DNA from: Homoserinibacter sp. GY 40078
GTDB taxonomy: Bacteria > Actinomycetota > Actinomycetes > Actinomycetales > Microbacteriaceae
Length of the DNA stretch: 64,000 nucleotides
Direction of reading: 5' to 3'
Assembly (NCBI RefSeq): GCF_008017545.1
Contig: NZ_VRTZ01000001.1
Span: 496,001-560,000, forward strand
Shown: positions 1 through 64,000 of the stretch, one piece after another
Layout of the letters: the number at the start of each line of letters is the position of its first letter
Position numbering within the stretch: position 1 is the stretch's first letter
The notes under the pieces: model-generated
What the model saw: only the letters and a program-made list of their open reading frames with translations
What the model was told of the DNA's origin: nothing
Database searches by the model: none
Program-made: the position numbers and the translations under genes

Positions 1-1
1 C

Positions 2-340
2 GACGCGCACTCCGAGCGCGGCCTCGACGCCTTCGGGCGTCCGCGCCTCGGGGGTATCGGCGACATGCTGGCGCCCGAGATCGAGGCGCGCATCGGCATC
101 GAGACCCGCGCCACGACGCTCGGCCACATCCAGCGCGGCGGCACCCCGACGGCCTACGACCGCGTGCTCGCGACCCGCTACGGCATGGCCGTGGTCGACG
201 TGGTTCTGCAGGAGCAGTGGGGCAAGATGGTCGCGCTGCGCGGCACCCAGATCGTCACCGTGCCGTTCGAGGATGCCCTCGGCCGCCTGAAGACGGTGCC
301 GCAGTCGCGCTACGACGAGGCGGCGATCCTCTTCGGTTGA
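2..340 (+). CDS. pfkA: 6-phosphofructokinase, C-terminal part
   Basis: This is the last 112 residues of 6-phosphofructokinase, which phosphorylates fructose 6-phosphate in glycolysis. The gene begins upstream of the window, and the frame is open from base 2. The visible part contains the conserved segment LGHIQRGGTPTAYDR, which lies in the sugar-phosphate binding region of the family, and the usual helical C-terminus follows. The tail length and the RLGGIGD segment fit the actinobacterial group of this family. Whether the enzyme uses ATP or pyrophosphate cannot be decided, because the residues that determine it lie outside the window. The next gene starts 31 bp downstream from its own predicted promoter. 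Confidence 0.9.
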   Translation, partial: DAHSERGLDAFGRPRLGGIGDMLAPEIEARIGIETRATTLGHIQRGGTPTAYDRVLATRYGMAVVDVVLQEQWGKMVALRGTQIVTVPFEDALGRLKTVPQSRYDEAAILFG

Positions 341-358
341 GCCCCGTGCGCACCCGCC

Positions 359-364
359 TAGGGT
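359..364 (+). promoter_or_regulatory. -10 box of a leaderless transcript (TAGGGT)
   Basis: TAGGGT matches TANNNT and lies 7 nt before the ATG at 372. The expected transcription start therefore falls on or next to the start codon. This favours the ATG over the in-frame GTG at 363, which overlaps the box. Confidence 0.55.
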
Positions 365-371
365 GGGGCGT

Positions 372-1349
372 ATGGTTCGTGCAGTGCAGGTGACCCGCGA
401 TGACGACGACGTCTCGACCGGTTTCGTCGATGTTCCCGAGACGGAACTGGGCGAAGGCGACGTGCTCGTGGATGTCGCGTTCTCGAGCCTGAACTACAAG
501 GACGCCCTCGCACTGCGGGGCGACCGCGGGGTGGCCCGCGTGAGCCCCTTGATCCCGGGCATCGACCTCGTCGGCACGGTCGCGGAGTCCGACGACGCCC
601 GGTGGCGTCCGGGCGACGAGGTGGTGCTCACCGGTGCCGGGCTCGGCGAAACCCGCAACGGGGGTTACGCCCGCCGGGCGCGTGTTTCGGGCGAGCTCCT
701 CATCCGCGTCCCCGCTGCGCTCGGGATGCGACGGGCGGCCGCGATCGGCACCGCCGGCTTCACCGCGGGGCAGTCCGTGCTCGCGCTCGACGACCGCGGG
801 ATCCCGGATGGCGACGTGCTGGTCACCGGCGCGACGGGCGGCGTGGGCTCGGTTGCCGTGATGCTGCTCTCGGCAGGCGGACGCACGGTCGCCGCCGCGA
901 CGGGCGACCCCGCTGGTGCCGACTACCTCCGCGGGCTCGGCGCGTCCACCATCATCGACCGCACGGAGTTGCAGCAGTCCGGGCGGCCGCTGCAGTCGGC
1001 CCGGTGGGCGGGGGCGGTGGATGTCGTGGGCGGCTCGACCCTCGCGACCCTGCTCGCGCAGACCCGGCACGGCGGCGCGGTCGCCGCGTGCGGCCTCGTC
1101 GAGGACCCTCAACTGCACACGACGGTGATGCCGTTCATCCTCCGCGGGGTCGCGCTGCTCGGCATCAACTCGGTCGAAGCGGATGCCGCCGAACGCGCCC
1201 GCGTCTGGGACCTTCTGGAGCGGCGGATCGACGTCGACCGTCTCGATGCGCTCACGACGACGATCCCGCTGAACGACGTCGTCGAGCGCGCCGCGGATAT
1301 CCTCACGGGGAGAAATCGTGGCCGTTTCGTCGTAGAGGTGGGAGACTGA
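372..1349 (+). CDS. Zinc-independent medium-chain quinone oxidoreductase (YhdH/AcuI-like)
   Basis: This 325-residue protein belongs to the medium-chain dehydrogenase/reductase superfamily and looks like a member of the YhdH/AcuI (acryloyl-CoA reductase) group. The N-terminal GroES-like domain carries the SSLNYKDAL segment typical of that group. The Rossmann domain carries the dinucleotide-binding motif TGATGGVGSVA, near residue 150. No zinc-binding cysteine cluster is visible, which fits a quinone or enoyl-CoA reductase rather than an alcohol dehydrogenase. NADPH is the expected cofactor. The ATG at 372 is preferred because a -10 box lies 7 nt upstream. The substrate is not indicated by the neighbours. 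The DUF1304 gene follows 5 bp later and is probably co-transcribed. Confidence 0.85.
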   Translation: MVRAVQVTRDDDDVSTGFVDVPETELGEGDVLVDVAFSSLNYKDALALRGDRGVARVSPLIPGIDLVGTVAESDDARWRPGDEVVLTGAGLGETRNGGYARRARVSGELLIRVPAALGMRRAAAIGTAGFTAGQSVLALDDRGIPDGDVLVTGATGGVGSVAVMLLSAGGRTVAAATGDPAGADYLRGLGASTIIDRTELQQSGRPLQSARWAGAVDVVGGSTLATLLAQTRHGGAVAACGLVEDPQLHTTVMPFILRGVALLGINSVEADAAERARVWDLLERRIDVDRLDALTTTIPLNDVVERAADILTGRNRGRFVVEVGD

Positions 1350-1354
1350 CACCC

Positions 1355-1777
1355 GTGGACCCCTTGCTGCTGGGTGTCGGTGCTGGCGTGGCCTCTCTGG
1401 CCGCGGGCATCCACGTCTATATCTGGATCCTCGAGAGCATCCGCTGGGGCACCGAGGGAACACAGCGGACTTTCGGCGTGCGCACTCGCGAAGAGGGCGA
1501 GGTGCTGCGCACGATGGCGTACAACCAGGGCTTCTACAACCTCTTCCTCGCGTTCGGAGCCGGGGCGGGGGTGTCGCTCGCGCTGTCTGGTCTGGTCGAG
1601 GCCGGCCTCGCGATCGCGCTCTACGCGTGCGCGAGCATGGTGCTCGCCTCGCTCGTGCTGCTGCTGTCGCGTCCGGGGATGCTGCGGGCGGTACTCGCGC
1701 AGGGTCTGGCCCCGCTCGTCGCGATCGTGCTGCTCTCGATCTCCTTCGCGGAGTACATCAGCGCACCTGCCAGCTGA
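1355..1777 (+). CDS. DUF1304 family membrane protein
   Basis: This 140-residue, strongly hydrophobic protein has about four predicted membrane helices: near the N-terminus (LLLGVGAGVASLAAGIHVYI), then two in the middle and one at the C-terminus. The segments WILESIRWGT and NQGFYNLFLAFGA are typical of DUF1304 proteins, small integral membrane proteins of unknown function. The GTG start lies 5 bp after the stop of the oxidoreductase gene, suggesting one transcript. The function is unknown. It probably resides in the cytoplasmic membrane. Confidence 0.75.
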   Translation: MDPLLLGVGAGVASLAAGIHVYIWILESIRWGTEGTQRTFGVRTREEGEVLRTMAYNQGFYNLFLAFGAGAGVSLALSGLVEAGLAIALYACASMVLASLVLLLSRPGMLRAVLAQGLAPLVAIVLLSISFAEYISAPAS

Positions 1778-1819
1778 GCCCCTCGGCCCAGCGGCGCCGG
1801 GCGCTCAGCGGTCCGGGGC

Positions 1820-3013
1820 TCAGCGGTCCCGCGACATCGCCGTGAGGTACGGATCGGCCCGCAGCACGCGCACGGCGACCAGCCATGCCGCCGCGGCGCA
1901 CATGAGCGCGGTGAGGGCCGCCAGCCCGCCCGCGGCGAGGACGACGCGATCCCATTGAGGCTCGAGCGTCGGCGCGAGCGAGGAGATCAGGAGGGCGCCC
2001 GGCCCGACGCCGGCGATCGTCCCGAGGACAGCGCCGAGTGCCGCCCCGAGTGCCACGTCGGCGATCACGAGGCGCGTCACCTGCCCCTTCGTCCATCCGC
2101 GGATGCGCAGCAGCGCGAACTCGTCGGTGCGGCGTGCGACGGCCGTGCGGATCGCGCGATTCAGGTGCAGAACCAGCAGGATGCCGACGGCCGCGCCGAC
2201 GACGGCGAGGAGCGCCGGGAAGATCGCGAACATGCCGGGGAGCTCGCCGAGTCGGTCACGCACGGGCACGGCGGTGAGCCCTAGGTCGCGGATGGATTCG
2301 GTGATCGCGGAGACCTCATCCGCGGAGTCGGCGACGACGGTCGCCGCGGGGATTCCCTGCGTGCGGAGGAAGTCGTCCGCACTGAGCCCGGAGCGCGCGG
2401 CGAGGAGTTCGACGACCAGCGCCTCGGAGGCGAGCGCGGCGTCCGGCCCGTAGCCCTGCCAGTCGGCCGCGTAGGTGGCGACGACGGGGAGCGCGCGCTC
2501 CTCGAGCCTGCCCGCACCATCCGATCCGAGCCGCGAGTAGGTCACGCGGAGCTCGTCGCCGGGGCTGACCTCAAGGGTGGTGCCCCCGACAGCGGTCGGC
2601 ACGACGATCGCGGGGCCGCGTACGGCGGCGTCGAGGTCGGCAGGCGCGTCGGGGGGAAGCAGCGCCGGGTTCAGCACCTGGAGGGTCATCGACCAGGTTT
2701 CGCCGTCCGCGCCGTAGACACCGACGGATGCATCGGCTCGAACGTCGGCGACTCCGGGGATCTCGCGGATCCGATCCAGTTGCGCCGAGGTGATGCCGCT
2801 CGCGGCGAGATCGGCGGCGGCCACCTCGATCTGTGCGAGCGCGGACTCACCGCCGAGCGAGTCCGCGACACTTCCGGCGAGAGCCGCGGTGGGCGTGACG
2901 AGGGCGCTGACCACGAGACTCGCACCAGCCACGGTGAGCACGAGCGACCGCGCGATCGAGAAACGGCGGCGTATCGAGATCCCGAGCCAGCTGGCCGGGC
3001 CGGGGAACCTCAT
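1820..3013 (-). CDS. ABC transporter permease, MacB/FtsX topology
   Basis: This 397-residue protein has one N-terminal membrane helix (about residues 18-42), a long extracytoplasmic domain (about 45-270) and three C-terminal helices. That is the arrangement of MacB/LolC/FtsX-type permeases, which mostly move or extract substrates at the outer face of the membrane instead of importing nutrients. Its ATG overlaps the last codons of the ATPase gene by 4 nt, so the two are translationally coupled and surely work together. The substrate is unknown. The lipoprotein and small secreted protein encoded upstream in the same direction are obvious candidates for partner and cargo. Confidence 0.8.
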   Translation of the reverse strand: MRFPGPASWLGISIRRRFSIARSLVLTVAGASLVVSALVTPTAALAGSVADSLGGESALAQIEVAAADLAASGITSAQLDRIREIPGVADVRADASVGVYGADGETWSMTLQVLNPALLPPDAPADLDAAVRGPAIVVPTAVGGTTLEVSPGDELRVTYSRLGSDGAGRLEERALPVVATYAADWQGYGPDAALASEALVVELLAARSGLSADDFLRTQGIPAATVVADSADEVSAITESIRDLGLTAVPVRDRLGELPGMFAIFPALLAVVGAAVGILLVLHLNRAIRTAVARRTDEFALLRIRGWTKGQVTRLVIADVALGAALGAVLGTIAGVGPGALLISSLAPTLEPQWDRVVLAAGGLAALTALMCAAAAWLVAVRVLRADPYLTAMSRDR

Positions 3014-3621
3014 GGCTGTGCTCCTGTCATCTCGATGACGGCATCGGCCGTGTCGATCACGGCGCGATCGTGGGTCGCGACGAGCACCACCGATCCGGCC
3101 GCCGCGGCACCACGGAGGCTCGCGATCACGCGCGACGTACTGAGAGCATCCAGACTTCCCGTCGGCTCGTCCGCGAGGAGCACGGAGGGGCGGCCCGCGA
3201 GCGCGGCGGCGATCGCCACCCGCTGGCGTTGTCCGCCCGACAGCGACGACGGCAACTCGTCGCCGAGACCCCGCATGCCGAGCTCGTGCAGCACCCCCAT
3301 CGCGCGCGCACGTGATCGGGACGTCGGCCTCCCCCACGCCAGGGCGACGTTCTCCCACACGGTGAGGCGCTCGAAGACGACGCAGTTCTGGGTGACGAGG
3401 GCGCACGGCGCACCGACCCGGCTTGCCGCCCCGCTCGTCACCCGGACGTCGCCGGATTCCGGCGTGAGCACACCGGCGACGCACGCGAGCACCGTCGACT
3501 TCCCCGCGCCGGAGGGCCCGACGAGGGCGGTGACGGCCCCGGGGGCAGCCGAGAACGTGACGTCTCGGACACCCCGTTCGACTGCGTCGTAGGCGTAATT
3601 CAGTCGTTCGACGATGAGCAT
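3010..3621 (-). CDS. ABC transporter ATPase (LolD/MacB type)
   Basis: This 203-residue nucleotide-binding subunit contains Walker A (GPSGAGKS), the signature LSGGQRQR, Walker B (VLLADEP) and the switch histidine in VATHDRA. The short length matches the LolD/MacB class of ATPases. It energises the permease encoded immediately downstream (4-nt overlap). It lies 2 bp downstream of the large lipoprotein gene, so the secreted protein, lipoprotein, ATPase and permease form one transcription unit. Family membership is certain; the transported substrate is not known. Confidence 0.9.
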   Translation of the reverse strand: MLIVERLNYAYDAVERGVRDVTFSAAPGAVTALVGPSGAGKSTVLACVAGVLTPESGDVRVTSGAASRVGAPCALVTQNCVVFERLTVWENVALAWGRPTSRSRARAMGVLHELGMRGLGDELPSSLSGGQRQRVAIAAALAGRPSVLLADEPTGSLDALSTSRVIASLRGAAAAGSVVLVATHDRAVIDTADAVIEMTGAQP

Positions 3622-3623
3622 CG

Positions 3624-5183
3624 TCAGCTCCAGTTCTCGATGCGAGCGCGTAGCAGCTCAAGGGCGAGTGGGCGGGCTCGCTCCACGTACCGGTCTCCCT
3701 CGGCCGCGTCGATGCGGGCGACGAGCTCGTCCAATGCCTCGACCATCGCGGCGCGGAAGTCGGGGTCGGGTCGCGGGTCGTTCGCGAGGCTGCGCATCAT
3801 GACGTACCCGAGCGCCGACCCGTACCGCTCACCCTCCAGCGCGGCGATGCCGCGGGCGAGGTATTCGTCGTCCGTGAGATTCAGCGCCTCCGCGCACCCG
3901 TCCGCGGCGACCGCGAGTGTCGCGAAGGCGAGGGGTGCGGCGGCGAACCATGCGTCGACGTCCGAGGCGTCGCAGTCCGGCACCTCGATCCCCGCTTCCG
4001 TGGCTGCCTCGATCATGTGTGCCGTCGTGAGGTCGTCACCCTGTGTCAGGTCGAGGTCGGCCATCGCCGCGCGTACCCGCTCTCTCGCCGCAGAGTCCAC
4101 GTCTCGGGGGCACACACCCGTCAACCGGGCGCAGAGGAACACGATGTCGCTCGTGAGCGGGCCATCGCTCACCTCACCCGCGGCCGCGACCGCGCCTCCC
4201 ACGCCCGCGCGAAGCCATTCCGGAGGCTGCCCGGCACCTGTGACCGCAAGGAGTGCGACCGCGTCGCGTGCGGAGGCCAGGGTGCCTGCCCCCACCGGCG
4301 AATCTCCGACCTCGGAGAAGGTCGCGCGCGCGGTGCTCCACGATTCGATCGAGGCGGCGTTGGCCGCGAGGACGCGCGCGACGACCGACCGGGACGCCCC
4401 GGATGCGGCGAGGTACCTGAGTACCGTCGGATCGGAGACGATGGGCGACTCACCGGCGCACTGCGCAAGCGCATCATCCGCTCGGCCGGCGCTCCGCACG
4501 ATGTTCGCGTAGACCTGCACCCATTCGTCGCAGCCAGACTCCCGAAGCGACTGCGCGATGTCCTCGACGAGGTCATCCGAGAGGTTCGGCACGGCGTCGG
4601 CGGGGATCACCCCCTGCGCACGCATCGCGACGAACGGCAGCGAGTGATCTCTCGTCGCGTCCCACAGCTGCTCGCGGAGCGATTGAGGCACCGCGACCGA
4701 TTCCCCGTCGCGACAGCGGATCGCAGCGACGATGTCAGCCGCGAGCGCGGCCTCGTTCTCGTTTCCGATCCGACCGACGGATGCCCAGCTCAGCGAATCG
4801 ATGGCACCTCGCGACGAGGTCGGCAACGCACGCGCCGCACGGTCGGCCTCGCCGCCCACGATCTCGCACAGCTGCGCGTATGTCGCCACCGCGTCCTCAA
4901 TGGCGCGCGCAGAGAGACGCTCGAGGTCGGTGTCGTCGATGGTGACGACCTCGACCTCGGCGTAGCGCTGGGCGACGGCGATCGCGCTCAGCCCGGCGAG
5001 CGACGCGGCGGGCGGATGCTCCAACGACGCGTGTACGAGGTCATCGGCGGCGCGCAACTGCGCGACATACGCCCGCGCCTCATCCGCCGACATCGTCGGC
5101 TGCGTCTGATCCACCTCGCCACTGCAGCCGACGACGAGGGCGGCGGCCGTCAGTGTCGCGAGGGCCGCCGCCCACCGCCTCAT
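3624..5183 (-). CDS. Large secreted lipoprotein of unknown function
   Basis: This 519-residue protein starts with a classic lipoprotein signal: MRRWAAA, a hydrophobic core, then LVVGC with the lipidated cysteine at residue 20. The remainder is rich in alanine, aspartate and glutamate, mostly predicted helical, and has several scattered cysteines (for example in ESGCDEW and VPDCDAS). I recognise no catalytic motif. The reading frame is open well upstream, but only the ATG at 5183 gives a proper signal peptide. It lies between the small secreted protein gene (11 bp upstream) and the ABC ATPase gene (2 bp downstream), which suggests a surface partner or receptor of that transporter. Confidence 0.75.
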   Translation of the reverse strand: MRRWAAALATLTAAALVVGCSGEVDQTQPTMSADEARAYVAQLRAADDLVHASLEHPPAASLAGLSAIAVAQRYAEVEVVTIDDTDLERLSARAIEDAVATYAQLCEIVGGEADRAARALPTSSRGAIDSLSWASVGRIGNENEAALAADIVAAIRCRDGESVAVPQSLREQLWDATRDHSLPFVAMRAQGVIPADAVPNLSDDLVEDIAQSLRESGCDEWVQVYANIVRSAGRADDALAQCAGESPIVSDPTVLRYLAASGASRSVVARVLAANAASIESWSTARATFSEVGDSPVGAGTLASARDAVALLAVTGAGQPPEWLRAGVGGAVAAAGEVSDGPLTSDIVFLCARLTGVCPRDVDSAARERVRAAMADLDLTQGDDLTTAHMIEAATEAGIEVPDCDASDVDAWFAAAPLAFATLAVAADGCAEALNLTDDEYLARGIAALEGERYGSALGYVMMRSLANDPRPDPDFRAAMVEALDELVARIDAAEGDRYVERARPLALELLRARIENWS

Positions 5184-5194
5184 GGATGCTCGGG

Positions 5195-5665
5195 TCACCA
5201 CGACCAGACGTCGACGTACTTCTTGACTCCCTGGTGCAGGGCGAACGCGGACGAGTTGACGTGAACGGAGATCGTGAGCCCCGAGTACGACGCCGTGCCG
5301 CTGAGGTCGGAGATCCACGAGTTCTTGTTGGTCCACGCGATCGACTTGCTGCTGGCGGTGCCGCTTCCGCCGACGCCCTTCGGGAGGGAGACGGAGGGGT
5401 TGATCCCGCGCGCCTCGATGGTGGCCGTGTTGCGGATCTGCTCGACGTTCTTCGACTTCCCGTTGAGGGTCGTCTTGGACGAGGTCGCGAAATCGATCCG
5501 GCCGCCCGACAGGATGTTGGGGCTCCAGGCGTTCGCCTGCAGCTTGATGCTCGTCCCCGGGAGTGTGACCGTGCGCGATCCGCTGAATGCCTGAGCGGGA
5601 ACGGCGGCGCCCGCGGCGAGCACGATCGCCGCAATCGCTCCCGCGAGGATGCTGGTCTTCTTCAT
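5195..5665 (-). CDS. Small secreted protein of unknown function
   Basis: This 156-residue protein has a Sec signal peptide (MKKTSILAGA, hydrophobic core, predicted cleavage after PAQA at about residue 26). The mature part has about 130 residues, is rich in Ser, Thr, Gly and Asn, lacks cysteine and ends in YVDVWSW. It looks beta-rich. The start is supported by GGAG about 9 nt upstream. It is the first gene of a unit with a lipoprotein and a MacB-type ABC transporter. The arrangement resembles bacteriocin or secreted-effector loci such as lactococcin 972, but I see no sequence motif that proves this. Confidence 0.75.
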   Translation of the reverse strand: MKKTSILAGAIAAIVLAAGAAVPAQAFSGSRTVTLPGTSIKLQANAWSPNILSGGRIDFATSSKTTLNGKSKNVEQIRNTATIEARGINPSVSLPKGVGGSGTASSKSIAWTNKNSWISDLSGTASYSGLTISVHVNSSAFALHQGVKKYVDVWSW

Positions 5666-5683
5666 GAATGTGATCTCCGTCCC

Positions 5684-5699
5684 GGCGGCGAACGCCGCC
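5684..5699 (-). promoter_or_regulatory. GC-rich hairpin in the leader of the secreted-protein operon
   Basis: A perfect inverted repeat (GGCGGCG / CGCCGCC, 2-nt centre) lies about 20 nt upstream of the start codon at 5665 and just upstream of the ribosome binding site. In RNA it would form a stable stem, which could influence translation or mRNA stability. The role is inferred. Confidence 0.4.
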
Positions 5700-5743
5700 C
5701 TTCAGAAGGCCATGCCATATGGCTGACCTGTTAAGCCAATCGG

Positions 5744-7066
5744 CTACGCATGCCCTCCCGGGCGCGCGGCCGAGGCAGCGGCTCGGGCGGCCGCCGGGAG
5801 CGCCTCCGCGATCCGCGCCAGGGCCGCCTCGTCGTGGGCGGCCGTGAGGAACCACGCCTCGAACACACTCGGGGGCGCGGAAACCCCCGCGTCGAGGAGG
5901 GCGTGGAAGAACGGCGGGTAGCGCCACGACTCCTGATCGCGGGCGTCGGAGTAGTCGCGCACGGGAGCGTCGCGGAACGCGATCGAGAAGAGGCTCCCGG
6001 CGCGGGGGATCACGTGGGCGACTCCTTCCGCGGTGAGGGCCTCAGAGACCGCCGTCGCGACCAGCTCGGCAGCCGCGTCGATCCGCGCGTAGACCGCGGC
6101 GTCCGCGGCGCGGAGCGTCGTGAGACCCGCCGCGACCGCGAGCGGGTTCCCGCTCAGCGTGCCGGCCTGGTACACGGGGCCGAGCGGTGCGAGCAGCTCC
6201 ATGAATTCGCGGCGTCCGCCGAGCGCCGCGAGCGGCATCCCCCCGCCGACGACCTTGCCGAACGTGAAGAGGTCGGGCGCCCAGCCGTCGCCGTCGAGGC
6301 CCCACCATCCGGCCGGGCCCACACGGAATCCGGTGAGCACCTCGTCGAGGATCAGCAGCGCGCCCTCGGCGTGAGCGACCTCGACGAGGGCCGCGTTGAA
6401 CCCTGGGGCGGGGGCGAGCACTCCCGCGTTCGCCCCCGCGGCCTCCGTGATTATTGCGGCGATGCGCCCCGGATGCGCGAGGAACGCGGCGCGCACCGCA
6501 TCGAGGTCGTTGTAGGGCAGCACGAGCGTCTGGGCGGCGATCGGCTCGGGAACTCCCGCCGAACCGGGCAACCCTTGCGTCGCGACGCCAGAACCCGCCT
6601 CGGCGAGCAGGCCGTCCGAGTGGCCGTGGTAGTGGCCGGCGAACTTCACGATGAGATCGCGGCCGGTGGCGCCGCGGGCGAGGCGGATGGCCGTCATCGT
6701 CGCTTCGGTGCCGGTGGAGACGAGCCGCAGCAGCTCCACGCCGCTCGCGGGGCCGAGGCGGTCGCGCACGAGCTCGGCGAGCTCGGTCTCGGCGGGCGTC
6801 GACGCCCCGAACGAGAGCCCCCGTGCGGCCGCTTCTTGGACGGCGGCGACCACGTCCGGATGCGCGTGCCCGAGCAGCGCCGGCCCCCACGACGCGACGA
6901 GGTCGACGTACTCGCGGCCGTCGGCATCCGTCACGTACGGACCGCGCGCCGAGACGAGGAAGCGGGGGGTACCGCCGACCGAACCGAAGGCGCGCACCGG
7001 CGAGTTCACGCCGCCGGGCAGCGCCGAGCGCGCCCGCGCGTACGCGGCGTCGTTCGCGGAGGTCAT
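5744..7066 (-). CDS. hemL: Glutamate-1-semialdehyde 2,1-aminomutase
   Basis: This 440-residue PLP enzyme converts glutamate-1-semialdehyde to 5-aminolevulinate, the second step of the C5 heme pathway. Diagnostic segments are [12 protein letters not shown] at the N-terminus, the cofactor region [23 protein letters not shown] and the PLP lysine in [10 protein letters not shown] (K271). The length agrees with the family. The ATG overlaps the hemB stop codon (ATGA), so hemL is the last gene of the hemQ-H-C-D-B-L series. HemA, which makes its substrate, is encoded divergently at 15.2 kb. Confidence 0.96.
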
Positions 7067-8049
7067 CGGCGCTCCCCCGCCCATCGCTCGGCCGCGTCGA
7101 GCGCGAAGTAGCTGAGCACCGCGTCCGCTCCCGCGCGCACGATGCTCTGGAGCGACTCGTCGACCGCCCGGTCGCCGTCGATCCAGCCGTTCTGCGCGGC
7201 GGCCGTGATCATCGCGTACTCGCCGCTGACCTGGTACGCCCACACCGGCACGGGAGAAGCATCCGCGGCGTCGGCCAGCACGTCGAGGAAGCTCATCGCC
7301 GGCTTGACCATCACCACGTCGGCGCCCTCCTCCACGTCGAGCTGCACTTCGCGCAGGCCCTCACGTCGATTGCCGGGGTCGAGCTGGTAGCTGCGCCGGT
7401 CGCCCTGCAGCGACGACTGCACCGCCTCGCGGAACGGCCCGTAGAACGCGGATGCGTACTTGGCCGCGTACGCGAGGATCGGCACGTCGTGGCGACCGGC
7501 CGCATCCAGCTCGTCGCGCACCGCGGCGACCTGGCCGTCCATCATCCCCGAGAGTCCGAGCAGCTGCGATCCCGCATCCGCCTGGGCGAGCGCCATCTCG
7601 CGGTACCTCACGAGGCTCGCGTCGTTGTCGACCCGACCCTCGGAGTCGAGGACACCGCAGTGCCCGTGATCGGTGAACTCGTCGAGGCAGAGATCCGTCT
7701 GCACGACGAGGGCATCGCCCACCTCGGCGACGGCGGCCCGTGTCGCCACGTTCAGGATGCCGTCCGGGTCGGTCGCGCCCGATCCGCGCGCGTCCTTCTC
7801 GACCGGCACGCCGAAGAGCATCACTCCCCCGATGCCGGCCTCCGCCGCACGCACGAGCTCGGCACGCAGCGAGTCGAGCGAATGCTGCACGACGCCGGGC
7901 ATCGAGGCGATGGGGCGCGGCTCATCGCCGCCCTCCGCGACGAACACGGGCAGCACGAGCTGCGCCGGATGCACTAGCGTCTCGCGCGCGAGCCGGCGCC
8001 ATGCCGGGCTCTGTCGCAGACGCCTCGGCCGGATGTGGGGCGCGCTCAT
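7063..8049 (-). CDS. hemB: Delta-aminolevulinic acid dehydratase (porphobilinogen synthase)
   Basis: This 328-residue enzyme condenses two 5-aminolevulinates to porphobilinogen. The two active-site lysines are visible in [15 protein letters not shown] and [11 protein letters not shown]. The metal-binding region reads [14 protein letters not shown]. Zinc-type enzymes have a cysteine where this protein has the aspartate after CL, so two of the usual three cysteines remain and the metal requirement may be mixed. The ATG overlaps the end of hemD by 4 nt, and the stop overlaps the hemL start. Confidence 0.96.
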
Positions 8050-8813
8050 TCGTCCTCCGCGTATTCGACGAGCGCCGAGAGGAGGGAGTCGACGCTGCGC
8101 TCCTCGGCGATGACGTGCACCGGCAGTCCGGCCGCGCGCGTGTCGAACGCGGTGCGCGGCCCGATGCAGGCCACGACCGTCTGCTCGGGAAGCGGGGCCA
8201 GCTGCTCGGAGACCTGGCGCGCAACCGACCCGGAGGTCACGAGGATCGCGCGGATGCGGCCAGATGCCACGTCGGCCTTCACGGGCTCGGCGGCGGGAAC
8301 GCCGACGGTGCGGTAGGCAGCCACGAACTCCACCTCGAAGCCCAGCCGTGAGAGCCCCGCCACGAGAGTGGGCTCGGCGATGTCCGACTGAGGGATGAGC
8401 ACACGCCCACGGATTCCCGAGTCGGGCCACTCCTTCACGAGCCCGCGAGCCGAGTTGTCGGAGGTGGGGACGAAGTCGACTCGGTACCCGGCGACCTGAA
8501 GCGCGGCCGCGGTCGTCTCGCCGACGGCGGCGATGCGCGTCGCATCCGGCACCTTCACCCGCTGACTCACGAGCACGTCGACCGTCGTCGCACTCGTCAC
8601 GACGAGCCACGCGAACTGGCCGTCCTGCAGCTCGTGCAGCGCATTGGCGAGGGTGGTGGGGTCTTCGGTGGAGGCGAAGTTGATGAGCGGTGCGATCACC
8701 GGGACGCCCCCGTATCCGCGAACGGCCGCCGCGACCCCGTCGCCCCATTTGCCGCCGCGCGGCACCAGCACCCGCCATCCGGCGAGCGGCTTCACGGCGG
8801 TGGTGGGGGTCAC
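8046..8813 (-). CDS. hemD: Uroporphyrinogen-III synthase
   Basis: This 255-residue protein is the poorly conserved HemD, which closes and inverts ring D of hydroxymethylbilane. Support comes from the segments WRVLVPRGG, WLVVTSATTVDVL, RIAAVGETTAAAL, ILVTSGSVAR and CIGPRTA, and from its position directly after hemC. The GTG start overlaps the hemC stop (GTGA). There is no fused methyltransferase domain, unlike some actinobacterial HemD proteins. Confidence 0.9.
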   Translation of the reverse strand: MTPTTAVKPLAGWRVLVPRGGKWGDGVAAAVRGYGGVPVIAPLINFASTEDPTTLANALHELQDGQFAWLVVTSATTVDVLVSQRVKVPDATRIAAVGETTAAALQVAGYRVDFVPTSDNSARGLVKEWPDSGIRGRVLIPQSDIAEPTLVAGLSRLGFEVEFVAAYRTVGVPAAEPVKADVASGRIRAILVTSGSVARQVSEQLAPLPEQTVVACIGPRTAFDTRAAGLPVHVIAEERSVDSLLSALVEYAEDE

Positions 8814-9727
8814 GACTTGCTCCCTCCGAGGGGTGCGAGCTCGGCGGCGCCTGCCGCGAGGAGCTCGTCGGCCACGCGCTCGGCGAGCTCGGCGCCCGGG
8901 TGGAGCGAGTCCTCCGGGTACAACGCGTGCGAGGCGGTGAGGTACGACGATCCGTCGAGGGCGTAGACGCGGGCGGAGAGGAACAGGAGGCCGTCGTCGA
9001 GGATCGCACTCACACCGAGCGGCGCCGCGCAGCCGGCCTCGAGGCGCGCGAGCACATCGCGCTCCGCCTCGGCGGCGAGCCTGCTCGGTCGGTGCTCGAG
9101 CTTCGCCACCCGCTTCTCGTCGCCAGTGCGCGTCTCGACGGCGAGCGCGCCCTGAGCGGGCGCGGTGGGCCAGGAGTCCAGGCTCAGGCGCTCGGTCGCG
9201 GCCTCGGAACGTCCGAGCCGCTCGAGCCCGGCGGAGGCGAGCACCACCGCGTCCAGACGGCGGTCGGGATCGTCGGACTCGAGCCTGGCGAGGCGCGTAT
9301 CCACATTGCCGCGGATGTCGATCACCTCGAGATCGGGGCGACGCTGGAGCAGCTGCGCCCGTCGCCGAGGCGACCCGGTGCCGACCCGTGCGCCCTCGGG
9401 GAGGCCGTCGAGGTCGTGCCCGCCGGATGCGCAGAGCGCGTCGCGCGCATCCGCCCGCTTCGGCACGGCCGCCACCGTGAGCCCCGGCAGCGGGGCCGTC
9501 GGGAGGTCTTTGTAGGAGTGGACGACGGCATCCACCTCGCCCGCGAGCAGAGCCTCGCGCAGGGCCGCGGCGAAGACGCCCGCACCGCCCAGGTCCGCGA
9601 GGGGGGCATCCGTGCGGTCGCCCTCGCTCTCGATCACGACCAGCTCGGCCCCCAGCCGGGTCGCCACGGCGCCCGCCTGAGCGAGCGCGAGCGCGCTCCC
9701 CCGGGTGCCGAGGCGCAGCGGGCTCAC
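8810..9727 (-). CDS. hemC: Hydroxymethylbilane synthase (porphobilinogen deaminase)
   Basis: This 305-residue enzyme polymerises four porphobilinogens. It begins with the family signature LRLGTRGSALALAQ and contains HSYKDLPT, GTGSPRRRAQL, IRGNVDTRL and APAQGALAVE. The cysteine that holds the dipyrromethane cofactor is in EAGCAAPLG. The GTG start overlaps the stop of hemH by 4 nt. All hem genes in this run overlap by 4 nt, which indicates tight translational coupling. Confidence 0.96.
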   Translation of the reverse strand: MSPLRLGTRGSALALAQAGAVATRLGAELVVIESEGDRTDAPLADLGGAGVFAAALREALLAGEVDAVVHSYKDLPTAPLPGLTVAAVPKRADARDALCASGGHDLDGLPEGARVGTGSPRRRAQLLQRRPDLEVIDIRGNVDTRLARLESDDPDRRLDAVVLASAGLERLGRSEAATERLSLDSWPTAPAQGALAVETRTGDEKRVAKLEHRPSRLAAEAERDVLARLEAGCAAPLGVSAILDDGLLFLSARVYALDGSSYLTASHALYPEDSLHPGAELAERVADELLAAGAAELAPLGGSKS

Positions 9728-10899
9728 GGCTGGAGCCCCGCGATCGCCGGCTTGAACCCCGCTCGGACGTTCTCGCAGCAGCCCGGTCGGCACACGTCGA
9801 ACCAGGGCCCGTACGCGGTGAGCGCCGGGCGCTCGCCGGTCGGGGTGCCGTTGACGCGCTCCATGACGAGGTCGACGAGACCGCGCACATACGCCGGATG
9901 CGTGCCCGGCGTGGGCGTGCGGATCGCGATGAGCCCCGCCTCCTCGGCGGTCTCGGTGGCCTCGGTGTCGAGGTCCCAGAGCACCTCCATGTGATCCGAG
10001 ACGAAGCCGAGCGGGACCACGACGACCGCCTTCACACCGGCAGCGGGCAGACCCTCGATGACGTCGTTGACGTCCGGTTCGAGCCACGGCTGGGTCGGCG
10101 GACCCGAGCGCGACTGGTAGACGAGCTCCCACGCGACGTCCGATCCGGCTTCGCGCATCACGACCTCGGCGACCGCCCGGTGCTGCGCGGCGTAGGCGCC
10201 GCCCTCGCCGTAGTCGACGGTGCGGTCCCCCGAGCGCAAGGCATCGGCGGTGGGGATCGAGTGCGTGGCGAACAGCACGCGGATCTCGGATCCGGTGATT
10301 CCGCGGTCCGCGAGCTCGGCGAGCGCATCGCGCACACCCTCGACGAACGGCGTGACGAATCCGGGGTGGTCGAAGAACTGGCGCACCTTGTCGATGCGGA
10401 GCTCGTCGCCGAGGCTCGTCTGCTCGAGCGCGTTCGCGAAGTCCTCGCGGTACTGGCGGCAGCTCGAGAAGCTCGAGTAGGCGCTCGTCGCGAGTCCGAT
10501 GAGGGTGCGGAACCCGCGGTCGTGCGCCTCCTGGACGGCCTCGGCGAGGTACGGATCCCAGTTGCGGTTGCCCCAGATGACCGGCAGGTCGATGCCGCGC
10601 GCGGCGAGCTCCGCCTCGAGCGCGGCCTTCAGCTGACGGTTCTGCTCGTTGATCGGGCTCACGCCACCGAAGTGGCGGTAGTGGTGCGCCACCTCTTCCA
10701 GCCGCTCGTCGGGGATGCCGCGGCCCCGGGTGACGTTGCGCAGGAACGGGATGACGTCGTCCTGACCCTCGGGCCCACCGAACCCGGCGAGGATGATCGC
10801 GTCGTAGGCGACGGGCTCCTCGACGTGCTCCGGACCGGCGGATGCGGCGGGCGTCGCCGCGCGCACGTAGCCGGGCGCCTCGCCGTTCGTGATCGTCAC
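9724..10899 (-). CDS. hemH: Coproporphyrin ferrochelatase with [2Fe-2S] cysteines
   Basis: This 391-residue ferrochelatase inserts iron into coproporphyrin III. In organisms with HemQ, iron is inserted before decarboxylation. Conserved parts include LAGFGGPEG, HYRHFGGVSPIN and the catalytic histidine in FATHSIPTAD. Cysteine 147 (SSCRQY) and C370, C374 and C375 (CRPGCC) near the C-terminus match the four-cysteine pattern of actinobacterial ferrochelatases that bind a [2Fe-2S] cluster. The GTG start overlaps the hemQ stop. The N-terminal 30 residues form a non-conserved extension. Confidence 0.95.
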   Translation of the reverse strand: MTITNGEAPGYVRAATPAASAGPEHVEEPVAYDAIILAGFGGPEGQDDVIPFLRNVTRGRGIPDERLEEVAHHYRHFGGVSPINEQNRQLKAALEAELAARGIDLPVIWGNRNWDPYLAEAVQEAHDRGFRTLIGLATSAYSSFSSCRQYREDFANALEQTSLGDELRIDKVRQFFDHPGFVTPFVEGVRDALAELADRGITGSEIRVLFATHSIPTADALRSGDRTVDYGEGGAYAAQHRAVAEVVMREAGSDVAWELVYQSRSGPPTQPWLEPDVNDVIEGLPAAGVKAVVVVPLGFVSDHMEVLWDLDTEATETAEEAGLIAIRTPTPGTHPAYVRGLVDLVMERVNGTPTGERPALTAYGPWFDVCRPGCCENVRAGFKPAIAGLQP

Positions 10900-11597
10900 G
10901 AGAGCACCTCCGCCACCTCGTCGACGCCGATACGGCGCCCCGTGAAGAACGGCACCTCTTCGCGGATGTGCATGCGCGCCTCCGTCTTGCGCAGGTGCCG
11001 CATGAGATCGACGAGCTCGACCACCTCATCGGCCTCGAGCGCCAGGATCCACTCGTAGTCGCCGAGGGCGAAGCTCGCGACGGTGTTCGCCTGCACGCTC
11101 GGGTACTCCGAGCCCTTGCGTCCGTGGTCGGCGAGCATCGCGCGTCGCTCGTCGTCGGGCAGCAGGTACCAGTCGTAGCTGCGCACGAACGGGTAGACGG
11201 TCACCCACTCCTTGGGCGGGAGCCCGCGGAGGAAGGAGGGTGCGTGCGAGCGGCTGAACTCCGCGTCGCGATGAACGCCGAGCGCGTTCCAGGTGGGCAG
11301 AAGTGCGCCGATCGCGGGGACCCGTCGCAGGGTGCGGACCGCTGCCTGGAGGTCTTCGGCGACCGGCCCGTGCAGCCACACCATGAGGTCGGCGTCAGCC
11401 CGAAGCCCCGAGACGTCGTAGAGCCCGCGGACGACGACTCCGGTGGACTCGATCTCGGCGATCGCCTCGGCGAGGCCTTCGATGCCGGGTGCGTCCGGCC
11501 GAGCCGGGTCGCGTCGCCAGATCGCCCACAGGGCGAACCCCGACGGCCCCGATTCCTCGGAGCCGGGGGACGAGGAGGCATGGGGAGCGGATGTCAC
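10896..11597 (-). CDS. hemQ: Coproheme decarboxylase (HemQ/ChdC)
   Basis: This 233-residue chlorite-dismutase-fold protein oxidatively decarboxylates coproheme to heme b, the last step of the coproporphyrin-dependent pathway. The key region is YPFVRSYDWYLL, containing the catalytic tyrosine, followed by MLADHGRKG with the proximal heme histidine. The GTG at 11597 is chosen because a GGAGG-containing purine tract lies about 8-12 nt upstream; the frame is open further upstream but is not conserved there. The first ~20 residues are low-complexity (HASSSPGSEESG). It probably begins the hemQ-H-C-D-B-L transcript. Confidence 0.92.
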   Translation of the reverse strand: MTSAPHASSSPGSEESGPSGFALWAIWRRDPARPDAPGIEGLAEAIAEIESTGVVVRGLYDVSGLRADADLMVWLHGPVAEDLQAAVRTLRRVPAIGALLPTWNALGVHRDAEFSRSHAPSFLRGLPPKEWVTVYPFVRSYDWYLLPDDERRAMLADHGRKGSEYPSVQANTVASFALGDYEWILALEADEVVELVDLMRHLRKTEARMHIREEVPFFTGRRIGVDEVAEVLS

Positions 11598-11661
11598 CCC
11601 TTCATCCTCCCCCGATCCCGCGAATGCCGCGAATCGCGGCGGTGCATCGAGTTCGGACGGC

Positions 11662-11895
11662 TCAGTCGTCGCCGCCGAACACGGCCCAGGCGACGAGGCC
11701 GACCGCGATGATCGCGACGGCGGCGCCGCCCACGATCCACGGAACGGGGTTCTTCTCGTATGCGCTCTTGGCCTTCCGGCCGAGCTCGCCCGCACGCTTG
11801 GGGACGTTCAGCTTGTCCTCGAGAGCATCGAGGGTGTCGGCCAGGTCGTGGCGGGCCTTCGTGGCTGCCGCCTTGGCGTCTGCGGTTGCGTTCAT
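11662..11895 (-). CDS. DUF3618 small membrane protein
   Basis: This 77-residue protein has an N-terminal amphipathic helix rich in Ala and Lys (ARHDLADTLDALEDKLNVPKR) and one C-terminal membrane helix (VPWIVGGAAVAIIAVGLVAWAVFG). This is the DUF3618 pattern, common in actinobacteria and usually encoded beside a holin-like protein, as here. The ATG overlaps the preceding stop (ATGA). The function is unknown; an envelope role is likely. Confidence 0.8.
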   Translation of the reverse strand: MNATADAKAAATKARHDLADTLDALEDKLNVPKRAGELGRKAKSAYEKNPVPWIVGGAAVAIIAVGLVAWAVFGGDD

Positions 11896-12323
11896 GATCC
11901 GCCTCGCTTCCCCACGCCGCGGACGGCGTGGATGTCTTTCCGGATGGATTCGATGGCCTCGGTGGGAACAGGCGGGATGCCGCGCATGAGCGTCCGGTAG
12001 CCGACGAGCCCGAGAATGACCGCGACGATGAGCAGCACGCCGGCGACGACGAGCGCGGCCGCCCAGTCGGGCATGACGTAGCTGAGCCCGATGATCGCGA
12101 GGGTCAGCAGCACCCCGATGAAGAAGAGCAGCACGACCAGCGCGCCGACGAGCAATCCAGCGCCCGTGCCGAGCGCCTTGAGCTTCGCGATGAGCTCGGC
12201 CTTGACGAGGTCGATCTCGCGCTGCACGAGCTCCTGCACCTGCTGTGGCAGTGCGGTCAGCAGGTCGATGAGCGAGCGCTTGCGCGGCTTGGTGGTCTCG
12301 GGACCGGTGGGGGTGTCGGTCAT
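11892..12323 (-). CDS. Phage-holin-like (DUF1469) membrane protein
   Basis: This 143-residue protein starts with a polar helix (LPQQVQELVQREIDLVKAEL) followed by two membrane helices (about residues 50-75 and 85-110). This is the actinobacterial 'phage holin family' (DUF1469) profile. Such proteins are chromosomal membrane proteins found next to DUF3618 and YtxH-like genes and are not evidence of a prophage. The ATG at 12323 is preferred over the GTG one codon earlier. It lies 13 bp after the YtxH-like gene. Confidence 0.8.
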   Translation of the reverse strand: MTDTPTGPETTKPRKRSLIDLLTALPQQVQELVQREIDLVKAELIAKLKALGTGAGLLVGALVVLLFFIGVLLTLAIIGLSYVMPDWAAALVVAGVLLIVAVILGLVGYRTLMRGIPPVPTEAIESIRKDIHAVRGVGKRGGS

Positions 12324-12336
12324 CACGCCGCTCCGA

Positions 12337-12738
12337 TCAGGACGAGGAGCCGGAGGCCGGCTTGCGCGTGCTCGACGACTTCTTGGCGGTGCTCGACCCG
12401 GACTTCGATCCGCCCGAACTCGACTTCGTCGTCCCGGACTTCTTGGCAGCCGACGAACTCGACGCCGTGCTGCGCGAGCCGGAGCCCTGTGTGCGCGACG
12501 TGGTACGGCCGGACACCTGAGCGGCGACCTTCTTGGCGCCCTCTGCGACGAACTCGACCACCTCCGGGGTCTTGTCGCGCACGAAGTCCTGCACGGTGTC
12601 GACCCGCTTCTGCACGAGCGGCGCGTTCCACAGCTGCGACGCTGTCGACTTCAGCTGCTCGTACCTTTCGCGGCCGGCGCGGGTGCCCAGCACGTACCCG
12701 ACGCCGAGTCCGGCGAGGAAGAGGATCTTGCCTTTCAC
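12337..12738 (-). CDS. YtxH-like membrane protein with Ser/Lys-rich tail
   Basis: This 133-residue protein starts with a glycine-rich membrane helix (ILFLAGLGVGYVLGTRAGRERYE), typical of YtxH-like proteins. A short amphipathic stretch follows, and then about 55 residues of almost only Ser, Lys, Thr, Gly and Ala (SSSSAAKKSG, SSTAKKSSS). The basic tail could bind acidic polymers or DNA. The function is unknown. It is the first gene of the YtxH/holin-like/DUF3618 unit that sits between hemY and hemQ. Confidence 0.75.
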   Translation of the reverse strand: MKGKILFLAGLGVGYVLGTRAGRERYEQLKSTASQLWNAPLVQKRVDTVQDFVRDKTPEVVEFVAEGAKKVAAQVSGRTTSRTQGSGSRSTASSSSAAKKSGTTKSSSGGSKSGSSTAKKSSSTRKPASGSSS

Positions 12739-12802
12739 GGTGCACTCCGATCTCGCGAGGTTGTCGCGGTTCTGGTGGCTCCCAGGGGGCTCATGTCCCA
12801 GC

Positions 12803-14077
12803 TTAACCCTCGGTAGACGGTCCGTCCGAGGGGATTGCGCCGGCCACGGTTCGCGCGTATGTGACGACGGATGCCAATCCCGTGCCCGATTCAGCCTCCC
12901 CCACCCGACGCATTCCGTCAATGGCATGAGACGGATCCGACCGACGCCCGGTGCGTTCCCACACCACGATCGCGGAGTCGACGGGCGCCGGGAGCCGAAC
13001 CCCCAGCAGGGCCTCCGCGTCGGATCGTGCGCGCTCGGCGGTCACGTCGACTCCCTCGTCGTAGGACAGCCGCACGATCTGCAGGGAGGTCTGCTCGGCC
13101 AGGTGAGGCCACTTCGCCGTCACGTGGGTGAGCGCTCGGGCCGCGACATCGCGAACGCCGGCGGCCACGAGCACTCCGGTGCCCCGGGGAGCCGTCGCGA
13201 GCTCCGGTGCGTCGACGGCGAGCGTCGCCACCTGCACCCGAGTCCGCGGCGCATCGATCCCGAGGGGCGCCGCGAGCACGACCTCGCCCTCGATGCGCTC
13301 CCCCACGTCCGTCTCGACGCCCGACGAATCCCATCCGGTGACGCGCACGCCCGTCCGCACCTCGACACCGAAGCGATCGAGCTCGGCCTCGAGCGCCTCC
13401 ACGAGCCGGAACATGCCGCCGCGAAGTGTTGCGACGAGCGCGCCGGCGGGGGCCTGCTCGCGCATCGCCCGCACCGCGGCGGCGAGCGATCCGTTCCGCA
13501 GGAGAGCGCTTCGCAGGCCGGGGGCCGCGCGATCGACGGGCAGCTCGTCGGGGCTGAGCGAGTGCACGCCACGGGTCACCGGGGCGACGAGCTCGTCGAC
13601 GACGCGCGCGCCCATCCGCCGACGGACGAGCTCGCCGACCGTCTCCGCCTTCGAGGCGACGAGCGACGGGAGGAGGTTGTCGAGCTGGGCACGCAGCGCC
13701 GCACCGGTGCCGATCACATCGATCACGTCGCGGGCGAGCGGGACTCCGGGGATGCCCAGCAGGCTCGCGGCGGGAAGCGGCGCCGCACCGCGCGCCCGAT
13801 AGACCCACGCGGGAGCGCCCGAGGGGGAGACCACCTGATCGTCGAGGTGCAGGGCGCGCAGCAGCCGCGGCAGCTCCTCGCCCCGGCGGGCGAACGCCTC
13901 AGCGCCCGCGTCCAGGTCCATTCCGGCGACGGAATGCTTGGCCACCTGTCCGCCGAGGCGGTCGCGCTCCTCGAGCACGACGACGCTGCGCCCAGCGAAC
14001 ACGAGCTCGCGCGCAGCTACGAGACCGGCGATCCCGCCGCCGACCACGATCGCAACGGGCAGCTCAGGCTCGGGCAT
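12803..14077 (-). CDS. hemY: Coproporphyrinogen III oxidase, HemY type (CgoX)
   Basis: This 424-residue FAD enzyme oxidises coproporphyrinogen III to coproporphyrin III. The FAD-binding motif [19 protein letters not shown] is at the N-terminus, followed by [10 protein letters not shown]. The central segment [16 protein letters not shown] and the C-terminal region match the soluble HemY/CgoX family. It overlaps the hemE end by 14 nt, so hemE and hemY are coupled. Because hemQ and an Fe-S ferrochelatase are encoded nearby, coproporphyrinogen is the likely substrate, not protoporphyrinogen. Confidence 0.92.
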
Positions 14078-15119
14078 GCACGAACTCCACGACGCGGGTC
14101 AGCACGTCCGGGTCGGTCTCGGGCGGCACCCCGTGGCCGAGGTTCGCGACGTGCGCGGGCGCGGCGAGACCGCGATCGAGCACATCCTCGAGGTGCGCGC
14201 TCAGCACGCTCCACGGGGCGGCCAGCAACGCGGGATCGATGTTGCCCTGCAGCGGCACTCCCCCACCCAGACGCGCGCTCGCCTCGTCGAGCGGGATCCG
14301 CCAGTCGACGCCCACCGCGTCCACCCCGAGGCCGGGGAGCAGATCGAGCATCTCGCCGCTGCCGACGCCGAAGTGGATGCGCGGCACATCGAGCCCCCGC
14401 AGCGCGCTGAGCGCCCGTGCCGAGTGCGGCGCGACCCGCCGCTGATAGTCACGGCGGGAGAGCGAGCCCATCCACGAGTCGAACAGCTGGGCGGCGCTCG
14501 CGCCGGCCTCCACCTGGGCGCGGATGAACGCCCCGGTCACATCAGCGCACCAGTTCAGGAGCGCGGCCCAGGTGTGCGGGTCTGCGTACATGAGGGATCG
14601 GGCGCGCAACTGGTCCTTCGACGGGCCGCCCTCGACGAGATACGACGCGAGCGTGTACGGCGCGCCGCCGAACGCGATGAGCGGCGTGCTGCCGAGCTCG
14701 GCGACGATCAGCCCCACCGCCTCCGCGATCGGGGCGAACGCCTCCGGGTCGACCGGCCGCAGGCGCAGCACGTCGGACGCGGTGCGGATCGGATCGTCTA
14801 TCACGGGACCCCGGCCGGGGACGATCCGCACGTCCACGCCCGCGAGCAGGACCGGCACGACGATGTCGCTGAACAGGATCGCCGCATCGACGCCGTGCCG
14901 ACGCACGGGCTGGAGCGTCAGCTCGGCGGCGAGGTCCGGCCGCAGGCAGGCGTCGAGCATCTCGGTGCCCTCGCGCGCCGCCCGGTACTCGGGCAGCGAA
15001 CGACCCGCCTGCCGCATGAACCAGACCGGAGTGCGGTCGGGACGCTCGCCGCGCAGGGCGCGCACGAACGCCGCGTCAGTGGTTCGGCCGTCGACGAGAG
15101 GATGCAGGGGGGAGAGCAC
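14064..15119 (-). CDS. hemE: Uroporphyrinogen decarboxylase
   Basis: This 351-residue enzyme converts uroporphyrinogen III to coproporphyrinogen III. The signature [18 protein letters not shown] is near the N-terminus. The catalytic aspartate is expected in ILFSDIVVP, and the second signature is [14 protein letters not shown]. The C-terminal part [13 protein letters not shown] and [14 protein letters not shown] is also diagnostic. The GTG at 15119 has GAGG about 9 nt upstream. The gene diverges from hemA with only 39 bp between start codons. Confidence 0.95.
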
Positions 15120-15145
15120 CCGACCATCCTCGCACCGGTGCCGGT

Positions 15146-15151
15146 TAGCAT
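15146..15151 (+). promoter_or_regulatory. -10 box of hemA (TAGCAT)
   Basis: TAGCAT lies 7 nt before the GTG at 15159, consistent with leaderless transcription of hemA. It overlaps the alternative ATG at 15150, which argues against that start. Confidence 0.5.
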
Positions 15152-15158
15152 GGAGCGC

Positions 15159-16403
15159 GTGCTGTTCTGTCTGACGGCGAATCACGCGAACGCGGACTTC
15201 GCCCTCCTCGATCGGGTGTCTCGTATCCCGGCGTCGGAGGCGGCGACCCGACTCGCCGAGCTGGACTTCGTGCGCGGCGCGGTCGTGCTCTCCACGTGCA
15301 ACCGCTTCGAGGCGTACCTCGACCTCGACGATCCGCTCGCCGCGGCCGACGCGATCGCCGCGGAGGCCGTCGTGGGCGCACTCGCCGAGCTCACCGCCGA
15401 GGATGCAGAGGCGTTGCGCGAATCGGCGCACGCCCACACCGGCGACTCCGCCGTGCGGCACCTCTTCGCGGTGACGTCCGGTCTCGAGTCGATGGTCGTG
15501 GGCGAGGAGGAGATCGCCGGGCAGGTGCAGCGTGCCGCGCAGGACGCCCGCCGCGCGGGCACCGTGAGCTCTCCGCTCGACCGGCTCTTCCAGCAGGCGG
15601 CGCGGACCTCGCGATCCGTGCGCTCGGCTGGCGACCTGAGCGGTGCCGACCGTTCGCTCGCCCGGCTCGCGCTCGACCTCGCATCCGCGCGCATCCCCGA
15701 CTGGGGCAGCGCACGCGTGCTGCTCGTCGGCACGGGCCGGTACGCCGCGACGACCATCGCCTCCCTACGAGCGCGCGGCGCCGCGGACGTGCGGGTCTAC
15801 TCCGCGACCGGACGTGCCGCGATGTTCGCGGCCAAATACGGCGTCCGGCCCGAGACCACACTCACCGAGGCACTCCGCGACGTCGACGTCGTGATCACCT
15901 GCACGGCGCGCTACACCGTGACTCCGGATGCGATCCCGGGCGGGAGCCCGCTGCTCGTCATCGACCTCGGCCTGCCGCGCAACGTCGACCCCGCCGTCGG
16001 CGCGATCCCCGGCGTCGAGTTGATCGACCTCGAGCTGCTGGCCCTCCACGCGCCGCTCCCCGAGCTCGCCGACTCGGCGCACGCCCTCGTCGGGGGAGCG
16101 GTCGCCGAGTTCACCGCCGACGAGACGGCGGCACCCGCGATCGTCGCGCTGCGCCGGCACATCGACGAGGTGCTCGAGGCCGAGATCGGTCGCGCCCGCA
16201 CCCGCGGCGACGACGGTCGCATCGAGACGGCGCTGCGGCACTTCGCGGGCGTTCTCGTGCACGGGCCGTCGGAACGCGCACGCCTGCTCGCATCCGAGGG
16301 ACGCATCGACGATTTCGCGGCAGGACTCGACGCCGTCTACGGGATCACGCCGACCGCTCCGACGCACGCCGAGACCGAGACCGACGGGATCGCATCCGCC
16401 TGA
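15159..16403 (+). CDS. hemA: Glutamyl-tRNA reductase
   Basis: This 414-residue NADPH-dependent enzyme reduces glutamyl-tRNA to glutamate-1-semialdehyde, the committed step of tetrapyrrole synthesis. The catalytic cysteine is in [13 protein letters not shown] (C47), and the substrate-recognition segment is [14 protein letters not shown] Rossmann domain ([14 protein letters not shown]) and a helical dimerisation domain follow. The GTG start gives the conserved N-terminus [13 protein letters not shown]; an ATG 9 nt upstream is in frame but lies in the -10 box. It is transcribed away from hemE-hemY. A strong hairpin terminator follows. Confidence 0.94.
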
Positions 16404-16438
16404 TCCGCCACTCGCCCGCACGGGGGGTGACAGGATGA

Positions 16439-16477
16439 CCGCGACCCCACCCGCCCCTGCAGCGGGTGGGGTCGCGG
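16439..16477. terminator. Bidirectional terminator, 16-bp stem
   Basis: A perfect 16-bp inverted repeat (left arm 16439-16454, starting CCGCGACCCC; right arm 16462-16477) with a 7-nt loop lies between the convergent ends of hemA and the surface protein gene. It can end transcription from both sides. Confidence 0.85.
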
Positions 16478-16480
16478 GAC

Positions 16481-18457
16481 TTACGCCTCGGTGCGGGGAC
16501 GCTTCCGGGCGAGGACGGCGCCCGCGACGATCGCGAGCAGCGCACCCACGGCGGCGATCCAGCCGCCCGTGGGAGCGCCCGTCAGGGCAAGGGTGTCGAG
16601 CTGACCGCAGGTCTGCCCGCCGGTCACCACGATCTGCCAGGCGGTCGGGCCGTCGAGGCCATCCGTCGGGGACTTGGTGGTCACGGTCACCTGGTGCACG
16701 CCCTTGCTGAGGTACACCGTGGAGGACGCGGCCGGCACGCCGTCGACGAAGTAGTTGACGTCCTCGAAGAACGACACCCCGTCGACGAGCCCGAGCGTGA
16801 GCACCCCGCTGCCGTCGGTCGTGCACTGCTCCGAGAGCGTCGCGCTCGTCGGGAAGAGGCCGTCGGTCGGCAGCTCACCCGAGGGCGGGTCGAGCAGGCA
16901 GTCGGGCGATGCGGTCGGGTAGGCGAGCGCCACCGTCATGGTCGGGTTCACCGAGATCGTGGCGGAGGTGATGCTGCGCGTCCAGGCGTAGTTGCCGGTG
17001 GTCTCCTGCCACTCGCCGTCGACGAGCTCCCATCCGGGCCAGCCGTTCGGCTCTCCGGTCACGGGATCGATGCTGGCGCCGGGCCACAGCACGTCGCCGG
17101 ACAGGCTCAGCGTGGTCGGGTCGATCGTGCCGAGCGGGATCGTGACGGTGTTGGTGCCGTCGCTCATGATGAGCTCCGCGTCGTGGCTGGTGGCCTCACC
17201 GAACGGATCGGTCAGCACGACCTGGTAGTGGATCCACGGCGAACCCGCCTCGCAGGTGCCCGTCGCGCTCGATCCGACGAGGCCGAGGCAATCCTCGCCC
17301 ACGGGGAAGTCGAGATCCCAGCTCGTCGTCGCATCGGGATCGAGCACGTACGGCCCCGTCGCGGTGGCGGTCACGTGGGCCGTCGCCGAGATGCTTCCCG
17401 GGTAGGTGTCCGGGTCGACCGGAACACCGTCGACCCACCACTGGATGCCCTCGATGTCGTCGAGCGTGTAGGTGCCGACGGCGTCGCAGTCGGTCTCGAC
17501 GGTCGTGAGCGTCGGGGTCACCTCCTGCGGGCCGGGGTAGCAGTCGGGGTTGCCGGGCGGGTACTCGAGCGATGCCACGAGCTCGGGGTTGACCGCGATC
17601 GTCGCCGTCACGCCGTCACGCGACCAGGCGTAGTTGCCGGTGGTCTCCTGCCACACGCCGCCCGCGTACTCCCAGCCCGGCCAGCCGTTGGCCTCACCGG
17701 TGATCGGATCCACGCTCGCGCCGGGCCACAGCAGGTCGCCCTCGAGGGTGGTGCCGTCGGTGATCGTCCCGAGAGCGGGGGAGTAGGTGAAGCTGTCGCT
17801 GCCCGCGGCGAGGGTCAGCACCGCCTGGTCACTCGTCGAGAGGTGATCAGGGTCGATGAGCGTGACGCTGTAGTGGATGTACGGGGCGTCGTTGAGGCAG
17901 ATCGCCGAGATCTCGCCCGTCAGCTCGGGCTCGCACTCGACGAACGGCATCGAGAACGTCCAGGTGCGGGTCCACTTGCCGGTGCGGGAGTCACGGGTCG
18001 CGCCCGGAATGACGCCATCGCTGGCGGCCTCGGCCTTCACCACGATGTTGTCTCCGGCCGCGGCGGGGACCGTGCCGGCCGCCGTCACGGTGCCGTTGAC
18101 GTACCAGGTGACACCGGCCACGTCCGGCAGCAGGATGCTGCCGTCGCTCTCACAGGTGGGATCCGTCGGGATCGGATCGACCTGCGCAGGAGGGGTGGTC
18201 GGGTACGAGGTGGCCGCCGATGCGGAGCGCGCGGCAGACGAGGTCTGCGCGGGCGGAGCCTCGTCGCCGGCGTCCTCCTCGGCGGGAGCGGGCGACTCGT
18301 CGGCCGCCGGCTCTTCCTGAGGTTCGGACGAGGGCGATTCGGTGGCGACGGGCTCCGTCGGCGTCGCGTCGTCGGCGTACGACGGGGACAACGCGGCGAT
18401 CGAGAGCCCGAGGGCGAGGAGGAAGGCGACGAGCGTCGCCACTGACTTTTTGAGCAC
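16481..18457 (-). CDS. Sortase-anchored surface protein with duplicated domain (LALTG)
   Basis: This 658-residue protein has a signal peptide (MLKKSVATLV, cleavage near SYADD), a Pro/Glu/Ala-rich linker (residues ~30-85), a folded region, and a cell-wall sorting signal: LALTG at 623-627, a hydrophobic helix and the tail ARKRPRTEA. LAxTG is the motif class recognised by class E sortases. Two long repeats are visible. Each has a segment of the type WIHYQVVLTDP, then GDVLWPGASIDPVTGE, NGWPGWE and WQETTGNYAW (about residues 195-300 and 425-525). Several evenly spaced cysteines suggest disulfides. The GTG start has weak support. The function is probably adhesion or envelope structure. Confidence 0.85.
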   Translation of the reverse strand: MLKKSVATLVAFLLALGLSIAALSPSYADDATPTEPVATESPSSEPQEEPAADESPAPAEEDAGDEAPPAQTSSAARSASAATSYPTTPPAQVDPIPTDPTCESDGSILLPDVAGVTWYVNGTVTAAGTVPAAAGDNIVVKAEAASDGVIPGATRDSRTGKWTRTWTFSMPFVECEPELTGEISAICLNDAPYIHYSVTLIDPDHLSTSDQAVLTLAAGSDSFTYSPALGTITDGTTLEGDLLWPGASVDPITGEANGWPGWEYAGGVWQETTGNYAWSRDGVTATIAVNPELVASLEYPPGNPDCYPGPQEVTPTLTTVETDCDAVGTYTLDDIEGIQWWVDGVPVDPDTYPGSISATAHVTATATGPYVLDPDATTSWDLDFPVGEDCLGLVGSSATGTCEAGSPWIHYQVVLTDPFGEATSHDAELIMSDGTNTVTIPLGTIDPTTLSLSGDVLWPGASIDPVTGEPNGWPGWELVDGEWQETTGNYAWTRSITSATISVNPTMTVALAYPTASPDCLLDPPSGELPTDGLFPTSATLSEQCTTDGSGVLTLGLVDGVSFFEDVNYFVDGVPAASSTVYLSKGVHQVTVTTKSPTDGLDGPTAWQIVVTGGQTCGQLDTLALTGAPTGGWIAAVGALLAIVAGAVLARKRPRTEA

Positions 18458-18580
18458 GATGAACAGTCCTTGCAGGGGGACCCGCGCGTATGGCAGCGCA
18501 CGGGCAAGGACCCACCCTCGAGCGCGCCGGAGGGAACCGGTGGGGGTGCGCTCGATGAGAGCAGATCGGGATGTGGGGGG

Positions 18581-18618
18581 ATATTCGGGGGTGTTCGGGT
18601 ATTTCGGGGTGTTCGGGT
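18581..18618. repeat. TTCGGG short tandem repeat in the surface-protein leader
   Basis: TTCGGG occurs four times with a 9-10 bp period. GTGTTCGGGT is repeated exactly at 18591-18600 and 18609-18618. It lies inside the predicted 5' untranslated region of the LALTG surface-protein gene. The purpose is unknown. Confidence 0.6.
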
Positions 18619-18668
18619 CGCACGGCTTCGGGAGGCCCGTGGGGACGGGCTATAGCGGTGCGATCCTC

Positions 18669-18698
18669 AACCTAGGGCCCGCCACGCCGACGAGGCAA
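18669..18698 (-). promoter_or_regulatory. Promoter of the LALTG surface-protein gene
   Basis: On the minus strand, TTGCCT (18698-18693) and TAGGTT (18674-18669) are separated by 18 bp. This predicts a start near 18662 and a leader of about 205 nt. The whole gene-free stretch 18458-18746 holds this promoter, the leader with TTCGGG repeats, and about 48 bp downstream of the next gene in which I see nothing. Confidence 0.5.
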
Positions 18699-18746
18699 GG
18701 CCGAACACCGGTTGGTTGCCGAACGGGGGTAGAACGCGCCGACCGC

Positions 18747-19616
18747 TCAGTGCACGTACTCCAGCAGATCGAGACCGACCATCCGCAACGCGTCCAGCAC
18801 CCGGAGTCGCGCCGCGATCGAGGTGTCGGCGAACTGCACGGAGACGGCGTACGCGACCCCGCGACGGGGCCCGCGAAGGATGCCCGCCTCCGACCGCACG
18901 CCCTCGTCGGTGCCCGTTTTGTTGACGAGCTGGAGGCCGTGATCCACTCCGCGATGCGAGAGCGGGTCGACGCCGAACGCGCTCGCCACCATCGAGAGGT
19001 CGGTGTTGAGAGAGAGCCATCCGAGCACCCGAGATGAGGTCAGCGAGTCCACCACTTGGCCGCGGGCGAGCGCCGCGAAGAGCCACGACAGCTCCGCGGT
19101 CGATCCGACCGACAGCTGCGGGGCGTCGTCGGGGCCGCGGGTGTCGCGCACGAGGTCGATGAGGGCCGTCCGCAGGAGGCCCAGCTGCTCGGTGCGGTGT
19201 CGCACCGCATCGAGACCCACCTCTCGCAGCAGCACGTTCGTCGCGAGGTTGTCACTCGTGGCGCCGACGAGGGTTGCAAGGTCGGAGAGCGGAAGCGACC
19301 GCGCCTGCAGGTGCCGCCACAGCCCCGAATCGCCCACGGCGTCCCGCGGCGTCTTGTCGAGCGTCTCGAGCACCGGGTTCTCGTTCGCGCTCAGCCGAGC
19401 GGAGACCTCGATGAGCAGCAGGATCTTCCCGACGGACGCGGTCGGCAGCACGATCCGGTCGTCGATCGACAGCACGCGTGCCCCGGTGTCGAGGTCGATG
19501 ACGGATGCCGACACCTGCGCTCCGCCGTACGCCAACTCGCCCAACGCGGTGAACGCGCCCCCGAAGCTCGGCTCCGGGTGCTCGGCACGATGCCGCGGCA
19601 CGCGCACCTGAGGCAC
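18747..19616 (-). CDS. Class A beta-lactamase-fold serine hydrolase, no signal peptide
   Basis: This protein of about 289 residues has the three active-site motifs of the penicillin-binding/beta-lactamase fold: SxxK (S61-VGK in PTASVGKILL), SDN (ATSDNLATN) and KTG (NKTGTDEG). It has no visible signal peptide, unlike true secreted beta-lactamases, so it may be a cytosolic esterase or amidase-like relative. The start is uncertain: GTGs at 19616, 19607 and 19601 are possible, and the frame extends upstream into the M13 peptidase gene to 19685. The clustering with the M13 gene suggests one transcript. Confidence 0.75.
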   Translation of the reverse strand: MPQVRVPRHRAEHPEPSFGGAFTALGELAYGGAQVSASVIDLDTGARVLSIDDRIVLPTASVGKILLLIEVSARLSANENPVLETLDKTPRDAVGDSGLWRHLQARSLPLSDLATLVGATSDNLATNVLLREVGLDAVRHRTEQLGLLRTALIDLVRDTRGPDDAPQLSVGSTAELSWLFAALARGQVVDSLTSSRVLGWLSLNTDLSMVASAFGVDPLSHRGVDHGLQLVNKTGTDEGVRSEAGILRGPRRGVAYAVSVQFADTSIAARLRVLDALRMVGLDLLEYVH

Positions 19617-19648
19617 GCGCGCGCGGCGGTCGCGCAGGAGGGGGGCGT

Positions 19649-21640
19649 CTACCAAATGGCCACCCGGTCGTCGGGAGCGAGCCACAGCGCGTCGTCCGCG
19701 CTCACGCCGAACGCCTCGTGGAAGACGTCGATGTTGCGCACGATCTGGTTGCAGCGGAACTCGTTGGGGGAGTGCGGGTCGATCGACAGAAGCCTCAGCG
19801 CCTCTTCATCGCGCACCTTGATCTGCCATGCCTGCGCCCAGCTGAGGAAGAACCGTTCCGCGCCGGTGAGGCCGTCGACCACGGGCGGCTCCTCTCCGCC
19901 GAGCGAGAGCAGGTAGGCCTTCCATGCGATGCCGAGCCCGCCCAGGTCGCCGATGTTCTCGCCGATCGTGAGCGCCCCGTTGACGTGGTGGCCGGTCAGT
20001 TGCGCAGGCTCGAGGGCGTCGTACTGGGCGATGAGCTTCGAGGTGCGCTCTTCGAACGCCGCGCGGTCGTCGGCGGTCCACCAGTCGGTGAGCCTGCCGT
20101 CGCCATCGAAGCGCGACCCCTGGTCGTCGAAGCCGTGCCCGATCTCGTGCCCGATGACCGCGCCGATCGCCCCGTAGTTCGCGGCCGCGTCGCGGGTCTC
20201 GTCGAAGAACGGGAACTGCAGGATCGCCGCCGGGAAGACGATTTCATTGAATCCCGGGTTGTAGTACGCGTTGATCGTCTGCGGCGTCATGAACCACTCG
20301 TCGCGGTCGATGGGACGACCGATCTTGCCGAGCTCGCGCGCGAACTCGAAGGCGGCGGTCGCCCGCACGTTGCCGATCAGGTCGGATGCGTCGACGGAGA
20401 GCGCGGAGTAGTCGCGCCACTTCACGGGGTAGCCGATCTTGGGGGTGAACTTCTCGAGCTTGTCGAGGGCACGCGCGCGGGTCTCGTCGGTCATCCAGTC
20501 GAGCTCGGCGATCGAGCCGCGGTACGCCTCGACGAGGTTCGCGACGAGTTCATCCATAGCGGTCTTCGCGGCCGGGCTGAAGTGACGCTCGACGTAGATA
20601 CGACCGACCGCCTCACCCATCGCGCCCTCGACGAGCGAGACCCCGCGCTTCCAGCGGGCACGCAGCTCGGGGGTTCCGGTGAGGGTCTTGCCGTAGAAGT
20701 CGAAGTTGGCGGCGACGACCTCCGAGTGCAGGTAGGGCGCGACCGAGCGGATCAGCTGGAATCGGAGCCAGTCACGCCAGGCCTCCAGGCGGTTCTCGGT
20801 GAGGAGGCCCGCGAGTCCCGTCACGAAGCTCGGCTCGCGGACGACGACCGCCTCGAACGCCCCGGCGGGCACGTCGAGCCCCTCGAGCCACACGCCGAGC
20901 GGCGCGTCAGCCCCGAGGGCGGCCGTCTCGGTCCAGGTCATCGGGTTGTAGGTGGCCTGGCTGTCGCGCGTGCGCACGTTGTCCCAGTGGTGCGAGGCGA
21001 TCGCCGTCTCCAGCTCGAGCACCCGGGCCGCGCGGGCGGGGGCCTCGTCGAACCCGGCGAGGGTCAGCATCCGCTCGAGGAAGGCCAGGTACGCCTCGCG
21101 GATGCCCGCGAACTTCTCTTCGCGATAGTACGACTCGTCGGGAAGCCCGAGCCCCGCCTGCTCGAGGAACACGAGGTAGCGCTCCGGGTCGCCGGGGTCG
21201 TTGTCGACGAAGGCGGCGAAGAACCCGCCGACGCCGGTGCGCTCGAAGGCGCCCAGCGCACGCAGGAACGACGGGATGTCGAGCAGTCCGGCGACCGACG
21301 CCAGGTCGGCTCGCAGCGGCTCCCACCCGAGGGAGTCGATGCGCTCCTCGTCCATGAAGCTCGCGTAGAGGTCGCCGAAGGTGCGCTCCTCCGTGCCGGG
21401 CTCGGCGCCCTGCGCCTCCTCGATGATCTCGCGCACCGCCTGCTCCGCCGCCTCGGCGAGCAGGTAGAAGGACCCGTAGCGCGCCTTGTCGGAGGGGATC
21501 TCGGTGCGGTCGATCCACTTTCCGTTGACGTGGCGGAACAGGTCGTCCTGCGGGCGGATGCTGGGGTCGAGCTCGTCGAGGGCGATGCCGGATGCACTGC
21601 GATGCGTCACGTCGATGGAGGCCGCGGCATGGTCGTTCAT
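19649..21640 (-). CDS. M13 family zinc endopeptidase (PepO/neprilysin-like)
   Basis: This 663-residue zinc peptidase cleaves oligopeptides. The zinc motif HEIGHGF is near residue 497, the third ligand and aspartate are in GENIGDLGG, and NAYYNP is the substrate-binding motif. The C-terminal segments CNQIVRNIDVFHEAF and the final VAIW are typical of the family (usually ending in xxW). The N-terminus contains DPSIRPQDDLFRHVNGKW. There is no signal peptide, so it is probably cytoplasmic, like lactococcal PepO. The ATG is supported by a -10 box 7 nt upstream. Confidence 0.94.
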   Translation of the reverse strand: MNDHAAASIDVTHRSASGIALDELDPSIRPQDDLFRHVNGKWIDRTEIPSDKARYGSFYLLAEAAEQAVREIIEEAQGAEPGTEERTFGDLYASFMDEERIDSLGWEPLRADLASVAGLLDIPSFLRALGAFERTGVGGFFAAFVDNDPGDPERYLVFLEQAGLGLPDESYYREEKFAGIREAYLAFLERMLTLAGFDEAPARAARVLELETAIASHHWDNVRTRDSQATYNPMTWTETAALGADAPLGVWLEGLDVPAGAFEAVVVREPSFVTGLAGLLTENRLEAWRDWLRFQLIRSVAPYLHSEVVAANFDFYGKTLTGTPELRARWKRGVSLVEGAMGEAVGRIYVERHFSPAAKTAMDELVANLVEAYRGSIAELDWMTDETRARALDKLEKFTPKIGYPVKWRDYSALSVDASDLIGNVRATAAFEFARELGKIGRPIDRDEWFMTPQTINAYYNPGFNEIVFPAAILQFPFFDETRDAAANYGAIGAVIGHEIGHGFDDQGSRFDGDGRLTDWWTADDRAAFEERTSKLIAQYDALEPAQLTGHHVNGALTIGENIGDLGGLGIAWKAYLLSLGGEEPPVVDGLTGAERFFLSWAQAWQIKVRDEEALRLLSIDPHSPNEFRCNQIVRNIDVFHEAFGVSADDALWLAPDDRVAIW

Positions 21641-21647
21641 GGATGTC

Positions 21648-21653
21648 AGCCTA
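21648..21653 (-). promoter_or_regulatory. -10 box of the M13 peptidase gene (TAGGCT)
   Basis: On the minus strand TAGGCT is separated by 7 nt from the ATG at 21640, which predicts a leaderless transcript. Confidence 0.5.
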
Positions 21654-21702
21654 GGCACTGAACTCACTACCGACGTCGATCTACATCGCGAATGGATGCC
21701 GG

Positions 21703-21736
21703 CCGACAACCAGCATCACTGAGGGTATAGTGATGC
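21703..21736 (+). promoter_or_regulatory. Promoter with overlapping inverted-repeat operator
   Basis: CCGACA (21703-21708), a 17-bp spacer and TATAGT (21726-21731) form a promoter. A perfect inverted repeat GCATCACT (21713-21720), 8 bp, AGTGATGC (21729-21736) covers the spacer and the -10 box. Related half-sites (CATCAGTG, AGTGATG) follow at 21737-21757. The layout suggests autorepression by the downstream HTH/AlbA protein. Confidence 0.6.
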
Positions 21737-21754
21737 ATCAGTGAGGAGTCAGTG

Positions 21755-23542
21755 ATGTGGGAGACCAGCCAAGGGAGCCTTGAGGTCGTCGTCGAGCGCC
21801 TTCGTGCCGCGAAGACCGACCTCACCCACGTCGAGGCCAAGGCGGCGGTCGGCCGACTCCCCGTATCGATCTGGGAGACGGTCTCGGCCTTCAGCAACGA
21901 CGGCGGTGGCGTGATCCTCCTCGGCCTCGATGAGGGGGCCAACTTCGCGCCCGCCCCCGGGTTCGACGCCACCTCGATTCGCGACGCGGTCGCCGAGGGT
22001 TTCCGCCCGCGCCGCGCGCATGAGCCGGATGGCCCCGTCACCCCCCGGGCGCAGGGAACCATAGAAATCGACACGATCGACGGCCGGCCGATCGTCGTGG
22101 TCGATGTCGACGAGCTTCCGCCTGATCAGAAACCATGTTTCGTGTCGAGCAAAGGCAAGGAGAGCGGGAGCTTCGAGCGCGTCGGCGACGGCGATCGCCG
22201 AATGAGCACCTACGCGGTATTCCTCCTCAGCACCTCCGCGCAGCAGCCGACGGATGACCTGCGGCCGGTAGACGGCGCCACGATCGATGACCTCGACCCC
22301 GCTCAGGTTGCGCGCTTCGTCACCAGGCTTCGAGAGACCCGGCCGCGATCCGTCGCCGACCTCACTGATGAACGCGACATCCTCACACGACACAACGTCC
22401 TCTCAGCTGATCGGTCAACACCGACGCTCGCGGGGCTCATGTCGTTCGGTCGCTACCCTCAGCACTTCCTCCCCCAGCTGATGATCAGCTTTGCCGCATA
22501 TCCCGGTCACGACAAAGCCGACGTGCGAGGCGACGTGCGAATGCTCGACCGCCGCATCATCGAGGGTTCGATTCCGTTGATGGTCGACGACGCGGTGAGC
22601 GCGACCCTGAAGAACTTGCAGACGCGGCGGGTCTCACGCGGTGCAGGTGCAGCGGACGAACCGGAGATCCCCGTCGATGCCCTCCGTGAAGCGATCGTCA
22701 ACGCGCTCGCGCACCGTGACTACAGCGAATACGCGACCGGCGACCAGGTGCGCATCGAGGTGTATCCCGACCGTGTTGAGATCGCCAATCCTGGGGGGAT
22801 CTGGGGAGGGAGACGCGAAGTCGACCTCTACGACGGCAGCTCGCGGTCCCGCAATCGCGTGCTCGCGAGCCTGCTCACGGAGGTCCCCTTCCCCGACCGC
22901 AGCGAGACCGTCAGCGAGAATGCGGGCTCGGGGATTCCGCGAATGACGGGCGTGATGGGCCGTGCGGGCCTCCTCGCACCGCGCTTTCTTCCGACCATCA
23001 CCGGGATGACGGTTGTGCTCGACCGTCATGGCATCCTCGGCCCGGACGTCGAACCATGGCTTCAGGAGGTCGGAGCGAGCCGACTCGATCGACCAGAGCG
23101 CCTCGCGCTCGCCCTGGTCTATCGGGGCTTCGACCTCCACGACCAATTGCTCCGAGCGCTGCTCGGCGTCGACACCGAGGAAGCGAAACAGACCCTCCGC
23201 GGGCTCGTCATCGGCGGGTGGCTCGCGTTCCCGAAGCGGCCCGGCGATCCGTACCGACCCGGAGCGCTGCTCGCCCATCATCTCGATCGGGGATCGACAC
23301 CGCTGTTCGAGATGACCCGGATGCCGACGCGGCCTGCGGGATTCGCCGAGCTGAGTCTTGACGAGAAGATCATCGCAATGCTCGAAGTCGTCGAGGAAGC
23401 CGACATCCACGATCTCGCGCTGTTCATCGACAGCACGCCGAACGCGATCCGGCCGCGCTTGCGAGTACTCATCGATCAGGGCGCCGTCGTCCCGACGGCC
23501 GCGCCTCAGAGCAAGAACCGCCGATACCGGCGCCCGCGGTAG
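21755..23542 (+). CDS. AlbA_2 domain / ATP-binding predicted transcriptional regulator
   Basis: This 595-residue protein resembles the COG2865 group. An N-terminal Schlafen AlbA_2-type domain (HVEAKAAVGRLPVSIWETVSAFSNDGGGVILLGLDE) is followed by a middle region with REAIVNALAHRDYS and VEIANPGGI, a GHKL-like ATP-binding segment, and a C-terminal winged-helix part (IDSTPNAIRPRLRVLIDQGAV). The ATG at 21755 has GAGGAG 6 nt upstream. The function is not known; relatives are annotated as regulators or occur in defence-associated loci. The base composition is somewhat less GC-rich than that of its neighbours, which may point to transfer. The promoter carries a dyad that this protein may bind. Confidence 0.75.
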   Translation: MWETSQGSLEVVVERLRAAKTDLTHVEAKAAVGRLPVSIWETVSAFSNDGGGVILLGLDEGANFAPAPGFDATSIRDAVAEGFRPRRAHEPDGPVTPRAQGTIEIDTIDGRPIVVVDVDELPPDQKPCFVSSKGKESGSFERVGDGDRRMSTYAVFLLSTSAQQPTDDLRPVDGATIDDLDPAQVARFVTRLRETRPRSVADLTDERDILTRHNVLSADRSTPTLAGLMSFGRYPQHFLPQLMISFAAYPGHDKADVRGDVRMLDRRIIEGSIPLMVDDAVSATLKNLQTRRVSRGAGAADEPEIPVDALREAIVNALAHRDYSEYATGDQVRIEVYPDRVEIANPGGIWGGRREVDLYDGSSRSRNRVLASLLTEVPFPDRSETVSENAGSGIPRMTGVMGRAGLLAPRFLPTITGMTVVLDRHGILGPDVEPWLQEVGASRLDRPERLALALVYRGFDLHDQLLRALLGVDTEEAKQTLRGLVIGGWLAFPKRPGDPYRPGALLAHHLDRGSTPLFEMTRMPTRPAGFAELSLDEKIIAMLEVVEEADIHDLALFIDSTPNAIRPRLRVLIDQGAVVPTAAPQSKNRRYRRPR

Positions 23543-23582
23543 TCGAGATCCGGCGTTGCCGGTGCGTCGACCGAGGCGTCCG

Positions 23583-23588
23583 TAGACT
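23583..23588 (+). promoter_or_regulatory. -10 box of the SDR gene (TAGACT)
   Basis: TAGACT lies 7 nt before the ATG at 23596 and implies a leaderless transcript. Confidence 0.5.
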
Positions 23589-23595
23589 CGGCGGC

Positions 23596-24582
23596 ATGGG
23601 TGCGAGGACGGTCCTGATCATCGGCGGCAACGGGATCATCAGCGGCTCGGTCTCGCGCCGCGCGGTGGAGCTCGGGTGGGATGTCACCCTGCTCAACCGG
23701 GGCCGCTCGAGCACGCGCCCGCCCATCGAGGGAGCCCGCACGCTCATCGGCGACGCGGGCGACCCCGCATCGATCGCGGCGGCGGTCGGGGAGCGCGAGT
23801 TCGACGTGGTCGTGAACTTCCGCTCGTTCCTTCCGGAGCAGGTCGCCGCCGATATCGAGCTCTTCGGCGGACGCACCGGGCAGTACATCTACATCTCGTC
23901 GGCATCCGCCTACCAGAAGCCCATCGCGCAGCTGCCGATCGTCGAGTCGACGCCGCTGCGCAATCCTTTCTGGCAGTACTCACGCGACAAGATCGCGAGC
24001 GAGGACCTGCTCGTCGCCGCCTACCGCGAGGCCGGGTTCCCGGCGACGATCGTGCGGCCCTCCCACACCTACGATGAGACGCTCATCCCGCTCGATGGCG
24101 GGTGGACGCCGCTGCAGCGGATGCTCGACGGCAAGCCGATCGTGATCCACGGCGATGGCACGAGCTGGTGGACGCTCACCCACGCGCGGGACTTCGCACG
24201 CGCCTTCGTCGGCCTGTTCGGCAATCCGCACGCGATCGGCAGCCCCGTCCACATCACGGGCGACGAGTCGCTCACCTGGGACGAGATCGCGCGCACCCTC
24301 GGCCGCGCCCTCGGGGTGGAGCCACGGATCGTGCACATCGCGTCGGAGTCGATCGCCCGCGAGATCCCCGCGATGGGTCCCGGCCTCGTGGGCGACAAGG
24401 CGCACTCCGTGCTCTTCGACAACACACGGATCAAGACCCTCGTGCCCGGCTGGGTGGCGACGACTCCCTTCGAGGAGGGCGCACGCGAGATCGCCGAGTG
24501 GTACCTCGCGGACGGCTCGCGCCGGTCGGTGGATGCCGAACTCGACGCCGCGTTCGACCGCTTGGCCGCATCCGCGGGCTGA
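23596..24582 (+). CDS. NAD(P)-dependent epimerase/dehydratase (extended SDR)
   Basis: This 328-residue short-chain dehydrogenase has the nucleotide-binding motif IIGGNGIISGSV at the N-terminus, the catalytic serine region YIYISSASAY, and the YxxxK pair in QYSRDK. Further family segments are TIVRPSHTYDE and THARDFARAFVGL. It resembles NAD-dependent epimerases that act on nucleotide-sugar-like or small carbonyl substrates. The exact substrate is unknown. A -10 box lies 7 nt upstream of the ATG. It converges with the LacI regulator gene. Confidence 0.85.
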   Translation: MGARTVLIIGGNGIISGSVSRRAVELGWDVTLLNRGRSSTRPPIEGARTLIGDAGDPASIAAAVGEREFDVVVNFRSFLPEQVAADIELFGGRTGQYIYISSASAYQKPIAQLPIVESTPLRNPFWQYSRDKIASEDLLVAAYREAGFPATIVRPSHTYDETLIPLDGGWTPLQRMLDGKPIVIHGDGTSWWTLTHARDFARAFVGLFGNPHAIGSPVHITGDESLTWDEIARTLGRALGVEPRIVHIASESIAREIPAMGPGLVGDKAHSVLFDNTRIKTLVPGWVATTPFEEGAREIAEWYLADGSRRSVDAELDAAFDRLAASAG

Positions 24583-24616
24583 GCAGCTGACCGGGCTGAC
24601 CCGCTGAGCCGCCGCC

Positions 24617-25672
24617 TCAGGCGCGGGGCGGGGCGACCGTCTCGCCGCGGCGCAGTTCGGCGCCGAGAGCGACCCCCGCCGGCATCTCACCGACGAGCGA
24701 GGCCCGAACGGCGCGACCCGCCGCGCGACCCTTCTCGACCGCGGGCTGGGCGAGCGTCGTGAGCACGTGCGAGGTGATGCCATCGAGCCGCGCGCCGTCG
24801 AATCCGAGCACGCTGAGATCCGTGGGGACGGCGAGGCCGAGCTCCTCGGCCGCTCGAATCGCCCCCACGGCCAGCAGGTCGCTCTGCGCGATAATCGCCG
24901 TGGGGCGGTCACCGGGCACGTCGAGCAGCGCCCGACCCGCGACGTAGCCTTCGGCGACGGTGCTGGCTCCGGCCGAGACGCCCGTGGCGTCGGGGAAGAC
25001 CTCGCGCGCGCCGCGGATCCGCTCCATCGCCGTGTAGGCGGTGGCCTCCGCCTCGCGCTCCGGGGTGAGAGGGGCGCGGAGGCGGTCGATGTCGAGCGGC
25101 AGCGTGACCAGCGCGACACGCTCATGCCCGAGCTCGCGCAGCAGTTCGGCGCCCCGACGGGTGGCATCCGCGTTGTCGAGGTCGATGGGCACCACGCCAT
25201 CGAGTGGCGGCGCCTCGATCGCGATGAGCGGGATGCGTCGACGGCGCAGCAGCTCGACGGAACCGGCGAGATCGGCGCTGCAGCCGAGGAGCACCGCAGC
25301 GTCCATGGGGGCTGCGGCGAGATCGGCGCGCGATCCGGGCGACCAGGGGAGCACCAGGAGGCCGAGGCCCTCGTCCGCGAGCTCGTCGCCCAGGCCGTCG
25401 AGGAGGGCCAGGTTGATGGGGTCGCGGAAGGCGTCGCCGAGGCGGTCCTCGGTGACGACGCCGACGATGCCGGTGCGACCGCGACGCAGGGAGCGGGCGG
25501 TGGGGTTCGGGCCCGCGTAGCCGAGGGCCGACGCGGCTTCGAGCACTCGCTCCCGGGTCGCTTCGGCGACGGGACCCGATCCGCTGAAGACGAGCGACGC
25601 GGTGGAGGCCGACACGCCTGCGCGCGCGGCGACGGCCGAGAGCGTCGGGCGGGTGTTTGCGGTGTCGGACAT
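24617..25672 (-). CDS. LacI family transcriptional regulator
   Basis: This 351-residue regulator has an N-terminal LacI helix-turn-helix (LSAVAARAGVSASTASLVFSG) and the hinge ALGYAGPNPTARSLRRGRTG. A periplasmic-binding-protein-like effector domain follows (residues ~65-345), with DPINLALLDGL and SVLGFDGARLDGI. It is divergent from an MFS transporter gene. The shared intergenic region contains two tandem palindromic operators with the central CG that LacI proteins prefer. I infer that it represses itself and the transporter. The effector is probably the transported compound; it cannot be read from the sequence. Confidence 0.93.
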   Translation of the reverse strand: MSDTANTRPTLSAVAARAGVSASTASLVFSGSGPVAEATRERVLEAASALGYAGPNPTARSLRRGRTGIVGVVTEDRLGDAFRDPINLALLDGLGDELADEGLGLLVLPWSPGSRADLAAAPMDAAVLLGCSADLAGSVELLRRRRIPLIAIEAPPLDGVVPIDLDNADATRRGAELLRELGHERVALVTLPLDIDRLRAPLTPEREAEATAYTAMERIRGAREVFPDATGVSAGASTVAEGYVAGRALLDVPGDRPTAIIAQSDLLAVGAIRAAEELGLAVPTDLSVLGFDGARLDGITSHVLTTLAQPAVEKGRAAGRAVRASLVGEMPAGVALGAELRRGETVAPPRA

Positions 25673-25680
25673 CGCGCATT

Positions 25681-25686
25681 AGCCTA
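25681..25686 (-). promoter_or_regulatory. -10 box of the lacI-type gene (TAGGCT)
   Basis: On the minus strand TAGGCT lies 8 nt before the ATG at 25672, predicting a leaderless or nearly leaderless mRNA. The operators lie directly upstream, over the spacer and -35 region. Confidence 0.5.
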
Positions 25687-25687
25687 C

Positions 25688-25715
25688 TCGAAACGATTCG
25701 ATCGAATCGATTCGA
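25688..25715. promoter_or_regulatory. Two adjacent LacI-type operators
   Basis: TCGAAACGATTCGA (25688-25701) is followed without a gap by the perfect palindrome TCGAATCGATTCGA (25702-25715). Both have a central CG. They lie between the -10 boxes of the divergent regulator and MFS genes and cover the -35 regions of both promoters. Confidence 0.8.
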
Positions 25716-25729
25716 CCCGCTTCGGCGGA

Positions 25730-25735
25730 TAGGCT
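25730..25735 (+). promoter_or_regulatory. -10 box of the MFS transporter gene (TAGGCT)
   Basis: TAGGCT lies 14 bp after the second operator. The -35 position (about 25707-25712) falls inside that operator. The predicted transcript starts near 25742, with AGAGGA as the ribosome binding site before the ATG at 25763. Confidence 0.5.
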
Positions 25736-25762
25736 CCACTCCCAGAGGACACCCCGGATCGC

Positions 25763-27010
25763 ATGACCACCAGAACCGCACGCCCCGCCCACGCCACCTC
25801 CTGGCGCAACGCCGTGTTCGCGACCTTCGCCCTCAACGGCATCGGCGCCATGACGTGGGCGATCCGCATCCCGGCGATCCGCGACCACCTCGAGCTCAGC
25901 ACCTCGGTGGTGGGGCTGCTCATCCTCTCGGTCTCGGTCGGGTCGATCGTGGGGCTGCTGTTCGCAAGCCACCTCATGCACTGGCTCGGCGACCGTCGAG
26001 TGATCGGCATCACGCTGGGCATGTGCGCGGTCGCGCTCGCGGGGATCGGCATCGGCACCTCGGTGCTCGGCAGTTTCGGCGTGGTCGTCGTCGCCATGGC
26101 GGTGTACGGATTCGGCACCGCCGTGTGCGACGTGGCGATGAACGTCGAGGGCGCGGGCGTCGAGAAGGCGATCGGCCGCACGATGCTGCCGCTCTTCCAC
26201 GCCTCGTGGTCGGCGGGCAGCGTCGTCGGCACGGGCATCGGAACCGCCGCGGCGTTCGCAGGCGTCGATCCCGCGATCCACCTCACCGTCATGGCCGTCG
26301 TGCTCGGGGCCGGTGCGATTGTGGTTCCCCGCTTCATCCCGCCGGCCGCGACCCACGACGAGTCGGGGCAGGCCGTCGTGCGGCTCTCCTTCCGCGAGCG
26401 CATGGCGATCTGGCTTGAGCCGCGCACGCTTCTCCTCGGCGTCATCGTGCTCGGCATGGCCTTCACCGAAGGCTCCGCGAACGACTGGATCGCGCTCGCG
26501 ATGGTCGACGACCGCGGCTTCGACAACGGCCAGGGCGCCGCGACCTTCACCCTCTTCACCGTCGCGATGACGATCGGTCGCCTGGCGGGCGGCCCGCTCG
26601 TCGACCGCTACGGCCGGGTGCGTCTGCTCTGGGCCACTGGCGCATCCGCCGCGATCGGCCTCGCGATCGTCATCTTCGTGCCGATCGTGCCGCTGCTGCT
26701 CGCGGGGGTCGTGCTGTGGGGGCTCGGGGCCTCGCTCGGGTTCCCGCTGGCGATGTCGGCGGCGGCCGACGACCCCGCGCGAGCGGCGGCGCGCGTCTCG
26801 GCGGTCGCCACCATCGGCTACAGCGCGTTCCTCATCGGCCCGCCGCTCATCGGCTTCGTCGGCGAGCACATCGGGTTGCTGAACGCGTTGCTCATCGTGT
26901 TCGTGCTGATCGTGGTCGCGACCATCGCGGCCCCCGCGGCGCGGCCGGTCGGCTCGGGATCGCGGGCACCAGCGACCGCCGAGCCTCCGGCATCCGAGCA
27001 GATGCGCTGA
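25763..27010 (+). CDS. MFS transporter (YbjJ-like)
   Basis: This 415-residue membrane protein has about twelve membrane helices in two halves, with the MFS loop motif GDRRVIG between helices 2 and 3 and DRYGRVR in the second half. It resembles the YbjJ/fucose-permease-like group ([19 protein letters not shown] near the N-terminus). It is divergent from and probably controlled by the LacI regulator. The substrate is unknown; LacI control suggests a sugar or related small molecule. Confidence 0.88.
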
Positions 27011-27051
27011 TCCGCCGCCCCGGCGCCCGCACGGCTGTCGCCTGGCCCGGA

Positions 27052-27057
27052 TACCGT
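27052..27057 (+). promoter_or_regulatory. -10 box of the MATE gene (TACCGT)
   Basis: TACCGT lies 6 nt before the GTG at 27064, predicting a leaderless transcript separate from the upstream MFS gene. Confidence 0.45.
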
Positions 27058-27063
27058 GGAACC

Positions 27064-28416
27064 GTGCGCGAGGTCGACCGGCGGATCCTGCGGCTCGCGG
27101 TCCCGGCGCTCGGGGCGCTCATCGCGGAGCCGCTGTTCCTCGCGACCGACACGGCGCTCGTCGGCCACCTCGGCGTCGACCAGCTCGCGGCGCTCGGCGT
27201 GGCCGCCACGATCATCCAGACAGCGATCGGCCTGCTCGTCTTCCTCGCCTACGCGACGACCCCCGCCGTCGCGCGGCTGCTCGGCTCGGGCGAGCGCACC
27301 GCGGCCGTACGGGCGGGTATCGACGGCATCTGGCTCGCCCTCGGCATCGGGGTCGCGCTGGCGATCGTCGGACCGTTCGTCGCGCATCCTCTTTCCGCCG
27401 CCTTCGGCGCCTCCAACGAGGTGACCGGCCTCGCCGCGCTCTACGTCGCGATCTCGTCGGCGGGGGTCCCCGCGATGCTCGTCGTGATCGCCGCCACGGG
27501 ACTCCTCCGGGGCCTGCAGGACACCCGCACGCCTCTCGTGATCGCGGTCGCCGGATTCGGGGCGAACGCGCTCCTCAACGCGGCGCTCATCTACGGCGCC
27601 GGGTGGGGCATCGCCGGATCGGCGATCGGCACGGTCGCCGCACAGTGGGGCATGGCCGCCGCCTGTCTCGCGATCGCGGTACGGCACGCCCGACGCACCG
27701 GCGCATCCGTGCGGCCCGGCCTGCCCGGCGTCGCCTCCGCCGCCCGCGCCGGGGGATGGATGCTGCTGCGCACCCTGACCCTCCGGATCGCGCTCGTCGC
27801 GACCACCGTTGCCGCGGCATCCGCGGGCACCGTCACGCTCGCCTCGACCCAGGTGCTCTTCCAGCTGACGTTCCTGCTCGCCCTCGCGCTCGACGCGTTC
27901 GCGATCGCGGCCCAGGCGATCGTCGGGCACGACCTCGGCACCGGGGATCGGGATGCCGTGCGGGCGCTCGTCCGGCGGCTCCTGCTGTGGGGCCTCGGGT
28001 CGGGCGTGGCCCTCGGGGTGGTGCTCGCGATCGCCTCGCCGTGGCTCGGCGCGGTGTTCTCCGGAAACGCCGGGGTGATCGCGGCGGTGCCTGCCGGTGC
28101 CCTCGTGGTCGCGGTCACGATGCCCCTCGCCGCGGTGGTGTTCGTGCTCGACGGGGTGCTGATCGGTTCCGCCGATGGGCACTATCTCGCCCTCGCCGGC
28201 CTCGTGAACCTGGTCGTATATCTGCCGCTGCTGTGGCTCGCCGCGCAGGTGCCCGAGGGCTCGGAGGTCGCGGGGGCGGGGGCCGCGGTGCTCGCGATCC
28301 AGCTCGCATACTGCGTCGGCTTCTACGGCATCCGCGCCCTCACCCTCGGGGTGCGCGCAGCGGGTACGCGCTGGATGGGGCCGTCACAGGGCCTGTCTGC
28401 GAGAATCGACGGATGA
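27064..28416 (+). CDS. MATE family efflux transporter (DinF-like)
   Basis: This 450-residue protein has twelve predicted membrane helices and the MATE features [29 protein letters not shown] and the second-half segment [18 protein letters not shown]. It is closest to the DinF group, which exports cationic or oxidised compounds by Na+ or H+ antiport. The GTG at 27064 gives the conserved N-terminus. Its stop overlaps the ATG of rlmN (ATGA), so the two are co-translated. Confidence 0.9.
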
Positions 28417-29603
28417 GCGACGTGCGGCAGGTGCGACCCCGGACCGAGGGGTGGACGCAGAAGGTCGCGGCCGACGGCCGACCGGTGCTGCAGTTCGCGT
28501 CCCCTCGACGCACCCAGCCGCCCGTGCACCTCGCCGACCTCACCCCCGACGAGCGCGCGGCGAAGGTCGAGGAGCTCGGCCTTCCCGCCTTCCGCGCGAA
28601 GCAGATCGCCACCCACTACTTCACCCATTACACGACCGACCCCGAGCAGATGACCGACCTGCCCGCCGCCGGTCGTCAGGAGCTCGTCGAGGCGATGCTC
28701 CCGCCGTTGCTCACCGAGGTGCGGCGGCTGCGCACCGACGGCGGCGAGACGATCAAGTTCCTCTGGCGCCTCTTCGACGGCGCGCTCGTCGAGTCGGTGC
28801 TCATGCGCTACCCCGGTCGCGTCACGCTGTGCGTCTCGAGCCAGGCGGGATGCGGCATGAACTGCCCGTTCTGCGCCACGGGCCAGGCGGGGCTCACCCG
28901 CAACATGTCCGCAGCCGAGATCGTCGACCAGGTCGTCGCGGCGAACCGCGCGATCGCCGCGGGCGAGCTCGGCGGCCTCCGCCGCGACGGCGGCCACGAC
29001 GCGCCGCGGGTCACGAACATCGTGTTCATGGGCATGGGCGAACCGCTCGCGAACTACAACCGGCTCATGAAGGCGGTGCGCACGATGGTGGCGCCGCAGC
29101 CCGCCGGACTCGGGATGTCGGCCCGGCAGATCACGGTCTCGTCCGTCGGCCTCGCCCCCGCGATCCGCAAGCTCGCCGACGAAGACCTCCCGCTGACCTT
29201 CGCCCTCAGCCTCCACGCCCCAGACGACACCCTCCGCGACGAGCTCATCCCCGTGAACTCGCGCTGGAAGGTCGACGAGGCGCTCGACGCCGCCCGCCAC
29301 TACTTCGAGGTGACCGGCCGTCGCGTCTCGATCGAGTACGCCCTCATCAAGGACATGAACGACCACGGCTGGCGAGCGGACCTGCTGGCCGAGAAGCTCA
29401 ACGAGCGCGGTCGCGGCTGGGTGCATGTGAACCCGATCCCGCTGAATCCGACGCCCGGATCCGTGTGGACCTCGTCCGACCCGGACGTGACGGCCGAGTT
29501 CATCCGACGCCTCGAGGCCGCCGGCATCCCCACGACGCTGCGCGACACCCGCGGCAAGGAGATCGACGGCGCCTGCGGGCAACTCGCCGCTGCAGACGCG
29601 TAG
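28413..29603 (+). CDS. rlmN: 23S rRNA (adenine-2503-C2)-methyltransferase
   Basis: This 396-residue radical SAM enzyme methylates C2 of A2503 in 23S rRNA and can also methylate A37 in some tRNAs. The cluster motif CxxxCxxC is present as CGMNCPFC. Other conserved parts are [12 protein letters not shown], the SAM-binding [18 protein letters not shown], and near the C-terminus [18 protein letters not shown], which contains the cysteine that accepts the methyl intermediate. It is longer than E. coli RlmN (384 residues) by a short N-terminal extension. It overlaps the MATE gene by 4 nt. Confidence 0.97.
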
Positions 29604-29684
29604 CGGCGTCCTTACTTTTGCCAGGGGTGGGACGCGTTGTCCATCACCCGTTCTCGGGTCTGTCCGACGGTCGAGACCCGGCCG

Positions 29685-29690
29685 TACAGT
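29685..29690 (+). promoter_or_regulatory. Possible -10 box (TACAGT)
   Basis: TACAGT about 46 nt upstream of the small gene at 29737 could start its transcript. A 7-bp inverted repeat (CGGGTCT at 29655-29661, AGACCCG at 29674-29680) precedes it and could be an operator or the rlmN terminator. Confidence 0.35.
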
Positions 29691-29736
29691 GAGCGTCTCC
29701 CCGCGCGGGCCTCCCGACCCGCGGAAAGGCCTCCCC

Positions 29737-29973
29737 ATGCCGCCCGTACATTCGCTTACCCCCCTCCCCGACCGTGACGAGCTCGATGAACTGCTTCAGC
29801 TCGCCACCCGTGGCATCGTGCGCACCGACCTGCACGACCACCGCTGGGACGCGCTCATCGTGGGCGTCACACGACGCGGCGTCGTGACCGCCGCCGATCG
29901 GCGTGCCGCCGAGACACTGCTCGAGGTGATCGCGCACGAGCGCGCCGCGGCTCCGATCGCCGAGGCCTCCTAG
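29737..29973 (+). CDS. Hypothetical small protein (78 residues)
   Basis: This small, mainly helical soluble protein (PLPDRDELDELLQLATRGIVR, DRRAAETLLEVIAHERAAA) is not one I recognise. The ATG at 29737 has GGAAAGG upstream, and codon use is like that of the neighbouring genes, so it is probably real. It is followed by a hairpin. No membrane segment, signal peptide or metal motif is visible. Confidence 0.6.
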   Translation: MPPVHSLTPLPDRDELDELLQLATRGIVRTDLHDHRWDALIVGVTRRGVVTAADRRAAETLLEVIAHERAAAPIAEAS

Positions 29974-29996
29974 ACGCCGATCTCGCGTCAGCGCAC

Positions 29997-30017
29997 GTCC
30001 CCCGGCCTGCCGGGGAC
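29997..30017 (+). terminator. Hairpin terminator after the small gene
   Basis: GTCCCCCGGC, two bases, then GCCGGGGAC form a GC-rich stem with one bulged base, 24 nt after the stop at 29973. There is no clear T run, which is common in actinobacteria. Confidence 0.5.
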
Positions 30018-30085
30018 GGTACACCTTGTCGCCTCACGGGGGTAGGACGCTCGGGTTTCCCCTCAAACCGGGGTCTGCCGGCTTC

Positions 30086-30091
30086 TAGGTT
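30086..30091 (+). promoter_or_regulatory. -10 box of the LPDTG surface-protein gene (TAGGTT)
   Basis: TAGGTT gives a predicted leader of about 65 nt before the GTG at 30163. The same hexamer serves the LALTG surface protein at 18674-18669. Confidence 0.4.
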
Positions 30092-30162
30092 CGTGGGGCA
30101 CATTGCCGGAGGCGTCATCTGTCGTGCCCCGGCGTTCGCATCGTCGAGCCGAAGGACCACCC

Positions 30163-32241
30163 GTGACCTCCACACCCCGCCGCCTTCTCGCCGCATCCGG
30201 ATCGATCGCCCTCGGGCTCGCGTTCGTGGGCCTCACCGCCGCGCCCGCCTCCGCCGCCACCTACTCGGTGAGCAGCCCGACGGAGTCGGCGCTCACCACC
30301 GCGATCAACGACGCGAACGCGAACCCCGGTCTCGACACCATTACCATCACGGCGACCGGGACGGTCACCCTCACCGCGGATCTACCCGCCATCACCGACA
30401 CCGTCCAGATCGTTGGACCCGGGGCGGATCAGTTCACGATCGACGCGAACGGCCATGACGCATTCGTTGTTCAGTCGGTCAGCGGCACGCCTTCGATCAG
30501 CGGGCTGCGCATCACCGGGGCGAGCGGTGACGGCATCTACGCCGCGGACACGAACCTCACCCTCGATGACATCACGGTGAACGACTCGGCCGACGACGGC
30601 CTGCGCTTCGCCCCGGGCAACCCCCCGTACGTGCTCCTCATCAGCGACTCGGACTTCTCGTCGAACTCCGGCGACGGGGCCGAGATCGACCTCGCCGGTG
30701 CCGCGGCGGTGCGCGACTCCATCACGAATTCGACCTTCTCGTCGAACGGCGGTGAGGGCCTCCACCTCAAGCTCCGCGCGGCAACTGGGCTCGACCTGAC
30801 CAACATCACGGCGACCGAGAACGCCGGCACGAACCTCTACCTCGACGCGGCAGACTCCGCGACGCTCGACGCGAACACGGTCGTCACGACGGGCTCGGCG
30901 ACGGCTCGCGGCATCGACATCGACAACGGAGCAGGAGCCATCGTCGAGTTCACCGACGTCACGGCGACCGGGAACGCGGGCGACAACGTCCACACCGACG
31001 TCCAGGGCAGCAGCAAGCTCACCCTGACGAACGTGGACGGCTCCGAGTCGACCGACTCGTCGGGGGTCTACTTCGGCGTCAGCCAGGGCGGCAAGCTGTC
31101 GGTCGACGGTCTGGTCACGAACGACAACGCGAGCTCGGGTCTCGTCCTCGAGGTGAAGGACTCCGGGGTTCTCGGGATCGACGACCTGACCACCTCGAGC
31201 AATGGCGAGGGCGGAGTCGAACTGTCCGTCGCGGCAGGCGCGGACGTCGACCTCAGCAACGGCACGATCTCCGACAACACGGACTACCCCGGCCTGTCCA
31301 TCGATGCCCAGCTGTCTGGACATGTCGACATCACCGGATACAGCATCACGGGCAGCGGCGGGGACGGCATCACGGCCTCCCTCGCCGGCTCGGCGCACCT
31401 CACGGTCGCCCAGTCGACCATCGCCGACAACTCCGACACCGGTGTCGAAATCGACATGACCGAGTCGGCCGCGCTCGATGTCGACGAGTCGACCATCTCG
31501 GGCAACGGCTCCTCCGGCTTCTTCGCGTCGATCGATCAGGGCACACGTGTGGGCATCACGAACTCGACGATCTCGGGCAACACGACGGGGAGCTTCGGCC
31601 CGGCCGCTCTCGAGATCGACGGCGCCGCTGAGGGCGAGCAGGTCACGATCCTGTTGTCGACGATCGTCGACAACATCGGCGCGTTCAGCGCGCCCGGAGT
31701 GTGGCTGGACAACATCGACTCGCTCACCATCGACCACAGCATCATCGCCGGGCATGACGCCTCCGACCTGCTGATCGCCAACCCCCAGAACGTCACCGTG
31801 GCTCACTCGCTCGTCGAGGTGTCTGCGGACGCGAACACGACCACGGCGCTCTCCAGCGGCACCGGCAACATCGTGGGCGTCGACCCGGAGCTGGGGGACC
31901 TGGCCGACAACGGCGGCCCGACCCTCACGCACCTTCCCCAGATCGGCAGCCCCGTGGTCGACGCGGGTGACGCGGCGAGCATCACGGACGCGCCCGCCAC
32001 CGACCAGCGCGGCGAATCGCGCGTCGCGGTGGACGAGATCGACCTCGGCGCCGTCGAGGCGACCGCGGCCGAGCTCACGCCTCCGACGACCACCGACCCC
32101 GCGAGCGACGGCGACCCGTCGAGCGTCGACGAGCTGCCGGACACCGGCGTCGAGTCCGGAACCATGGCGATCCTCGGCGGGCTGCTGCTCACGCTGGGCG
32201 CGCTGGCTCTGGCCGTACGGCGCCGTCGCGCGGTCGCCTGA
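30163..32241 (+). CDS. LPDTG-anchored right-handed beta-helix surface protein
   Basis: This 692-residue protein has a signal peptide (cleavage near ASAATYS), a long repetitive region (~40-590) built of short strands such as ITNSTISGN, LDVDESTISGNGSSG and LTVAQSTIADNSDTG, and a Thr/Asp linker. It ends with a sorting signal: LPDTG at 658-662, a hydrophobic helix and RRRRAVA. The repeats fit a right-handed parallel beta-helix of the kind found in pectate-lyase-like and choice-of-anchor proteins. The region SLVEVSADANTTT to VVDAGDAAS is the usual C-terminal cap of such proteins. A sortase A-type enzyme encoded elsewhere should anchor it. No catalytic residues were identified. Confidence 0.85.
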   Translation: MTSTPRRLLAASGSIALGLAFVGLTAAPASAATYSVSSPTESALTTAINDANANPGLDTITITATGTVTLTADLPAITDTVQIVGPGADQFTIDANGHDAFVVQSVSGTPSISGLRITGASGDGIYAADTNLTLDDITVNDSADDGLRFAPGNPPYVLLISDSDFSSNSGDGAEIDLAGAAAVRDSITNSTFSSNGGEGLHLKLRAATGLDLTNITATENAGTNLYLDAADSATLDANTVVTTGSATARGIDIDNGAGAIVEFTDVTATGNAGDNVHTDVQGSSKLTLTNVDGSESTDSSGVYFGVSQGGKLSVDGLVTNDNASSGLVLEVKDSGVLGIDDLTTSSNGEGGVELSVAAGADVDLSNGTISDNTDYPGLSIDAQLSGHVDITGYSITGSGGDGITASLAGSAHLTVAQSTIADNSDTGVEIDMTESAALDVDESTISGNGSSGFFASIDQGTRVGITNSTISGNTTGSFGPAALEIDGAAEGEQVTILLSTIVDNIGAFSAPGVWLDNIDSLTIDHSIIAGHDASDLLIANPQNVTVAHSLVEVSADANTTTALSSGTGNIVGVDPELGDLADNGGPTLTHLPQIGSPVVDAGDAASITDAPATDQRGESRVAVDEIDLGAVEATAAELTPPTTTDPASDGDPSSVDELPDTGVESGTMAILGGLLLTLGALALAVRRRRAVA

Positions 32242-32304
32242 CCGACCGCGGCGGGCGGGATCGCCCGGGCTGAGAATTCTCCGCGCACATGTCCCGGGCG
32301 GCGA

Positions 32305-32310
32305 TAGAAT
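32305..32310 (+). promoter_or_regulatory. -10 box of the AbiE-like operon (TAGAAT)
   Basis: TAGAAT lies 6 nt before the GTG at 32317, so the toxin-antitoxin mRNA is predicted to be leaderless. The surrounding AT-rich patch is unusual for this genome. Confidence 0.55.
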
Positions 32311-32316
32311 AAAGAG

Positions 32317-33003
32317 GTGGACGCCACTTCTGTGCCTGCTCTAGCGCGAGACCTGGGCGTTTCGCTTCCGACTGCGCACGCGCTTCTCGACCGCGAGGGC
32401 GTGCCCCGGAGCGGGCGTGGGCGCCCACGGATCGTCCCCGCGTCAGTGGCCCGAAAGCTCCGGGACGCGCAACCGGCGAGCACGGAGTCGGGCGCCGTGC
32501 GGGTACTGGCGGCCTTGATGCACGCGCCGCTGGGGCTGCACAGCGCCCGGCGTGTGGCCGTTGCCGCCGGGACCAGCCCCACCACGGCGTCACGGCGGCT
32601 TCGGGAACTCGTTGCGGTCGGCGTGGTCGAGCAGACCCGGCAGCGCGTGGTCAGAGGAACCGCCCGCGACGAAGACGTGTACCGACTCGACCCCACGGCC
32701 CCCTCATGGAAGGAGCTGGCTCCCCGAGTTCGTCGAGTCCGCCTCCCTCAGCGATCCGAGGAGCCTGCGAATCGAGTACCGCGGCGGTTCTACCACCTGT
32801 TCTGGAACTCCGACCCGACAGCGCTCACGGTTCAGGGGAACGGGGCATACATCGCCCGCCGGATGCTCACCTCGAACGATCCCGCGGCCATCCAGTGGTC
32901 GCTGCGCAACATCCCGGCCGCAGACCTCGAATTCGCTTCTACGGGGCGCGGTATCGACCCCCGGCTGACCTCCGTCGTGAAGAACTGGAACGCGACCAGG
33001 TGA
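32317..33003 (+). CDS. HTH regulator, probable antitoxin of an AbiE-like pair
   Basis: This 228-residue protein has two DNA-binding segments: an N-terminal helix-turn-helix (VPALARDLGVSLPTAHALLDREGV) and a winged helix at ~62-115 (HSARRVAVAAGTSPTTASRRLRELVAVGVVEQ). The C-terminal half (FYHLFWNSDPTALTVQGNGAYIARRML) may contact the toxin. Its stop overlaps the start of the nucleotidyltransferase gene (GTGA). Gene order, coupling and partner type fit AbiEi-like type IV antitoxins, which repress their own operon. The assignment to that family rests mainly on context. Confidence 0.65.
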   Translation: MDATSVPALARDLGVSLPTAHALLDREGVPRSGRGRPRIVPASVARKLRDAQPASTESGAVRVLAALMHAPLGLHSARRVAVAAGTSPTTASRRLRELVAVGVVEQTRQRVVRGTARDEDVYRLDPTAPSWKELAPRVRRVRLPQRSEEPANRVPRRFYHLFWNSDPTALTVQGNGAYIARRMLTSNDPAAIQWSLRNIPAADLEFASTGRGIDPRLTSVVKNWNATR

Positions 33004-33734
33004 GCGCAGCGCACACCGGGGGGCCGCGCGGAGAGCTCGCGGCGTTCACGCGCCGCTCCATGGGGAGGCACGAAGTCACCCTCGTCGCCAACGAGGTCGC
33101 GATGCTGGCCGAGATCTTGCCGCCCGAGACCTCCGACGCCTGGACCAAGATCGTTCCGTACGTTCCCGACTGGGCCTACCTTTCCGGGGGCACCGCACTT
33201 GCGGTGCATCTGCGACACCGGGTCAGCCGCGACCTCGACTTCTTCGCGGAACGCGATTTCGACGCCGACACGCTCGCCGCGCTTCTCACCGAATACTTCC
33301 CCGACTTCGGCGCAACCCGCATCGAAGAGGGCACCGTGAACGGGGTTCTCGGGCGGGCCAAGCTGCAGTTCCTCCGCGCGACGCAGCTGAGTCGGCTCGA
33401 CGAGCCCACTGTGTTCGCGGGCCTCCGAATCGACAGCCTTCCCGACATCCTCGCCAACAAGGTGAAGGTCATCGGCGACCGCGCCGCCCTCCGCGACTAC
33501 TTCGACCTCATGGTCATCGAGACCACGACCGACCTCACCGTGGACGAGGGCCTGGTGCTCTACCGGCGCAAGTACGAGAACGGCAAGACCGCCAGCGCGC
33601 TACCCCACATCATGCAAGGGCTCGGCTACTTCGATGACGTCGACGACGATCCCGGGCTCCCGGTGGACAAGGCCACGATCGAGTCGTACTGGACCGCGAG
33701 GCAACCCGAGATCGAGCGCGGTCTCCACTTCTAG
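33000..33734 (+). CDS. AbiEii-like nucleotidyltransferase toxin
   Basis: This 244-residue protein carries the nucleotidyltransferase core of the AbiEii/AbiGii family: LSGGTALAVHLRHRVSRDLDFF, with the GG-TAL motif and the DxD pair. Further on it has DILANKVKVIGDRAALRDYFDLMVI, a lysine/arginine/aspartate segment also conserved in the family. AbiEii-type toxins transfer nucleotides to target RNAs (tRNA for MenT relatives). The GTG start overlaps the antitoxin stop. The stop codon lies in a CTAG shared with the converging oxidoreductase gene. Confidence 0.82.
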   Translation: MSAAHTGGPRGELAAFTRRSMGRHEVTLVANEVAMLAEILPPETSDAWTKIVPYVPDWAYLSGGTALAVHLRHRVSRDLDFFAERDFDADTLAALLTEYFPDFGATRIEEGTVNGVLGRAKLQFLRATQLSRLDEPTVFAGLRIDSLPDILANKVKVIGDRAALRDYFDLMVIETTTDLTVDEGLVLYRRKYENGKTASALPHIMQGLGYFDDVDDDPGLPVDKATIESYWTARQPEIERGLHF

Positions 33735-34363
33735 AAGAAGTTCTCGATCATGAGCTGGCGTCGGTCGATGCCGGCGTCGAGGAGCTCGCGGCGGACAGCC
33801 TTGATGAGCCGACTCGATCCGCAGACGTAGAAGATCGACTCGGGGCGCTCGCGCGCCGCACGGGCGACCTCGGCGAGGAACTGCTCGGGCGCGACCGGCG
33901 CGTACCGGGTGAGCAGCGGCTCGAGCTCGCGGCGATAGAGGAAGTCGTCGCCGCGCTGCACCTGGATGAGGTTCAGGTCGAACCCGCCCTGGGCGGCCGC
34001 CGTCAGGATGAGCGAGCGGAACGGCGCCATGCCGACTCCGCCCGCGATGAACTGGAGGGGGCGGGCGGGCGTCTCCGGCAGGCGGACATGCCCGGCCCTG
34101 CGGTAGACCCAGACAGGATCCCCCGGCTCGAGCGCCGAGAGCCGACGCTTGAACGCGCTCCCCGTGTCCACGTGGGCGACGAACGCCAACTCGCCCTCGT
34201 GCGGTGCCGACGCGTAGGAGAAGTCCCGCTTGGCGGAGAAGAGAGCCCCGACGACGAGGTTGACGTACATCCCGGACTGATAGTTCGCCTCCGGTTGGCG
34301 GAAGCGGAACGTGTAGACGTCGTCGTATTCGTGGGTCTTGCTGGTGAAGGTGGCCCTTCCCAT
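33731..34363 (-). CDS. FAD/NAD(P)H oxidoreductase (ferredoxin reductase-like)
   Basis: This 210-residue flavoprotein has an FAD-binding barrel with the motif RDFSYAS (RxYS type) and a NAD(P)-binding domain with AGGVGMAPFRSLI and YVCGSSRLI. It lacks an iron-sulfur domain, so it resembles the reductase module of ferredoxin-NADP reductases and phenol hydroxylases. The ATG has GGAGG 7 nt upstream. It diverges from the AraC regulator gene with 44 bp between start codons, so that regulator may control it. Confidence 0.82.
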   Translation of the reverse strand: MGRATFTSKTHEYDDVYTFRFRQPEANYQSGMYVNLVVGALFSAKRDFSYASAPHEGELAFVAHVDTGSAFKRRLSALEPGDPVWVYRRAGHVRLPETPARPLQFIAGGVGMAPFRSLILTAAAQGGFDLNLIQVQRGDDFLYRRELEPLLTRYAPVAPEQFLAEVARAARERPESIFYVCGSSRLIKAVRRELLDAGIDRRQLMIENFF

Positions 34364-34395
34364 TACTGTCCTCCGGTTCGTGCGGTCGCCCGCAA

Positions 34396-34401
34396 TATCG
34401 T
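34396..34401 (+). promoter_or_regulatory. -10 box of the AraC-type gene (TATCGT)
   Basis: TATCGT lies 6 nt before the ATG at 34408 (leaderless). The promoter for the divergent reductase must overlap it in the 44-bp gap. Confidence 0.5.
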
Positions 34402-34407
34402 GTTCGA

Positions 34408-35184
34408 ATGCAGATAAGTCGCCAGCCGGACTCCGATGAGGAGCCCTGGCCGCTCACGGGTGTCGGCTGGTGGGATGGCAAGCCTCAGGCGATGCACGAG
34501 CACGCCGACGGCCAGCTGATCTACCCGATCGCCGGGGTGCTCGCGATCACGACCGAGATCGGCACCTGGATGGCCGCGGCGAACCGCGTCGGATGGACGC
34601 CTGCCGGCTGGCCGCACGCCCACCGCGCTCCGGCGCGCACCCAGATCGCCGCCCTGGCGGTCCCGAGGGAGCTCGCGGAGAGCCTGCCAAGTCAGCCGGC
34701 GGTGTTCGCCGCGTCGCCACTGCTGCGCGAGGTGCTGCTCGCGCTCACCGGCGACCGACCCCTCCGCGTCGAGGCTCGGGAGCGCCTCGAGCGCGTGGTC
34801 ATCGACGAGCTGGTCGACGCGGCGCCCGAGGCAGCCCACCTTCCCGAGCCGCGCGACGATCGGCTGAGTGCGGTGACGTCGCTCCTTCGGGCCGACCTGA
34901 CCGATGCGCGCACCCTGACCGAACTCGGCCACGAGGTGGGCGCAAGCGCACGAACGTTGAGCAGGCTGTTCCACGATGAGCTCGGGATGGGCTTTCACCA
35001 GTGGCGCACACAGTTGCGCATTCAGAACGCGCTCGTGCTGCTGTGGGATGGGCACACGGTCGCCGAGACGGCGGTGCTGTGCGGATGGTCGAGTCCGAGC
35101 AGTTTCGTCGAGGCGTTCCGCGCCAGCGTTGGGCAGACTCCGGGGCGCTACCAGGCAGGACGGCATCAGATAACCGACGGGTGA
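34408..35184 (+). CDS. AraC family transcriptional regulator
   Basis: This 258-residue regulator has an N-terminal cupin-like sensor ([24 protein letters not shown]) and a C-terminal AraC domain with two helix-turn-helix motifs ([31 protein letters not shown] and [31 protein letters not shown]). The cupin N-terminus is typical of the AraC_binding/YesN-like single-gene regulators of efflux or redox genes. The divergent flavin reductase gene is the natural target. Confidence 0.9.
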
Positions 35185-35282
35185 TTCTGGAGCACGACTC
35201 GACGCTAAGTCGATCGCCGCGTGACGACCACCGACAGACAGACAGAGAATACGGAAAAGTCGCCAGCCTCTCGCGGCGCGAT

Positions 35283-35288
35283 TACGCT
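35283..35288 (+). promoter_or_regulatory. -10 box of nucS (TACGCT)
   Basis: TACGCT lies 6 nt before the GTG at 35295. The 110-bp gap upstream also contains a short CAGA triplication (about 35231-35245) of unknown relevance. Confidence 0.5.
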
Positions 35289-35294
35289 GGGGGA

Positions 35295-35990
35295 GTGCGT
35301 CTCGTCGTTGCCCGGTGTTCCGTCGACTACGCGGGTCGATTGAGCGCGCATCTCCCGCTCGCGACACGTCTTCTCGTCGTGAAGGCCGACGGCTCGGTGC
35401 TCGTGCACTCGGACTCGCTCAGCTACAAGCCGCTCAACTGGATGAGCCCGCCCACGACGTTCACGATCGACGAGGTCGATGAGGAGCGCGCCGAGGCGGG
35501 CGTCGTAGAGCTCTGGCGCGTGGCCAACGCGAAGACCGCCGATCTGCTCGTGATCTCGATCCACGAGATCCTGCACGATTCCTCGCATGACCTCGGCGTC
35601 GACCCGGGTCTGCAGAAGGACGGCGTGGAGGCCGATCTGCAGCGCTTGCTCGCGGAGCAGATCGAGCTGCTCGGCGACGGGCACACCCTCGTGCGGCGGG
35701 AGTACATGACCGCCATCGGGCCGGTCGACATCCTCGCCAAGGACCCGTCGGGCGTGTCGGTCGCCGTCGAGATCAAGCGCCGCGGCGATATCGACGGCGT
35801 CGAGCAGCTGACCCGCTACCTCGAGCTCATGAACCGCGACCCGCTGCTCGCTCCGGTCGCGGGCGTCTTCGCCGCGCAGGAGATCAAACCGCAGGCCCGC
35901 ACCCTCGCCGAAGACCGCGGCATCCGCTGCCTCGTGCTCGACTACGACGCCATGCGCGGTCTCGAGACCGGCCACTCCCGGCTGTTCTGA
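35295..35990 (+). CDS. nucS: Mismatch-specific endonuclease NucS
   Basis: This 231-residue protein matches NucS/EndoMS. The N-terminal beta-barrel DNA-binding domain ([34 protein letters not shown]) is followed by a restriction-enzyme-like nuclease domain with the catalytic residues in [12 protein letters not shown] and [20 protein letters not shown]. NucS cuts both strands at G-T, G-G and T-T mismatches and replaces MutS/MutL repair in most actinobacteria. It interacts with the sliding clamp. The GTG start is supported by a -10 box 6 nt upstream. Confidence 0.95.
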
Positions 35991-36021
35991 CCGCGCATCC
36001 GCCCACCACGATCGGAACTCC

Positions 36022-36678
36022 GTGACCTCCCGCTTCACCGCCATCCTGTTCGACCTCGACGGCACGATCGTCGACTCCGCACCCGGAATCCTCGCGACGC
36101 TCGAGCACACCTACGCAGAGCTCGGCAAGCCGGTGCCGGAACGGGCCGAGCTCGTGCACTGGATCGGGCCCCCGATCCTCGACTCGTTCCGCGACCGGGC
36201 CGGGCTCGACCCCGAGGAGTCACAGGTGGCCCTCGGCATCTACCGCGAGCGCTACCGCACGCAGGGCGTCTTCGACGCGACCCCCTACCCCGGAGTGGTC
36301 GATCTGCTGCACGAGATCCGCGAGGCGGGCATCCCCCTGTCGCTCGCGACGTCGAAGCCGGAGTCGATGGCGCGCCTGATCCTCGACGACCTCGGGGCGA
36401 CGGATGCGTTCACCGAGATCACCGGTGCCTCCGAGGACGAGGTGCGTAGCAGCAAGGCGGATGTCGTCGAGGAGGCCCTGCGGCGTCTCGCGGCGGACGG
36501 CGCCGACCTCACGCGCGTGGTGCTCGTGGGCGATCGCTTCCACGACGTGGAGGGCGCGCGCGAGCACGGCATCGGAACGATCTTCGTGAACTGGGGATAC
36601 GGCGACCCCGCGGAGGCGGACGGCGCGATCGCTGTCGTCGACGACATCGATCAGCTGCGCGTCGAGCTCGGGCTCTGA
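36022..36678 (+). CDS. HAD superfamily phosphatase (Gph-like)
   Basis: This 218-residue HAD hydrolase has motif I LFDLDGTIVDS, motif II LATSKPE, the lysine in SSKADVVEEAL (motif III) and motif IV VLVGDRFHDVEGA. The small helical cap matches the phosphoglycolate phosphatase/5'-nucleotidase group. Its exact substrate cannot be told. The GTG start lies 31 bp after nucS, possibly in one transcript. A hairpin overlaps the stop codon. Confidence 0.88.
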   Translation: MTSRFTAILFDLDGTIVDSAPGILATLEHTYAELGKPVPERAELVHWIGPPILDSFRDRAGLDPEESQVALGIYRERYRTQGVFDATPYPGVVDLLHEIREAGIPLSLATSKPESMARLILDDLGATDAFTEITGASEDEVRSSKADVVEEALRRLAADGADLTRVVLVGDRFHDVEGAREHGIGTIFVNWGYGDPAEADGAIAVVDDIDQLRVELGL

Positions 36679-36689
36679 GCCGGAGCCCG
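36669..36689. terminator. Bidirectional hairpin between convergent genes
   Basis: CGGGCTC (36669-36675) and GAGCCCG (36683-36689) form a 7-bp stem with a 7-nt loop that includes the stop codon of the HAD gene. It lies 1 bp from the end of the converging flavoprotein gene. Confidence 0.55.
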
Positions 36690-36690
36690 C

Positions 36691-37731
36691 TCAGCGGGCG
36701 ATGCGCTCCACGGCTGCGGCGAACCGGCCGGGCAGCGTCGCCGCCGTCGGCACGACCGCTCCGCGCAGGGGTGATGACGCCACCCGCACGAGCCGCGAGG
36801 TGAGCACCCGGAAGTCCCGCGTGCTGTGCGCCCACGCGCGCTCGTATCCAGCCGGATCGCCCGCGCGAATCGCCTCGACCGCGAGGCGTGCCTGATCGAA
36901 CCCGATGCGCAACCCCTCGGCGGTGAGGGCGTCGACGTAACCCGAGGCGTCTCCCGCGAGCAGCACCCGCCCCCGCGACCTCGCGCGCGTGCGTTGCCGG
37001 AAGGGACCAGCACCGCGCAACTCGCTCGTCGCGTCCGCCCCGTCGAGACGCTCGGCGAGCTCGCCGGATGCCGCGAGAGCATCCGCGAAGCGCACACCCC
37101 GCGGCGCGAGCAGAGCCACGCCCACCTCGCCCGCGAGCGGCGTGACGTAGAGCTCGCCCGCGGGGGTCCAGTACACCTCGACGAGGTCAGTCCAGGGGGC
37201 GACGCCGAAGTGCCGCCGCTGCCCGAACCTGCGCCGCGCTCGCAGCTCGGGCAGCGCGAGCCCGACGGAGCGAGCGACGGGAGAGTGCAGGCCGTCGGCG
37301 GCGACCAGCCAATCGGCCCGCACGGTCGCGTCGTCATCGGTCCACACGGTCGCGAGGTCTCCGCCCGCATCGACGCGCGTCACGCGCGCGTGCCGCCAGC
37401 GCACGCCGAGTTCCGCGGCGCGCTCGAGCAGTGCGGCGTGAAGCACCGTGCGGCGCATGCCGAGACCCGGACCACCCGCGAATCGGTGCGAGACAGACCG
37501 ACGCGGATCGCGGTAGTCGATCCCGGCGATCGGTGAACCGTGTGTCCGTGCGACACCGAGTCGCGAGAGGGCCGGGATCGCGCCGGGCATGATCCCCTCG
37601 CCGCACGCCTTGTCGATGACACCCTCGCGAGGTTCGACCACGAGGGCGTCGATACCCGCACGGCGTGCTTCGATGGCCGTCGCGAGCCCGACCGGGCCCC
37701 CGCCGACGACGATGAGCTCCGCATCGCTCAC
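36691..37731 (-). CDS. FAD-dependent hydroxylase (SrsC-like / geranylgeranyl-reductase family)
   Basis: This 346-residue flavoprotein has the GxGxxG motif LIVVGGGPVGLATAIEARRAG, the second FAD motif in LLAGDASGYVDALTAEG and the DG motif WLVAADGLHSPVA. This places it in the group of aromatic hydroxylases and geranylgeranyl reductases. It is the last gene of a unit with an ICMT-type methyltransferase (4-nt overlap) and a type III polyketide synthase. In Streptomyces griseus the matching enzyme SrsC hydroxylates methylated alkylresorcinols to quinone-forming products. I infer a similar role here; prenyl reduction is the alternative. Confidence 0.8.
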   Translation of the reverse strand: MSDAELIVVGGGPVGLATAIEARRAGIDALVVEPREGVIDKACGEGIMPGAIPALSRLGVARTHGSPIAGIDYRDPRRSVSHRFAGGPGLGMRRTVLHAALLERAAELGVRWRHARVTRVDAGGDLATVWTDDDATVRADWLVAADGLHSPVARSVGLALPELRARRRFGQRRHFGVAPWTDLVEVYWTPAGELYVTPLAGEVGVALLAPRGVRFADALAASGELAERLDGADATSELRGAGPFRQRTRARSRGRVLLAGDASGYVDALTAEGLRIGFDQARLAVEAIRAGDPAGYERAWAHSTRDFRVLTSRLVRVASSPLRGAVVPTAATLPGRFAAAVERIAR

Positions 37732-38288
37732 GGGGTGCGCCCGTCGGGATCGGGGTCAGGGGCGGCGACCGGGGCCGCATCCTGCAGCGCGCGCTCCTCC
37801 GCCGGGATCCGGAAGCCGAGCAGCAGCACCGCGTTGAGCACCGTGAACGTGAGCGCCGTGATCCATGCGGTGTGCACGAGAGGCAGGGCGACGCCCTCGA
37901 CCGCGACGATCACGTAGTTCGGGTGCCGCAGCCATGCCCAGCGGTAGGGGCCTCGCGTCGAGAGCGGCAGCCCCGGGACGACGATCACGCGTGTGTTCCA
38001 CTGATGGCCGAGCGACCAGATCACCCAGTAACGCCCCGCCTGGCACGCGAGCGTCAGGGCGAGCATCGGCCAACCGAGACCCGGGATGAACGGGCGCCCG
38101 AGCGCCCACACCTCGACGATGCAGGCGAGCAGCAGACCGGTGTGGAGGGCCACCATCGCCGGGAAGTGACCCCTTCCTGACTCGATGCCCCCGCGCGCGA
38201 AGGACCAGGCCGCGTTCCGCCGCGAGATCACGAGTTCGACGACACGCTCCGCGCCGGTCGCGAGGACGAGCAGCGTGTAGGCGATCAC
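37728..38288 (-). CDS. Isoprenylcysteine-carboxyl-methyltransferase-like membrane methyltransferase
   Basis: This 186-residue membrane protein has about four or five helices and the ICMT-family C-terminal signature STRGPYRWAWLRHPNYVIV, with RHPNY binding SAM. The GTG start overlaps the stop of the polyketide synthase gene (GTGA). Members of this family encoded beside type III synthases (BpsB in Bacillus, SrsB in Streptomyces) O-methylate alkylpyrones or alkylresorcinols. The same function is the best inference here. The last 20 residues are acidic and proline-rich (PVAAPDPDPDGRTP). Confidence 0.85.
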   Translation of the reverse strand: MIAYTLLVLATGAERVVELVISRRNAAWSFARGGIESGRGHFPAMVALHTGLLLACIVEVWALGRPFIPGLGWPMLALTLACQAGRYWVIWSLGHQWNTRVIVVPGLPLSTRGPYRWAWLRHPNYVIVAVEGVALPLVHTAWITALTFTVLNAVLLLGFRIPAEERALQDAAPVAAPDPDPDGRTP

Positions 38289-39355
38289 GACCACTCCAGC
38301 AGCACGTGCTCGCTCGTCACGCCTGGGCCCAGCGCGAACAGCACCGCACGGGTGCCCGCGGGTCGATCGAGCACGTCGGCGAGGAGGTGCAGCACCGAGG
38401 CACTCGACAGGTTGCCCACCTCGGCGAGCGAGCGACGACTCGCGGCGAACACCGCATCCGGGAGCTGGAGACCCTGCGCGAAGGCGTCGATCACTCGTGG
38501 TCCGCCCGGATGCGCGATCCACAGGTCGATGTCGTCCCGCGCTAGCCCGTGCTGGCCGAGCAGCGCGTCGACGCCCTCGGCGATGTTGGCCTCCACAGCC
38601 ACCGGCACCTCCGCGGTGAGCACGATGCGGAAGCCGCTCGCGCCGATGTCCCATCCGATCGCACCTTCGCTGTTCGGGTAGAGAGCGCTGCGGCTGCCGA
38701 TCACCCGGGGGCGGGGGCGACCGACCGACGCCGCCATCCGCTCCACGCGGCCCTCACCGACGAGCACGGCCGCAGCCGCCCCGTCGCCGAACAGGCCGCT
38801 GGCGACGAGGTTGCCCATCGAGGGATCGTCGCGCTGGAGCGTGAGCGAGCACAGCTCGACCGACACGAGCGCACCCACGTGATCCGGGTGACCGTCGAGG
38901 TAGTCGGCGACGCGCGCGAGGCCCGCGGCACCGGCGACGCATCCGAGCCCGAAGGACGGCAGTCGCCTCAGGTCGGAGCGCAGTCCCACCCGTGGCACAA
39001 GTCGCGCGTCGATCGACGGGGCGGCCATGCCCGTGACCGAGGTGAAGAGCAGGAAGTCGAGCTCGTCGGGGGCGATGCCGGCGTCGGCAAGTGCTCGCTC
39101 GAGCGCGACCGCCGCGAGCCGCGTGCCCTCGCGGATCCAGATGTCATTGGCGGCTTCGAATCCGCCGAGGTCGCGGTAGGCGCCGAGCGGAAGGACCGTT
39201 CGGCGGGTCGAGATGCCGCTCGCCGCGTGCAGCCGCTCGAGCAGAGCCCGGCGGGCCGGATCGGGCGTGATCAGCGCGCCGAGTTCGGCGGCGATCTCCT
39301 CCTGGGTCGACTCGTGGTCCGGAAGCACAGGGGCGACTGCCGCGACTCGACTCAT
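38285..39355 (-). CDS. Type III polyketide synthase
   Basis: This 356-residue chalcone/stilbene-synthase-fold enzyme has the full catalytic triad: Cys139 (FGLGCVAGAAG), His282 (WIAHPGGP) and Asn315 (VGNLSSASVL). It should extend a fatty acyl-CoA starter with malonyl-CoA to alkylpyrones or alkylresorcinols; the starter and ring type cannot be read from sequence. It is the first gene of a three-gene unit with a methyltransferase and flavin hydroxylase, the order of srsABC. The ATG is preceded by a -10 box at 6 nt. Confidence 0.93.
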   Translation of the reverse strand: MSRVAAVAPVLPDHESTQEEIAAELGALITPDPARRALLERLHAASGISTRRTVLPLGAYRDLGGFEAANDIWIREGTRLAAVALERALADAGIAPDELDFLLFTSVTGMAAPSIDARLVPRVGLRSDLRRLPSFGLGCVAGAAGLARVADYLDGHPDHVGALVSVELCSLTLQRDDPSMGNLVASGLFGDGAAAAVLVGEGRVERMAASVGRPRPRVIGSRSALYPNSEGAIGWDIGASGFRIVLTAEVPVAVEANIAEGVDALLGQHGLARDDIDLWIAHPGGPRVIDAFAQGLQLPDAVFAASRRSLAEVGNLSSASVLHLLADVLDRPAGTRAVLFALGPGVTSEHVLLEWS

Positions 39356-39361
39356 TCCCGA

Positions 39362-39367
39362 ACGCTA
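39362..39367 (-). promoter_or_regulatory. -10 box of the polyketide operon (TAGCGT)
   Basis: On the minus strand TAGCGT lies 6 nt before the ATG at 39355, predicting a leaderless transcript for the three-gene phenolic-lipid unit. Confidence 0.5.
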
Positions 39368-39407
39368 CGCGCCGCGGGTGCCGCGGTCGAGGGGGTTGAC
39401 GCCCCTC

Positions 39408-39878
39408 TCAGCACCCGCAGTCGTCGGTCGATCCGGTCGGGATGACGAGCGGGTCGGCCGAACGGATCACCGGGCCCGCGTCGTCGACCACGTCGAAGCC
39501 CTCTCGAGCCCAGTACTCGAAACCGCCGATCATGAGCCGCACCTCGTATCCGAGCATCGCGAATTCGAGCGCGGCCTTGTCGGCGCCGTTGCAGCCGGGG
39601 CTCCAGCAGTAGACGACGACCGGGGTGTCGAGAGGGATCTCCTGCGGGGCACGCGCAGCGACCTCCGTCCGCGGGAGGTGCACCGCACCCACCGCGCGAC
39701 CCTGGTGCCACGAGGCGTGGTTGCGCACATCGACGAGCGTGAAGCGCTCGCCCGCGGCGAGTGCCGCCGCGACGTCCGACGGGTCGGTCTCGTACCGCAA
39801 TTTGGCGGCGAAATGAGCGATCGCCGCCTCGCGCGCATCCGCGGAGAGGGGCGATACGGGGGTCTCGCTGAGGGTCAT
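39408..39878 (-). CDS. Rhodanese-like sulfurtransferase
   Basis: This 156-residue single rhodanese domain has the N-terminal motif FTLVDVRNHASWHQGRAVGAVHLP and the active-site loop YCWSPGCNGADKAA, with Cys91 as likely catalytic residue and Cys96 close by. The C-terminus ends in DDCGC, an extra cysteine pair that could bind a metal or pass on sulfur. It is transcribed in the same direction as the polyketide genes, which start 52 bp downstream with their own -10 box. The sulfur acceptor is unknown. Confidence 0.85.
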   Translation of the reverse strand: MTLSETPVSPLSADAREAAIAHFAAKLRYETDPSDVAAALAAGERFTLVDVRNHASWHQGRAVGAVHLPRTEVAARAPQEIPLDTPVVVYCWSPGCNGADKAALEFAMLGYEVRLMIGGFEYWAREGFDVVDDAGPVIRSADPLVIPTGSTDDCGC

Positions 39879-39884
39879 AGGGCG

Positions 39885-39890
39885 ACACTA
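39885..39890 (-). promoter_or_regulatory. -10 box of the rhodanese gene (TAGTGT)
   Basis: On the minus strand TAGTGT lies 6 nt before the ATG at 39878 (leaderless). Confidence 0.5.
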
Positions 39891-39982
39891 TTCGGCGCGG
39901 CGCTCACGCACCGTCGGCGACCGGTCAGCGTTCGCCGGATTCCTGCCAACGGGGGGCAGGATTCGGGCAGCAGGGGAGGTCC

Positions 39983-40029
39983 GCCGGGGCGGAGGCCGCG
40001 ATCACAGGGTTCACGATCTCCGCCCCGGC
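39983..40029 (-). terminator. Terminator of the chaplin-like gene, 12-bp stem
   Basis: GCCGGGGCGGAG (39983-39994) and CTCCGCCCCGGC (40018-40029) are perfect complements with a 23-nt loop. They begin 5 bp after the stop of the minus-strand gene at 40035. The remaining gap to 39878 holds only the rhodanese promoter. Confidence 0.7.
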
Positions 40030-40034
40030 TTCTC

Positions 40035-41351
40035 TCAGCGGCGGCGCGCGATGACCGCCCGACCGAGCGCCATCGCGCCGGCCAGGATCAGCAGCAGCGC
40101 GAGCCCGAGGGTCGCCATGCTGCCCTCGGCACCCGTCGCGGCGAGCGGCGAGAGGCCGTAGCTCGCGACCTGGATGCCCAGCACGCCGAACCCGTCACCG
40201 GGCTCCTCTCCTCCGTCACCGCCGTCACCAGGGGTGCCGGGGTCGCCGGGGTCACCCGGGTCGCCCGGGTCGCCCGGGTCGCCCGGGTCGCCGGGGTCGC
40301 CCGGGGTCGTGCCACCCGTGCCGGGTCCACCGGTCGTGGCGTCACCGACGACGGAGATGGCGTTGCCGCCGAGCGTCACCGGAACTCCCAGGTCCGCCAG
40401 CAGCTGCGTGCCGCCGAGGATCCCGCTCTCACCGCTGGTCGACCCCTCCTGGTCGCTTTCCGCGGTGGAGCCGGATTCGGTGCTCGCGCCCGTCGAGGAC
40501 GCGTCCCCCAGCACCGAGATGGCGTTGCCGCCGAGCGTCACGGGCGCCCCCGCGTCCGCGAGCACCTGCGTTCCACCGAGCACCCCGTCCGTGCCGTCGG
40601 TGGTGCCGTCGGTGCCGTCAGCCTCGGATCCGGTCCCCGACCCGGAGGTCGAGGAATCCGACGTCGACGCGTCGCCGAACACCGAGATCGCGTTGCCGCC
40701 GAGCTCGACCGGAGCCCCCAGATCCGCGAGCACCTGAGTGCCCCCGAGGACTCCGTCACTGCCATCGGTCGTTCCCTCGGTGCCGTCCGCGCTCTCGCCC
40801 GAACCCGACCCGGAGGTCGAGGCGCCCGAGGTGGCCGCGTCGCCGAACACGGCGATCGCGTTGCCGCCGAGCGTCACGGGCGCGTCGGCGTCCGCGTCGA
40901 CCTGCGAGCCGCTCGCGACGCCGTCGGTACCGTCGGTCGTGGCGGTGCTGTCACCGGAGTCGCTCGACGACCCGCTGCTCGTCGTCGACGAATCCGAGGT
41001 GGATGCGTCGCCGAGCACCGAGATCGCGTTGCCCCCGAGCTTGACCGGCAGGTCCACGCCGCCGAGCACCTGGGTGCCGCCGGCGGTCGAGTCCTCGCCG
41101 CTCGTGGATCCGCTCGGGGCGTCCGAACCGGACGACGAGCTTGTGGAAGCCCCGTCGGACTCGGCGTCTCCGAGGAGGGAGATCGCGTTGCCCCCGAGGG
41201 TGACGGGGATCTCGATCCCCGCGATGCCCTGAGTGCCGGAGGCGACCCCGTCCTCTCCGTTCGTGTCGGCGTGAGCCACGCCGACACCGAGGGCCATGAA
41301 GCCCCCCGTGACGAGGACTGTCCACAGTCCTCGAGATACGTACTTGTTCAT
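40035..41351 (-). CDS. Chaplin-like repeat protein with LAATG sorting signal
   Basis: This 438-residue protein has a signal peptide (cleavage near AHADTNG). It contains six repeats of about 55 residues, each with a core like GVLGGTQVLADLGAPVTL followed by GGNAISVLGDA and a Ser/Thr/Asp-rich spacer. A collagen-like GDP tract (~345-375) follows. The end is a cell-wall signal: LAATG at 403-407, a hydrophobic helix and ARRR. The core closely resembles chaplins (GNxxxVPVxVxVCGNxIxVIG), the hydrophobic amyloid coat proteins of Streptomyces, but here glycine replaces the chaplin cysteine in every repeat. A class E sortase would anchor it. GGAG precedes the ATG by 8 nt. Confidence 0.82.
   Translation of the reverse strand: MNKYVSRGLWTVLVTGGFMALGVGVAHADTNGEDGVASGTQGIAGIEIPVTLGGNAISLLGDAESDGASTSSSSGSDAPSGSTSGEDSTAGGTQVLGGVDLPVKLGGNAISVLGDASTSDSSTTSSGSSSDSGDSTATTDGTDGVASGSQVDADADAPVTLGGNAIAVFGDAATSGASTSGSGSGESADGTEGTTDGSDGVLGGTQVLADLGAPVELGGNAISVFGDASTSDSSTSGSGTGSEADGTDGTTDGTDGVLGGTQVLADAGAPVTLGGNAISVLGDASSTGASTESGSTAESDQEGSTSGESGILGGTQLLADLGVPVTLGGNAISVVGDATTGGPGTGGTTPGDPGDPGDPGDPGDPGDPGDPGTPGDGGDGGEEPGDGFGVLGIQVASYGLSPLAATGAEGSMATLGLALLLILAGAMALGRAVIARRR
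40236..40309. repeat. 9-bp tandem repeat encoding the GDP tract
   Basis: CCCGGGTCG-type 9-bp units follow one another about eight times and encode Gly-Asp-Pro triplets in the chaplin-like protein. Copy number is likely to vary among strains by slippage. Confidence 0.8.
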
Positions 41352-41453
41352 TGCTTCGGCTCCTTGCCTGAGTGATCGACATCGCGTCCGGGCGGGCGCG
41401 ACGGAACGTGTCCGCATCAGACGGCCGGTGGCCGCAGGCGGACTCGTCCCCGA

Positions 41454-42305
41454 TCAGTCAGGCGAGGAGTCGGTTGCGTAGACGGGAGCCGGAGGTGCGC
41501 GGAACACCGCCGGACGCAGAGATCCCCGACGAAGCGGGGGAAGCATGAAGCTGCCGAGGAGCGCACCGGCGAGCGCTCCGGCGCCGCCAGCCGCCGAGAG
41601 CACGGCTACGGGTGCGGAATCGCCGAGCACCGGGCCGAGAACGTCGCCCGCGGTGCGGACAACGGCAGCCCAAGTGCTCGACGACCGCGCCGCGTAGTCG
41701 ATGCTCACGGCGGCGAGGGCGGCGGCAGCAGAGATTTCAGGGGCGTTCGCGGCGCCGACCGCGACGCTCGGAAGGCCGGTGTCGGCGGGGCTCCAGGGGA
41801 GAATCCCCGGGCCGCCGATCACAGGGCCTTCGCCGTCGCTCACGGCTCCGACGACGGTGTCGACGACCTCGTCCACGGTGCCGATCACCGGGTCCACGAT
41901 GTCGCCCACCGGGTGGTCGCCGAGCAGGTCGCCCACGATGGGGACCGTTCCGACGGTTGCGCCGACGGTCTCATCGACCGTGTCCACGACGGGGTCGACG
42001 ACCTCCGTCACGACCGGATCGACGATCTTCGTGACCACGGGATCCACGACCTTGCCCACGACGGGCACGTCCGGAACGTTCGAGATCGGCTCCACGACGG
42101 TGTCGACCGTCTTCGACACGACCGACGTCGTCTTGTCGAGCAGCCCGCCGACGAGGCCATCGCCGTCGTCCGCATGGGCGGCTCCGGGGGCGAAGAGCAC
42201 GAGGAGACCGACGCCCACGGGGATCGCGGCGCCCACGATCGCGGCGCGCCACCCCCGGCGTCTCACCTCTGTGGCGTCTATGACGACGCCGCCCCCCGGC
42301 TCCAT
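41454..42305 (-). CDS. Secreted VDPVV-repeat protein of unknown function
   Basis: This 283-residue protein has an N-terminal signal helix (~20-45, IVGAAIPVGVGLLVLFAPGAAHA). A repeat region (~60-170) follows, with many VDPVVT/VVDPVVDTVDE units and PVIGTVDEVVDTV, then an Ala-rich region with one more hydrophobic helix (~235-260). There is no sorting motif. The start is supported by GGGGGA upstream. It precedes the chaplin-like gene in the same direction (102 bp apart). Both may belong to the same surface layer. No family was recognised. Confidence 0.7.
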   Translation of the reverse strand: MEPGGGVVIDATEVRRRGWRAAIVGAAIPVGVGLLVLFAPGAAHADDGDGLVGGLLDKTTSVVSKTVDTVVEPISNVPDVPVVGKVVDPVVTKIVDPVVTEVVDPVVDTVDETVGATVGTVPIVGDLLGDHPVGDIVDPVIGTVDEVVDTVVGAVSDGEGPVIGGPGILPWSPADTGLPSVAVGAANAPEISAAAALAAVSIDYAARSSSTWAAVVRTAGDVLGPVLGDSAPVAVLSAAGGAGALAGALLGSFMLPPLRRGSLRPAVFRAPPAPVYATDSSPD

Positions 42306-42390
42306 GATTCCCCCACATTCGACTGGTCGAGCGTGAATGGTTCCCGAATTGGCAGTCACGGTACGCCGACGAATCCTCGTTGGCCAGGGC

Positions 42391-42408
42391 TTGACAAATG
42401 GATGTCAA
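42391..42408. promoter_or_regulatory. Inverted repeat TTGACA-N6-TGTCAA
   Basis: A perfect dyad lies between the divergent VDPVV-repeat gene and padR. It may be an operator. TTGACA also resembles a -35 box, but no well-spaced -10 box follows on either strand. Confidence 0.5.
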
Positions 42409-42430
42409 CCGGGGGACTAATCGGACCGCC

Positions 42431-42460
42431 TTGCGGACCAGACATATTGCGATATATCGT
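42431..42460 (+). promoter_or_regulatory. padR promoter with palindrome over the -10 box
   Basis: TTGCGG (42431-42436), 18 bp and TATCGT (42455-42460) form a possible promoter. The palindrome CGATATATCG (42450-42459) overlaps the -10 box and is a good candidate site for autorepression by PadR. Confidence 0.45.
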
Positions 42461-42521
42461 TGACGTATCGCGACAATCCGCGATCCAGACCTCAACCCCC
42501 ACCCATGAAAGGCAGCACGCC

Positions 42522-43166
42522 ATGAAGAAGTCACACCTCCGGCACCTGGGCCACCAGGCCCGGTTCCACCACGAGCCGCACCCCTACGAGGGCCGCAGCT
42601 CCCACGACGACCGCTCCGCGCACCACTTCGGACCCGCCGGATTCGGCCCCGGATTCGGTCCGGGCTTCGGCCCCGGATTCGGCCCGTACGGCCCCGGGTT
42701 CGGGCCCCGCGGGCGAGGGCGCGGTCGCGCCAGCCGCGGCGACATCCGCGCCGTCATCCTCTCCCTGCTCTCCGACGGTCCGTCGAACGGATACGGGCTC
42801 ATCAAGTCCATCGCCGAACGCAGCGGAGGGGCCTGGCGCCCGAGCCCCGGATCGGTCTACCCGACGCTGCAGCAGCTCGTCGACGAAGACCTCATCGCCC
42901 CGACCGGCGAGGGCAAGCGCACCGAGTTCGCGCTCACCGACGAGGGGCAGGCGTACGTCGCCGAGCACCAAGACGAACTCGCTCGGGCCTGGGAGTCCTC
43001 GCGACCGAAGCGCACCGAGCAGGAGGCCGTGTTCCAGGAGAGCGTCGGCAAGCTCATGGGCGTGGTCGGGCAGTTCCATCACGCCGCGACCGACGAGCAG
43101 CGCGCCGCTGCCGTCGAGAAGCTCGACGAGGTGCGCCGGGCGCTCTACCTGATCCTCGCCGACTGA
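42522..43166 (+). CDS. PadR family regulator with His-rich and GFGP-repeat N-terminus
   Basis: This 214-residue regulator has a PadR winged-helix domain (~75-150): RAVILSLLSDGPSNGYGLIKSI, SPGSVYPTLQQLVDEDLI and FALTDEGQAYV. A C-terminal helical dimerisation part follows. The first ~65 residues are unusual: many histidines (HLRHLGHQARFHHEPHP), then repeats of FGPG ending in RGRGRGR. The His-rich part could bind metal ions and the Arg-Gly part nucleic acid. The ATG has AAAGG 9 nt upstream. A six-codon ORF (42505-42525) overlaps the start. The target may be the divergent secreted-protein genes. Confidence 0.85.
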   Translation: MKKSHLRHLGHQARFHHEPHPYEGRSSHDDRSAHHFGPAGFGPGFGPGFGPGFGPYGPGFGPRGRGRGRASRGDIRAVILSLLSDGPSNGYGLIKSIAERSGGAWRPSPGSVYPTLQQLVDEDLIAPTGEGKRTEFALTDEGQAYVAEHQDELARAWESSRPKRTEQEAVFQESVGKLMGVVGQFHHAATDEQRAAAVEKLDEVRRALYLILAD

Positions 43167-43197
43167 CGCGTCGAGACCGACGCTGCGGCGACGCCCG

Positions 43198-43674
43198 CTA
43201 CTGGCCGCGATTGCGGCGGCGCATCGGCCGCGGGGCGCGATCACCGAGGAACGATCGACTCGAGTCGACCACGAACCCTCGGCTGAGCGCCTCGCGGCCG
43301 ATCAGCATGCGGAAACCCATCTGATCGCGGTTGCTGAGCGTGACCTCCGCGTCGACCTCCTGGCCCACGAGGACGAGCCGGATGCTCACCACCACGCGCT
43401 CCTGCACGTGGCCCGACGAGCTGCGGACGCGGCGGCGATCCACGACCGGGCACTCGGCGATCACCTCGTCCTCATCGGACATCTGCCAGGGGCGGATCCC
43501 GAAGCGCACCCAGTCCTGACCGTCGCGCGTGAAGCCTTCGACGTCGTAGGCGTGGAGCGACGAGGTCTGCGCGCCGGTGTCGAGCTTCGCCTTGATCCAC
43601 GGCACCTGGATTCCGGGCAACTGCACCCATTCCCGCCACCCCGCGAGGATGTTTGAATGAGTGGTCACGCTCAC
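43198..43674 (-). CDS. RimK-associated retropepsin-like protease (RimB/DUF785)
   Basis: This 158-residue protein is of the 'ATP-dependent zinc protease' type, in fact a retropepsin-like aspartic fold. The active-site segment is WIKAKLDTGAQTSSLHA with DTGA. Other conserved parts are VRFGIRPWQ and QMGFRMLIGREALSRGFVVD. Family members accompany RimK, and in Pseudomonas RimB modulates RimK glutamylation of ribosomal protein S6. Here the gene diverges from rimK with only 26 bp between the start codons. The start (GTG 43674 or GTG 43668) is uncertain. Confidence 0.85.
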   Translation of the reverse strand: MSVTTHSNILAGWREWVQLPGIQVPWIKAKLDTGAQTSSLHAYDVEGFTRDGQDWVRFGIRPWQMSDEDEVIAECPVVDRRRVRSSSGHVQERVVVSIRLVLVGQEVDAEVTLSNRDQMGFRMLIGREALSRGFVVDSSRSFLGDRAPRPMRRRNRGQ

Positions 43675-43700
43675 CCACCCATCTTGGCAGGGCCTCCCCC

Positions 43701-44894
43701 ATGAAACTCGCGATCCTGTCCCGAGCGCCGCGCGCCTACTCGACCCAGCGCCTCCGGGCGGCTGCCGTACAACGCGGCCACGACGTGAAGGTGCTCAACA
43801 CGCTGCGCTTCGCGATCGACCTCTCGGGCGACGAACCCGACCTGCAGTACCGCGGGCGGCAGCTGAGCGATTACGACGCGATCATCCCGCGCATCGGCGC
43901 CTCGATCACCTACTTCGGCACCGCGGTCGTGCGGCAGTTCGAGCAGATGGACGTCTACACGCCGAATACGGCGAACGGCATCTCGAACGCGCGCGACAAG
44001 CTGCGGGCCACGCAGATCCTCTCGCGCCACAACATCGGTATGCCGGCGACCGCGTTCGTCCGCAACCGCGCGGATGTGCGACCGGCGATCGAGCAGGTCG
44101 GCGGTGCGCCCGTCGTCATCAAGCTGCTCGAGGGCACGCAGGGCATCGGCGTGATCCTCGCCCCCGAGGTGAAGACAGCCGAGGCGATCATCGAGACGCT
44201 GCAGTCGACCAAGCAGAACGTGCTCATCCAGCGCTTCGTGAGCGAGAGCCGCGGGCGCGACATCCGGGCGCTCGTCGTGGGCGACCGCGTGGTCGCGGCG
44301 ATGCGTCGCCGGGCCCGGGGTGACGAGTTCCGCTCGAACGTGCACCGCGGCGGCACAGTGGAGCGCGTCGAGCTCTCGCCCGAGTACGCGCAGGCCGCCG
44401 TCCGCTCAGCGCAGATCATGGGTCTGCGGGTCGCCGGCGTCGACATGCTGGAGGGCGACGACGGTCCGCTCGTCATGGAGGTCAACTCGTCGCCGGGCCT
44501 GCAGGGCATCGAGGAGGCGACCCAGCTCGACGTGGCGGGCGCCATCATCGACTACATCGCCGGGCAGGTGGCCTTCCCCGAGATCGACGTGCGGCAGCGA
44601 CTCTCCGTGTCGACCGGCTACGGCGTCGCCGAGCTGCTCGTGCACACCAACGCGGAACTCGTGGGCAAGACGCTCGGCGAATCCGGCCTCTGGGAGCGCG
44701 ACATCACGGTGCTCACCCTGCACCGCGGCACGGCCGTGATCCCCAACCCCCGCAAGGGCCAGCTGCTCGAGTCGGGCGACCGGCTGCTGTGCTTCGGCAA
44801 GCTCGAGGAGATGCGCTCGATGATCCCCGAGCGCCGCCGCCGCCGGGCGAAGGTGCGCAAGCTTCCCGCGGAGCCGATCCCCAGCGAGGAGTAG
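43701..44894 (+). CDS. rimK: RimK-type glutamate ligase with C-terminal RCK_C domain
   Basis: This 397-residue ATP-grasp ligase matches RimK, which adds glutamate to the C-terminus of ribosomal protein S6 or makes polyglutamate. Conserved segments are LSDYDAIIPRIGASITYFG, VVIKLLEGTQGIGVIL, DIRALVVGDRVVAAMRR, EFRSNVHRGG and VMEVNSSPGLQGIE. E. coli RimK ends after about 300 residues. Here an extra ~70-residue RCK_C/TrkA-C-like domain follows (VAELLVHTNAELVGKTLGES, RLLCFGKLEEM), which in other proteins binds small ligands. A basic tail ends the protein. It is divergent from the RimB-like gene. Confidence 0.92.
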   Translation: MKLAILSRAPRAYSTQRLRAAAVQRGHDVKVLNTLRFAIDLSGDEPDLQYRGRQLSDYDAIIPRIGASITYFGTAVVRQFEQMDVYTPNTANGISNARDKLRATQILSRHNIGMPATAFVRNRADVRPAIEQVGGAPVVIKLLEGTQGIGVILAPEVKTAEAIIETLQSTKQNVLIQRFVSESRGRDIRALVVGDRVVAAMRRRARGDEFRSNVHRGGTVERVELSPEYAQAAVRSAQIMGLRVAGVDMLEGDDGPLVMEVNSSPGLQGIEEATQLDVAGAIIDYIAGQVAFPEIDVRQRLSVSTGYGVAELLVHTNAELVGKTLGESGLWERDITVLTLHRGTAVIPNPRKGQLLESGDRLLCFGKLEEMRSMIPERRRRRAKVRKLPAEPIPSEE

Positions 44895-44904
44895 GGCGCC
44901 AGGA

Positions 44905-44943
44905 CTCGCGGAGTCAGCGCTCGCGGAGTCAGGCCTCGCGGAG
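44905..44943. repeat. 15-bp direct repeat over the scoB stop codon
   Basis: CTCGCGGAGTCAG occurs at 44905-44917 and 44920-44932, and the partial copy CTCGCGGAG at 44935-44943 lies inside scoB. Each unit repeats the scoB end codons Leu-Arg-Glu and the two complete ones an in-frame stop, in the 34-bp gap to rimK. Confidence 0.75.
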
Positions 44944-45573
44944 CGCGACGCGGATCTCCGCGTCCGTCACCGCGCGCACGCCCGCGACGCTGACGCCGGG
45001 CGCGAGCTCGGTGAGCACGAGTCCCTCGGGGCTCACATCGAACGCCGCGAGGTCGGTGATGATCCGGTCGACGACGCCCACACCCGTCAACGGCAGCGTG
45101 CACCTGCCCACGAGCTTTGGCGAGCCGTCCCTCGCGACGTGCTCGGTGAGCACGATCACGCGCGGGGTTCCGGCGACGAGATCCATCGCCCCGCCCATCC
45201 CCTTCACCATCTTCCCGGGGATCATCCAGTTGGCGAGGTCGCCCGTGCCCGACACCTGCATCGCCCCGAGGATCGCGACCTTGACGTGCCCGCCGCGGAT
45301 CATGCCGAAGCTCGTCGCCGAGTCGAAGACGCTGCCGCCGGGCAGGATCGTGACCGTCTGCTTGCCCGCGTTGATGAGGTCGGCGTCCTCCTCGCCCTCC
45401 CACGGGCTCGGGCCCATCCCGAGGAGCCCGTTCTCGCTCTGCAGGGTCACCCGCACCCCCTCGGGGATGTGGTTGGCGACGAGCGTGGGGATGCCGATCC
45501 CCAGGTTCACGTAGTCGCCGTCGGCGAGCTCGGCCGCCGCGAGCGCGGCCATCTCGTCACGCGTCCAGGGCAT
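44929..45573 (-). CDS. scoB: 3-oxoacid CoA-transferase, subunit B
   Basis: This 214-residue beta subunit of a family I CoA-transferase carries the catalytic glutamate in QSENGLLG (E47), which forms the glutamyl-CoA intermediate. [16 protein letters not shown] and GGAMDLVAG are also typical. With subunit A it moves CoA between succinyl-CoA and acetoacetate or a related 3-oxoacid. In this cluster the obvious substrate is acetoacetate released by HMG-CoA lyase. The ATG has GGAGG upstream and lies 14 bp after scoA. Confidence 0.93.
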
Positions 45574-45587
45574 GGGTCCTCCTCGAC

Positions 45588-46286
45588 TCAGCCGCGCGCA
45601 CGCACGGTACGATGCTCGATGTCCTTCGGTCGTCCGCTCCCGCGTACGAGGCGCTGCACGTACACGCCGGGCGTCACCACCCGATCCGGGTCCAGCTCGC
45701 CGAGCGCGACGAGATGCTCAGCCTCGGCGACCGTCACCCGGCCCGCGGTCGCGACCACCGGGTTGAAGTTGCGCGCTGTGTACCGGTAGGCGAGGTTGCC
45801 GCCGGTGTCGGCGGTGTGGGCGTGCACGAGCGCGAGGTCGGCGACGATCGCGCGCTCCTGCACATAGAGCACGCCGTCGAACTCGGCGTGCGGTTTGCCC
45901 TCGGCGACCACCGTGCCGACGCCGGTGCGGGTGTAGAACGCGGGGATGCCTGCCCCGCCCGCCCGCAGCCGCTCGGCGAGCGTGCCCTGCGGCGTGAACT
46001 CGACGGCCAGTCGCCCCTCGAGGTAGTCGGCCGCGAAGCGGCGGTTCTCGCCCACGTAGCTGGAGACGACGCGCGCCACCTGTCCGCTCTCGATGAGGAT
46101 GCCGAGGCCCTTGCCGTCGACGCCCATATTGTTCGAGACGACGGTCAGCTCGGTCACGCCCGCGTCGCGCACGGCGTCGATGAGATCGGCCGGGATGCCC
46201 GAGAGGCCGAACCCGCCGACGGCGATCGTCATGCCGTCGGTCAGCAGGCCCTCGAGCGCCGCCGCGGGGCTCTCGCGGAGCTTCAC
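45588..46286 (-). CDS. scoA: 3-oxoacid CoA-transferase, subunit A
   Basis: This 232-residue alpha subunit contains the CoA-binding segment [47 protein letters not shown] and the C-terminal [13 protein letters not shown]. It works as a heteromer with ScoB. The GTG start overlaps the stop of the hydratase gene by 4 nt, so it belongs to the HMG-CoA operon. Confidence 0.93.
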
Positions 46287-47098
46287 GGCCGCTCGCCCTC
46301 GACGACACCGCGGGCCACGAGTTCACCCGCCGGACCGACCACCGTCACCTGGACACCGCGCTCGGTGCTCCGACCGCGCAGCCGCACCGGCGCATCCACG
46401 AGGACGGGCGCGTGCGAGCGGTAGTCGAGCACGCGCGGGGCGAACCCCGGCTCGTGCGCCGCGACCGCGTCGAGCAGCAGGATGCGCAGCAGCGGCCCGT
46501 GGACGAGCAGGTCGGGCAGCCCCTCCACCTCGCGCGCCCACACGCGGTCGTAGTGGATGCGATGCGTGTTGAGGGTGATCGCGGAGAAGCGGAAGAGCTG
46601 CCGCGCGTCGACGGCTATCTCGCTCTCCCAGTCCGCCGGGCCGTCGGGCGCCGTCGCCGGAGACGGGGCGGGGGCGTTCGGGTCGGAGGCCTCGAGGAAC
46701 ACGTCGTGCCACGTGCTCTCGATCGCGAGTACACCGTCAACCAGGTACTCGCGCACGATGTCGGCGAACACGAGACGACCGGAGCGCCCGGTCTTCTCGA
46801 CGATCTCACCCGCCCGCGCGTGCTGCTCGACGAGCTGTCCGTACCGGAGCGGCTGGTGGAACACCGTGCGCTCGCCGGCGTACATCCGGCGGGGGAGGTC
46901 GAACTCGGGCAGCACCCCGTCGCGTGCGGGGGTGCCATCCGGGCGCAGCTCGTCGAGGGTCTGATCGAAGGGGAAGTAGAGGCCCTCCCAGCCGGCGGGA
47001 AGCTCCGCCCCGGCCTCCGGCGCCGCCGCGTGCGGGGCGAAGGTTCCGCGGTAGGCGCTCGCGGGAGCCGTGGTGAGCGTCTCGCGCCGGGTCGGCAT
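46283..47098 (-). CDS. FAS1-like hot-dog dehydratase/hydratase (mesaconyl- or itaconyl-CoA hydratase-like)
   Basis: This 271-residue protein belongs to the double hot-dog FAS1-like/MaoC group that includes mesaconyl-C4-CoA and itaconyl-CoA hydratases. Supporting segments are LPRRMYAGERTVFHQPLRYGQ, GRLVFADIVREYLVDG and in the second half LFRFSAITLNTHRIHYDR, where the FSAxTxNxHxIHYD pattern holds the catalytic histidine region. It probably adds water to a branched enoyl-CoA. Between a CaiB transferase and HMG-CoA lyase, 3-methylglutaconyl-CoA is the most sensible substrate (inference). Start and upstream stop share one base (TGATG). Confidence 0.82.
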   Translation of the reverse strand: MPTRRETLTTAPASAYRGTFAPHAAAPEAGAELPAGWEGLYFPFDQTLDELRPDGTPARDGVLPEFDLPRRMYAGERTVFHQPLRYGQLVEQHARAGEIVEKTGRSGRLVFADIVREYLVDGVLAIESTWHDVFLEASDPNAPAPSPATAPDGPADWESEIAVDARQLFRFSAITLNTHRIHYDRVWAREVEGLPDLLVHGPLLRILLLDAVAAHEPGFAPRVLDYRSHAPVLVDAPVRLRGRSTERGVQVTVVGPAGELVARGVVEGERP

Positions 47099-48339
47099 CA
47101 GACGACGCCTCCCGCGCGCAGCGCATCGATGCGCTCCTGGTCGTAGCCCGCAAGGCCGGCGAGCACGATGTCGGCGTGCTCGCCCATCCGGTTCGCGGGG
47201 CGCGCCGGGGTCGCCGGGGTCGCGCTCAGCTTGATCGGCTGCCCGAACATCCGGAGCGTCCCGAACTCGCCGTAGTCGGCCTCGACGACCATCTCGCGCT
47301 CGGCGGTGCCCGGCTCGTCGACGACCTCGCCGATATCGCGCACGGCGGTGAGCGGGATCAGGTCTCCCGCGAGCTCCTCGAGCTCGGCGCGGGTGCGGTC
47401 GGCGAACCATGCCAGCACGATCGGCTTCACCCGACGCTCGTACACCTCCGGATCGAAGCGCTTGCGCATCGTGTCGATCTCGGGGTCGGACGCCACCTCG
47501 GGGGTGCCGAACAGCCCACAGCTCGCGCGCCACAGCTTGTCGGTGTACGCGCCGAAGAACACCTGGCCGTCGGCGCAGGGGAAGAGCTCGTAGGGCCGGA
47601 CCCAGGCGTGCGCGTTGCCGTTCGGGCGGGCGATCTTTCCCTCGACCGTGTAATCGACGACGGCCGTCTCGGTCATCGCGATGATGCTGTCGACCTGCGC
47701 GACGTCGACGAGCTGCCCCACGCCGGTCGCCTCCGCGTGACGCAGCGCGGCGAGGGCGCCGATCACGCCGAACAGCGACGCCGACAGGTCACCGATCGTC
47801 ACGCCCACCCGGACGGGCGGCTGATCCGCGTATCCCGTCATCGACCAGATCCCGCCCGCGGCCTGAGCGGTGTTGTCGAACGCGGGTCGCCTGCTGCGGT
47901 ATCCGGTCTGGCCGTAGCCGGAGATCGCGAGATACACGAGACGCGGATTGATCTCGGCGAGCGTCTCGTACGAGACGCCGAGCTTCGCCATCGTGCCCGG
48001 CCGGAAGTTCTCGATGAGCATGTCGGCGTTCGCGACGAGATCCTTCAGGACGGCCTTGCCCTCGTCGCTCGCGAGGTCGAGCGCGAGGCCCAGCTTGCCG
48101 CGGTTGTACTGCCCGTAGTAGCCGCTGACCTCTTCGTCGCCGTGGCGCAGGTAGGGCGGGAAGCCCCGGGAGACGTCCGGGTCGGCGGGGTTCTCGATCT
48201 TCACGACGGTGGCGCCCAGGTCGGCCAGCATCGACCCGGCGTAGGGCCCGGCGAGCACGCGCGAGAGGTCGAGCACCACGACCCCCGAGAGCGAGCCCGC
48301 GGATGCGGCGAGCAGCGGATGCGGTGTCGGCTGGTTCAT
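47098..48339 (-). CDS. CaiB/BaiF family (type III) CoA-transferase
   Basis: This 413-residue family III CoA-transferase has the N-terminal segment VVVLDLSRVLAGPYAGSMLADLGA, VKIENP, LIENFRPGTMAKLG and the catalytic aspartate D155 in PAFDNTAQAAGG. Such enzymes activate dicarboxylates with succinyl-CoA or acetyl-CoA. Human SUGCT, which uses glutarate and 3-hydroxy-3-methylglutarate, and bacterial itaconate CoA-transferase belong to the same family. In this operon it could load CoA on free HMG, 3-methylglutaconate or a similar acid. It lies 22 bp after the HMG-CoA lyase gene. Confidence 0.88.
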   Translation of the reverse strand: MNQPTPHPLLAASAGSLSGVVVLDLSRVLAGPYAGSMLADLGATVVKIENPADPDVSRGFPPYLRHGDEEVSGYYGQYNRGKLGLALDLASDEGKAVLKDLVANADMLIENFRPGTMAKLGVSYETLAEINPRLVYLAISGYGQTGYRSRRPAFDNTAQAAGGIWSMTGYADQPPVRVGVTIGDLSASLFGVIGALAALRHAEATGVGQLVDVAQVDSIIAMTETAVVDYTVEGKIARPNGNAHAWVRPYELFPCADGQVFFGAYTDKLWRASCGLFGTPEVASDPEIDTMRKRFDPEVYERRVKPIVLAWFADRTRAELEELAGDLIPLTAVRDIGEVVDEPGTAEREMVVEADYGEFGTLRMFGQPIKLSATPATPARPANRMGEHADIVLAGLAGYDQERIDALRAGGVV

Positions 48340-48361
48340 GGTGCGGCTCCGTTCGCGCGGT

Positions 48362-49333
48362 TCAGGAGACCCCGGCGGCGGTCAGGGCGGTGGCGACCCG
48401 CGACGCGATCGGGCGGCCGAGGGTCCGGGACATCCACTGCGAGGTCCGCACGAGGGACTCGAGGTCGACCCCGGTCTCGATACCGAGCCCGTGCAGCAGC
48501 CAGACGAGGTCCTCGGTTGCGAGGTTACCGGTCGCTCCCTTGGCGAAGGGGCAGCGCCCAAGGCCGCCGGTCGAGCTGTCGAACTCTGTGATCCCGACGC
48601 GCAGCGCCGCCTGGACGTTGCCGAGCGCCTGCCCGTAGGTGTCGTGCAGGTGCAGGGCGATCCGCTCGCGGGACACGCCCGCCGCGACCGTGCGCTCGAC
48701 CGCCTCGATCACGTGGCCGGGGGTGCCGGTGCCGATCGTGTCGCTCAACGCGACCGTCCCGGCGCCCGCACCGTGCAGCTCCGCCGCGAGATCCGCGACC
48801 CGCTCGATCGGCACGGACCCCTCCCACGGGTCGCCGAACGACATCGACAGGTACCCGCGGACCGGCACGCCCTCGACGCTCGCCGCGGCGATGACCTCGC
48901 GTGCGCGATCCAGCGCTCCCGCGAGCGTCGTGTTGAGGTTCGCCTGGGCGAAGGTCTCGGTGGCGCTCACGACGACCGACACCTCGCGGACCCCGGCCGC
49001 GAGGGCGCGCTCCAGTCCGCGGACGTTGGGCACGAGGGCCACGCCGCGCGCGCCCTCCGGCACCTCGACCTCGCCGACGACCTCCTCGGCATCCGCCAGC
49101 TGCGGGATCCAGCGGGCGGGCACGAAGCTCGTGAGCTCGACCGCGCCGAGGCCGCTCGCGTAGAGGCGGCGGCACAGCTCGATCTTCACGTCGGCGGGCA
49201 GGATCTCGGGCTCCGCCTGCAGCCCGTCGCGCGGACCCACCTCGTACACGCGCACGCGGCTCGGCAGGCTCGGGTCGGCGACCGGCTGGGGGCGCGGATG
49301 CCACACCGGGCGGGTGCGTTCGGCGTCGCTCAT
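48362..49333 (-). CDS. mvaB: Hydroxymethylglutaryl-CoA lyase
   Basis: This 323-residue TIM-barrel enzyme cleaves HMG-CoA to acetyl-CoA and acetoacetate. YEVGPRDGLQ carries the active-site Arg-Asp pair. The metal ligands are in LHLHDTYGQALGN, and the catalytic cysteine loop is GGLGRCPFAKGATGNLATED. The first ~25 residues (RTRPVWHPRPQP) are an extension. The ATG overlaps the stop of the HMG-CoA reductase gene (ATGA), as in the mvaAB operon of Pseudomonas mevalonii. Confidence 0.95.
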   Translation of the reverse strand: MSDAERTRPVWHPRPQPVADPSLPSRVRVYEVGPRDGLQAEPEILPADVKIELCRRLYASGLGAVELTSFVPARWIPQLADAEEVVGEVEVPEGARGVALVPNVRGLERALAAGVREVSVVVSATETFAQANLNTTLAGALDRAREVIAAASVEGVPVRGYLSMSFGDPWEGSVPIERVADLAAELHGAGAGTVALSDTIGTGTPGHVIEAVERTVAAGVSRERIALHLHDTYGQALGNVQAALRVGITEFDSSTGGLGRCPFAKGATGNLATEDLVWLLHGLGIETGVDLESLVRTSQWMSRTLGRPIASRVATALTAAGVS

Positions 49334-50601
49334 CGCGCACCCCGCAGCTCGGCGAGCACGTCCTGCGCGTGCTCGAGGCGGATGCGTCGGTCGGCGACGA
49401 TCCGCTCGGCGACGCGCGTGATCTCGTCGCCGAGAGCGCCGGCGGACGCCGCGATGGTGCGGGCGTGGAGCGTCATGTGTCCGCGCTGGATCCCTTCGGC
49501 GGCGAGCGCCCGCAGCGCGGCGAGGTTCTGCGCGAGTCCGACCGCGGCGATCGTGGCCGCGAGCTCCCCCGACGACGCGACGCCGAGCAGGCGCACCGCG
49601 GCCTGGGCGGCGGGGTGCGCACGGGTGGCTCCGCCCACGAGACCCACGGCGAGGGGCAGTTCGAGGGTTCCGACGAGGTGGCCATCAGCGCCGACCTCGT
49701 AGTGCGACAGCGCCGTGTACCCGCCCCCGCGCGCAGCGTGGGAGTGGGCGCCGGATTCGACGGCACGGGTGTCGTTCCCGGTGGCGAGCACGACCGCGGT
49801 GACCCCGTTCATGATGCCCTTGTTGTGGGTGGCCGCGCGGTACGGGTCAGCTTCGGCGAAGGCGCTCGCGTGCACGATGTCGCGCACGACATCCGGCCCG
49901 CCGAGCAGCTCGGCGTCGAAGACCGCGCGCGCACGGACGAGACGCTGATCGGCCTTGTTACTGAGGATGCGCAGGAGCGAACGCCCGCCGGCCAGCTCTG
50001 CGATGCGGGGGGCGAGGGCCTCGGCCATCGTGTTCACGGCGTTCGCACCCATCGCGTCGCGGACGTCCACGTGCAGATGTGCGACGACGTGCACGCCCGT
50101 GCGGGTCGAGAGGGTTCTCACGACCAGATCGCGGGCGCCTCCGCCGAGACCGGCGAGCACCGGGTCCTGCGCATCCGCGAATGCCAGGAGCTCGTCGCGC
50201 GCCTCCAGCAGGCGCAGTCGCGCCCCCTCGGGGTCGACCGCGTCGACCACCTGGATCTGCGCGATCATGATGCTGCCCGTGCTGGAGGTGCGGAATCCGC
50301 CGTGCTGGCGGGTCATGCGGGCGGCGTTCGACGCGGCCGCCACGACGCTCGGCTCCTCGGTGGCCATCGGCACGAGGCGATCCACGCCGTCGATGGTGAA
50401 GTTGGTGGCGACCCCCACCGGGATGCCGATGATCCCGATGACGTTCTCGATGAGGTGGTCTGCCGCCTCGACACCCAGGCCGTGCTCGGGATCGAGGGCG
50501 TCGAGCGAGGCCTCGTCGAGCTCCGCCGCACGCGTCACGACCGAACGGCGCTCGCTCGGATCGAGGTCGCGCAGTCCCGACAGGCGGCTGGTGATCGGCA
50601 C
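49330..50601 (-). CDS. mvaA: HMG-CoA reductase, class II (degradative)
   Basis: This 423-residue class II enzyme interconverts mevalonate and HMG-CoA. It contains ENVIGIIGIPVGVATNFTIDG and PMATEEPSVVAAASNAA. The residues matching the P. mevalonii catalytic set are present: a glutamate at ~83, K261 (THNKGIMNG), D277 (GNDTRA) and H375 (RGHMTLHAR). DAMGANAVNT is the cofactor-binding region. Adjacency to HMG-CoA lyase indicates oxidation of mevalonate with NAD+ (catabolism) and not isoprenoid synthesis. The GTG has GGAG upstream; the frame extends further but without conservation. Confidence 0.95.
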   Translation of the reverse strand: MPITSRLSGLRDLDPSERRSVVTRAAELDEASLDALDPEHGLGVEAADHLIENVIGIIGIPVGVATNFTIDGVDRLVPMATEEPSVVAAASNAARMTRQHGGFRTSSTGSIMIAQIQVVDAVDPEGARLRLLEARDELLAFADAQDPVLAGLGGGARDLVVRTLSTRTGVHVVAHLHVDVRDAMGANAVNTMAEALAPRIAELAGGRSLLRILSNKADQRLVRARAVFDAELLGGPDVVRDIVHASAFAEADPYRAATHNKGIMNGVTAVVLATGNDTRAVESGAHSHAARGGGYTALSHYEVGADGHLVGTLELPLAVGLVGGATRAHPAAQAAVRLLGVASSGELAATIAAVGLAQNLAALRALAAEGIQRGHMTLHARTIAASAGALGDEITRVAERIVADRRIRLEHAQDVLAELRGAR

Positions 50602-50665
50602 AGGTGCTCCTTCGGGATCGCGAGCCGGTCGAGCCGCGCGCCTCGCGGTCGACCTCCTCGACTTC

Positions 50666-50671
50666 ACCCTA
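50666..50671 (-). promoter_or_regulatory. -10 box of the mevalonate/HMG operon (TAGGGT)
   Basis: On the minus strand TAGGGT predicts a start near 50659 and a 5' leader of about 58 nt. The -35 position (TACGCG) is poor, which fits an activator-dependent promoter. Confidence 0.45.
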
Positions 50672-50698
50672 GGAACGGGCTGAGCGACCGCGTATGGG

Positions 50699-50708
50699 GG
50701 GTCGACCC
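50699..50708. promoter_or_regulatory. Palindrome GGGTCGACCC, possible PucR-type operator
   Basis: This perfect 10-bp palindrome is centred about 44 bp upstream of the predicted mvaA start, where activators commonly bind. CCCATGCGTGGG, with 4-bp complementary arms, overlaps its edge. The link to the upstream regulator is inferred. Confidence 0.4.
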
Positions 50709-50734
50709 ATGCGTGGGCGAATGCCGTGTGCGAA

Positions 50735-52540
50735 TCAACCGCCGTGCAGTCTCTCGCTCAGCTCATCCAGCCGAGTCGCGAGACCGATGCGGAAGAGCTG
50801 CTCGTCGTCGCGCCACCGTTCACCGAGCACGGCGTCGAGCCGAGCGAGCCGCTGGAGGATGGTGTTGGTGTGGAAATTGAGGGCACGGGCGGTGCGGGTG
50901 GGGCTCGCGTTGTTGCGCACGAACGCCCGCAGAGTGCCGAGCAGATCGGTGCCGCGGGTCTCGTCGTAGCGCCGAACGGCGCCGATCGTCGCATCGAGGA
51001 AGGTCGCGAGCGAGCGTTCGTCGGCGTCCAGCACTGCTGAATAGGGCAGGTAGTCGTCGGTGCGCGCGGTGACCCCGTCGGTGCCGAGCGCCGCGAGCAG
51101 CCGTGCGGTGCGGAGCGCCTGCGACGCGGCGGCCGGCAGCGCACCGGGGGAGCGCGGAGGCACCACCGCGAGCACGGGGTGCCGGACGGCGCGAGCGAGG
51201 CGGGCTCGCAGCTGCTCGACATCCGGAGAGAACGCCTGCCCGTCGTAGCAGGCGACCACGAATCCGCGGTACTCACCGACGAGCGCGCGCTGATCGAGCG
51301 ACAGGGCGAGGGTGCGCGCGGCGTTCGCACGGTGCTCCCCGGGGACCACGAAGAGCAGGAGCGCGTCGAGGCGATCGAGGTCGACGCCGAGGCGACGCAC
51401 CCGGCGCTCGACATCGGCGCGGCGCTCGGGCACGGCGTCGAGAAGGTCGGCCACGAGTTCGCTCTGGGTGCGATGCTCGGCACCGGCGACCGCCTCCTGC
51501 TGAAGCGCGAGCAGCGCTCCGACCTGGGCGGCACGCTCGACCGTGCGGCGGTCCACCGCGCCGAGCTCGAAGTCCCCCTCGCCGAGCAGCATGGTCCCGA
51601 AGTACTGGGGGCCCGCCATGAGGGCCGCGACACCGTGCACGCCGGAGGCACCCGAGACCACCACGCAGTGTGCGGATGCGCGACTCTCGTCGATCGCGGC
51701 GAGGGTCGACGGAGCGAGCTCGACCATGCCCTCGGGCAACGGCAGGCCCGCCGCCGCGATGAGCCGCCCGCTCGCGTCGACGATCGCGACCGTGCGGCCG
51801 AGCGCGGTGGAGAGCGTCTCTGCGACGGGCGAGAACCCGCCGCCCGCGAGGACGGCGTGCACGAGCTCCTGGTGGACCGTGTTGGCGCGGTCACGCTCGG
51901 TGAGGTGCCCCGTGAGGTCGTCGAGCGCCTGCCGGGTCTCGTCCTCCGACCGCCGCAGGTCGCGGAGGGTCCGCGCCGTCTGCAGCACGATCGAGGCGTG
52001 GTCGGCGAGCGCCTGGAACAGGGCGATCTCCTCTGGGCTGAAGTCGTGCTCCTCTCGGTCGGCGACGAACAGCACGCCGAGCACCTCGTCCTCGGTCAGC
52101 ATGGGCACCCCGAGGATCGAGACGAGGCCCTCGGCCGAGACGGCGTCGTCGATGCCCGCCTCGTGCCGGTCGCTCGGGTACTCGGCGTAGCGCGTGACCC
52201 ATTGGGCGGCGCGGCTCTCGACGACGGCGCTCGCGAGGCCCGCGCCGGCGGGGACCCGCAGCTGCTGGAATGCGGCGCTCACCGATCCGGCCGTCTCGCG
52301 CACCCGCAGCTCGCGGGATGCGGGATCGAATTCCGAGAGATACGTGACGTCGGCGCCCATCATCTCGTGGGCGCGCTGGACGAGCCGGGCGAGCACCGCG
52401 TCCGAGTCGCGCAGCTCGGCGAGCTCGCGCGCACTCGCGAAGAGGGCGCTCAGCTCGTGCTCGCGCCGACGCAGCCGGGTGTTCTCGCGGCGCAGGCGAT
52501 CCACCTCGTCGGCGAGCCGGGCGGCGTCGTCCTGGGTCAT
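50735..52540 (-). CDS. GAF/PucR-type transcriptional regulator
   Basis: This 601-residue regulator has a short N-terminal coiled coil (ARLADEVDRLRRENTRLRRRE) and a GAF domain (~30-190; VTYLSEFDPASRELRVRETAG, LGVPMLTEDEVLGVLFVADREEHDF). A middle PucR-like region follows, and a C-terminal PucR helix-turn-helix (LLGTLRAFVRNNASPTRTARALNFHTNTILQRL). The GAF domain presumably senses a small metabolite. It lies between the HMG/mevalonate operon, 133 bp downstream on the same strand, and a divergent amidohydrolase gene (140-bp gap). It may activate one or both. Confidence 0.88.
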   Translation of the reverse strand: MTQDDAARLADEVDRLRRENTRLRRREHELSALFASARELAELRDSDAVLARLVQRAHEMMGADVTYLSEFDPASRELRVRETAGSVSAAFQQLRVPAGAGLASAVVESRAAQWVTRYAEYPSDRHEAGIDDAVSAEGLVSILGVPMLTEDEVLGVLFVADREEHDFSPEEIALFQALADHASIVLQTARTLRDLRRSEDETRQALDDLTGHLTERDRANTVHQELVHAVLAGGGFSPVAETLSTALGRTVAIVDASGRLIAAAGLPLPEGMVELAPSTLAAIDESRASAHCVVVSGASGVHGVAALMAGPQYFGTMLLGEGDFELGAVDRRTVERAAQVGALLALQQEAVAGAEHRTQSELVADLLDAVPERRADVERRVRRLGVDLDRLDALLLFVVPGEHRANAARTLALSLDQRALVGEYRGFVVACYDGQAFSPDVEQLRARLARAVRHPVLAVVPPRSPGALPAAASQALRTARLLAALGTDGVTARTDDYLPYSAVLDADERSLATFLDATIGAVRRYDETRGTDLLGTLRAFVRNNASPTRTARALNFHTNTILQRLARLDAVLGERWRDDEQLFRIGLATRLDELSERLHGG

Positions 52541-52610
52541 CGGGGTCCTCCGTCGTGCACGGGCCCTTCCAGTCTCGTGCGGCAGCCGTCGCGACGGGAG
52601 GGCGGAACTC

Positions 52611-52654
52611 ACATGAGTATGCCCTGGGGGTGGCTGAACATCACATACGGATGT
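52611..52654. promoter_or_regulatory. Imperfect inverted repeat between regulator and amidohydrolase genes
   Basis: ACATGAGTATG (52611-52621) and CATACGGATGT (52644-52654) are complementary at 9 of 11 positions with a 22-bp spacer. They lie directly upstream of the amidohydrolase -10 box. A regulator site is likely; which protein binds is unknown. Confidence 0.45.
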
Positions 52655-52668
52655 CGCCCCATGGCTCG

Positions 52669-52674
52669 TATCGT
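52669..52674 (+). promoter_or_regulatory. -10 box of the first amidohydrolase gene (TATCGT)
   Basis: TATCGT lies 6 nt before the GTG at 52681, giving a leaderless transcript and deciding that start. Confidence 0.5.
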
Positions 52675-52680
52675 GACAGG

Positions 52681-54186
52681 GTGACGACCCCTGCGACCGT
52701 GCCCGATCTCGTGCTGCGCGGGGCACGCCTCCCCCGCCTCGACGGCGAGTGCGACGTACTGCTGCGCGGCGGCGAGATCGCCGAGATCGCGCCGCGGGGC
52801 CGGATCGCCGAGGGCGGGGCACGCTCCGTGGAGCTCGGCGGGCGCCTGCTGCTCCCGGGGCTGTGGGATGAGCACGTGCACTTCACCCAGCACGTCATCC
52901 GGCGTCGGCGGCTCGACCTTGCCGACACGACGAGCCCCGCCGAGGTGCTCGACCGGCTGCGCGCCGAACTGGCACGGCGCACCGACCTCGACGCGGGCGA
53001 GCTGATCATGGGCTACGGATTCCGCGACGGCCTGTGGACCGAGTCTCCGACCCTCGCAGCCATCGACGACGTCTCGCGGACGGTCCCGGTGGCCCTCGTG
53101 AGCGCCGACCTGCACTGCGCCTGGGTGAACACCCCGGCAGCACGGCTTCTGGAGCTCGAACCCGATGCGAGCGGCGTGGTGCGCGAGGGACCGTGGATCG
53201 CAGCCTCCGCACGACTCGAGGCCGCGAACGCAGTGCCGATCTCGGCATACCGCGACGCGGCCGAGGCGGCCGCCCGACGTGGGGTCGTGGGGATCGTCGA
53301 CTACGAATACGCCGACAACGTGGCCGAGTGGCGGGAGCGCGTTCGGGAGGGCGTCGATCAGCTGCGCGTCGATGTGGCCGTCTGGCCCGATCGTCTCGAT
53401 GAGGCCCTCGCCGCTGGCCACCGCACGGGCGATCTGCTCGAGCCCTCCGGGCTCATCCGCATGGGGCGGCTCAAGGTCGTCGTCGATGGATCGCTCAACA
53501 CCCGCACCGCGTGGTGCTGGGATCCGTACCCGGGAGCCGAGCCGACCGCGGACGACGCGTACGGCGTCGTCAGCACTTCGGCGGCGGAGCTGCGCCGCCT
53601 GCTGGCCCACGCCCGCGGCGGAGAGATCGGCGCGGCGGTCCACGCGATCGGCGACCACGCCACGACGGAGGTGCTCGACGCCTTCGAAGAGCTCGGCATG
53701 AGCGGGATCGTCGAGCACGCCCAGCTCATCTCGGACCGCGACCTCCCGCGGTTCGCGCGCCTCGGGCTGGTTGCGAGCGTGCAGCCGGAGCACGCGATGG
53801 ACGACCGCGACGTCGCGGAGCACCACTGGCTCGGGCGCACGGGTCGCGCCTTCGCATTCGGGTCGCTGCATGCCGCGGGGGCGGAGCTGCGCCTCGGGTC
53901 GGACGCTCCGGTGGCCCCACTCGATCCGTGGATCTCGATGTCGGCCGCCATCTCGCGCAGCCGCGGCGACCGCGACGCGTGGCATCCGGAGCAGCGCCTC
54001 CCCTTCGAGGTCGCGTTCGCGGCGTCGACCCGCGGCCGCACGACGGTAGCCGTGGGGGATCCGGCCGACCTCGTGGTGGTCGAGAGCGACCCGGCGACAC
54101 TCCCGCGCGACGCCCTGCGCGAGCTGCCGGTCGCGGCGACGCTCGTCGGCGGGCGAGCCACCTGGTCGGGCACGCTGCTCGACTAG
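52681..54186 (+). CDS. Amidohydrolase-3 family hydrolase
   Basis: This 501-residue metal-dependent hydrolase belongs to the amidohydrolase 3 (YtcJ/NfdA) group. The first metal site is in LLLPGLWDEHVHFTQHV (HxH), further histidines lie in AAVHAIGDHATTEVLDAF and IVEHAQLI, and the aspartate in RLGSDAPVAP. Such enzymes cleave N-formyl or N-acyl compounds; the real substrate is unknown. It converges, with 7 bp between stops, with a second enzyme of the same family, and diverges from the PucR regulator gene. Confidence 0.85.
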   Translation: MTTPATVPDLVLRGARLPRLDGECDVLLRGGEIAEIAPRGRIAEGGARSVELGGRLLLPGLWDEHVHFTQHVIRRRRLDLADTTSPAEVLDRLRAELARRTDLDAGELIMGYGFRDGLWTESPTLAAIDDVSRTVPVALVSADLHCAWVNTPAARLLELEPDASGVVREGPWIAASARLEAANAVPISAYRDAAEAAARRGVVGIVDYEYADNVAEWRERVREGVDQLRVDVAVWPDRLDEALAAGHRTGDLLEPSGLIRMGRLKVVVDGSLNTRTAWCWDPYPGAEPTADDAYGVVSTSAAELRRLLAHARGGEIGAAVHAIGDHATTEVLDAFEELGMSGIVEHAQLISDRDLPRFARLGLVASVQPEHAMDDRDVAEHHWLGRTGRAFAFGSLHAAGAELRLGSDAPVAPLDPWISMSAAISRSRGDRDAWHPEQRLPFEVAFAASTRGRTTVAVGDPADLVVVESDPATLPRDALRELPVAATLVGGRATWSGTLLD

Positions 54187-54193
54187 CCGCGGA

Positions 54194-55771
54194 TCAGCGA
54201 GCCGCCGCCCACACCTTCTCGCCGGCGAGCCAGGTCTCGGCGACGCGCACCCGTGCGATCTCGTCCGCGGGAACCGTGAGGACGTCCGCGTCCAGCACCA
54301 CGAAGTCCGCCGCTGCGCCCGCAGCGATGGTCGCGGGGGTGCCGACGGGTGCAAGTCGTGCCGCCCGCGAGGTGTACAGCGTGAGGGCCTCGTCCACCGT
54401 GATGGCCGACGGCGCCCCCACGTCCGTGCCATCGGCGGCGCGACGATCGACCGCGGCCTGCACCGAGAGGAAGACGTCGTCGGCGTCGCTCCACGCCGTC
54501 GCGGGACGGTCGGAGGAGAGCGCGAGCGGCAGGGGCGTGTCGGCGAGCGCCCGCAACGGGTACGCCCGGCCGTCGGAGACATCGGGGAGGTTCAGCTTGT
54601 AGGCCTCGTACTCCGCGAACAGGAACACGGTGTGGGTCGCGATGCCGAAGCGCATCCGGCCGCCGACGATGCGGGAGAGCAGCTCGTCGGGCACGAGGGT
54701 CACATGCTCGAGGCGGATCGACGGCACGTCATCGAGCCAGGGCTCCTGGTCGCCGAAGAGCTCGATCACCCTTTCGAGCGCCTGGTCGCCCATCGCGTGC
54801 ACCGCGAGCTGCACGCCGTTGCGGCGAGCCCACTCTCCCGCGGCGAGCGCGCTCTCGTCGGAGATCATCTGGATGCCGCAGCCGTCCGAATCCGGGTACG
54901 GTTCGCGCACCCACGCCGTGCGGTTCGAGAACGCGCCGTCCATGAGGATCTTGACCCCCGCGATCCGGATGCGTCCGGTTCGGGCGTCGTCGTCGAGCGT
55001 CTCCGGCAGCGCCTCGGGGTCCCAGCCGGGGTAGAGCGCGACGCGAGGCCGGAATCCGGCGACGGCCGCGTCGCGGAACACGGCGAGCGGCTCGCGGATC
55101 ACGCTCGACAGCAGGTCGCAGACACCCACGATCCCGTGCGAGAGGTAGTGCTCATCGAGCCCCACGACCCGGCGCACAAGCTCGCCGTGATCGGGCTCAG
55201 GCCTGCAGTCGGCGACCGCCGCGACCGCCGCGAGCTCGGTCAGCACGCCCGTGGGATGGCCGTCGGCGTCGCGCTCGAACCGCGCCCCCTCGGGGTCGGG
55301 CGTCTCGCGATCGATGCCGGCGATCTCCAGCGCGCGGGTGTTGCAGGCGGCGGAGTGCCCGTCGCAGCGCCAGACGAGCACGGGACGGTCGGCCGACACC
55401 TCGTCGAGGTCGGCGGCCGTGGGTGCGCGCCCCTCAGGGAAGCGGGAGTCGTCGTATCCGCGTCCCACGATCCATGCGTCGTCGGGGCGTTCCGCGCCGT
55501 GGGCGCGCAGCACCTCGATCAGCCCCGCGAGCGAGGTGACCCGGGGCGGCAGGCAGTCGGCGGCATCCGCCGCCTCGGCCATGAGCGCCGGATGCGTGTG
55601 CAGGTCGAGCAGGCCCGGCAGCACGGTGCGCCCGCCGAGGTCGATCGCCGCCTCGTCCGCGGCATCCGCGGCGTCGCCCACCCACGTGATCACGCCGTCC
55701 TCCACGCGGAAGGCGGAGGCACGCGAGTCGGGCCCCGCTCCCGTGAACACGGTCGCATTGGTGAACAGCAT
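54194..55771 (-). CDS. Amidohydrolase-3 family hydrolase, last gene of the ABC importer operon
   Basis: This 525-residue amidohydrolase 3 enzyme has the metal motif LLDLHTHPALM, VLVWRCDGHSAACNTRAL, GVKILMDGAFSNRTAW, VQLAVHAMGDQALERV, IRLEHVTLV and the aspartate in LALSSDRPAT. The ATG overlaps the upstream permease stop by one base, so it is translated with the oligopeptide-type ABC importer. The importer probably brings in the amide or peptide-like substrate that this enzyme cleaves in the cytoplasm. It is similar to the convergent neighbour but clearly diverged. Confidence 0.86.
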   Translation of the reverse strand: MLFTNATVFTGAGPDSRASAFRVEDGVITWVGDAADAADEAAIDLGGRTVLPGLLDLHTHPALMAEAADAADCLPPRVTSLAGLIEVLRAHGAERPDDAWIVGRGYDDSRFPEGRAPTAADLDEVSADRPVLVWRCDGHSAACNTRALEIAGIDRETPDPEGARFERDADGHPTGVLTELAAVAAVADCRPEPDHGELVRRVVGLDEHYLSHGIVGVCDLLSSVIREPLAVFRDAAVAGFRPRVALYPGWDPEALPETLDDDARTGRIRIAGVKILMDGAFSNRTAWVREPYPDSDGCGIQMISDESALAAGEWARRNGVQLAVHAMGDQALERVIELFGDQEPWLDDVPSIRLEHVTLVPDELLSRIVGGRMRFGIATHTVFLFAEYEAYKLNLPDVSDGRAYPLRALADTPLPLALSSDRPATAWSDADDVFLSVQAAVDRRAADGTDVGAPSAITVDEALTLYTSRAARLAPVGTPATIAAGAAADFVVLDADVLTVPADEIARVRVAETWLAGEKVWAAAR

Positions 55772-56763
55772 CAGCCCATCCTCACTCGGGGGTCCAGCAG
55801 GCCATAGACGAGGTCGATCACGAGGTTCAGTGTGACCACGAGGAACGCGGCGAACATCGTGAGACCGACGATCAATTGGATGTCGACCGCTCCGACCGCC
55901 TCGATCAGCAACGATCCCATCCCGGGGATCGCGAACACCCGCTCGGTGATGACCGCGCCGCCGAGCAGCACGCCCAGGTCGAGACCGAAGACGGTCACGA
56001 CCGGCAGGAGCGCCGTGCGGAGGCCGTGCCGCGCGATGACCCGCCCCTCGGAGAGACCCTTCGCCCGGGCCGTGCGGATGTAGTCGAGGCTCATCACCTC
56101 GAGCATCTCGCTGCGGGTCAGCCGGGCGTAGACCGCCGCCGACACGATCGCGACCGCGACCCACGGCAGGATCAGGTGGCTGAACCACTCGATCGGCGAG
56201 TCCTCGAAGGGCACGTACCCGGACGTCGGCAGCCAGCGCAGGGTGAACCCGATGATCAGGATCACGAGGATGCCGGCGAGGTAGACCGGCGTCGAGATCC
56301 CCGCGATCGAGAAGACCATGATGCCCCGGTCGATCACCGAGTTGCGGCGGAGCGAGGCGATGAGGCCGCCCAGCACGCCGGTCACGAGGAACAGAATCGC
56401 CGCGCCGAGGGCGATCGACGCCGTCGCCGGGAAGCGCTCGGCGATCAGGTCGGTGACGCTCGCGTTGCGCAAGAAGGAATAGCCGAAGCACGGGGCGTCG
56501 CATTCGACCGTGACGGTCGAGCCGAAGGTGCGCCCGAAGAGGATCCCCTTGAGGAACTCGACCAGCTGCACGAACCACGGCTGATCGACGCCCATGTACT
56601 CGCGGACCTTCTCGAGGTTCGCGTCGGTGCACGGGCGACCGCAGGCGAGGCGTGCGGGGTCGGACGGCAGCAGGTAGAACAGCGCGAACGTGACGACCGC
56701 GATGATGAGCAGCACGATCACGATGCCGAGCAGGCGGAACGAGAGGTAGCGCAGGAAGTTCAT
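55771..56763 (-). CDS. Oligopeptide-type ABC permease (DppB/OppB)
   Basis: This 330-residue permease has six predicted membrane helices and the EAA loop EVMSLDYIRTARAKGLSEGRVIARHGLRTALLPV. The N-terminus LRYLSFRLLGIVIVLLIIAVVTFAL and the segment RVFAIPGMGSLLIEAV are typical of DppB/OppB. The extracytoplasmic loop contains four cysteines (ACGRPC, ECDAPC), which may form disulfides. It overlaps the second permease gene by 4 nt. Confidence 0.93.
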   Translation of the reverse strand: MNFLRYLSFRLLGIVIVLLIIAVVTFALFYLLPSDPARLACGRPCTDANLEKVREYMGVDQPWFVQLVEFLKGILFGRTFGSTVTVECDAPCFGYSFLRNASVTDLIAERFPATASIALGAAILFLVTGVLGGLIASLRRNSVIDRGIMVFSIAGISTPVYLAGILVILIIGFTLRWLPTSGYVPFEDSPIEWFSHLILPWVAVAIVSAAVYARLTRSEMLEVMSLDYIRTARAKGLSEGRVIARHGLRTALLPVVTVFGLDLGVLLGGAVITERVFAIPGMGSLLIEAVGAVDIQLIVGLTMFAAFLVVTLNLVIDLVYGLLDPRVRMG

Positions 56764-57698
56764 CGTCGGGCCGTCCGCGGGTCGAGCGCATCGCGCAGGC
56801 TGTCGCCGAACAGGTTGAAGGCGAGGGTGATGAGGAACAGGGCCGCTCCCGGGAACACGAGGTACATGGGGCTCGTGCGCACCCAGAGCACCGCGTCGCC
56901 GATGGTGCGCCCCCAGGACGGTGTCGGCGGGGTGACCCCGACGCCCAGGAACGAGAGCGCGGCCTCCGCCGCGATCATGCCGGGGATGATGATCGAGGTG
57001 ACGACGATGATCGTCGCGCCGACGTTCGGCAGCACCTGCCCGAGCACGATCCGCCACGAGCGGGCACCCATGGCCTTCGACGCGACGACGAAGTTCCGCT
57101 CGCGCAGCGCGAGCGCCTGCCCGCGCACGATGCGCGAGATCCCGGGCCAACCGAAGAGGCCGATGACGAGCGCGATGAACGGCGGACGCGGCACGTCGGC
57201 GGGGATGATCGCCATGAGCGCGATGAGGAACACGAGCGTCGGGAAGCCGAACATCACGTCGACCCCGCGGCTGACGATGCGGTCGTACCAGCCGCCGAAG
57301 TAGCCCGACGTGATGCCGACGATCGTGCCGATGAGCACCGAGAGCACCGTGGCGGAGATGCCGATGAAGAGCGAGGTGCGCGCGCCGTAGACCACGATCG
57401 CGAACAGGTCGCGGCCCGTGAGCGGCTCGACCCCGAACCAGTGATCGGCGCCGATGCCGCCGCCCCATCCCGTGGGCTGCCCCTTCGCATCGAGCAGGTC
57501 CTGGTGATACGTGTAGGGGTCGTTGCCGGTGATGCCGGTGAGCTGGTCGGCGAAGACGGCCGCGAGCACGAAGACCACGATCGTCGTGGACGACGCCACC
57601 GCCCACGGATCGCGGGCCAGTTTGCCGAGCAGCGTGCGGAAGCCGGTCTTCCGGGTCGGCACCGCGAGATCGTCGCGGACCGCTGTCGTCGTGGTCAT
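56760..57698 (-). CDS. Oligopeptide-type ABC permease (DppC/OppC)
   Basis: This 312-residue second permease begins with a cytoplasmic tail and a first helix (WAVASSTTIVVFVLAAVFA), then HWFGVEPLTGRDLFAIVVYGARTSL and the EAA loop LRERNFVVASKAMGARSWRIVLGQVLPN. AEAALSFLGVGVTPPTPSWG is diagnostic for DppC/OppC. It overlaps the ATPase gene by 4 nt and the first permease gene by 4 nt. Confidence 0.93.
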   Translation of the reverse strand: MTTTTAVRDDLAVPTRKTGFRTLLGKLARDPWAVASSTTIVVFVLAAVFADQLTGITGNDPYTYHQDLLDAKGQPTGWGGGIGADHWFGVEPLTGRDLFAIVVYGARTSLFIGISATVLSVLIGTIVGITSGYFGGWYDRIVSRGVDVMFGFPTLVFLIALMAIIPADVPRPPFIALVIGLFGWPGISRIVRGQALALRERNFVVASKAMGARSWRIVLGQVLPNVGATIIVVTSIIIPGMIAAEAALSFLGVGVTPPTPSWGRTIGDAVLWVRTSPMYLVFPGAALFLITLAFNLFGDSLRDALDPRTARR

Positions 57699-59404
57699 GC
57701 GGCCACCTCCGGATCCTCGCCGTCGAGCGCGAGCCAGAGCTCGCGCCGGGCGCTCTGCGCGACCGGATCGGCGACGGGCGCGGCGGCGAGCAGGCGCCGC
57801 GTGTACGGGTGCTCGGGGGAGGTGAGCACGCGATCCGCCGGACCGATCTCGACGACCTCACCGCGGCGCATGACGCCCACCTCGTCCGCGAGCGCCTGCA
57901 CGACCGCGAGGTCGTGGCTGATGAAGAGGCACGCGAACCCGAGCTCCGACTGCAGCTCCGCGAGCAGCTCGAGCACCCGCGCCTGCACCGACACGTCGAG
58001 GGCGCTCGTGGGCTCATCGGCGATGAGGAGCGTCGGATTCAGGGCGATGGCACGTGCGATGGCGACGCGCTGCCGCTGGCCCCCCGAGAGTTCGTGAGGG
58101 AAGCGGTCGATCGTGGTGCGGGGCAGGTGCACCGCGTCGAGGAGCTCGGCGGCCCGCGCCCTCCGCTCGACGGACGAGGCGCTCGTGTGCAGCCGCAACG
58201 GCTCGGTCACCGCGTCGCCCACGAGGGTGCGCGGGTTGATCGACGAGGCAGGATCCTGGAACACGTACCCGAGCGATCGGCGGAGGGCGCGCATCCGCGA
58301 GGCGGAGGCGGCGGCGAGATCGATGCCGGCGACCTCGATCGACCCGGACCGCAGCGGCAGGAGCCCCGCGAACGCCCGCCCGAGGGTCGATTTGCCGGAT
58401 CCCGACTCGCCGACGAGGCCGAAGGTCCGGCCCCGGGGGATGCGGAACGACGCGCCGCTCACCGCGACGACACCTCCGCCGCGTCCGCGTCGTCCGTAGG
58501 CGATCACCGCGTCGCGCACCTCGGCCGCGAGCGTCTCGTCGAGGGGTGCGGCCTCCTCCTCGGCGTCGCGCTGGGAGGTCTGCAGGGTGGCGAGCGTCGG
58601 GACCGCGGCGAGCAGCTCGCGCGTGTACTCGTGCGCGGGGGCCGAGAAGATCTGCTGCACGGGCCCGGTCTCCACGACCGTCCCGCGCCGCATCACGACC
58701 ACGTCGTCGGCGAGGTCGGCGACGACGCCCATGTCGTGGGTGATCAGCAGGATCGCCGTGCCGCGCGTGGCGCGCAGGCCCCGCAGCAGCTCGAGGATGC
58801 CGGCCTGCACCGTCACGTCGAGCGCGGTCGTCGGCTCGTCGGCGATCAGCACGACGGGGTCGCACGAGATCGCCATCGCGATCATGGCCCGCTGGAGCTG
58901 CCCACCGGACAGCTCGTGCGGGTACGCACGGGCGACGCGCTCGGGGTCACGCAGGCCCACCGAGGCCAAGAGCTCCAGGGTGCGGGCGCGCACCTGGCCC
59001 CGCGGGCGACGCGGATCATGCGCGCGAATCGCCTCAGCGATCTGCCATCCGATCCGGTAGGCGGGGGTGAAGGCGCTCATCGGCTCCTGGAAGATCGTGC
59101 CGATCCGCCCGCCTCGTACCCGACGCAGGTGCGCCGCATCCGCCCCGATCAGCTCCCGGCCCTCGAGCCGGACACTTCCGGATACCTCGGCGCTGCCGGG
59201 CAGGAGCCCGAGGATCGACATCGCCGTGGCGCTCTTGCCCGAACCCGACTCGCCGACGAGGGCGAGCACCCGCCCGCGCTCCACCTCGAACGAGACGAGG
59301 TCGACCGCGGGCGGGGCGAGATCCGCCGGGCCGGCCTGACGGGCGAACGCGATGCGGAGCGCGCTCACCGCCAGGACGGCCTCGGCGTGATCCCCCTGGC
59401 TCAT
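57695..59404 (-). CDS. Fused double ABC ATPase (DppD-DppF)
   Basis: This 569-residue protein contains two complete nucleotide-binding domains, equal to DppD plus DppF in one chain. Domain 1 has GESGSGKS, LSGGQLQRAM and VVLIADEPTTALD. Domain 2 has GESGSGKS, LSGGQRQRVAIAR and LLIADEPTSALD. Each is followed by the oligopeptide-type C-terminal region (HEYTRELLAAVP, HPYTRRLLAAAP). It powers the importer with the two permeases. The ATG overlaps the end of the binding-protein gene by 4 nt. Confidence 0.94.
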   Translation of the reverse strand: MSQGDHAEAVLAVSALRIAFARQAGPADLAPPAVDLVSFEVERGRVLALVGESGSGKSATAMSILGLLPGSAEVSGSVRLEGRELIGADAAHLRRVRGGRIGTIFQEPMSAFTPAYRIGWQIAEAIRAHDPRRPRGQVRARTLELLASVGLRDPERVARAYPHELSGGQLQRAMIAMAISCDPVVLIADEPTTALDVTVQAGILELLRGLRATRGTAILLITHDMGVVADLADDVVVMRRGTVVETGPVQQIFSAPAHEYTRELLAAVPTLATLQTSQRDAEEEAAPLDETLAAEVRDAVIAYGRRGRGGGVVAVSGASFRIPRGRTFGLVGESGSGKSTLGRAFAGLLPLRSGSIEVAGIDLAAASASRMRALRRSLGYVFQDPASSINPRTLVGDAVTEPLRLHTSASSVERRARAAELLDAVHLPRTTIDRFPHELSGGQRQRVAIARAIALNPTLLIADEPTSALDVSVQARVLELLAELQSELGFACLFISHDLAVVQALADEVGVMRRGEVVEIGPADRVLTSPEHPYTRRLLAAAPVADPVAQSARRELWLALDGEDPEVAA

Positions 59405-61044
59405 CCGGCCAGGCTCAGAGTGGTGAAGTCCGGGTACGGCGGGTACGCCGGCACCGCGAAAGGCTCCACATCACTGCCTGCCAGGTAGGAGTTGCGCGTG
59501 AGGTACAGCGGCAGCATCGACCCGAGACCCATGATCTGCTTGTCGATCGCGGTCCAGTCGGCGGCCGCGGTGTCCGGATCGGTCTCGGCGATCGCCTCGT
59601 GGAGGGCCGTGTCGACCGACGGGTCGTTCGTGCGCGACAGGTTGTAGCCGCCGTCGATGTACGACGAGTCGAACATCAGGCTGACGTACGCGTTCGCGCT
59701 CGGGTAGTCGCCGATCCAGTAGGTCAGCATCATGTCGTAGTCCGGGTTGCCGCCCATCGCGTCGCCGTACATCACACCGATGTCGAGCGGGTTGATGTTG
59801 ACGGTGATGTCCGCCCGGGCCAGACCCTGCTGCAGCGCCTCGGCCGCGGCGGTGTCCTCGTTCGCGACCCACAGATCCAGCGTCACGCCGTCGGGGTAGC
59901 CCGCCTCGGCGAGCAGTTCCTTGGCCTTGTCGACGTCCTCCGGGTAGAGGTCGAAGTCCTCGTGGCCGGCGATGCCGTCAGGGATCAGGGTCGTGGCCGC
60001 GACGGCGGCCTGGTCGCCGCCCTGCGCGAGCACGATCGCGTTGCGGTCGGTCGCGTAGTGGACCGCCTGCCGCACGAGCGGGTTGGAGAGCTCCTCGCTG
60101 TCGTTGTTGAGGGCCACGTAGTACAGCACGCCGCCGTCCGAGGTGACGAGTCGCTCCTGGGCCGCCGGGTCGGCGTTCACGAGCGCGAGCTCGGATGCGC
60201 TCAGCGGGTAGGCGTTGATCGAGGTGGCGGCGTCGCCCGTGTCGGAGATGAGCGCCTGCGCCGTCGTCGACGGGTTCTGGCTCTGCCGGATCACGATCGT
60301 GTCGGGCTGTGCGGTGCGGACCTCGTCGGTCTCCTGCTTCCAGTACTCGTTGCGCACGAGCACCGTCTCGGAGCCCGCCACGTTGGAGTCGATCTGGTAC
60401 GGACCGGATGCGACCGGGTCCTCGTCGTATGCGGCCAGGTCGGTTCCCTCGCCGACCGGCACGGGGGCGAACGGGTTCGTCGCCGCGATCCACGGCCAGT
60501 CGCCGTAGGCGGTCGTCAGGTGGAAGACGATCGTGGTGTCGTCCGGGGTCTCGATGCCCTCGAGCTCGGCGCCGTCGAACGGGCCGGTGTACTCCGAGCC
60601 GCCCACGATGATGGCGTTGTGGTAGTGCAGGCCGCCCGCGAGATCGGGCGAATAGCTGCGCTCGATGCCGTACTTGATGTCGGCGGAGGTGATGGGCGTG
60701 CCGTCCTCGAAGAAGATGTCGTCCTTCAGGGTGTAGGTCCACGTCGTGCCGTCGTCGCTCGGCGTACCCGTGTCGGTCGCGAGGTCGGGCACGACCTCGA
60801 CACCGGAGTCGGTGACCTTCCACGTGGTGAGACGACGGGCGATGAGCCCGTTCCACGTGCTCGGGAAGTTGACGTTGGTGGCGGGGTCCCAGCCGATCGT
60901 CGTGTCGGTACTCAGGATGTAGAGGGTGTCGGGGGCGTCCTCGTCGCCTCCGCCGGACGTGCATCCGGTGATGACGAGTGCGGTCGCGGTGAGTGCGGCC
61001 GCTGCGGCGACAAGTCGCCGGCTGCGAGAAATAGGGGACGTCAT
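59401..61044 (-). CDS. Oligopeptide-type ABC substrate-binding lipoprotein
   Basis: This 547-residue lipoprotein has the signal sequence SRRLVAAAAALTATALVITGC (lipidated Cys28) and a family 5 solute-binding fold: LYILSTDTTIGWDPATN, WTYTLKDDIFFEDGTPITSADIKYGIERS, RQAVHYATDRNAIVLAQGG and DLWVANEDTAAAEALQQGL. It delivers a peptide, nickel-complex or similar ligand to the permeases. It is the first gene of the operon SBP, ATPase, two permeases, amidohydrolase. GAGG lies upstream of the ATG. Confidence 0.94.
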   Translation of the reverse strand: MTSPISRSRRLVAAAAALTATALVITGCTSGGGDEDAPDTLYILSTDTTIGWDPATNVNFPSTWNGLIARRLTTWKVTDSGVEVVPDLATDTGTPSDDGTTWTYTLKDDIFFEDGTPITSADIKYGIERSYSPDLAGGLHYHNAIIVGGSEYTGPFDGAELEGIETPDDTTIVFHLTTAYGDWPWIAATNPFAPVPVGEGTDLAAYDEDPVASGPYQIDSNVAGSETVLVRNEYWKQETDEVRTAQPDTIVIRQSQNPSTTAQALISDTGDAATSINAYPLSASELALVNADPAAQERLVTSDGGVLYYVALNNDSEELSNPLVRQAVHYATDRNAIVLAQGGDQAAVAATTLIPDGIAGHEDFDLYPEDVDKAKELLAEAGYPDGVTLDLWVANEDTAAAEALQQGLARADITVNINPLDIGVMYGDAMGGNPDYDMMLTYWIGDYPSANAYVSLMFDSSYIDGGYNLSRTNDPSVDTALHEAIAETDPDTAAADWTAIDKQIMGLGSMLPLYLTRNSYLAGSDVEPFAVPAYPPYPDFTTLSLAG

Positions 61045-61106
61045 TGAAGGGGCCTCCTCGGCTCTGGCTGCGATCAGGGTGGTGCGGAGGTGTAACGGGT
61101 GCTCCG

Positions 61107-61112
61107 AGGCTA
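61107..61112 (-). promoter_or_regulatory. -10 box of the ABC importer operon (TAGCCT)
   Basis: On the minus strand TAGCCT predicts a start near 61100 and a 55-nt leader before the ATG at 61044. The rest of the 174-bp gap to the paiB-like gene shows nothing clear. Confidence 0.4.
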
Positions 61113-61218
61113 ATCACGGGGGTGAACGCGGGAGTATGTGAAGTCCACCCACAGCCCCGGCGTCCGGGTGTGCGAACCACCGGTCTCGATCGGCGCGGCA
61201 GAACCGCATGCTGGGGTG

Positions 61219-61836
61219 ATGCGCGAGAACCCCGGCTATGCACTCACCGACCCGCAACGGGTGAAGGACCTCATCCGTCGACACCCCTGGGCGACCCTCG
61301 CGAGCGCCACCGACGAGGGCGTCGTGATCTCGCATTACCCGTTCCTGCTCGACGAGGTCGATGACGATCTCGTGCTGCTGAGCCACGTCGGGCGACCGGA
61401 CGAGCGGCTGCACCGGCTCGGGGAATCGGAGGTCGCGGTCGTGTTCTCGGGGCCGTCGGGATACATCTCGCCGTCCTGGTACGGGGTCTCTCCCGCGGTG
61501 CCGACCTGGAACTTCGCGACCGTCCACGCCTACGGCACCCCCGAGATCCTCTCGGACGAGCAGAACCTCGCGGTGCTGGAGCGCCTCGTCGACCACTTCG
61601 AAGACCCGCTCCCGCATCCGTTCCGCATGCGCGGCACGCTCGAGAACGCCGCCTACGCCGAGCGCATCGTGCACGGGACCGTCGGCTTCCGGATGCGCGT
61701 GACCCGCGTCGTCGCGAAGGACAAGATGAGCCAGGACAAGCCCGCCGAGGTGGTCGAGCGGATCCTCGGCGAACTCGAGTCGTCGGGCCCGTACGCGAAC
61801 CCGGCGCTCGCCCGCTGGATGCGCGAGGCGCGGTGA
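61219..61836 (+). CDS. FMN-binding negative regulator, PaiB-like
   Basis: This 205-residue protein matches the PaiB family, flavin-reductase-like split-barrel proteins that bind FMN. Conserved parts are the N-terminal HPWATLASATDEGVVISHYPFLLD, HVGRPDERL, VVFSGPSGYISPSWYG, VPTWNFATVHAYGTPEI and KDKMSQDKP. In Bacillus PaiB affects sporulation and protease genes; the mechanism is unclear. The ATG at 61219 is chosen; a GTG one codon earlier is possible. It diverges from the ABC importer operon. Confidence 0.88.
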   Translation: MRENPGYALTDPQRVKDLIRRHPWATLASATDEGVVISHYPFLLDEVDDDLVLLSHVGRPDERLHRLGESEVAVVFSGPSGYISPSWYGVSPAVPTWNFATVHAYGTPEILSDEQNLAVLERLVDHFEDPLPHPFRMRGTLENAAYAERIVHGTVGFRMRVTRVVAKDKMSQDKPAEVVERILGELESSGPYANPALARWMREAR

Positions 61837-61954
61837 CGCGCTCGGGCGCCCGCCCGCTGACCCGCCCGGGCACGGGTGATGCTCACACCTCCGAGCCGGA
61901 TGCGTGGCGGTCTCCACCATGTCGACCGTGGGCCGTGCGTGACAGGCTCGGAGG

Positions 61955-62983
61955 ATGACCGAGTTCGTGGGCGTTCGCGACCTGACCCGCTGGATCGCCG
62001 ACCGTGGCACCGGCCCGATCATCCGCGGCATCGCCGATCGCGTGGCGGCCGACTTCGTGCGTTGGCAGTCGTTCGACAAGCGCGAGCGGGTGGCGAGCCA
62101 CACCCCCTTCGGCGTGATCGAGCTCATGCCGATCAGCGACCCCGACTCCTACGCCTTCAAGTACGTGAACGGGCACCCGTTCAACCCGGCGCGCGGCTAC
62201 CAGACGGTGACCGCGTTCGGGGTGCTCGCCGACGTCCACAACGGATACCCGGTGTTCGTCGCCGAGATGACGATGCTCACGGCACTGCGCACCGCGGCGA
62301 CGTCCGCCGCCGTCGCGCGGCTCCTCGCCCGCCCCGACTCGCGACGGATGGCGCTCATCGGCGCCGGCAGCCAGTCGGAGTTCCAGGCGATCGCGTTCCG
62401 CGAGGTGCTCGGTATCGACACCGTCCGTGTGTGGGACACCGACCCCGCGGCGATCGAGAAGTGCGCCCGGAACCTCGAGCCGCTGGGCTTCCGGGTCGAG
62501 GTGGCGACCGACGCCTCCGACGCGACGCGCAACGCGGACGTCATCACGACGTGCACGGCCGACAAGGCCAACGCGATCGTGCTGCGCGACGCCGACGTCC
62601 GGCCGGGTGTGCATCTCAATGCGATCGGCGGCGACTGCCCCGGCAAGACGGAGCTCGAGCCGAGCATCCTCGACCGCGCCCGCGTGTTCGTGGAGTACGA
62701 ACCGCAGACCCGCATCGAGGGCGAACTCCAGTCGAAGCCCGCCGACTTCGAGGTGACCGAGCTGTGGGAGGTGTTCGCGGGGCGGCTGCCCGGCCGCACC
62801 TCGGATGGCGACATCACTCTCTTCGACTCCGTCGGCTTCGCGATCGAGGACTTCTCCGCGCTGCACTACCTGCGCGACGACGTGACCGGCACCGAGCTCG
62901 TGGCCGACATCGACCTCGTGGCCGAGCCCGAGAACCCCAAGGATCTCTTCGGGTTCACGATGAGCCCCGTCGGGCTGGTCTGA
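61955..62983 (+). CDS. Ornithine cyclodeaminase
   Basis: This 342-residue protein fits true ornithine cyclodeaminase, which converts ornithine to proline and ammonia with bound NAD. The NAD-binding motif is ALIGAGSQSEFQAIAF, and EMTMLTALRTAATSAAVAR follows the substrate site. The catalytic segment is HLNAIGGDCPGKTEL with the essential aspartate, a form found in real ornithine cyclodeaminases and less in mu-crystallin-like relatives. It is the first gene of a unit with a cupin and an alpha/beta hydrolase. A weak -10 box (CAGGCT) lies 6 nt before the ATG. Confidence 0.9.
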   Translation: MTEFVGVRDLTRWIADRGTGPIIRGIADRVAADFVRWQSFDKRERVASHTPFGVIELMPISDPDSYAFKYVNGHPFNPARGYQTVTAFGVLADVHNGYPVFVAEMTMLTALRTAATSAAVARLLARPDSRRMALIGAGSQSEFQAIAFREVLGIDTVRVWDTDPAAIEKCARNLEPLGFRVEVATDASDATRNADVITTCTADKANAIVLRDADVRPGVHLNAIGGDCPGKTELEPSILDRARVFVEYEPQTRIEGELQSKPADFEVTELWEVFAGRLPGRTSDGDITLFDSVGFAIEDFSALHYLRDDVTGTELVADIDLVAEPENPKDLFGFTMSPVGLV

Positions 62984-62993
62984 CGAGGGCGCG

Positions 62994-63422
62994 ATGCTGA
63001 TCCAGCGACGCGGCGAGGAGCACCACGACTGGGCGCTCTACCGGGGCGAGGGTCGGGTCGGCATCGAGTGGTACTTCCGCGAGCAGTCGGCCCTGCCGAC
63101 GTCGATCATGCTCTACCACCTGGAGCCGGGCACCTCGGAGGGCGAGCACCATCACCTCGAGGGCGACCCGGACAGCTGCTCGGTCGAGACCCAGCACGAG
63201 CTCTACCTCGTGGTCTCGGGCGAGGTCGTCATGACCGTGGGCGACGAGAGCGCGACCCTCGGGCCCGGTGACGCCGTGTACGTCCCGGAGGGCGTGCGGC
63301 ACGGCGTCAGGAACGAGTCGGACGCGCCCGCGGAGCTCGTGCTCCTGTTCGGCGAGCCGACCGGGCAGACTCCCTACACGGTGCAGGCCGCACCCGCGCC
63401 GACGACCATCGCGAAGGACTGA
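62994..63422 (+). CDS. Cupin domain protein
   Basis: This 142-residue single-domain cupin has motif 1 EGEHHHLEGDPDSC..E (histidines and acidic residue for metal binding) and motif 2 GDAVYVPEGVRHGVRN. The central strand ELYLVVSGEVVMTVGDE is characteristic. It could bind a metal and either isomerise or oxidise a small molecule, or act as a sensor. It lies 10 bp after the ornithine cyclodeaminase gene, so the two are co-transcribed. Confidence 0.85.
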   Translation: MLIQRRGEEHHDWALYRGEGRVGIEWYFREQSALPTSIMLYHLEPGTSEGEHHHLEGDPDSCSVETQHELYLVVSGEVVMTVGDESATLGPGDAVYVPEGVRHGVRNESDAPAELVLLFGEPTGQTPYTVQAAPAPTTIAKD

Positions 63423-63424
63423 TC

Positions 63425-64000
63425 GTGCCGTACACCGAGACCGACGAGATCCGCATCTACTTCGAGGTCGAGGGCGACCCGGCGCATCCCGCGATCGTCT
63501 TGATCTCGGGCGGTGGGGCGCAGCTGCTCAGCTGGCCGGAGGAGTTCGTGGCGCTGCTCGTCGCGGAGGGCTTCCGCGTGGTGCGGTTCGACAACCGCGA
63601 CACCGGCATGTCGCACCGCTTCGGCGGTCCGGAGGACATCGACGGCGGATACGGGCTCGAGGAGATGGCCGACGACATCGGGCGCGTGCTCGACCAGCTG
63701 GGTGTCGCCGCGGCGCACGTCGTGGGGCACTCCATGGGCGGGATGATGGCGCAGCGGTTCGCGATCGACCATCCGGACCGCGTGCTGAGCCTGGGCCTGC
63801 TCTCGACGATCCCCGACAAGAGCGACCGCTACGTGCTGCACGAGCACCCCGTGATCGAGGTGCCGGAGCGCTTCACCCGGGAGCAGATCGTCGGCTTCGC
63901 GGATGCCGCCGCACTCGCGTGGGCGGAGGGCACGATCTACGACCCCCGGCTCGACTGGAACCGTGAACGGGCCGCGCTCGCGTACGACCGCGGCTACGCG
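63425..64000 (+). CDS. Alpha/beta hydrolase, truncated by the window end
   Basis: The first 192 residues of an alpha/beta hydrolase are visible. The oxyanion-hole region is ILISGGGAQLLSW, FDNRDTGMSHRF precedes the nucleophile, and the nucleophile elbow is VVGHSMGGMMAQRFA with Ser as nucleophile. The N-terminus is of the aclacinomycin-methylesterase/RdmC-like type. The catalytic Asp and His lie beyond the window. The GTG follows the cupin stop by 2 bp, so this is the third gene of the unit. Confidence 0.85.
   Translation, partial: MPYTETDEIRIYFEVEGDPAHPAIVLISGGGAQLLSWPEEFVALLVAEGFRVVRFDNRDTGMSHRFGGPEDIDGGYGLEEMADDIGRVLDQLGVAAAHVVGHSMGGMMAQRFAIDHPDRVLSLGLLSTIPDKSDRYVLHEHPVIEVPERFTREQIVGFADAAALAWAEGTIYDPRLDWNRERAALAYDRGYA

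What the first reader, a model, noticed from the sequence alone, without database searches (positions are those of the whole stretch)
44929..52540. Mevalonate / 3-hydroxy-3-methylglutarate catabolic island with an itaconate-pathway-like CoA-transferase and hydratase pair
Seen: class II HMG-CoA reductase with all catalytic residues, HMG-CoA lyase, CaiB-type CoA-transferase, FAS1-like hydratase and ScoA/ScoB are in one minus-strand run with 1-4 nt overlaps or short gaps, next to a GAF-PucR regulator. Known: P. mevalonii mvaAB oxidises mevalonate; itaconate degradation pairs a CaiB transferase and a FAS1-like hydratase with a citramalyl-CoA lyase; human SUGCT (CaiB family) can use 3-hydroxy-3-methylglutarate. 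Inference: here the same transferase-hydratase pair feeds HMG-CoA lyase instead. The operon would then have two entrances: mevalonate via the reductase, and free HMG, 3-methylglutaconate or a related acid via CoA transfer and hydration. Both end in acetyl-CoA, with acetoacetate reactivated by ScoAB. I know of no described actinobacterial pathway with this exact gene set.
Basis: partly seen in the sequence, partly recalled or inferred. Interest (0 to 1): 0.78.

Follow-up and report, generated by a model that had tools for sequence, protein, structure and literature searches.

The report
Probable fungal-siderophore-eating bacterial gene island
An actinobacterium carries a block of genes that looks like a kit for eating the iron-carrying molecules (siderophores) that fungi release: one half would turn their mevalonate-derived side arms into acetyl-CoA and the other half would recycle their ornithine core; this is inferred from genes, not yet tested.

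Summary
With DXR present and no recognisable mevalonate kinase, HMGR is catabolic. They are the left fifth of a 41.4-kb island absent from this site in three same-genus genomes. The rest includes peptide-type ABC importers, amidohydrolases, an esterase-like hydrolase, a homologue of haem N-hydroxylamine dehydratase/piperazate synthase (enzymes of N5-hydroxyornithine), ornithine cyclodeaminase and PutA. N5-hydroxyornithine acylated by anhydromevalonate is the unit of fungal fusarinine and coprogen siderophores. CaiB plus a hydratase (FAS1-like, or a crotonase in other genomes) stays with HMGR (11 of 12 primary loci found without HMGR as bait; the twelfth is contig-cut) more than with HMGL (8 of 12). 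I therefore read the pair as reversing fungal SidI/SidH, anhydromevalonate to mevalonate, not as a second entrance to HMGL. Siderophore catabolism is inferred (0.62), not shown. New variant of a known kind; interest 0.8.

The parts
44929..45573 (-). ScoB, 3-oxoacid CoA-transferase subunit B
   Evidence: TIGR02428 322 bits, cut-off 243.6
45588..46286 (-). ScoA, 3-oxoacid CoA-transferase subunit A
   Evidence: TIGR02429 243 bits, cut-off 128.5
46283..47098 (-). FAS1-like enoyl-CoA hydratase, itaconyl-CoA-hydratase-like
   Evidence: Pfam PF13452; profile of 9 island homologues hits itaconyl-CoA hydratase 8khg at 1.5e-53
47098..48339 (-). CaiB/BaiF family III CoA-transferase; a clade of its own (55% identity or more in HMGR islands; next relatives in the plasmid collection about 42% or less)
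   Evidence: PF02515 1.7e-117
48362..49333 (-). HMG-CoA lyase
   Evidence: PRK05692 347 bits; 2ftp 2.4e-78
49330..50601 (-). class II degradative HMG-CoA reductase
   Evidence: TIGR00532 423 bits; PDB 9v7y, 6dio, 1qax; alignment A1
50735..52540 (-). GAF-PucR regulator
   Evidence: PF13185, PF13556 on the longer ORF; PucR homologue beside HMGR in many of the relatives
52681..54186 (+). AmhA, Amidohydro_3 amidohydrolase (start inferred); candidate for release of the acyl arm
   Evidence: PF07969 2e-51; directly beside PaiB in 11 of 11 further loci, though 7 kb from PaiB here; inside the HMGR run in L040, L086-L088, L091, L092
54194..55735 (-). AmhB, second Amidohydro_3 amidohydrolase (start inferred)
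   Evidence: PF07969 4e-78; 59-60% homologues beside AmhA in L041-L043, L087, L088
55771..56790 (-). peptide-type ABC permease 1
   Evidence: PF00528 6.5e-40
56760..57698 (-). peptide-type ABC permease 2 (by position and homology to other islands; no family search run)
57695..59404 (-). fused double ABC ATPase, oligopeptide type
   Evidence: PF00005 two stretches, PF08352
59401..61044 (-). peptide-type solute-binding lipoprotein
   Evidence: GsiB/DppA-like, all below cut-off
61138..61836 (+). PaiB-family protein, homologue of N-hydroxylamine dehydratase NohD and piperazate synthase
   Evidence: PF04299; PDB 9or1 1.6e-28, 9ebk 4e-22; alignment A3
61955..62983 (+). ornithine cyclodeaminase
   Evidence: NF005762 equivalog 514 bits, cut-off 350; 1u7h 5.8e-114
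62994..63422 (+). cupin
   Evidence: PF07883; homologues in L041-L043, L088
63425..64000 (+). alpha/beta-hydrolase (esterase/lactonase-like), runs past the window end
   Evidence: PF00561 on L050:3926-4762; below all NCBIfam cut-offs
44896..64000 (.). left 19.1 kb of the 41.4-kb accessory island; it continues for 22.3 kb past the window
   Evidence: site comparison with G180, G058, G127

Best explanation
The region is the acyl-arm module of an island for catabolism of fungal hydroxamate siderophores whose unit is N5-anhydromevalonyl-N5-hydroxyornithine (fusarinine, triacetylfusarinine, coprogen). Proposed route: peptide-type ABC importers take up the siderophore or its fragments; esterase and amidohydrolases (alpha/beta-hydrolase, AmhA, AmhB, M20) cut ester, N-acetyl and hydroxamate-acyl bonds, giving anhydromevalonate and N5-hydroxyornithine. 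CaiB plus the hydratase add water to anhydromevalonate using CoA only catalytically (anhydromevalonyl-CoA to mevalonyl-CoA, whose CoA is passed to the next anhydromevalonate), releasing mevalonate. HMGR oxidises mevalonate to HMG-CoA, HMGL splits it to acetyl-CoA and acetoacetate, ScoAB activates acetoacetate. The PaiB/NohD homologue removes the N-O of hydroxyornithine; ornithine cyclodeaminase and PutA carry the core to proline and glutamate. Shown by sequence: gene identities, conservation of the neighbourhood, no visible isoprenoid use for mevalonate, one accessory block at one site. Inferred: substrates, order of steps, and that the pair works on anhydromevalonate.
For: One accessory block at this site. 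NohD/piperazate-synthase homologue with H83, T123, Y173, K196, D200, K201 invariant in 6 of 6 island proteins (counterparts from passages of PMC13274692, mapped by a near-constant offset of 21-23). Ornithine cyclodeaminase over its equivalog cut-off, 1u7h-like. PutA just upstream of PaiB in G513 and G543. PaiB-AmhA adjacent in 11 of 11 loci that I fetched out of the 30 matches. Such genes present elsewhere in G513 and G537, whose HMGR operons lack them. PaiB in 6 of 9 CaiB-bearing vs 20 of 385 other genomes. HMGR beside CaiB in 11 of 12 primary HMGR-independent loci. Hydratase exchanged for a crotonase in 13 of 25 loci. DXR present; the three GHMP kinases read as GalK, IspE, ThrB. PMC10500206 passages: fungi make anhydromevalonyl-CoA from mevalonate by SidI/SidH and SidF puts it on N5-hydroxyornithine. 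PMC12290011 passages: an itaconate CoA-transferase plus hydratase turn itaconate into citramalate independent of the starting succinyl-CoA.
Against: No experiment. The nearest characterised relatives of CaiB (mesaconate, glutarate/HMG transferases) and of the hydratase (itaconyl-CoA) act on dicarboxylates. Asn63/Asn66 of piperazate synthase are not kept, and PaiB proper is reported to bind haem but not to form N-N bonds. The PaiB-AmhA pair also occurs in genomes without HMGR, so it is not specific to the island. G309, G329 and G401 lack PaiB at 1e-30 and ornithine cyclodeaminase; the latter is over cut-off in only 9 of 21 island-bearing genomes examined. G127, which lacks the island at this site, has an 82% identical PutA elsewhere, so PutA may not belong to the unit. 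Two further CaiB copies (G362, G572) have no HMGR within the stretch fetched, which makes 11 of 14 if they are counted. 68 of the 80 named HMGR loci lack the CaiB clade. No siderophore receptor or iron gene was recognised; the importers are peptide-type. AmhB, the S-Me-THD/HyuA genes and the cupin are unexplained.
Confidence: 0.62

Rival explanations
1. One reading: two entrances, mevalonate via HMGR and a free C6 dicarboxylate (3-methylglutaconate, HMG) via CaiB and hydratase, both meeting at HMG-CoA and HMGL. A siderophore version exists: ferrichrome A carries methylglutaconyl arms.
For: CaiB and FAS1 relatives of known function act on dicarboxylates; HMGL is in the same run here; methylglutaconyl arms occur in ferrichrome-type siderophores (PMC10500206 passages; PMC8781417 table passage).
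Against: CaiB-hydratase pairs stay with HMGR more than with HMGL; nine of 25 CaiB loci have HMGR without HMGL in the fetched stretch, and the only one with HMGL and no HMGR (L087) is cut by a contig end. A dicarboxylate route would not need HMGR.
Confidence: 0.19
2. Plain mevalonate/mevalonolactone catabolism: HMGR, HMGL and ScoAB degrade environmental mevalonate, the alpha/beta-hydrolase opens the lactone, CaiB/hydratase interconvert mevalonate stereoisomers or dehydration products, and the other island genes serve unrelated amine or peptide use.
For: A minimal module (regulator, TRAP or TctA-type transporter, HMGR, usually HMGL) is common elsewhere, e.g. L214, L215.
Against: Does not explain conserved co-location with PaiB, AmhA, ornithine cyclodeaminase and peptide importers. 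None of the 12 CaiB-clade loci of the named scan shares the transporter clusters of the plain modules.
Confidence: 0.14
3. HMGR works in the biosynthetic direction in an isoprenoid pathway.
For: HMGRs of some other members of the family sit beside ORFs that read like mevalonate-pathway genes.
Against: Own genome has DXR and only three GHMP kinases, which read as GalK, IspE and ThrB; the window HMGR is in a separate 69-77% identical group beside HMGL.
Confidence: 0.02

Closest known systems
Pseudomonas mevalonii mvaAB mevalonate catabolism (recalled)
   Same: degradative class II HMGR followed by HMGL, acetoacetate as product
   Different: here joined to CaiB, hydratase, ScoAB, amidohydrolases, peptide importers and hydroxyornithine-type enzymes; no dedicated mevalonate transporter recognised
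Itaconate degradation ict-ich-ccl (PMC12290011, passages; the CaiB type of the P. aeruginosa transferase is recalled)
   Same: CoA-transferase plus itaconyl-CoA-hydratase-like protein; a published pair turns the free acid into the free hydroxy acid independent of the starting succinyl-CoA
   Different: no citramalyl-CoA lyase; HMGR and HMGL instead; hydratase related to 8khg only at profile level here
E. coli carnitine system CaiB/CaiD (recalled)
   Same: logic: CoA-transferase plus hydratase interconvert a free enoic and a free 3-hydroxy acid with catalytic CoA; in other genomes the hydratase here is crotonase-type like CaiD
   Different: not L-carnitine CoA-transferase (145 bits, cut-off 413); crotonase of L102 far below the CaiD cut-off (169 vs 500)
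Fungal SidI-SidH-SidF siderophore synthesis (PMC10500206, passages)
   Same: proposed intermediates: mevalonate, mevalonyl-CoA, anhydromevalonyl-CoA, N5-hydroxyornithine
   Different: reverse direction; CoA-transferase in place of a ligase; bacterial; sequence relation to SidH not tested
Bacteria growing on ferrichrome A or desferrioxamine B (Warren and Neilands 1964, Zaya 1998, Winkelmann 1999, as cited in PMC10866069, passages)
   Same: siderophore as carbon source
   Different: those reports, as cited, describe hydrolysis to simpler hydroxamates; here genes for both hydroxamate products are proposed

Membership tests
Class II degradative HMG-CoA reductase | TIGR00532 over curated cut-off | tested here: met
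   423 bits vs 260
Class II degradative HMG-CoA reductase | catalytic Glu, Lys, Asp, His | tested here: met
   E83, K261, D277, H375 invariant in A1 (one of ten rows incomplete); P. mevalonii counterparts recalled
Class II degradative HMG-CoA reductase | oxidises mevalonate in vivo | not testable with these tools
   supported only by absent mevalonate-pathway kinases
HMG-CoA lyase | PRK05692 over cut-off | tested here: met
   347 vs 246 bits
Itaconate degradation pathway | itaconyl-CoA hydratase homologue | tested here: met
   8khg 1.5e-53 by profile
Itaconate degradation pathway | citramalyl-CoA lyase in the cluster | tested here: not met
   none among the operon genes scanned; the lyase is HMGL
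Succinate--HMG/glutarate CoA-transferase (SUGCT) | NF052585 equivalog cut-off | tested here: not met
   282 vs 750 bits
Succinyl-CoA:mesaconate CoA-transferase | NF041294 equivalog cut-off | tested here: not met
   308 vs 700 bits
Ornithine cyclodeaminase | NF005762 equivalog cut-off | tested here: met
   514 vs 350 bits; GGDCPGKTEL stretch shared with 1u7h
NohD / piperazate synthase haem enzymes | sequence homology and haem His, Thr, Tyr, Lys, Asp, Lys | tested here: met
   9or1 1.6e-28, 9ebk 4e-22; six residues invariant in 6 of 6, mapped by near-constant offset, not by a direct alignment to piperazate synthase
NohD / piperazate synthase haem enzymes | Asn63 and Asn66 of piperazate synthase | tested here: not met
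   Gly85 and Asp88 in the window protein by the same offset
NohD / piperazate synthase haem enzymes | activity on N5-hydroxyornithine | not testable with these tools
   needs assay
PutA | proline dehydrogenase and aldehyde dehydrogenase domains | tested here: met
   PF01619 and PF00171; 361 bits, below the PutA equivalog cut-off of 747
Siderophore catabolic system | growth on or conversion of a siderophore | not testable with these tools
   inferred from gene content only

The most novel reading that the evidence does not exclude
This is a complete genetic route for bacterial mineralisation of fungal anhydromevalonyl-hydroxamate siderophores, none of which I found described: N-O bond removal by a haem N-hydroxylamine dehydratase relative, CoA-catalytic hydration of anhydromevalonate to mevalonate by a CaiB/hydratase pair, and a mevalonate-to-acetoacetate operon. 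Genomes that carry both a FAS1-type and a crotonase-type pair in one island (G362, G572) would handle the cis and trans isomers separately.
Probability: 0.48. Interest if true: 0.88.

Novelty: new variant of a known kind. Interest (0 to 1): 0.8.

Why it matters
Fungal siderophores are common in soil (recalled) and their environmental fate is called little known in PMC12364333 (abstract and passages). Reports of bacteria using siderophores as carbon source, as cited in PMC10866069, stop at simpler hydroxamates. A defined gene set would let one predict which bacteria destroy fungal iron carriers, give a new role to degradative HMG-CoA reductases and to PaiB-family haem proteins, and make an old observation testable with knock-outs.

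Tried and rejected
Considered and set aside: isoprenoid biosynthesis (DXR present, no mevalonate kinase recognised); itaconate degradation (no citramalyl-CoA lyase); membership of SUGCT, mesaconate or carnitine CoA-transferases (all below cut-off); plain mevalonate use (does not explain the rest of the island). A strong HMGR score does not separate catabolic from biosynthetic HMGRs in this family: six of the eleven strong hits (L006-L010, L015) are only 47-50% identical and lack the other operon genes; in the three of these six that I looked at (L035, L037, L039) neighbours read, by eye, like mevalonate-pathway genes. Paper search for a SUGCT structure gave nothing usable. NohD's own paper is not held, so I know NohD only from PDB molecule names and a citation. 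The S-Me-THD/HyuA pair, AmhB, the cupin and the second ABC system remain unexplained. Structure prediction and fold search were not used.

Counting notes. The 25 CaiB loci: WIN, L040, L086, L087, L088, L089, L091, L092, L106, L108 (same genome as L090), L111 (FAS1 type, 11); L102, L104, L107, L112, L113, L114 (same as L218), L155, L162, L193, L194, L195, L216, L217 (crotonase type, 13); L110 (neither, 1). Left out of the 25 as further CaiB copies of the same islands: L051, L052, L196, L197. L092 was counted, the others. The 12 primary HMGR-independent loci: L086-L092, L195, L193 and L194 (the two of 326 plasmid records above 55% identity; the rest, about 42% or less, were not examined for HMGR), L216 and L217. 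'Nearby' means inside the fetched stretch, 12-25 kb, sometimes cut by a contig end.


Full report
OBSERVATION. HMGR (GTG start 50601) passes the NCBI degradative model; HMGL, ScoA and ScoB pass theirs; CaiB is a family III transferase that reaches none of the curated equivalog cut-offs; the FAS1-like protein is, by a profile of nine island homologues, closest to itaconyl-CoA hydratase 8khg among solved structures.

DIRECTION OF HMGR. The genome (2.98 Mb, 99.9% complete) has one HMGR, has DXR of the MEP pathway, and has three GHMP-type kinases that I read, from recalled motifs and not from a family search, as galactokinase, IspE and homoserine kinase. I see no route from mevalonate to isoprenoids, so HMGR should run from mevalonate to HMG-CoA. 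In the family, 33 of 199 genomes drawn have an HMGR; of the eleven strong hits, the window and L040-L043 (74-75% identical) have HMGL beside HMGR, the other six do not.

THE UNIT IS AN ISLAND. The three other genomes of the genus in that draw lack HMGR. In G180 the conserved block ending at own position 540,895 (window 44,895, end of the RimK gene) and the block starting at 582,329 are 45 bases apart; in G058 and G127 nearly the same two blocks flank 2.6 and 2.1 kb of other DNA. The accessory unit is thus 41.4 kb, own C1:540,896-582,328: window 44,896 to the window end and 22.3 kb beyond. PutA needs care: the genome has another copy elsewhere, and G127, which lacks the island at this site, has an 82% identical PutA elsewhere.

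THE NEIGHBOURHOOD IS CONSERVED. The eight closest genomes (own included, 45% identity or more) all have it beside CaiB, and seven of the eight beside HMGR, the eighth (G362) being cut at a contig end. Of the 23 others I fetched the surroundings of nine (L093-L101): none had HMGR. A scan of named genomes with HMGR, capped at 80 loci, found CaiB-clade genes in 12, and the FAS1 version in Nesterenkonia (L106), Nocardiopsis (L108) and Murinocardiopsis (L111). AmhA lies inside the run in L040, L086-L088, L091 and L092, and is not near it in L089 and L090.

THE HYDRATASE IS EXCHANGEABLE. Of 25 CaiB loci, 11 have FAS1, 13 a crotonase, one (Luteimonas L110) neither. G362 and G572 carry a FAS1 pair and a crotonase pair in the same region (L087 with L196, L088 with L197). 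Replacement by an unrelated hydratase says that hydration of an enoyl-CoA is the conserved task.

WHICH ENZYME DOES THE PAIR FEED? If it made HMG-CoA it should follow HMGL; if it made free mevalonate it should follow HMGR. Among 12 primary CaiB loci found without HMGR as bait, HMGR is adjacent in 11 (the other is the contig end of G362) and HMGL in 8. The second CaiB copies of G362 and G572, found in the same way, have no HMGR in the stretch fetched; with them the count is 11 of 14. Over all 25, HMGL is missing nearby in nine: L108, L110, L111, L114, L155, L162, L195, L216, L217. All 11 genomes searched have an HMGL homologue at 1e-30 (40-66% identity), among them the seven distinct genomes tested from those nine; the genomes of L216 and L217 were not tested. 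The chemistry has a published precedent: an itaconate CoA-transferase passes CoA from citramalyl-CoA to itaconate, so that with the hydratase itaconate becomes citramalate independent of the starting succinyl-CoA (PMC12290011, passages read). The carnitine CaiB/CaiD system, recalled, has the same logic with a crotonase. I therefore propose anhydromevalonate to mevalonate.

WHERE ANHYDROMEVALONATE COMES FROM. Fungi convert mevalonate to anhydromevalonyl-CoA (SidI, SidH) and transfer it to N5-hydroxyornithine (SidF); this is the unit of fusarinine C, triacetylfusarinine C and coprogen, and ferrichrome-type siderophores can carry cis- or trans-anhydromevalonyl or methylglutaconyl arms (PMC10500206; PMC8781417; passages). 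PMC12305646 (passages) describes fusarinines with a Z double bond and L-ornithine. The other half of the island fits this unit. The PaiB protein's best matches of known structure are named N-hydroxylamine dehydratase NohD, then PaiB and piperazate synthase. Piperazate synthase acts on N5-hydroxy-L-ornithine, and the residues reported for haem binding, catalysis and substrate contact (His-61, Thr-102, Tyr-150, Lys-173, Asp-177, Lys-178; PMC13274692, passages) map by a near-constant offset of 21-23 to H83, T123, Y173, K196, D200, K201, invariant in 6 of 6 island proteins. Asn-63 and Asn-66 are not kept, and PaiB proper is reported to bind haem without forming N-N bonds, so a dehydratase or other N-O chemistry is the safer guess. 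The ornithine cyclodeaminase passes its equivalog cut-off and resembles 1u7h. PutA, the M20 hydrolase, the esterase-like hydrolase and the N-methyl-amino-acid oxidase would suit the proline/P5C, Nalpha-acetyl, ester and N-methyl groups of known siderophores (Nalpha-methylcoprogen: titles and abstracts in the listings); these last assignments are inference.

INDEPENDENT CHECKS. PaiB-anchored search: 26 of 394 genomes. I fetched 11 of the 30 listed matches; in 11 of 11 PaiB is directly beside an AmhA homologue (40-60% identical), most of them in genomes without the CaiB clade, so the pair is wider than this island. In the window the two are 7 kb apart. G513 and G537, whose HMGR operons lack these genes, carry them at a second place: G513 has OCD, hydrolase, DAO, PutA, PaiB, AmhA, PucR; G537 has AmhA, PaiB, M20, a peptide ABC system, HyuA-like and S-Me-THD genes. 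PutA also lies just upstream of PaiB in G543. PaiB occurs in 6 of 9 genomes with the CaiB clade and 20 of 385 without (Fisher p 3e-6; by genus 4 of 6 vs 7 of 132, p 3e-4; relatedness not corrected). So there seem to be two modules, acyl arm and hydroxyornithine core, joined in the window's genome.

AGAINST. No assay exists. G309, G329 and G401 have the operon but no PaiB at 1e-30 and no OCD. OCD over cut-off is in 9 of 21 island-bearing genomes examined and 0 of 3 same-genus genomes without the island; it lies within the island in G000, G362 and G572 and in the second region of G513. The loci L114, L162, L216 and L217 show only CaiB, crotonase, HMGR, a MocR-like or PucR-like regulator and a branched-chain-type binding protein among the families I tracked, which could mean that these bacteria take up the free acid. 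Conversely 68 of 80 named HMGR loci lack the CaiB clade. No iron or siderophore receptor gene was recognised.

LITERATURE. Ten searches were made. In those listings I saw no bacterial gene set for fungal siderophore catabolism and no HMGR-CaiB-hydratase pathway; growth of bacteria on siderophores is known (cited in PMC10866069, passages). Of all papers cited I saw passages or listings only, no whole text. Papers outside the held library were not searched.

VERDICT. Observation confirmed; interpretation partly supported; the best reading is the acyl-arm operon of a fungal-siderophore catabolic island (0.62), a new combination of known enzyme families.

Noticed in passing
L035, L037, L039 (and L036, L038, L044): In six other genomes of the family an HMGR 47-50% identical to the window's lacks the other operon genes; in the three loci looked at it begins ORFs of 763-817 aa and neighbours read like diphosphomevalonate decarboxylase and HMG-CoA synthase.
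   Followed up: partly
L213:8001-10618: Haloarchaeal plasmid (Salinigranum) with degradative-type HMGR directly followed by an AtuA-family gene; a Halalkalicoccus plasmid hit lists the same two features.
   Followed up: no
L258 (own genome C1:1504500-1524000): A second PaiB-AmhA pair (49% and 46% identical) outside the island, as in other genomes without the island; suggests a wider hydroxamate role for the pair.
   Followed up: partly
L194:6067-8037 and L113:1322-3304: About 656-aa protein with a PNPOx-like flavin domain, NAD-binding reductase domain and 2Fe-2S domain (domains scanned in L194 only) next to the CaiB-crotonase-HMGR operon.
   Followed up: no
L214 and L215: Plain mevalonate-type modules on alphaproteobacterial plasmids: aminotransferase-like (MocR-type) regulator, TRAP or tripartite tricarboxylate transporter, HMGR, HMGL; the transporters are candidate mevalonate importers.
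   Followed up: partly
window 36691-39878: Type III polyketide synthase-like gene, a rhodanese and an FAD-binding monooxygenase-like gene close together.
   Followed up: no
L266:3227-5395: HipA-like kinase and DUF2255 gene at the right end of the island.
   Followed up: no
L110:7763-11263: Luteimonas locus with the CaiB clade and HMGR but neither hydratase in the fetched stretch.
   Followed up: no
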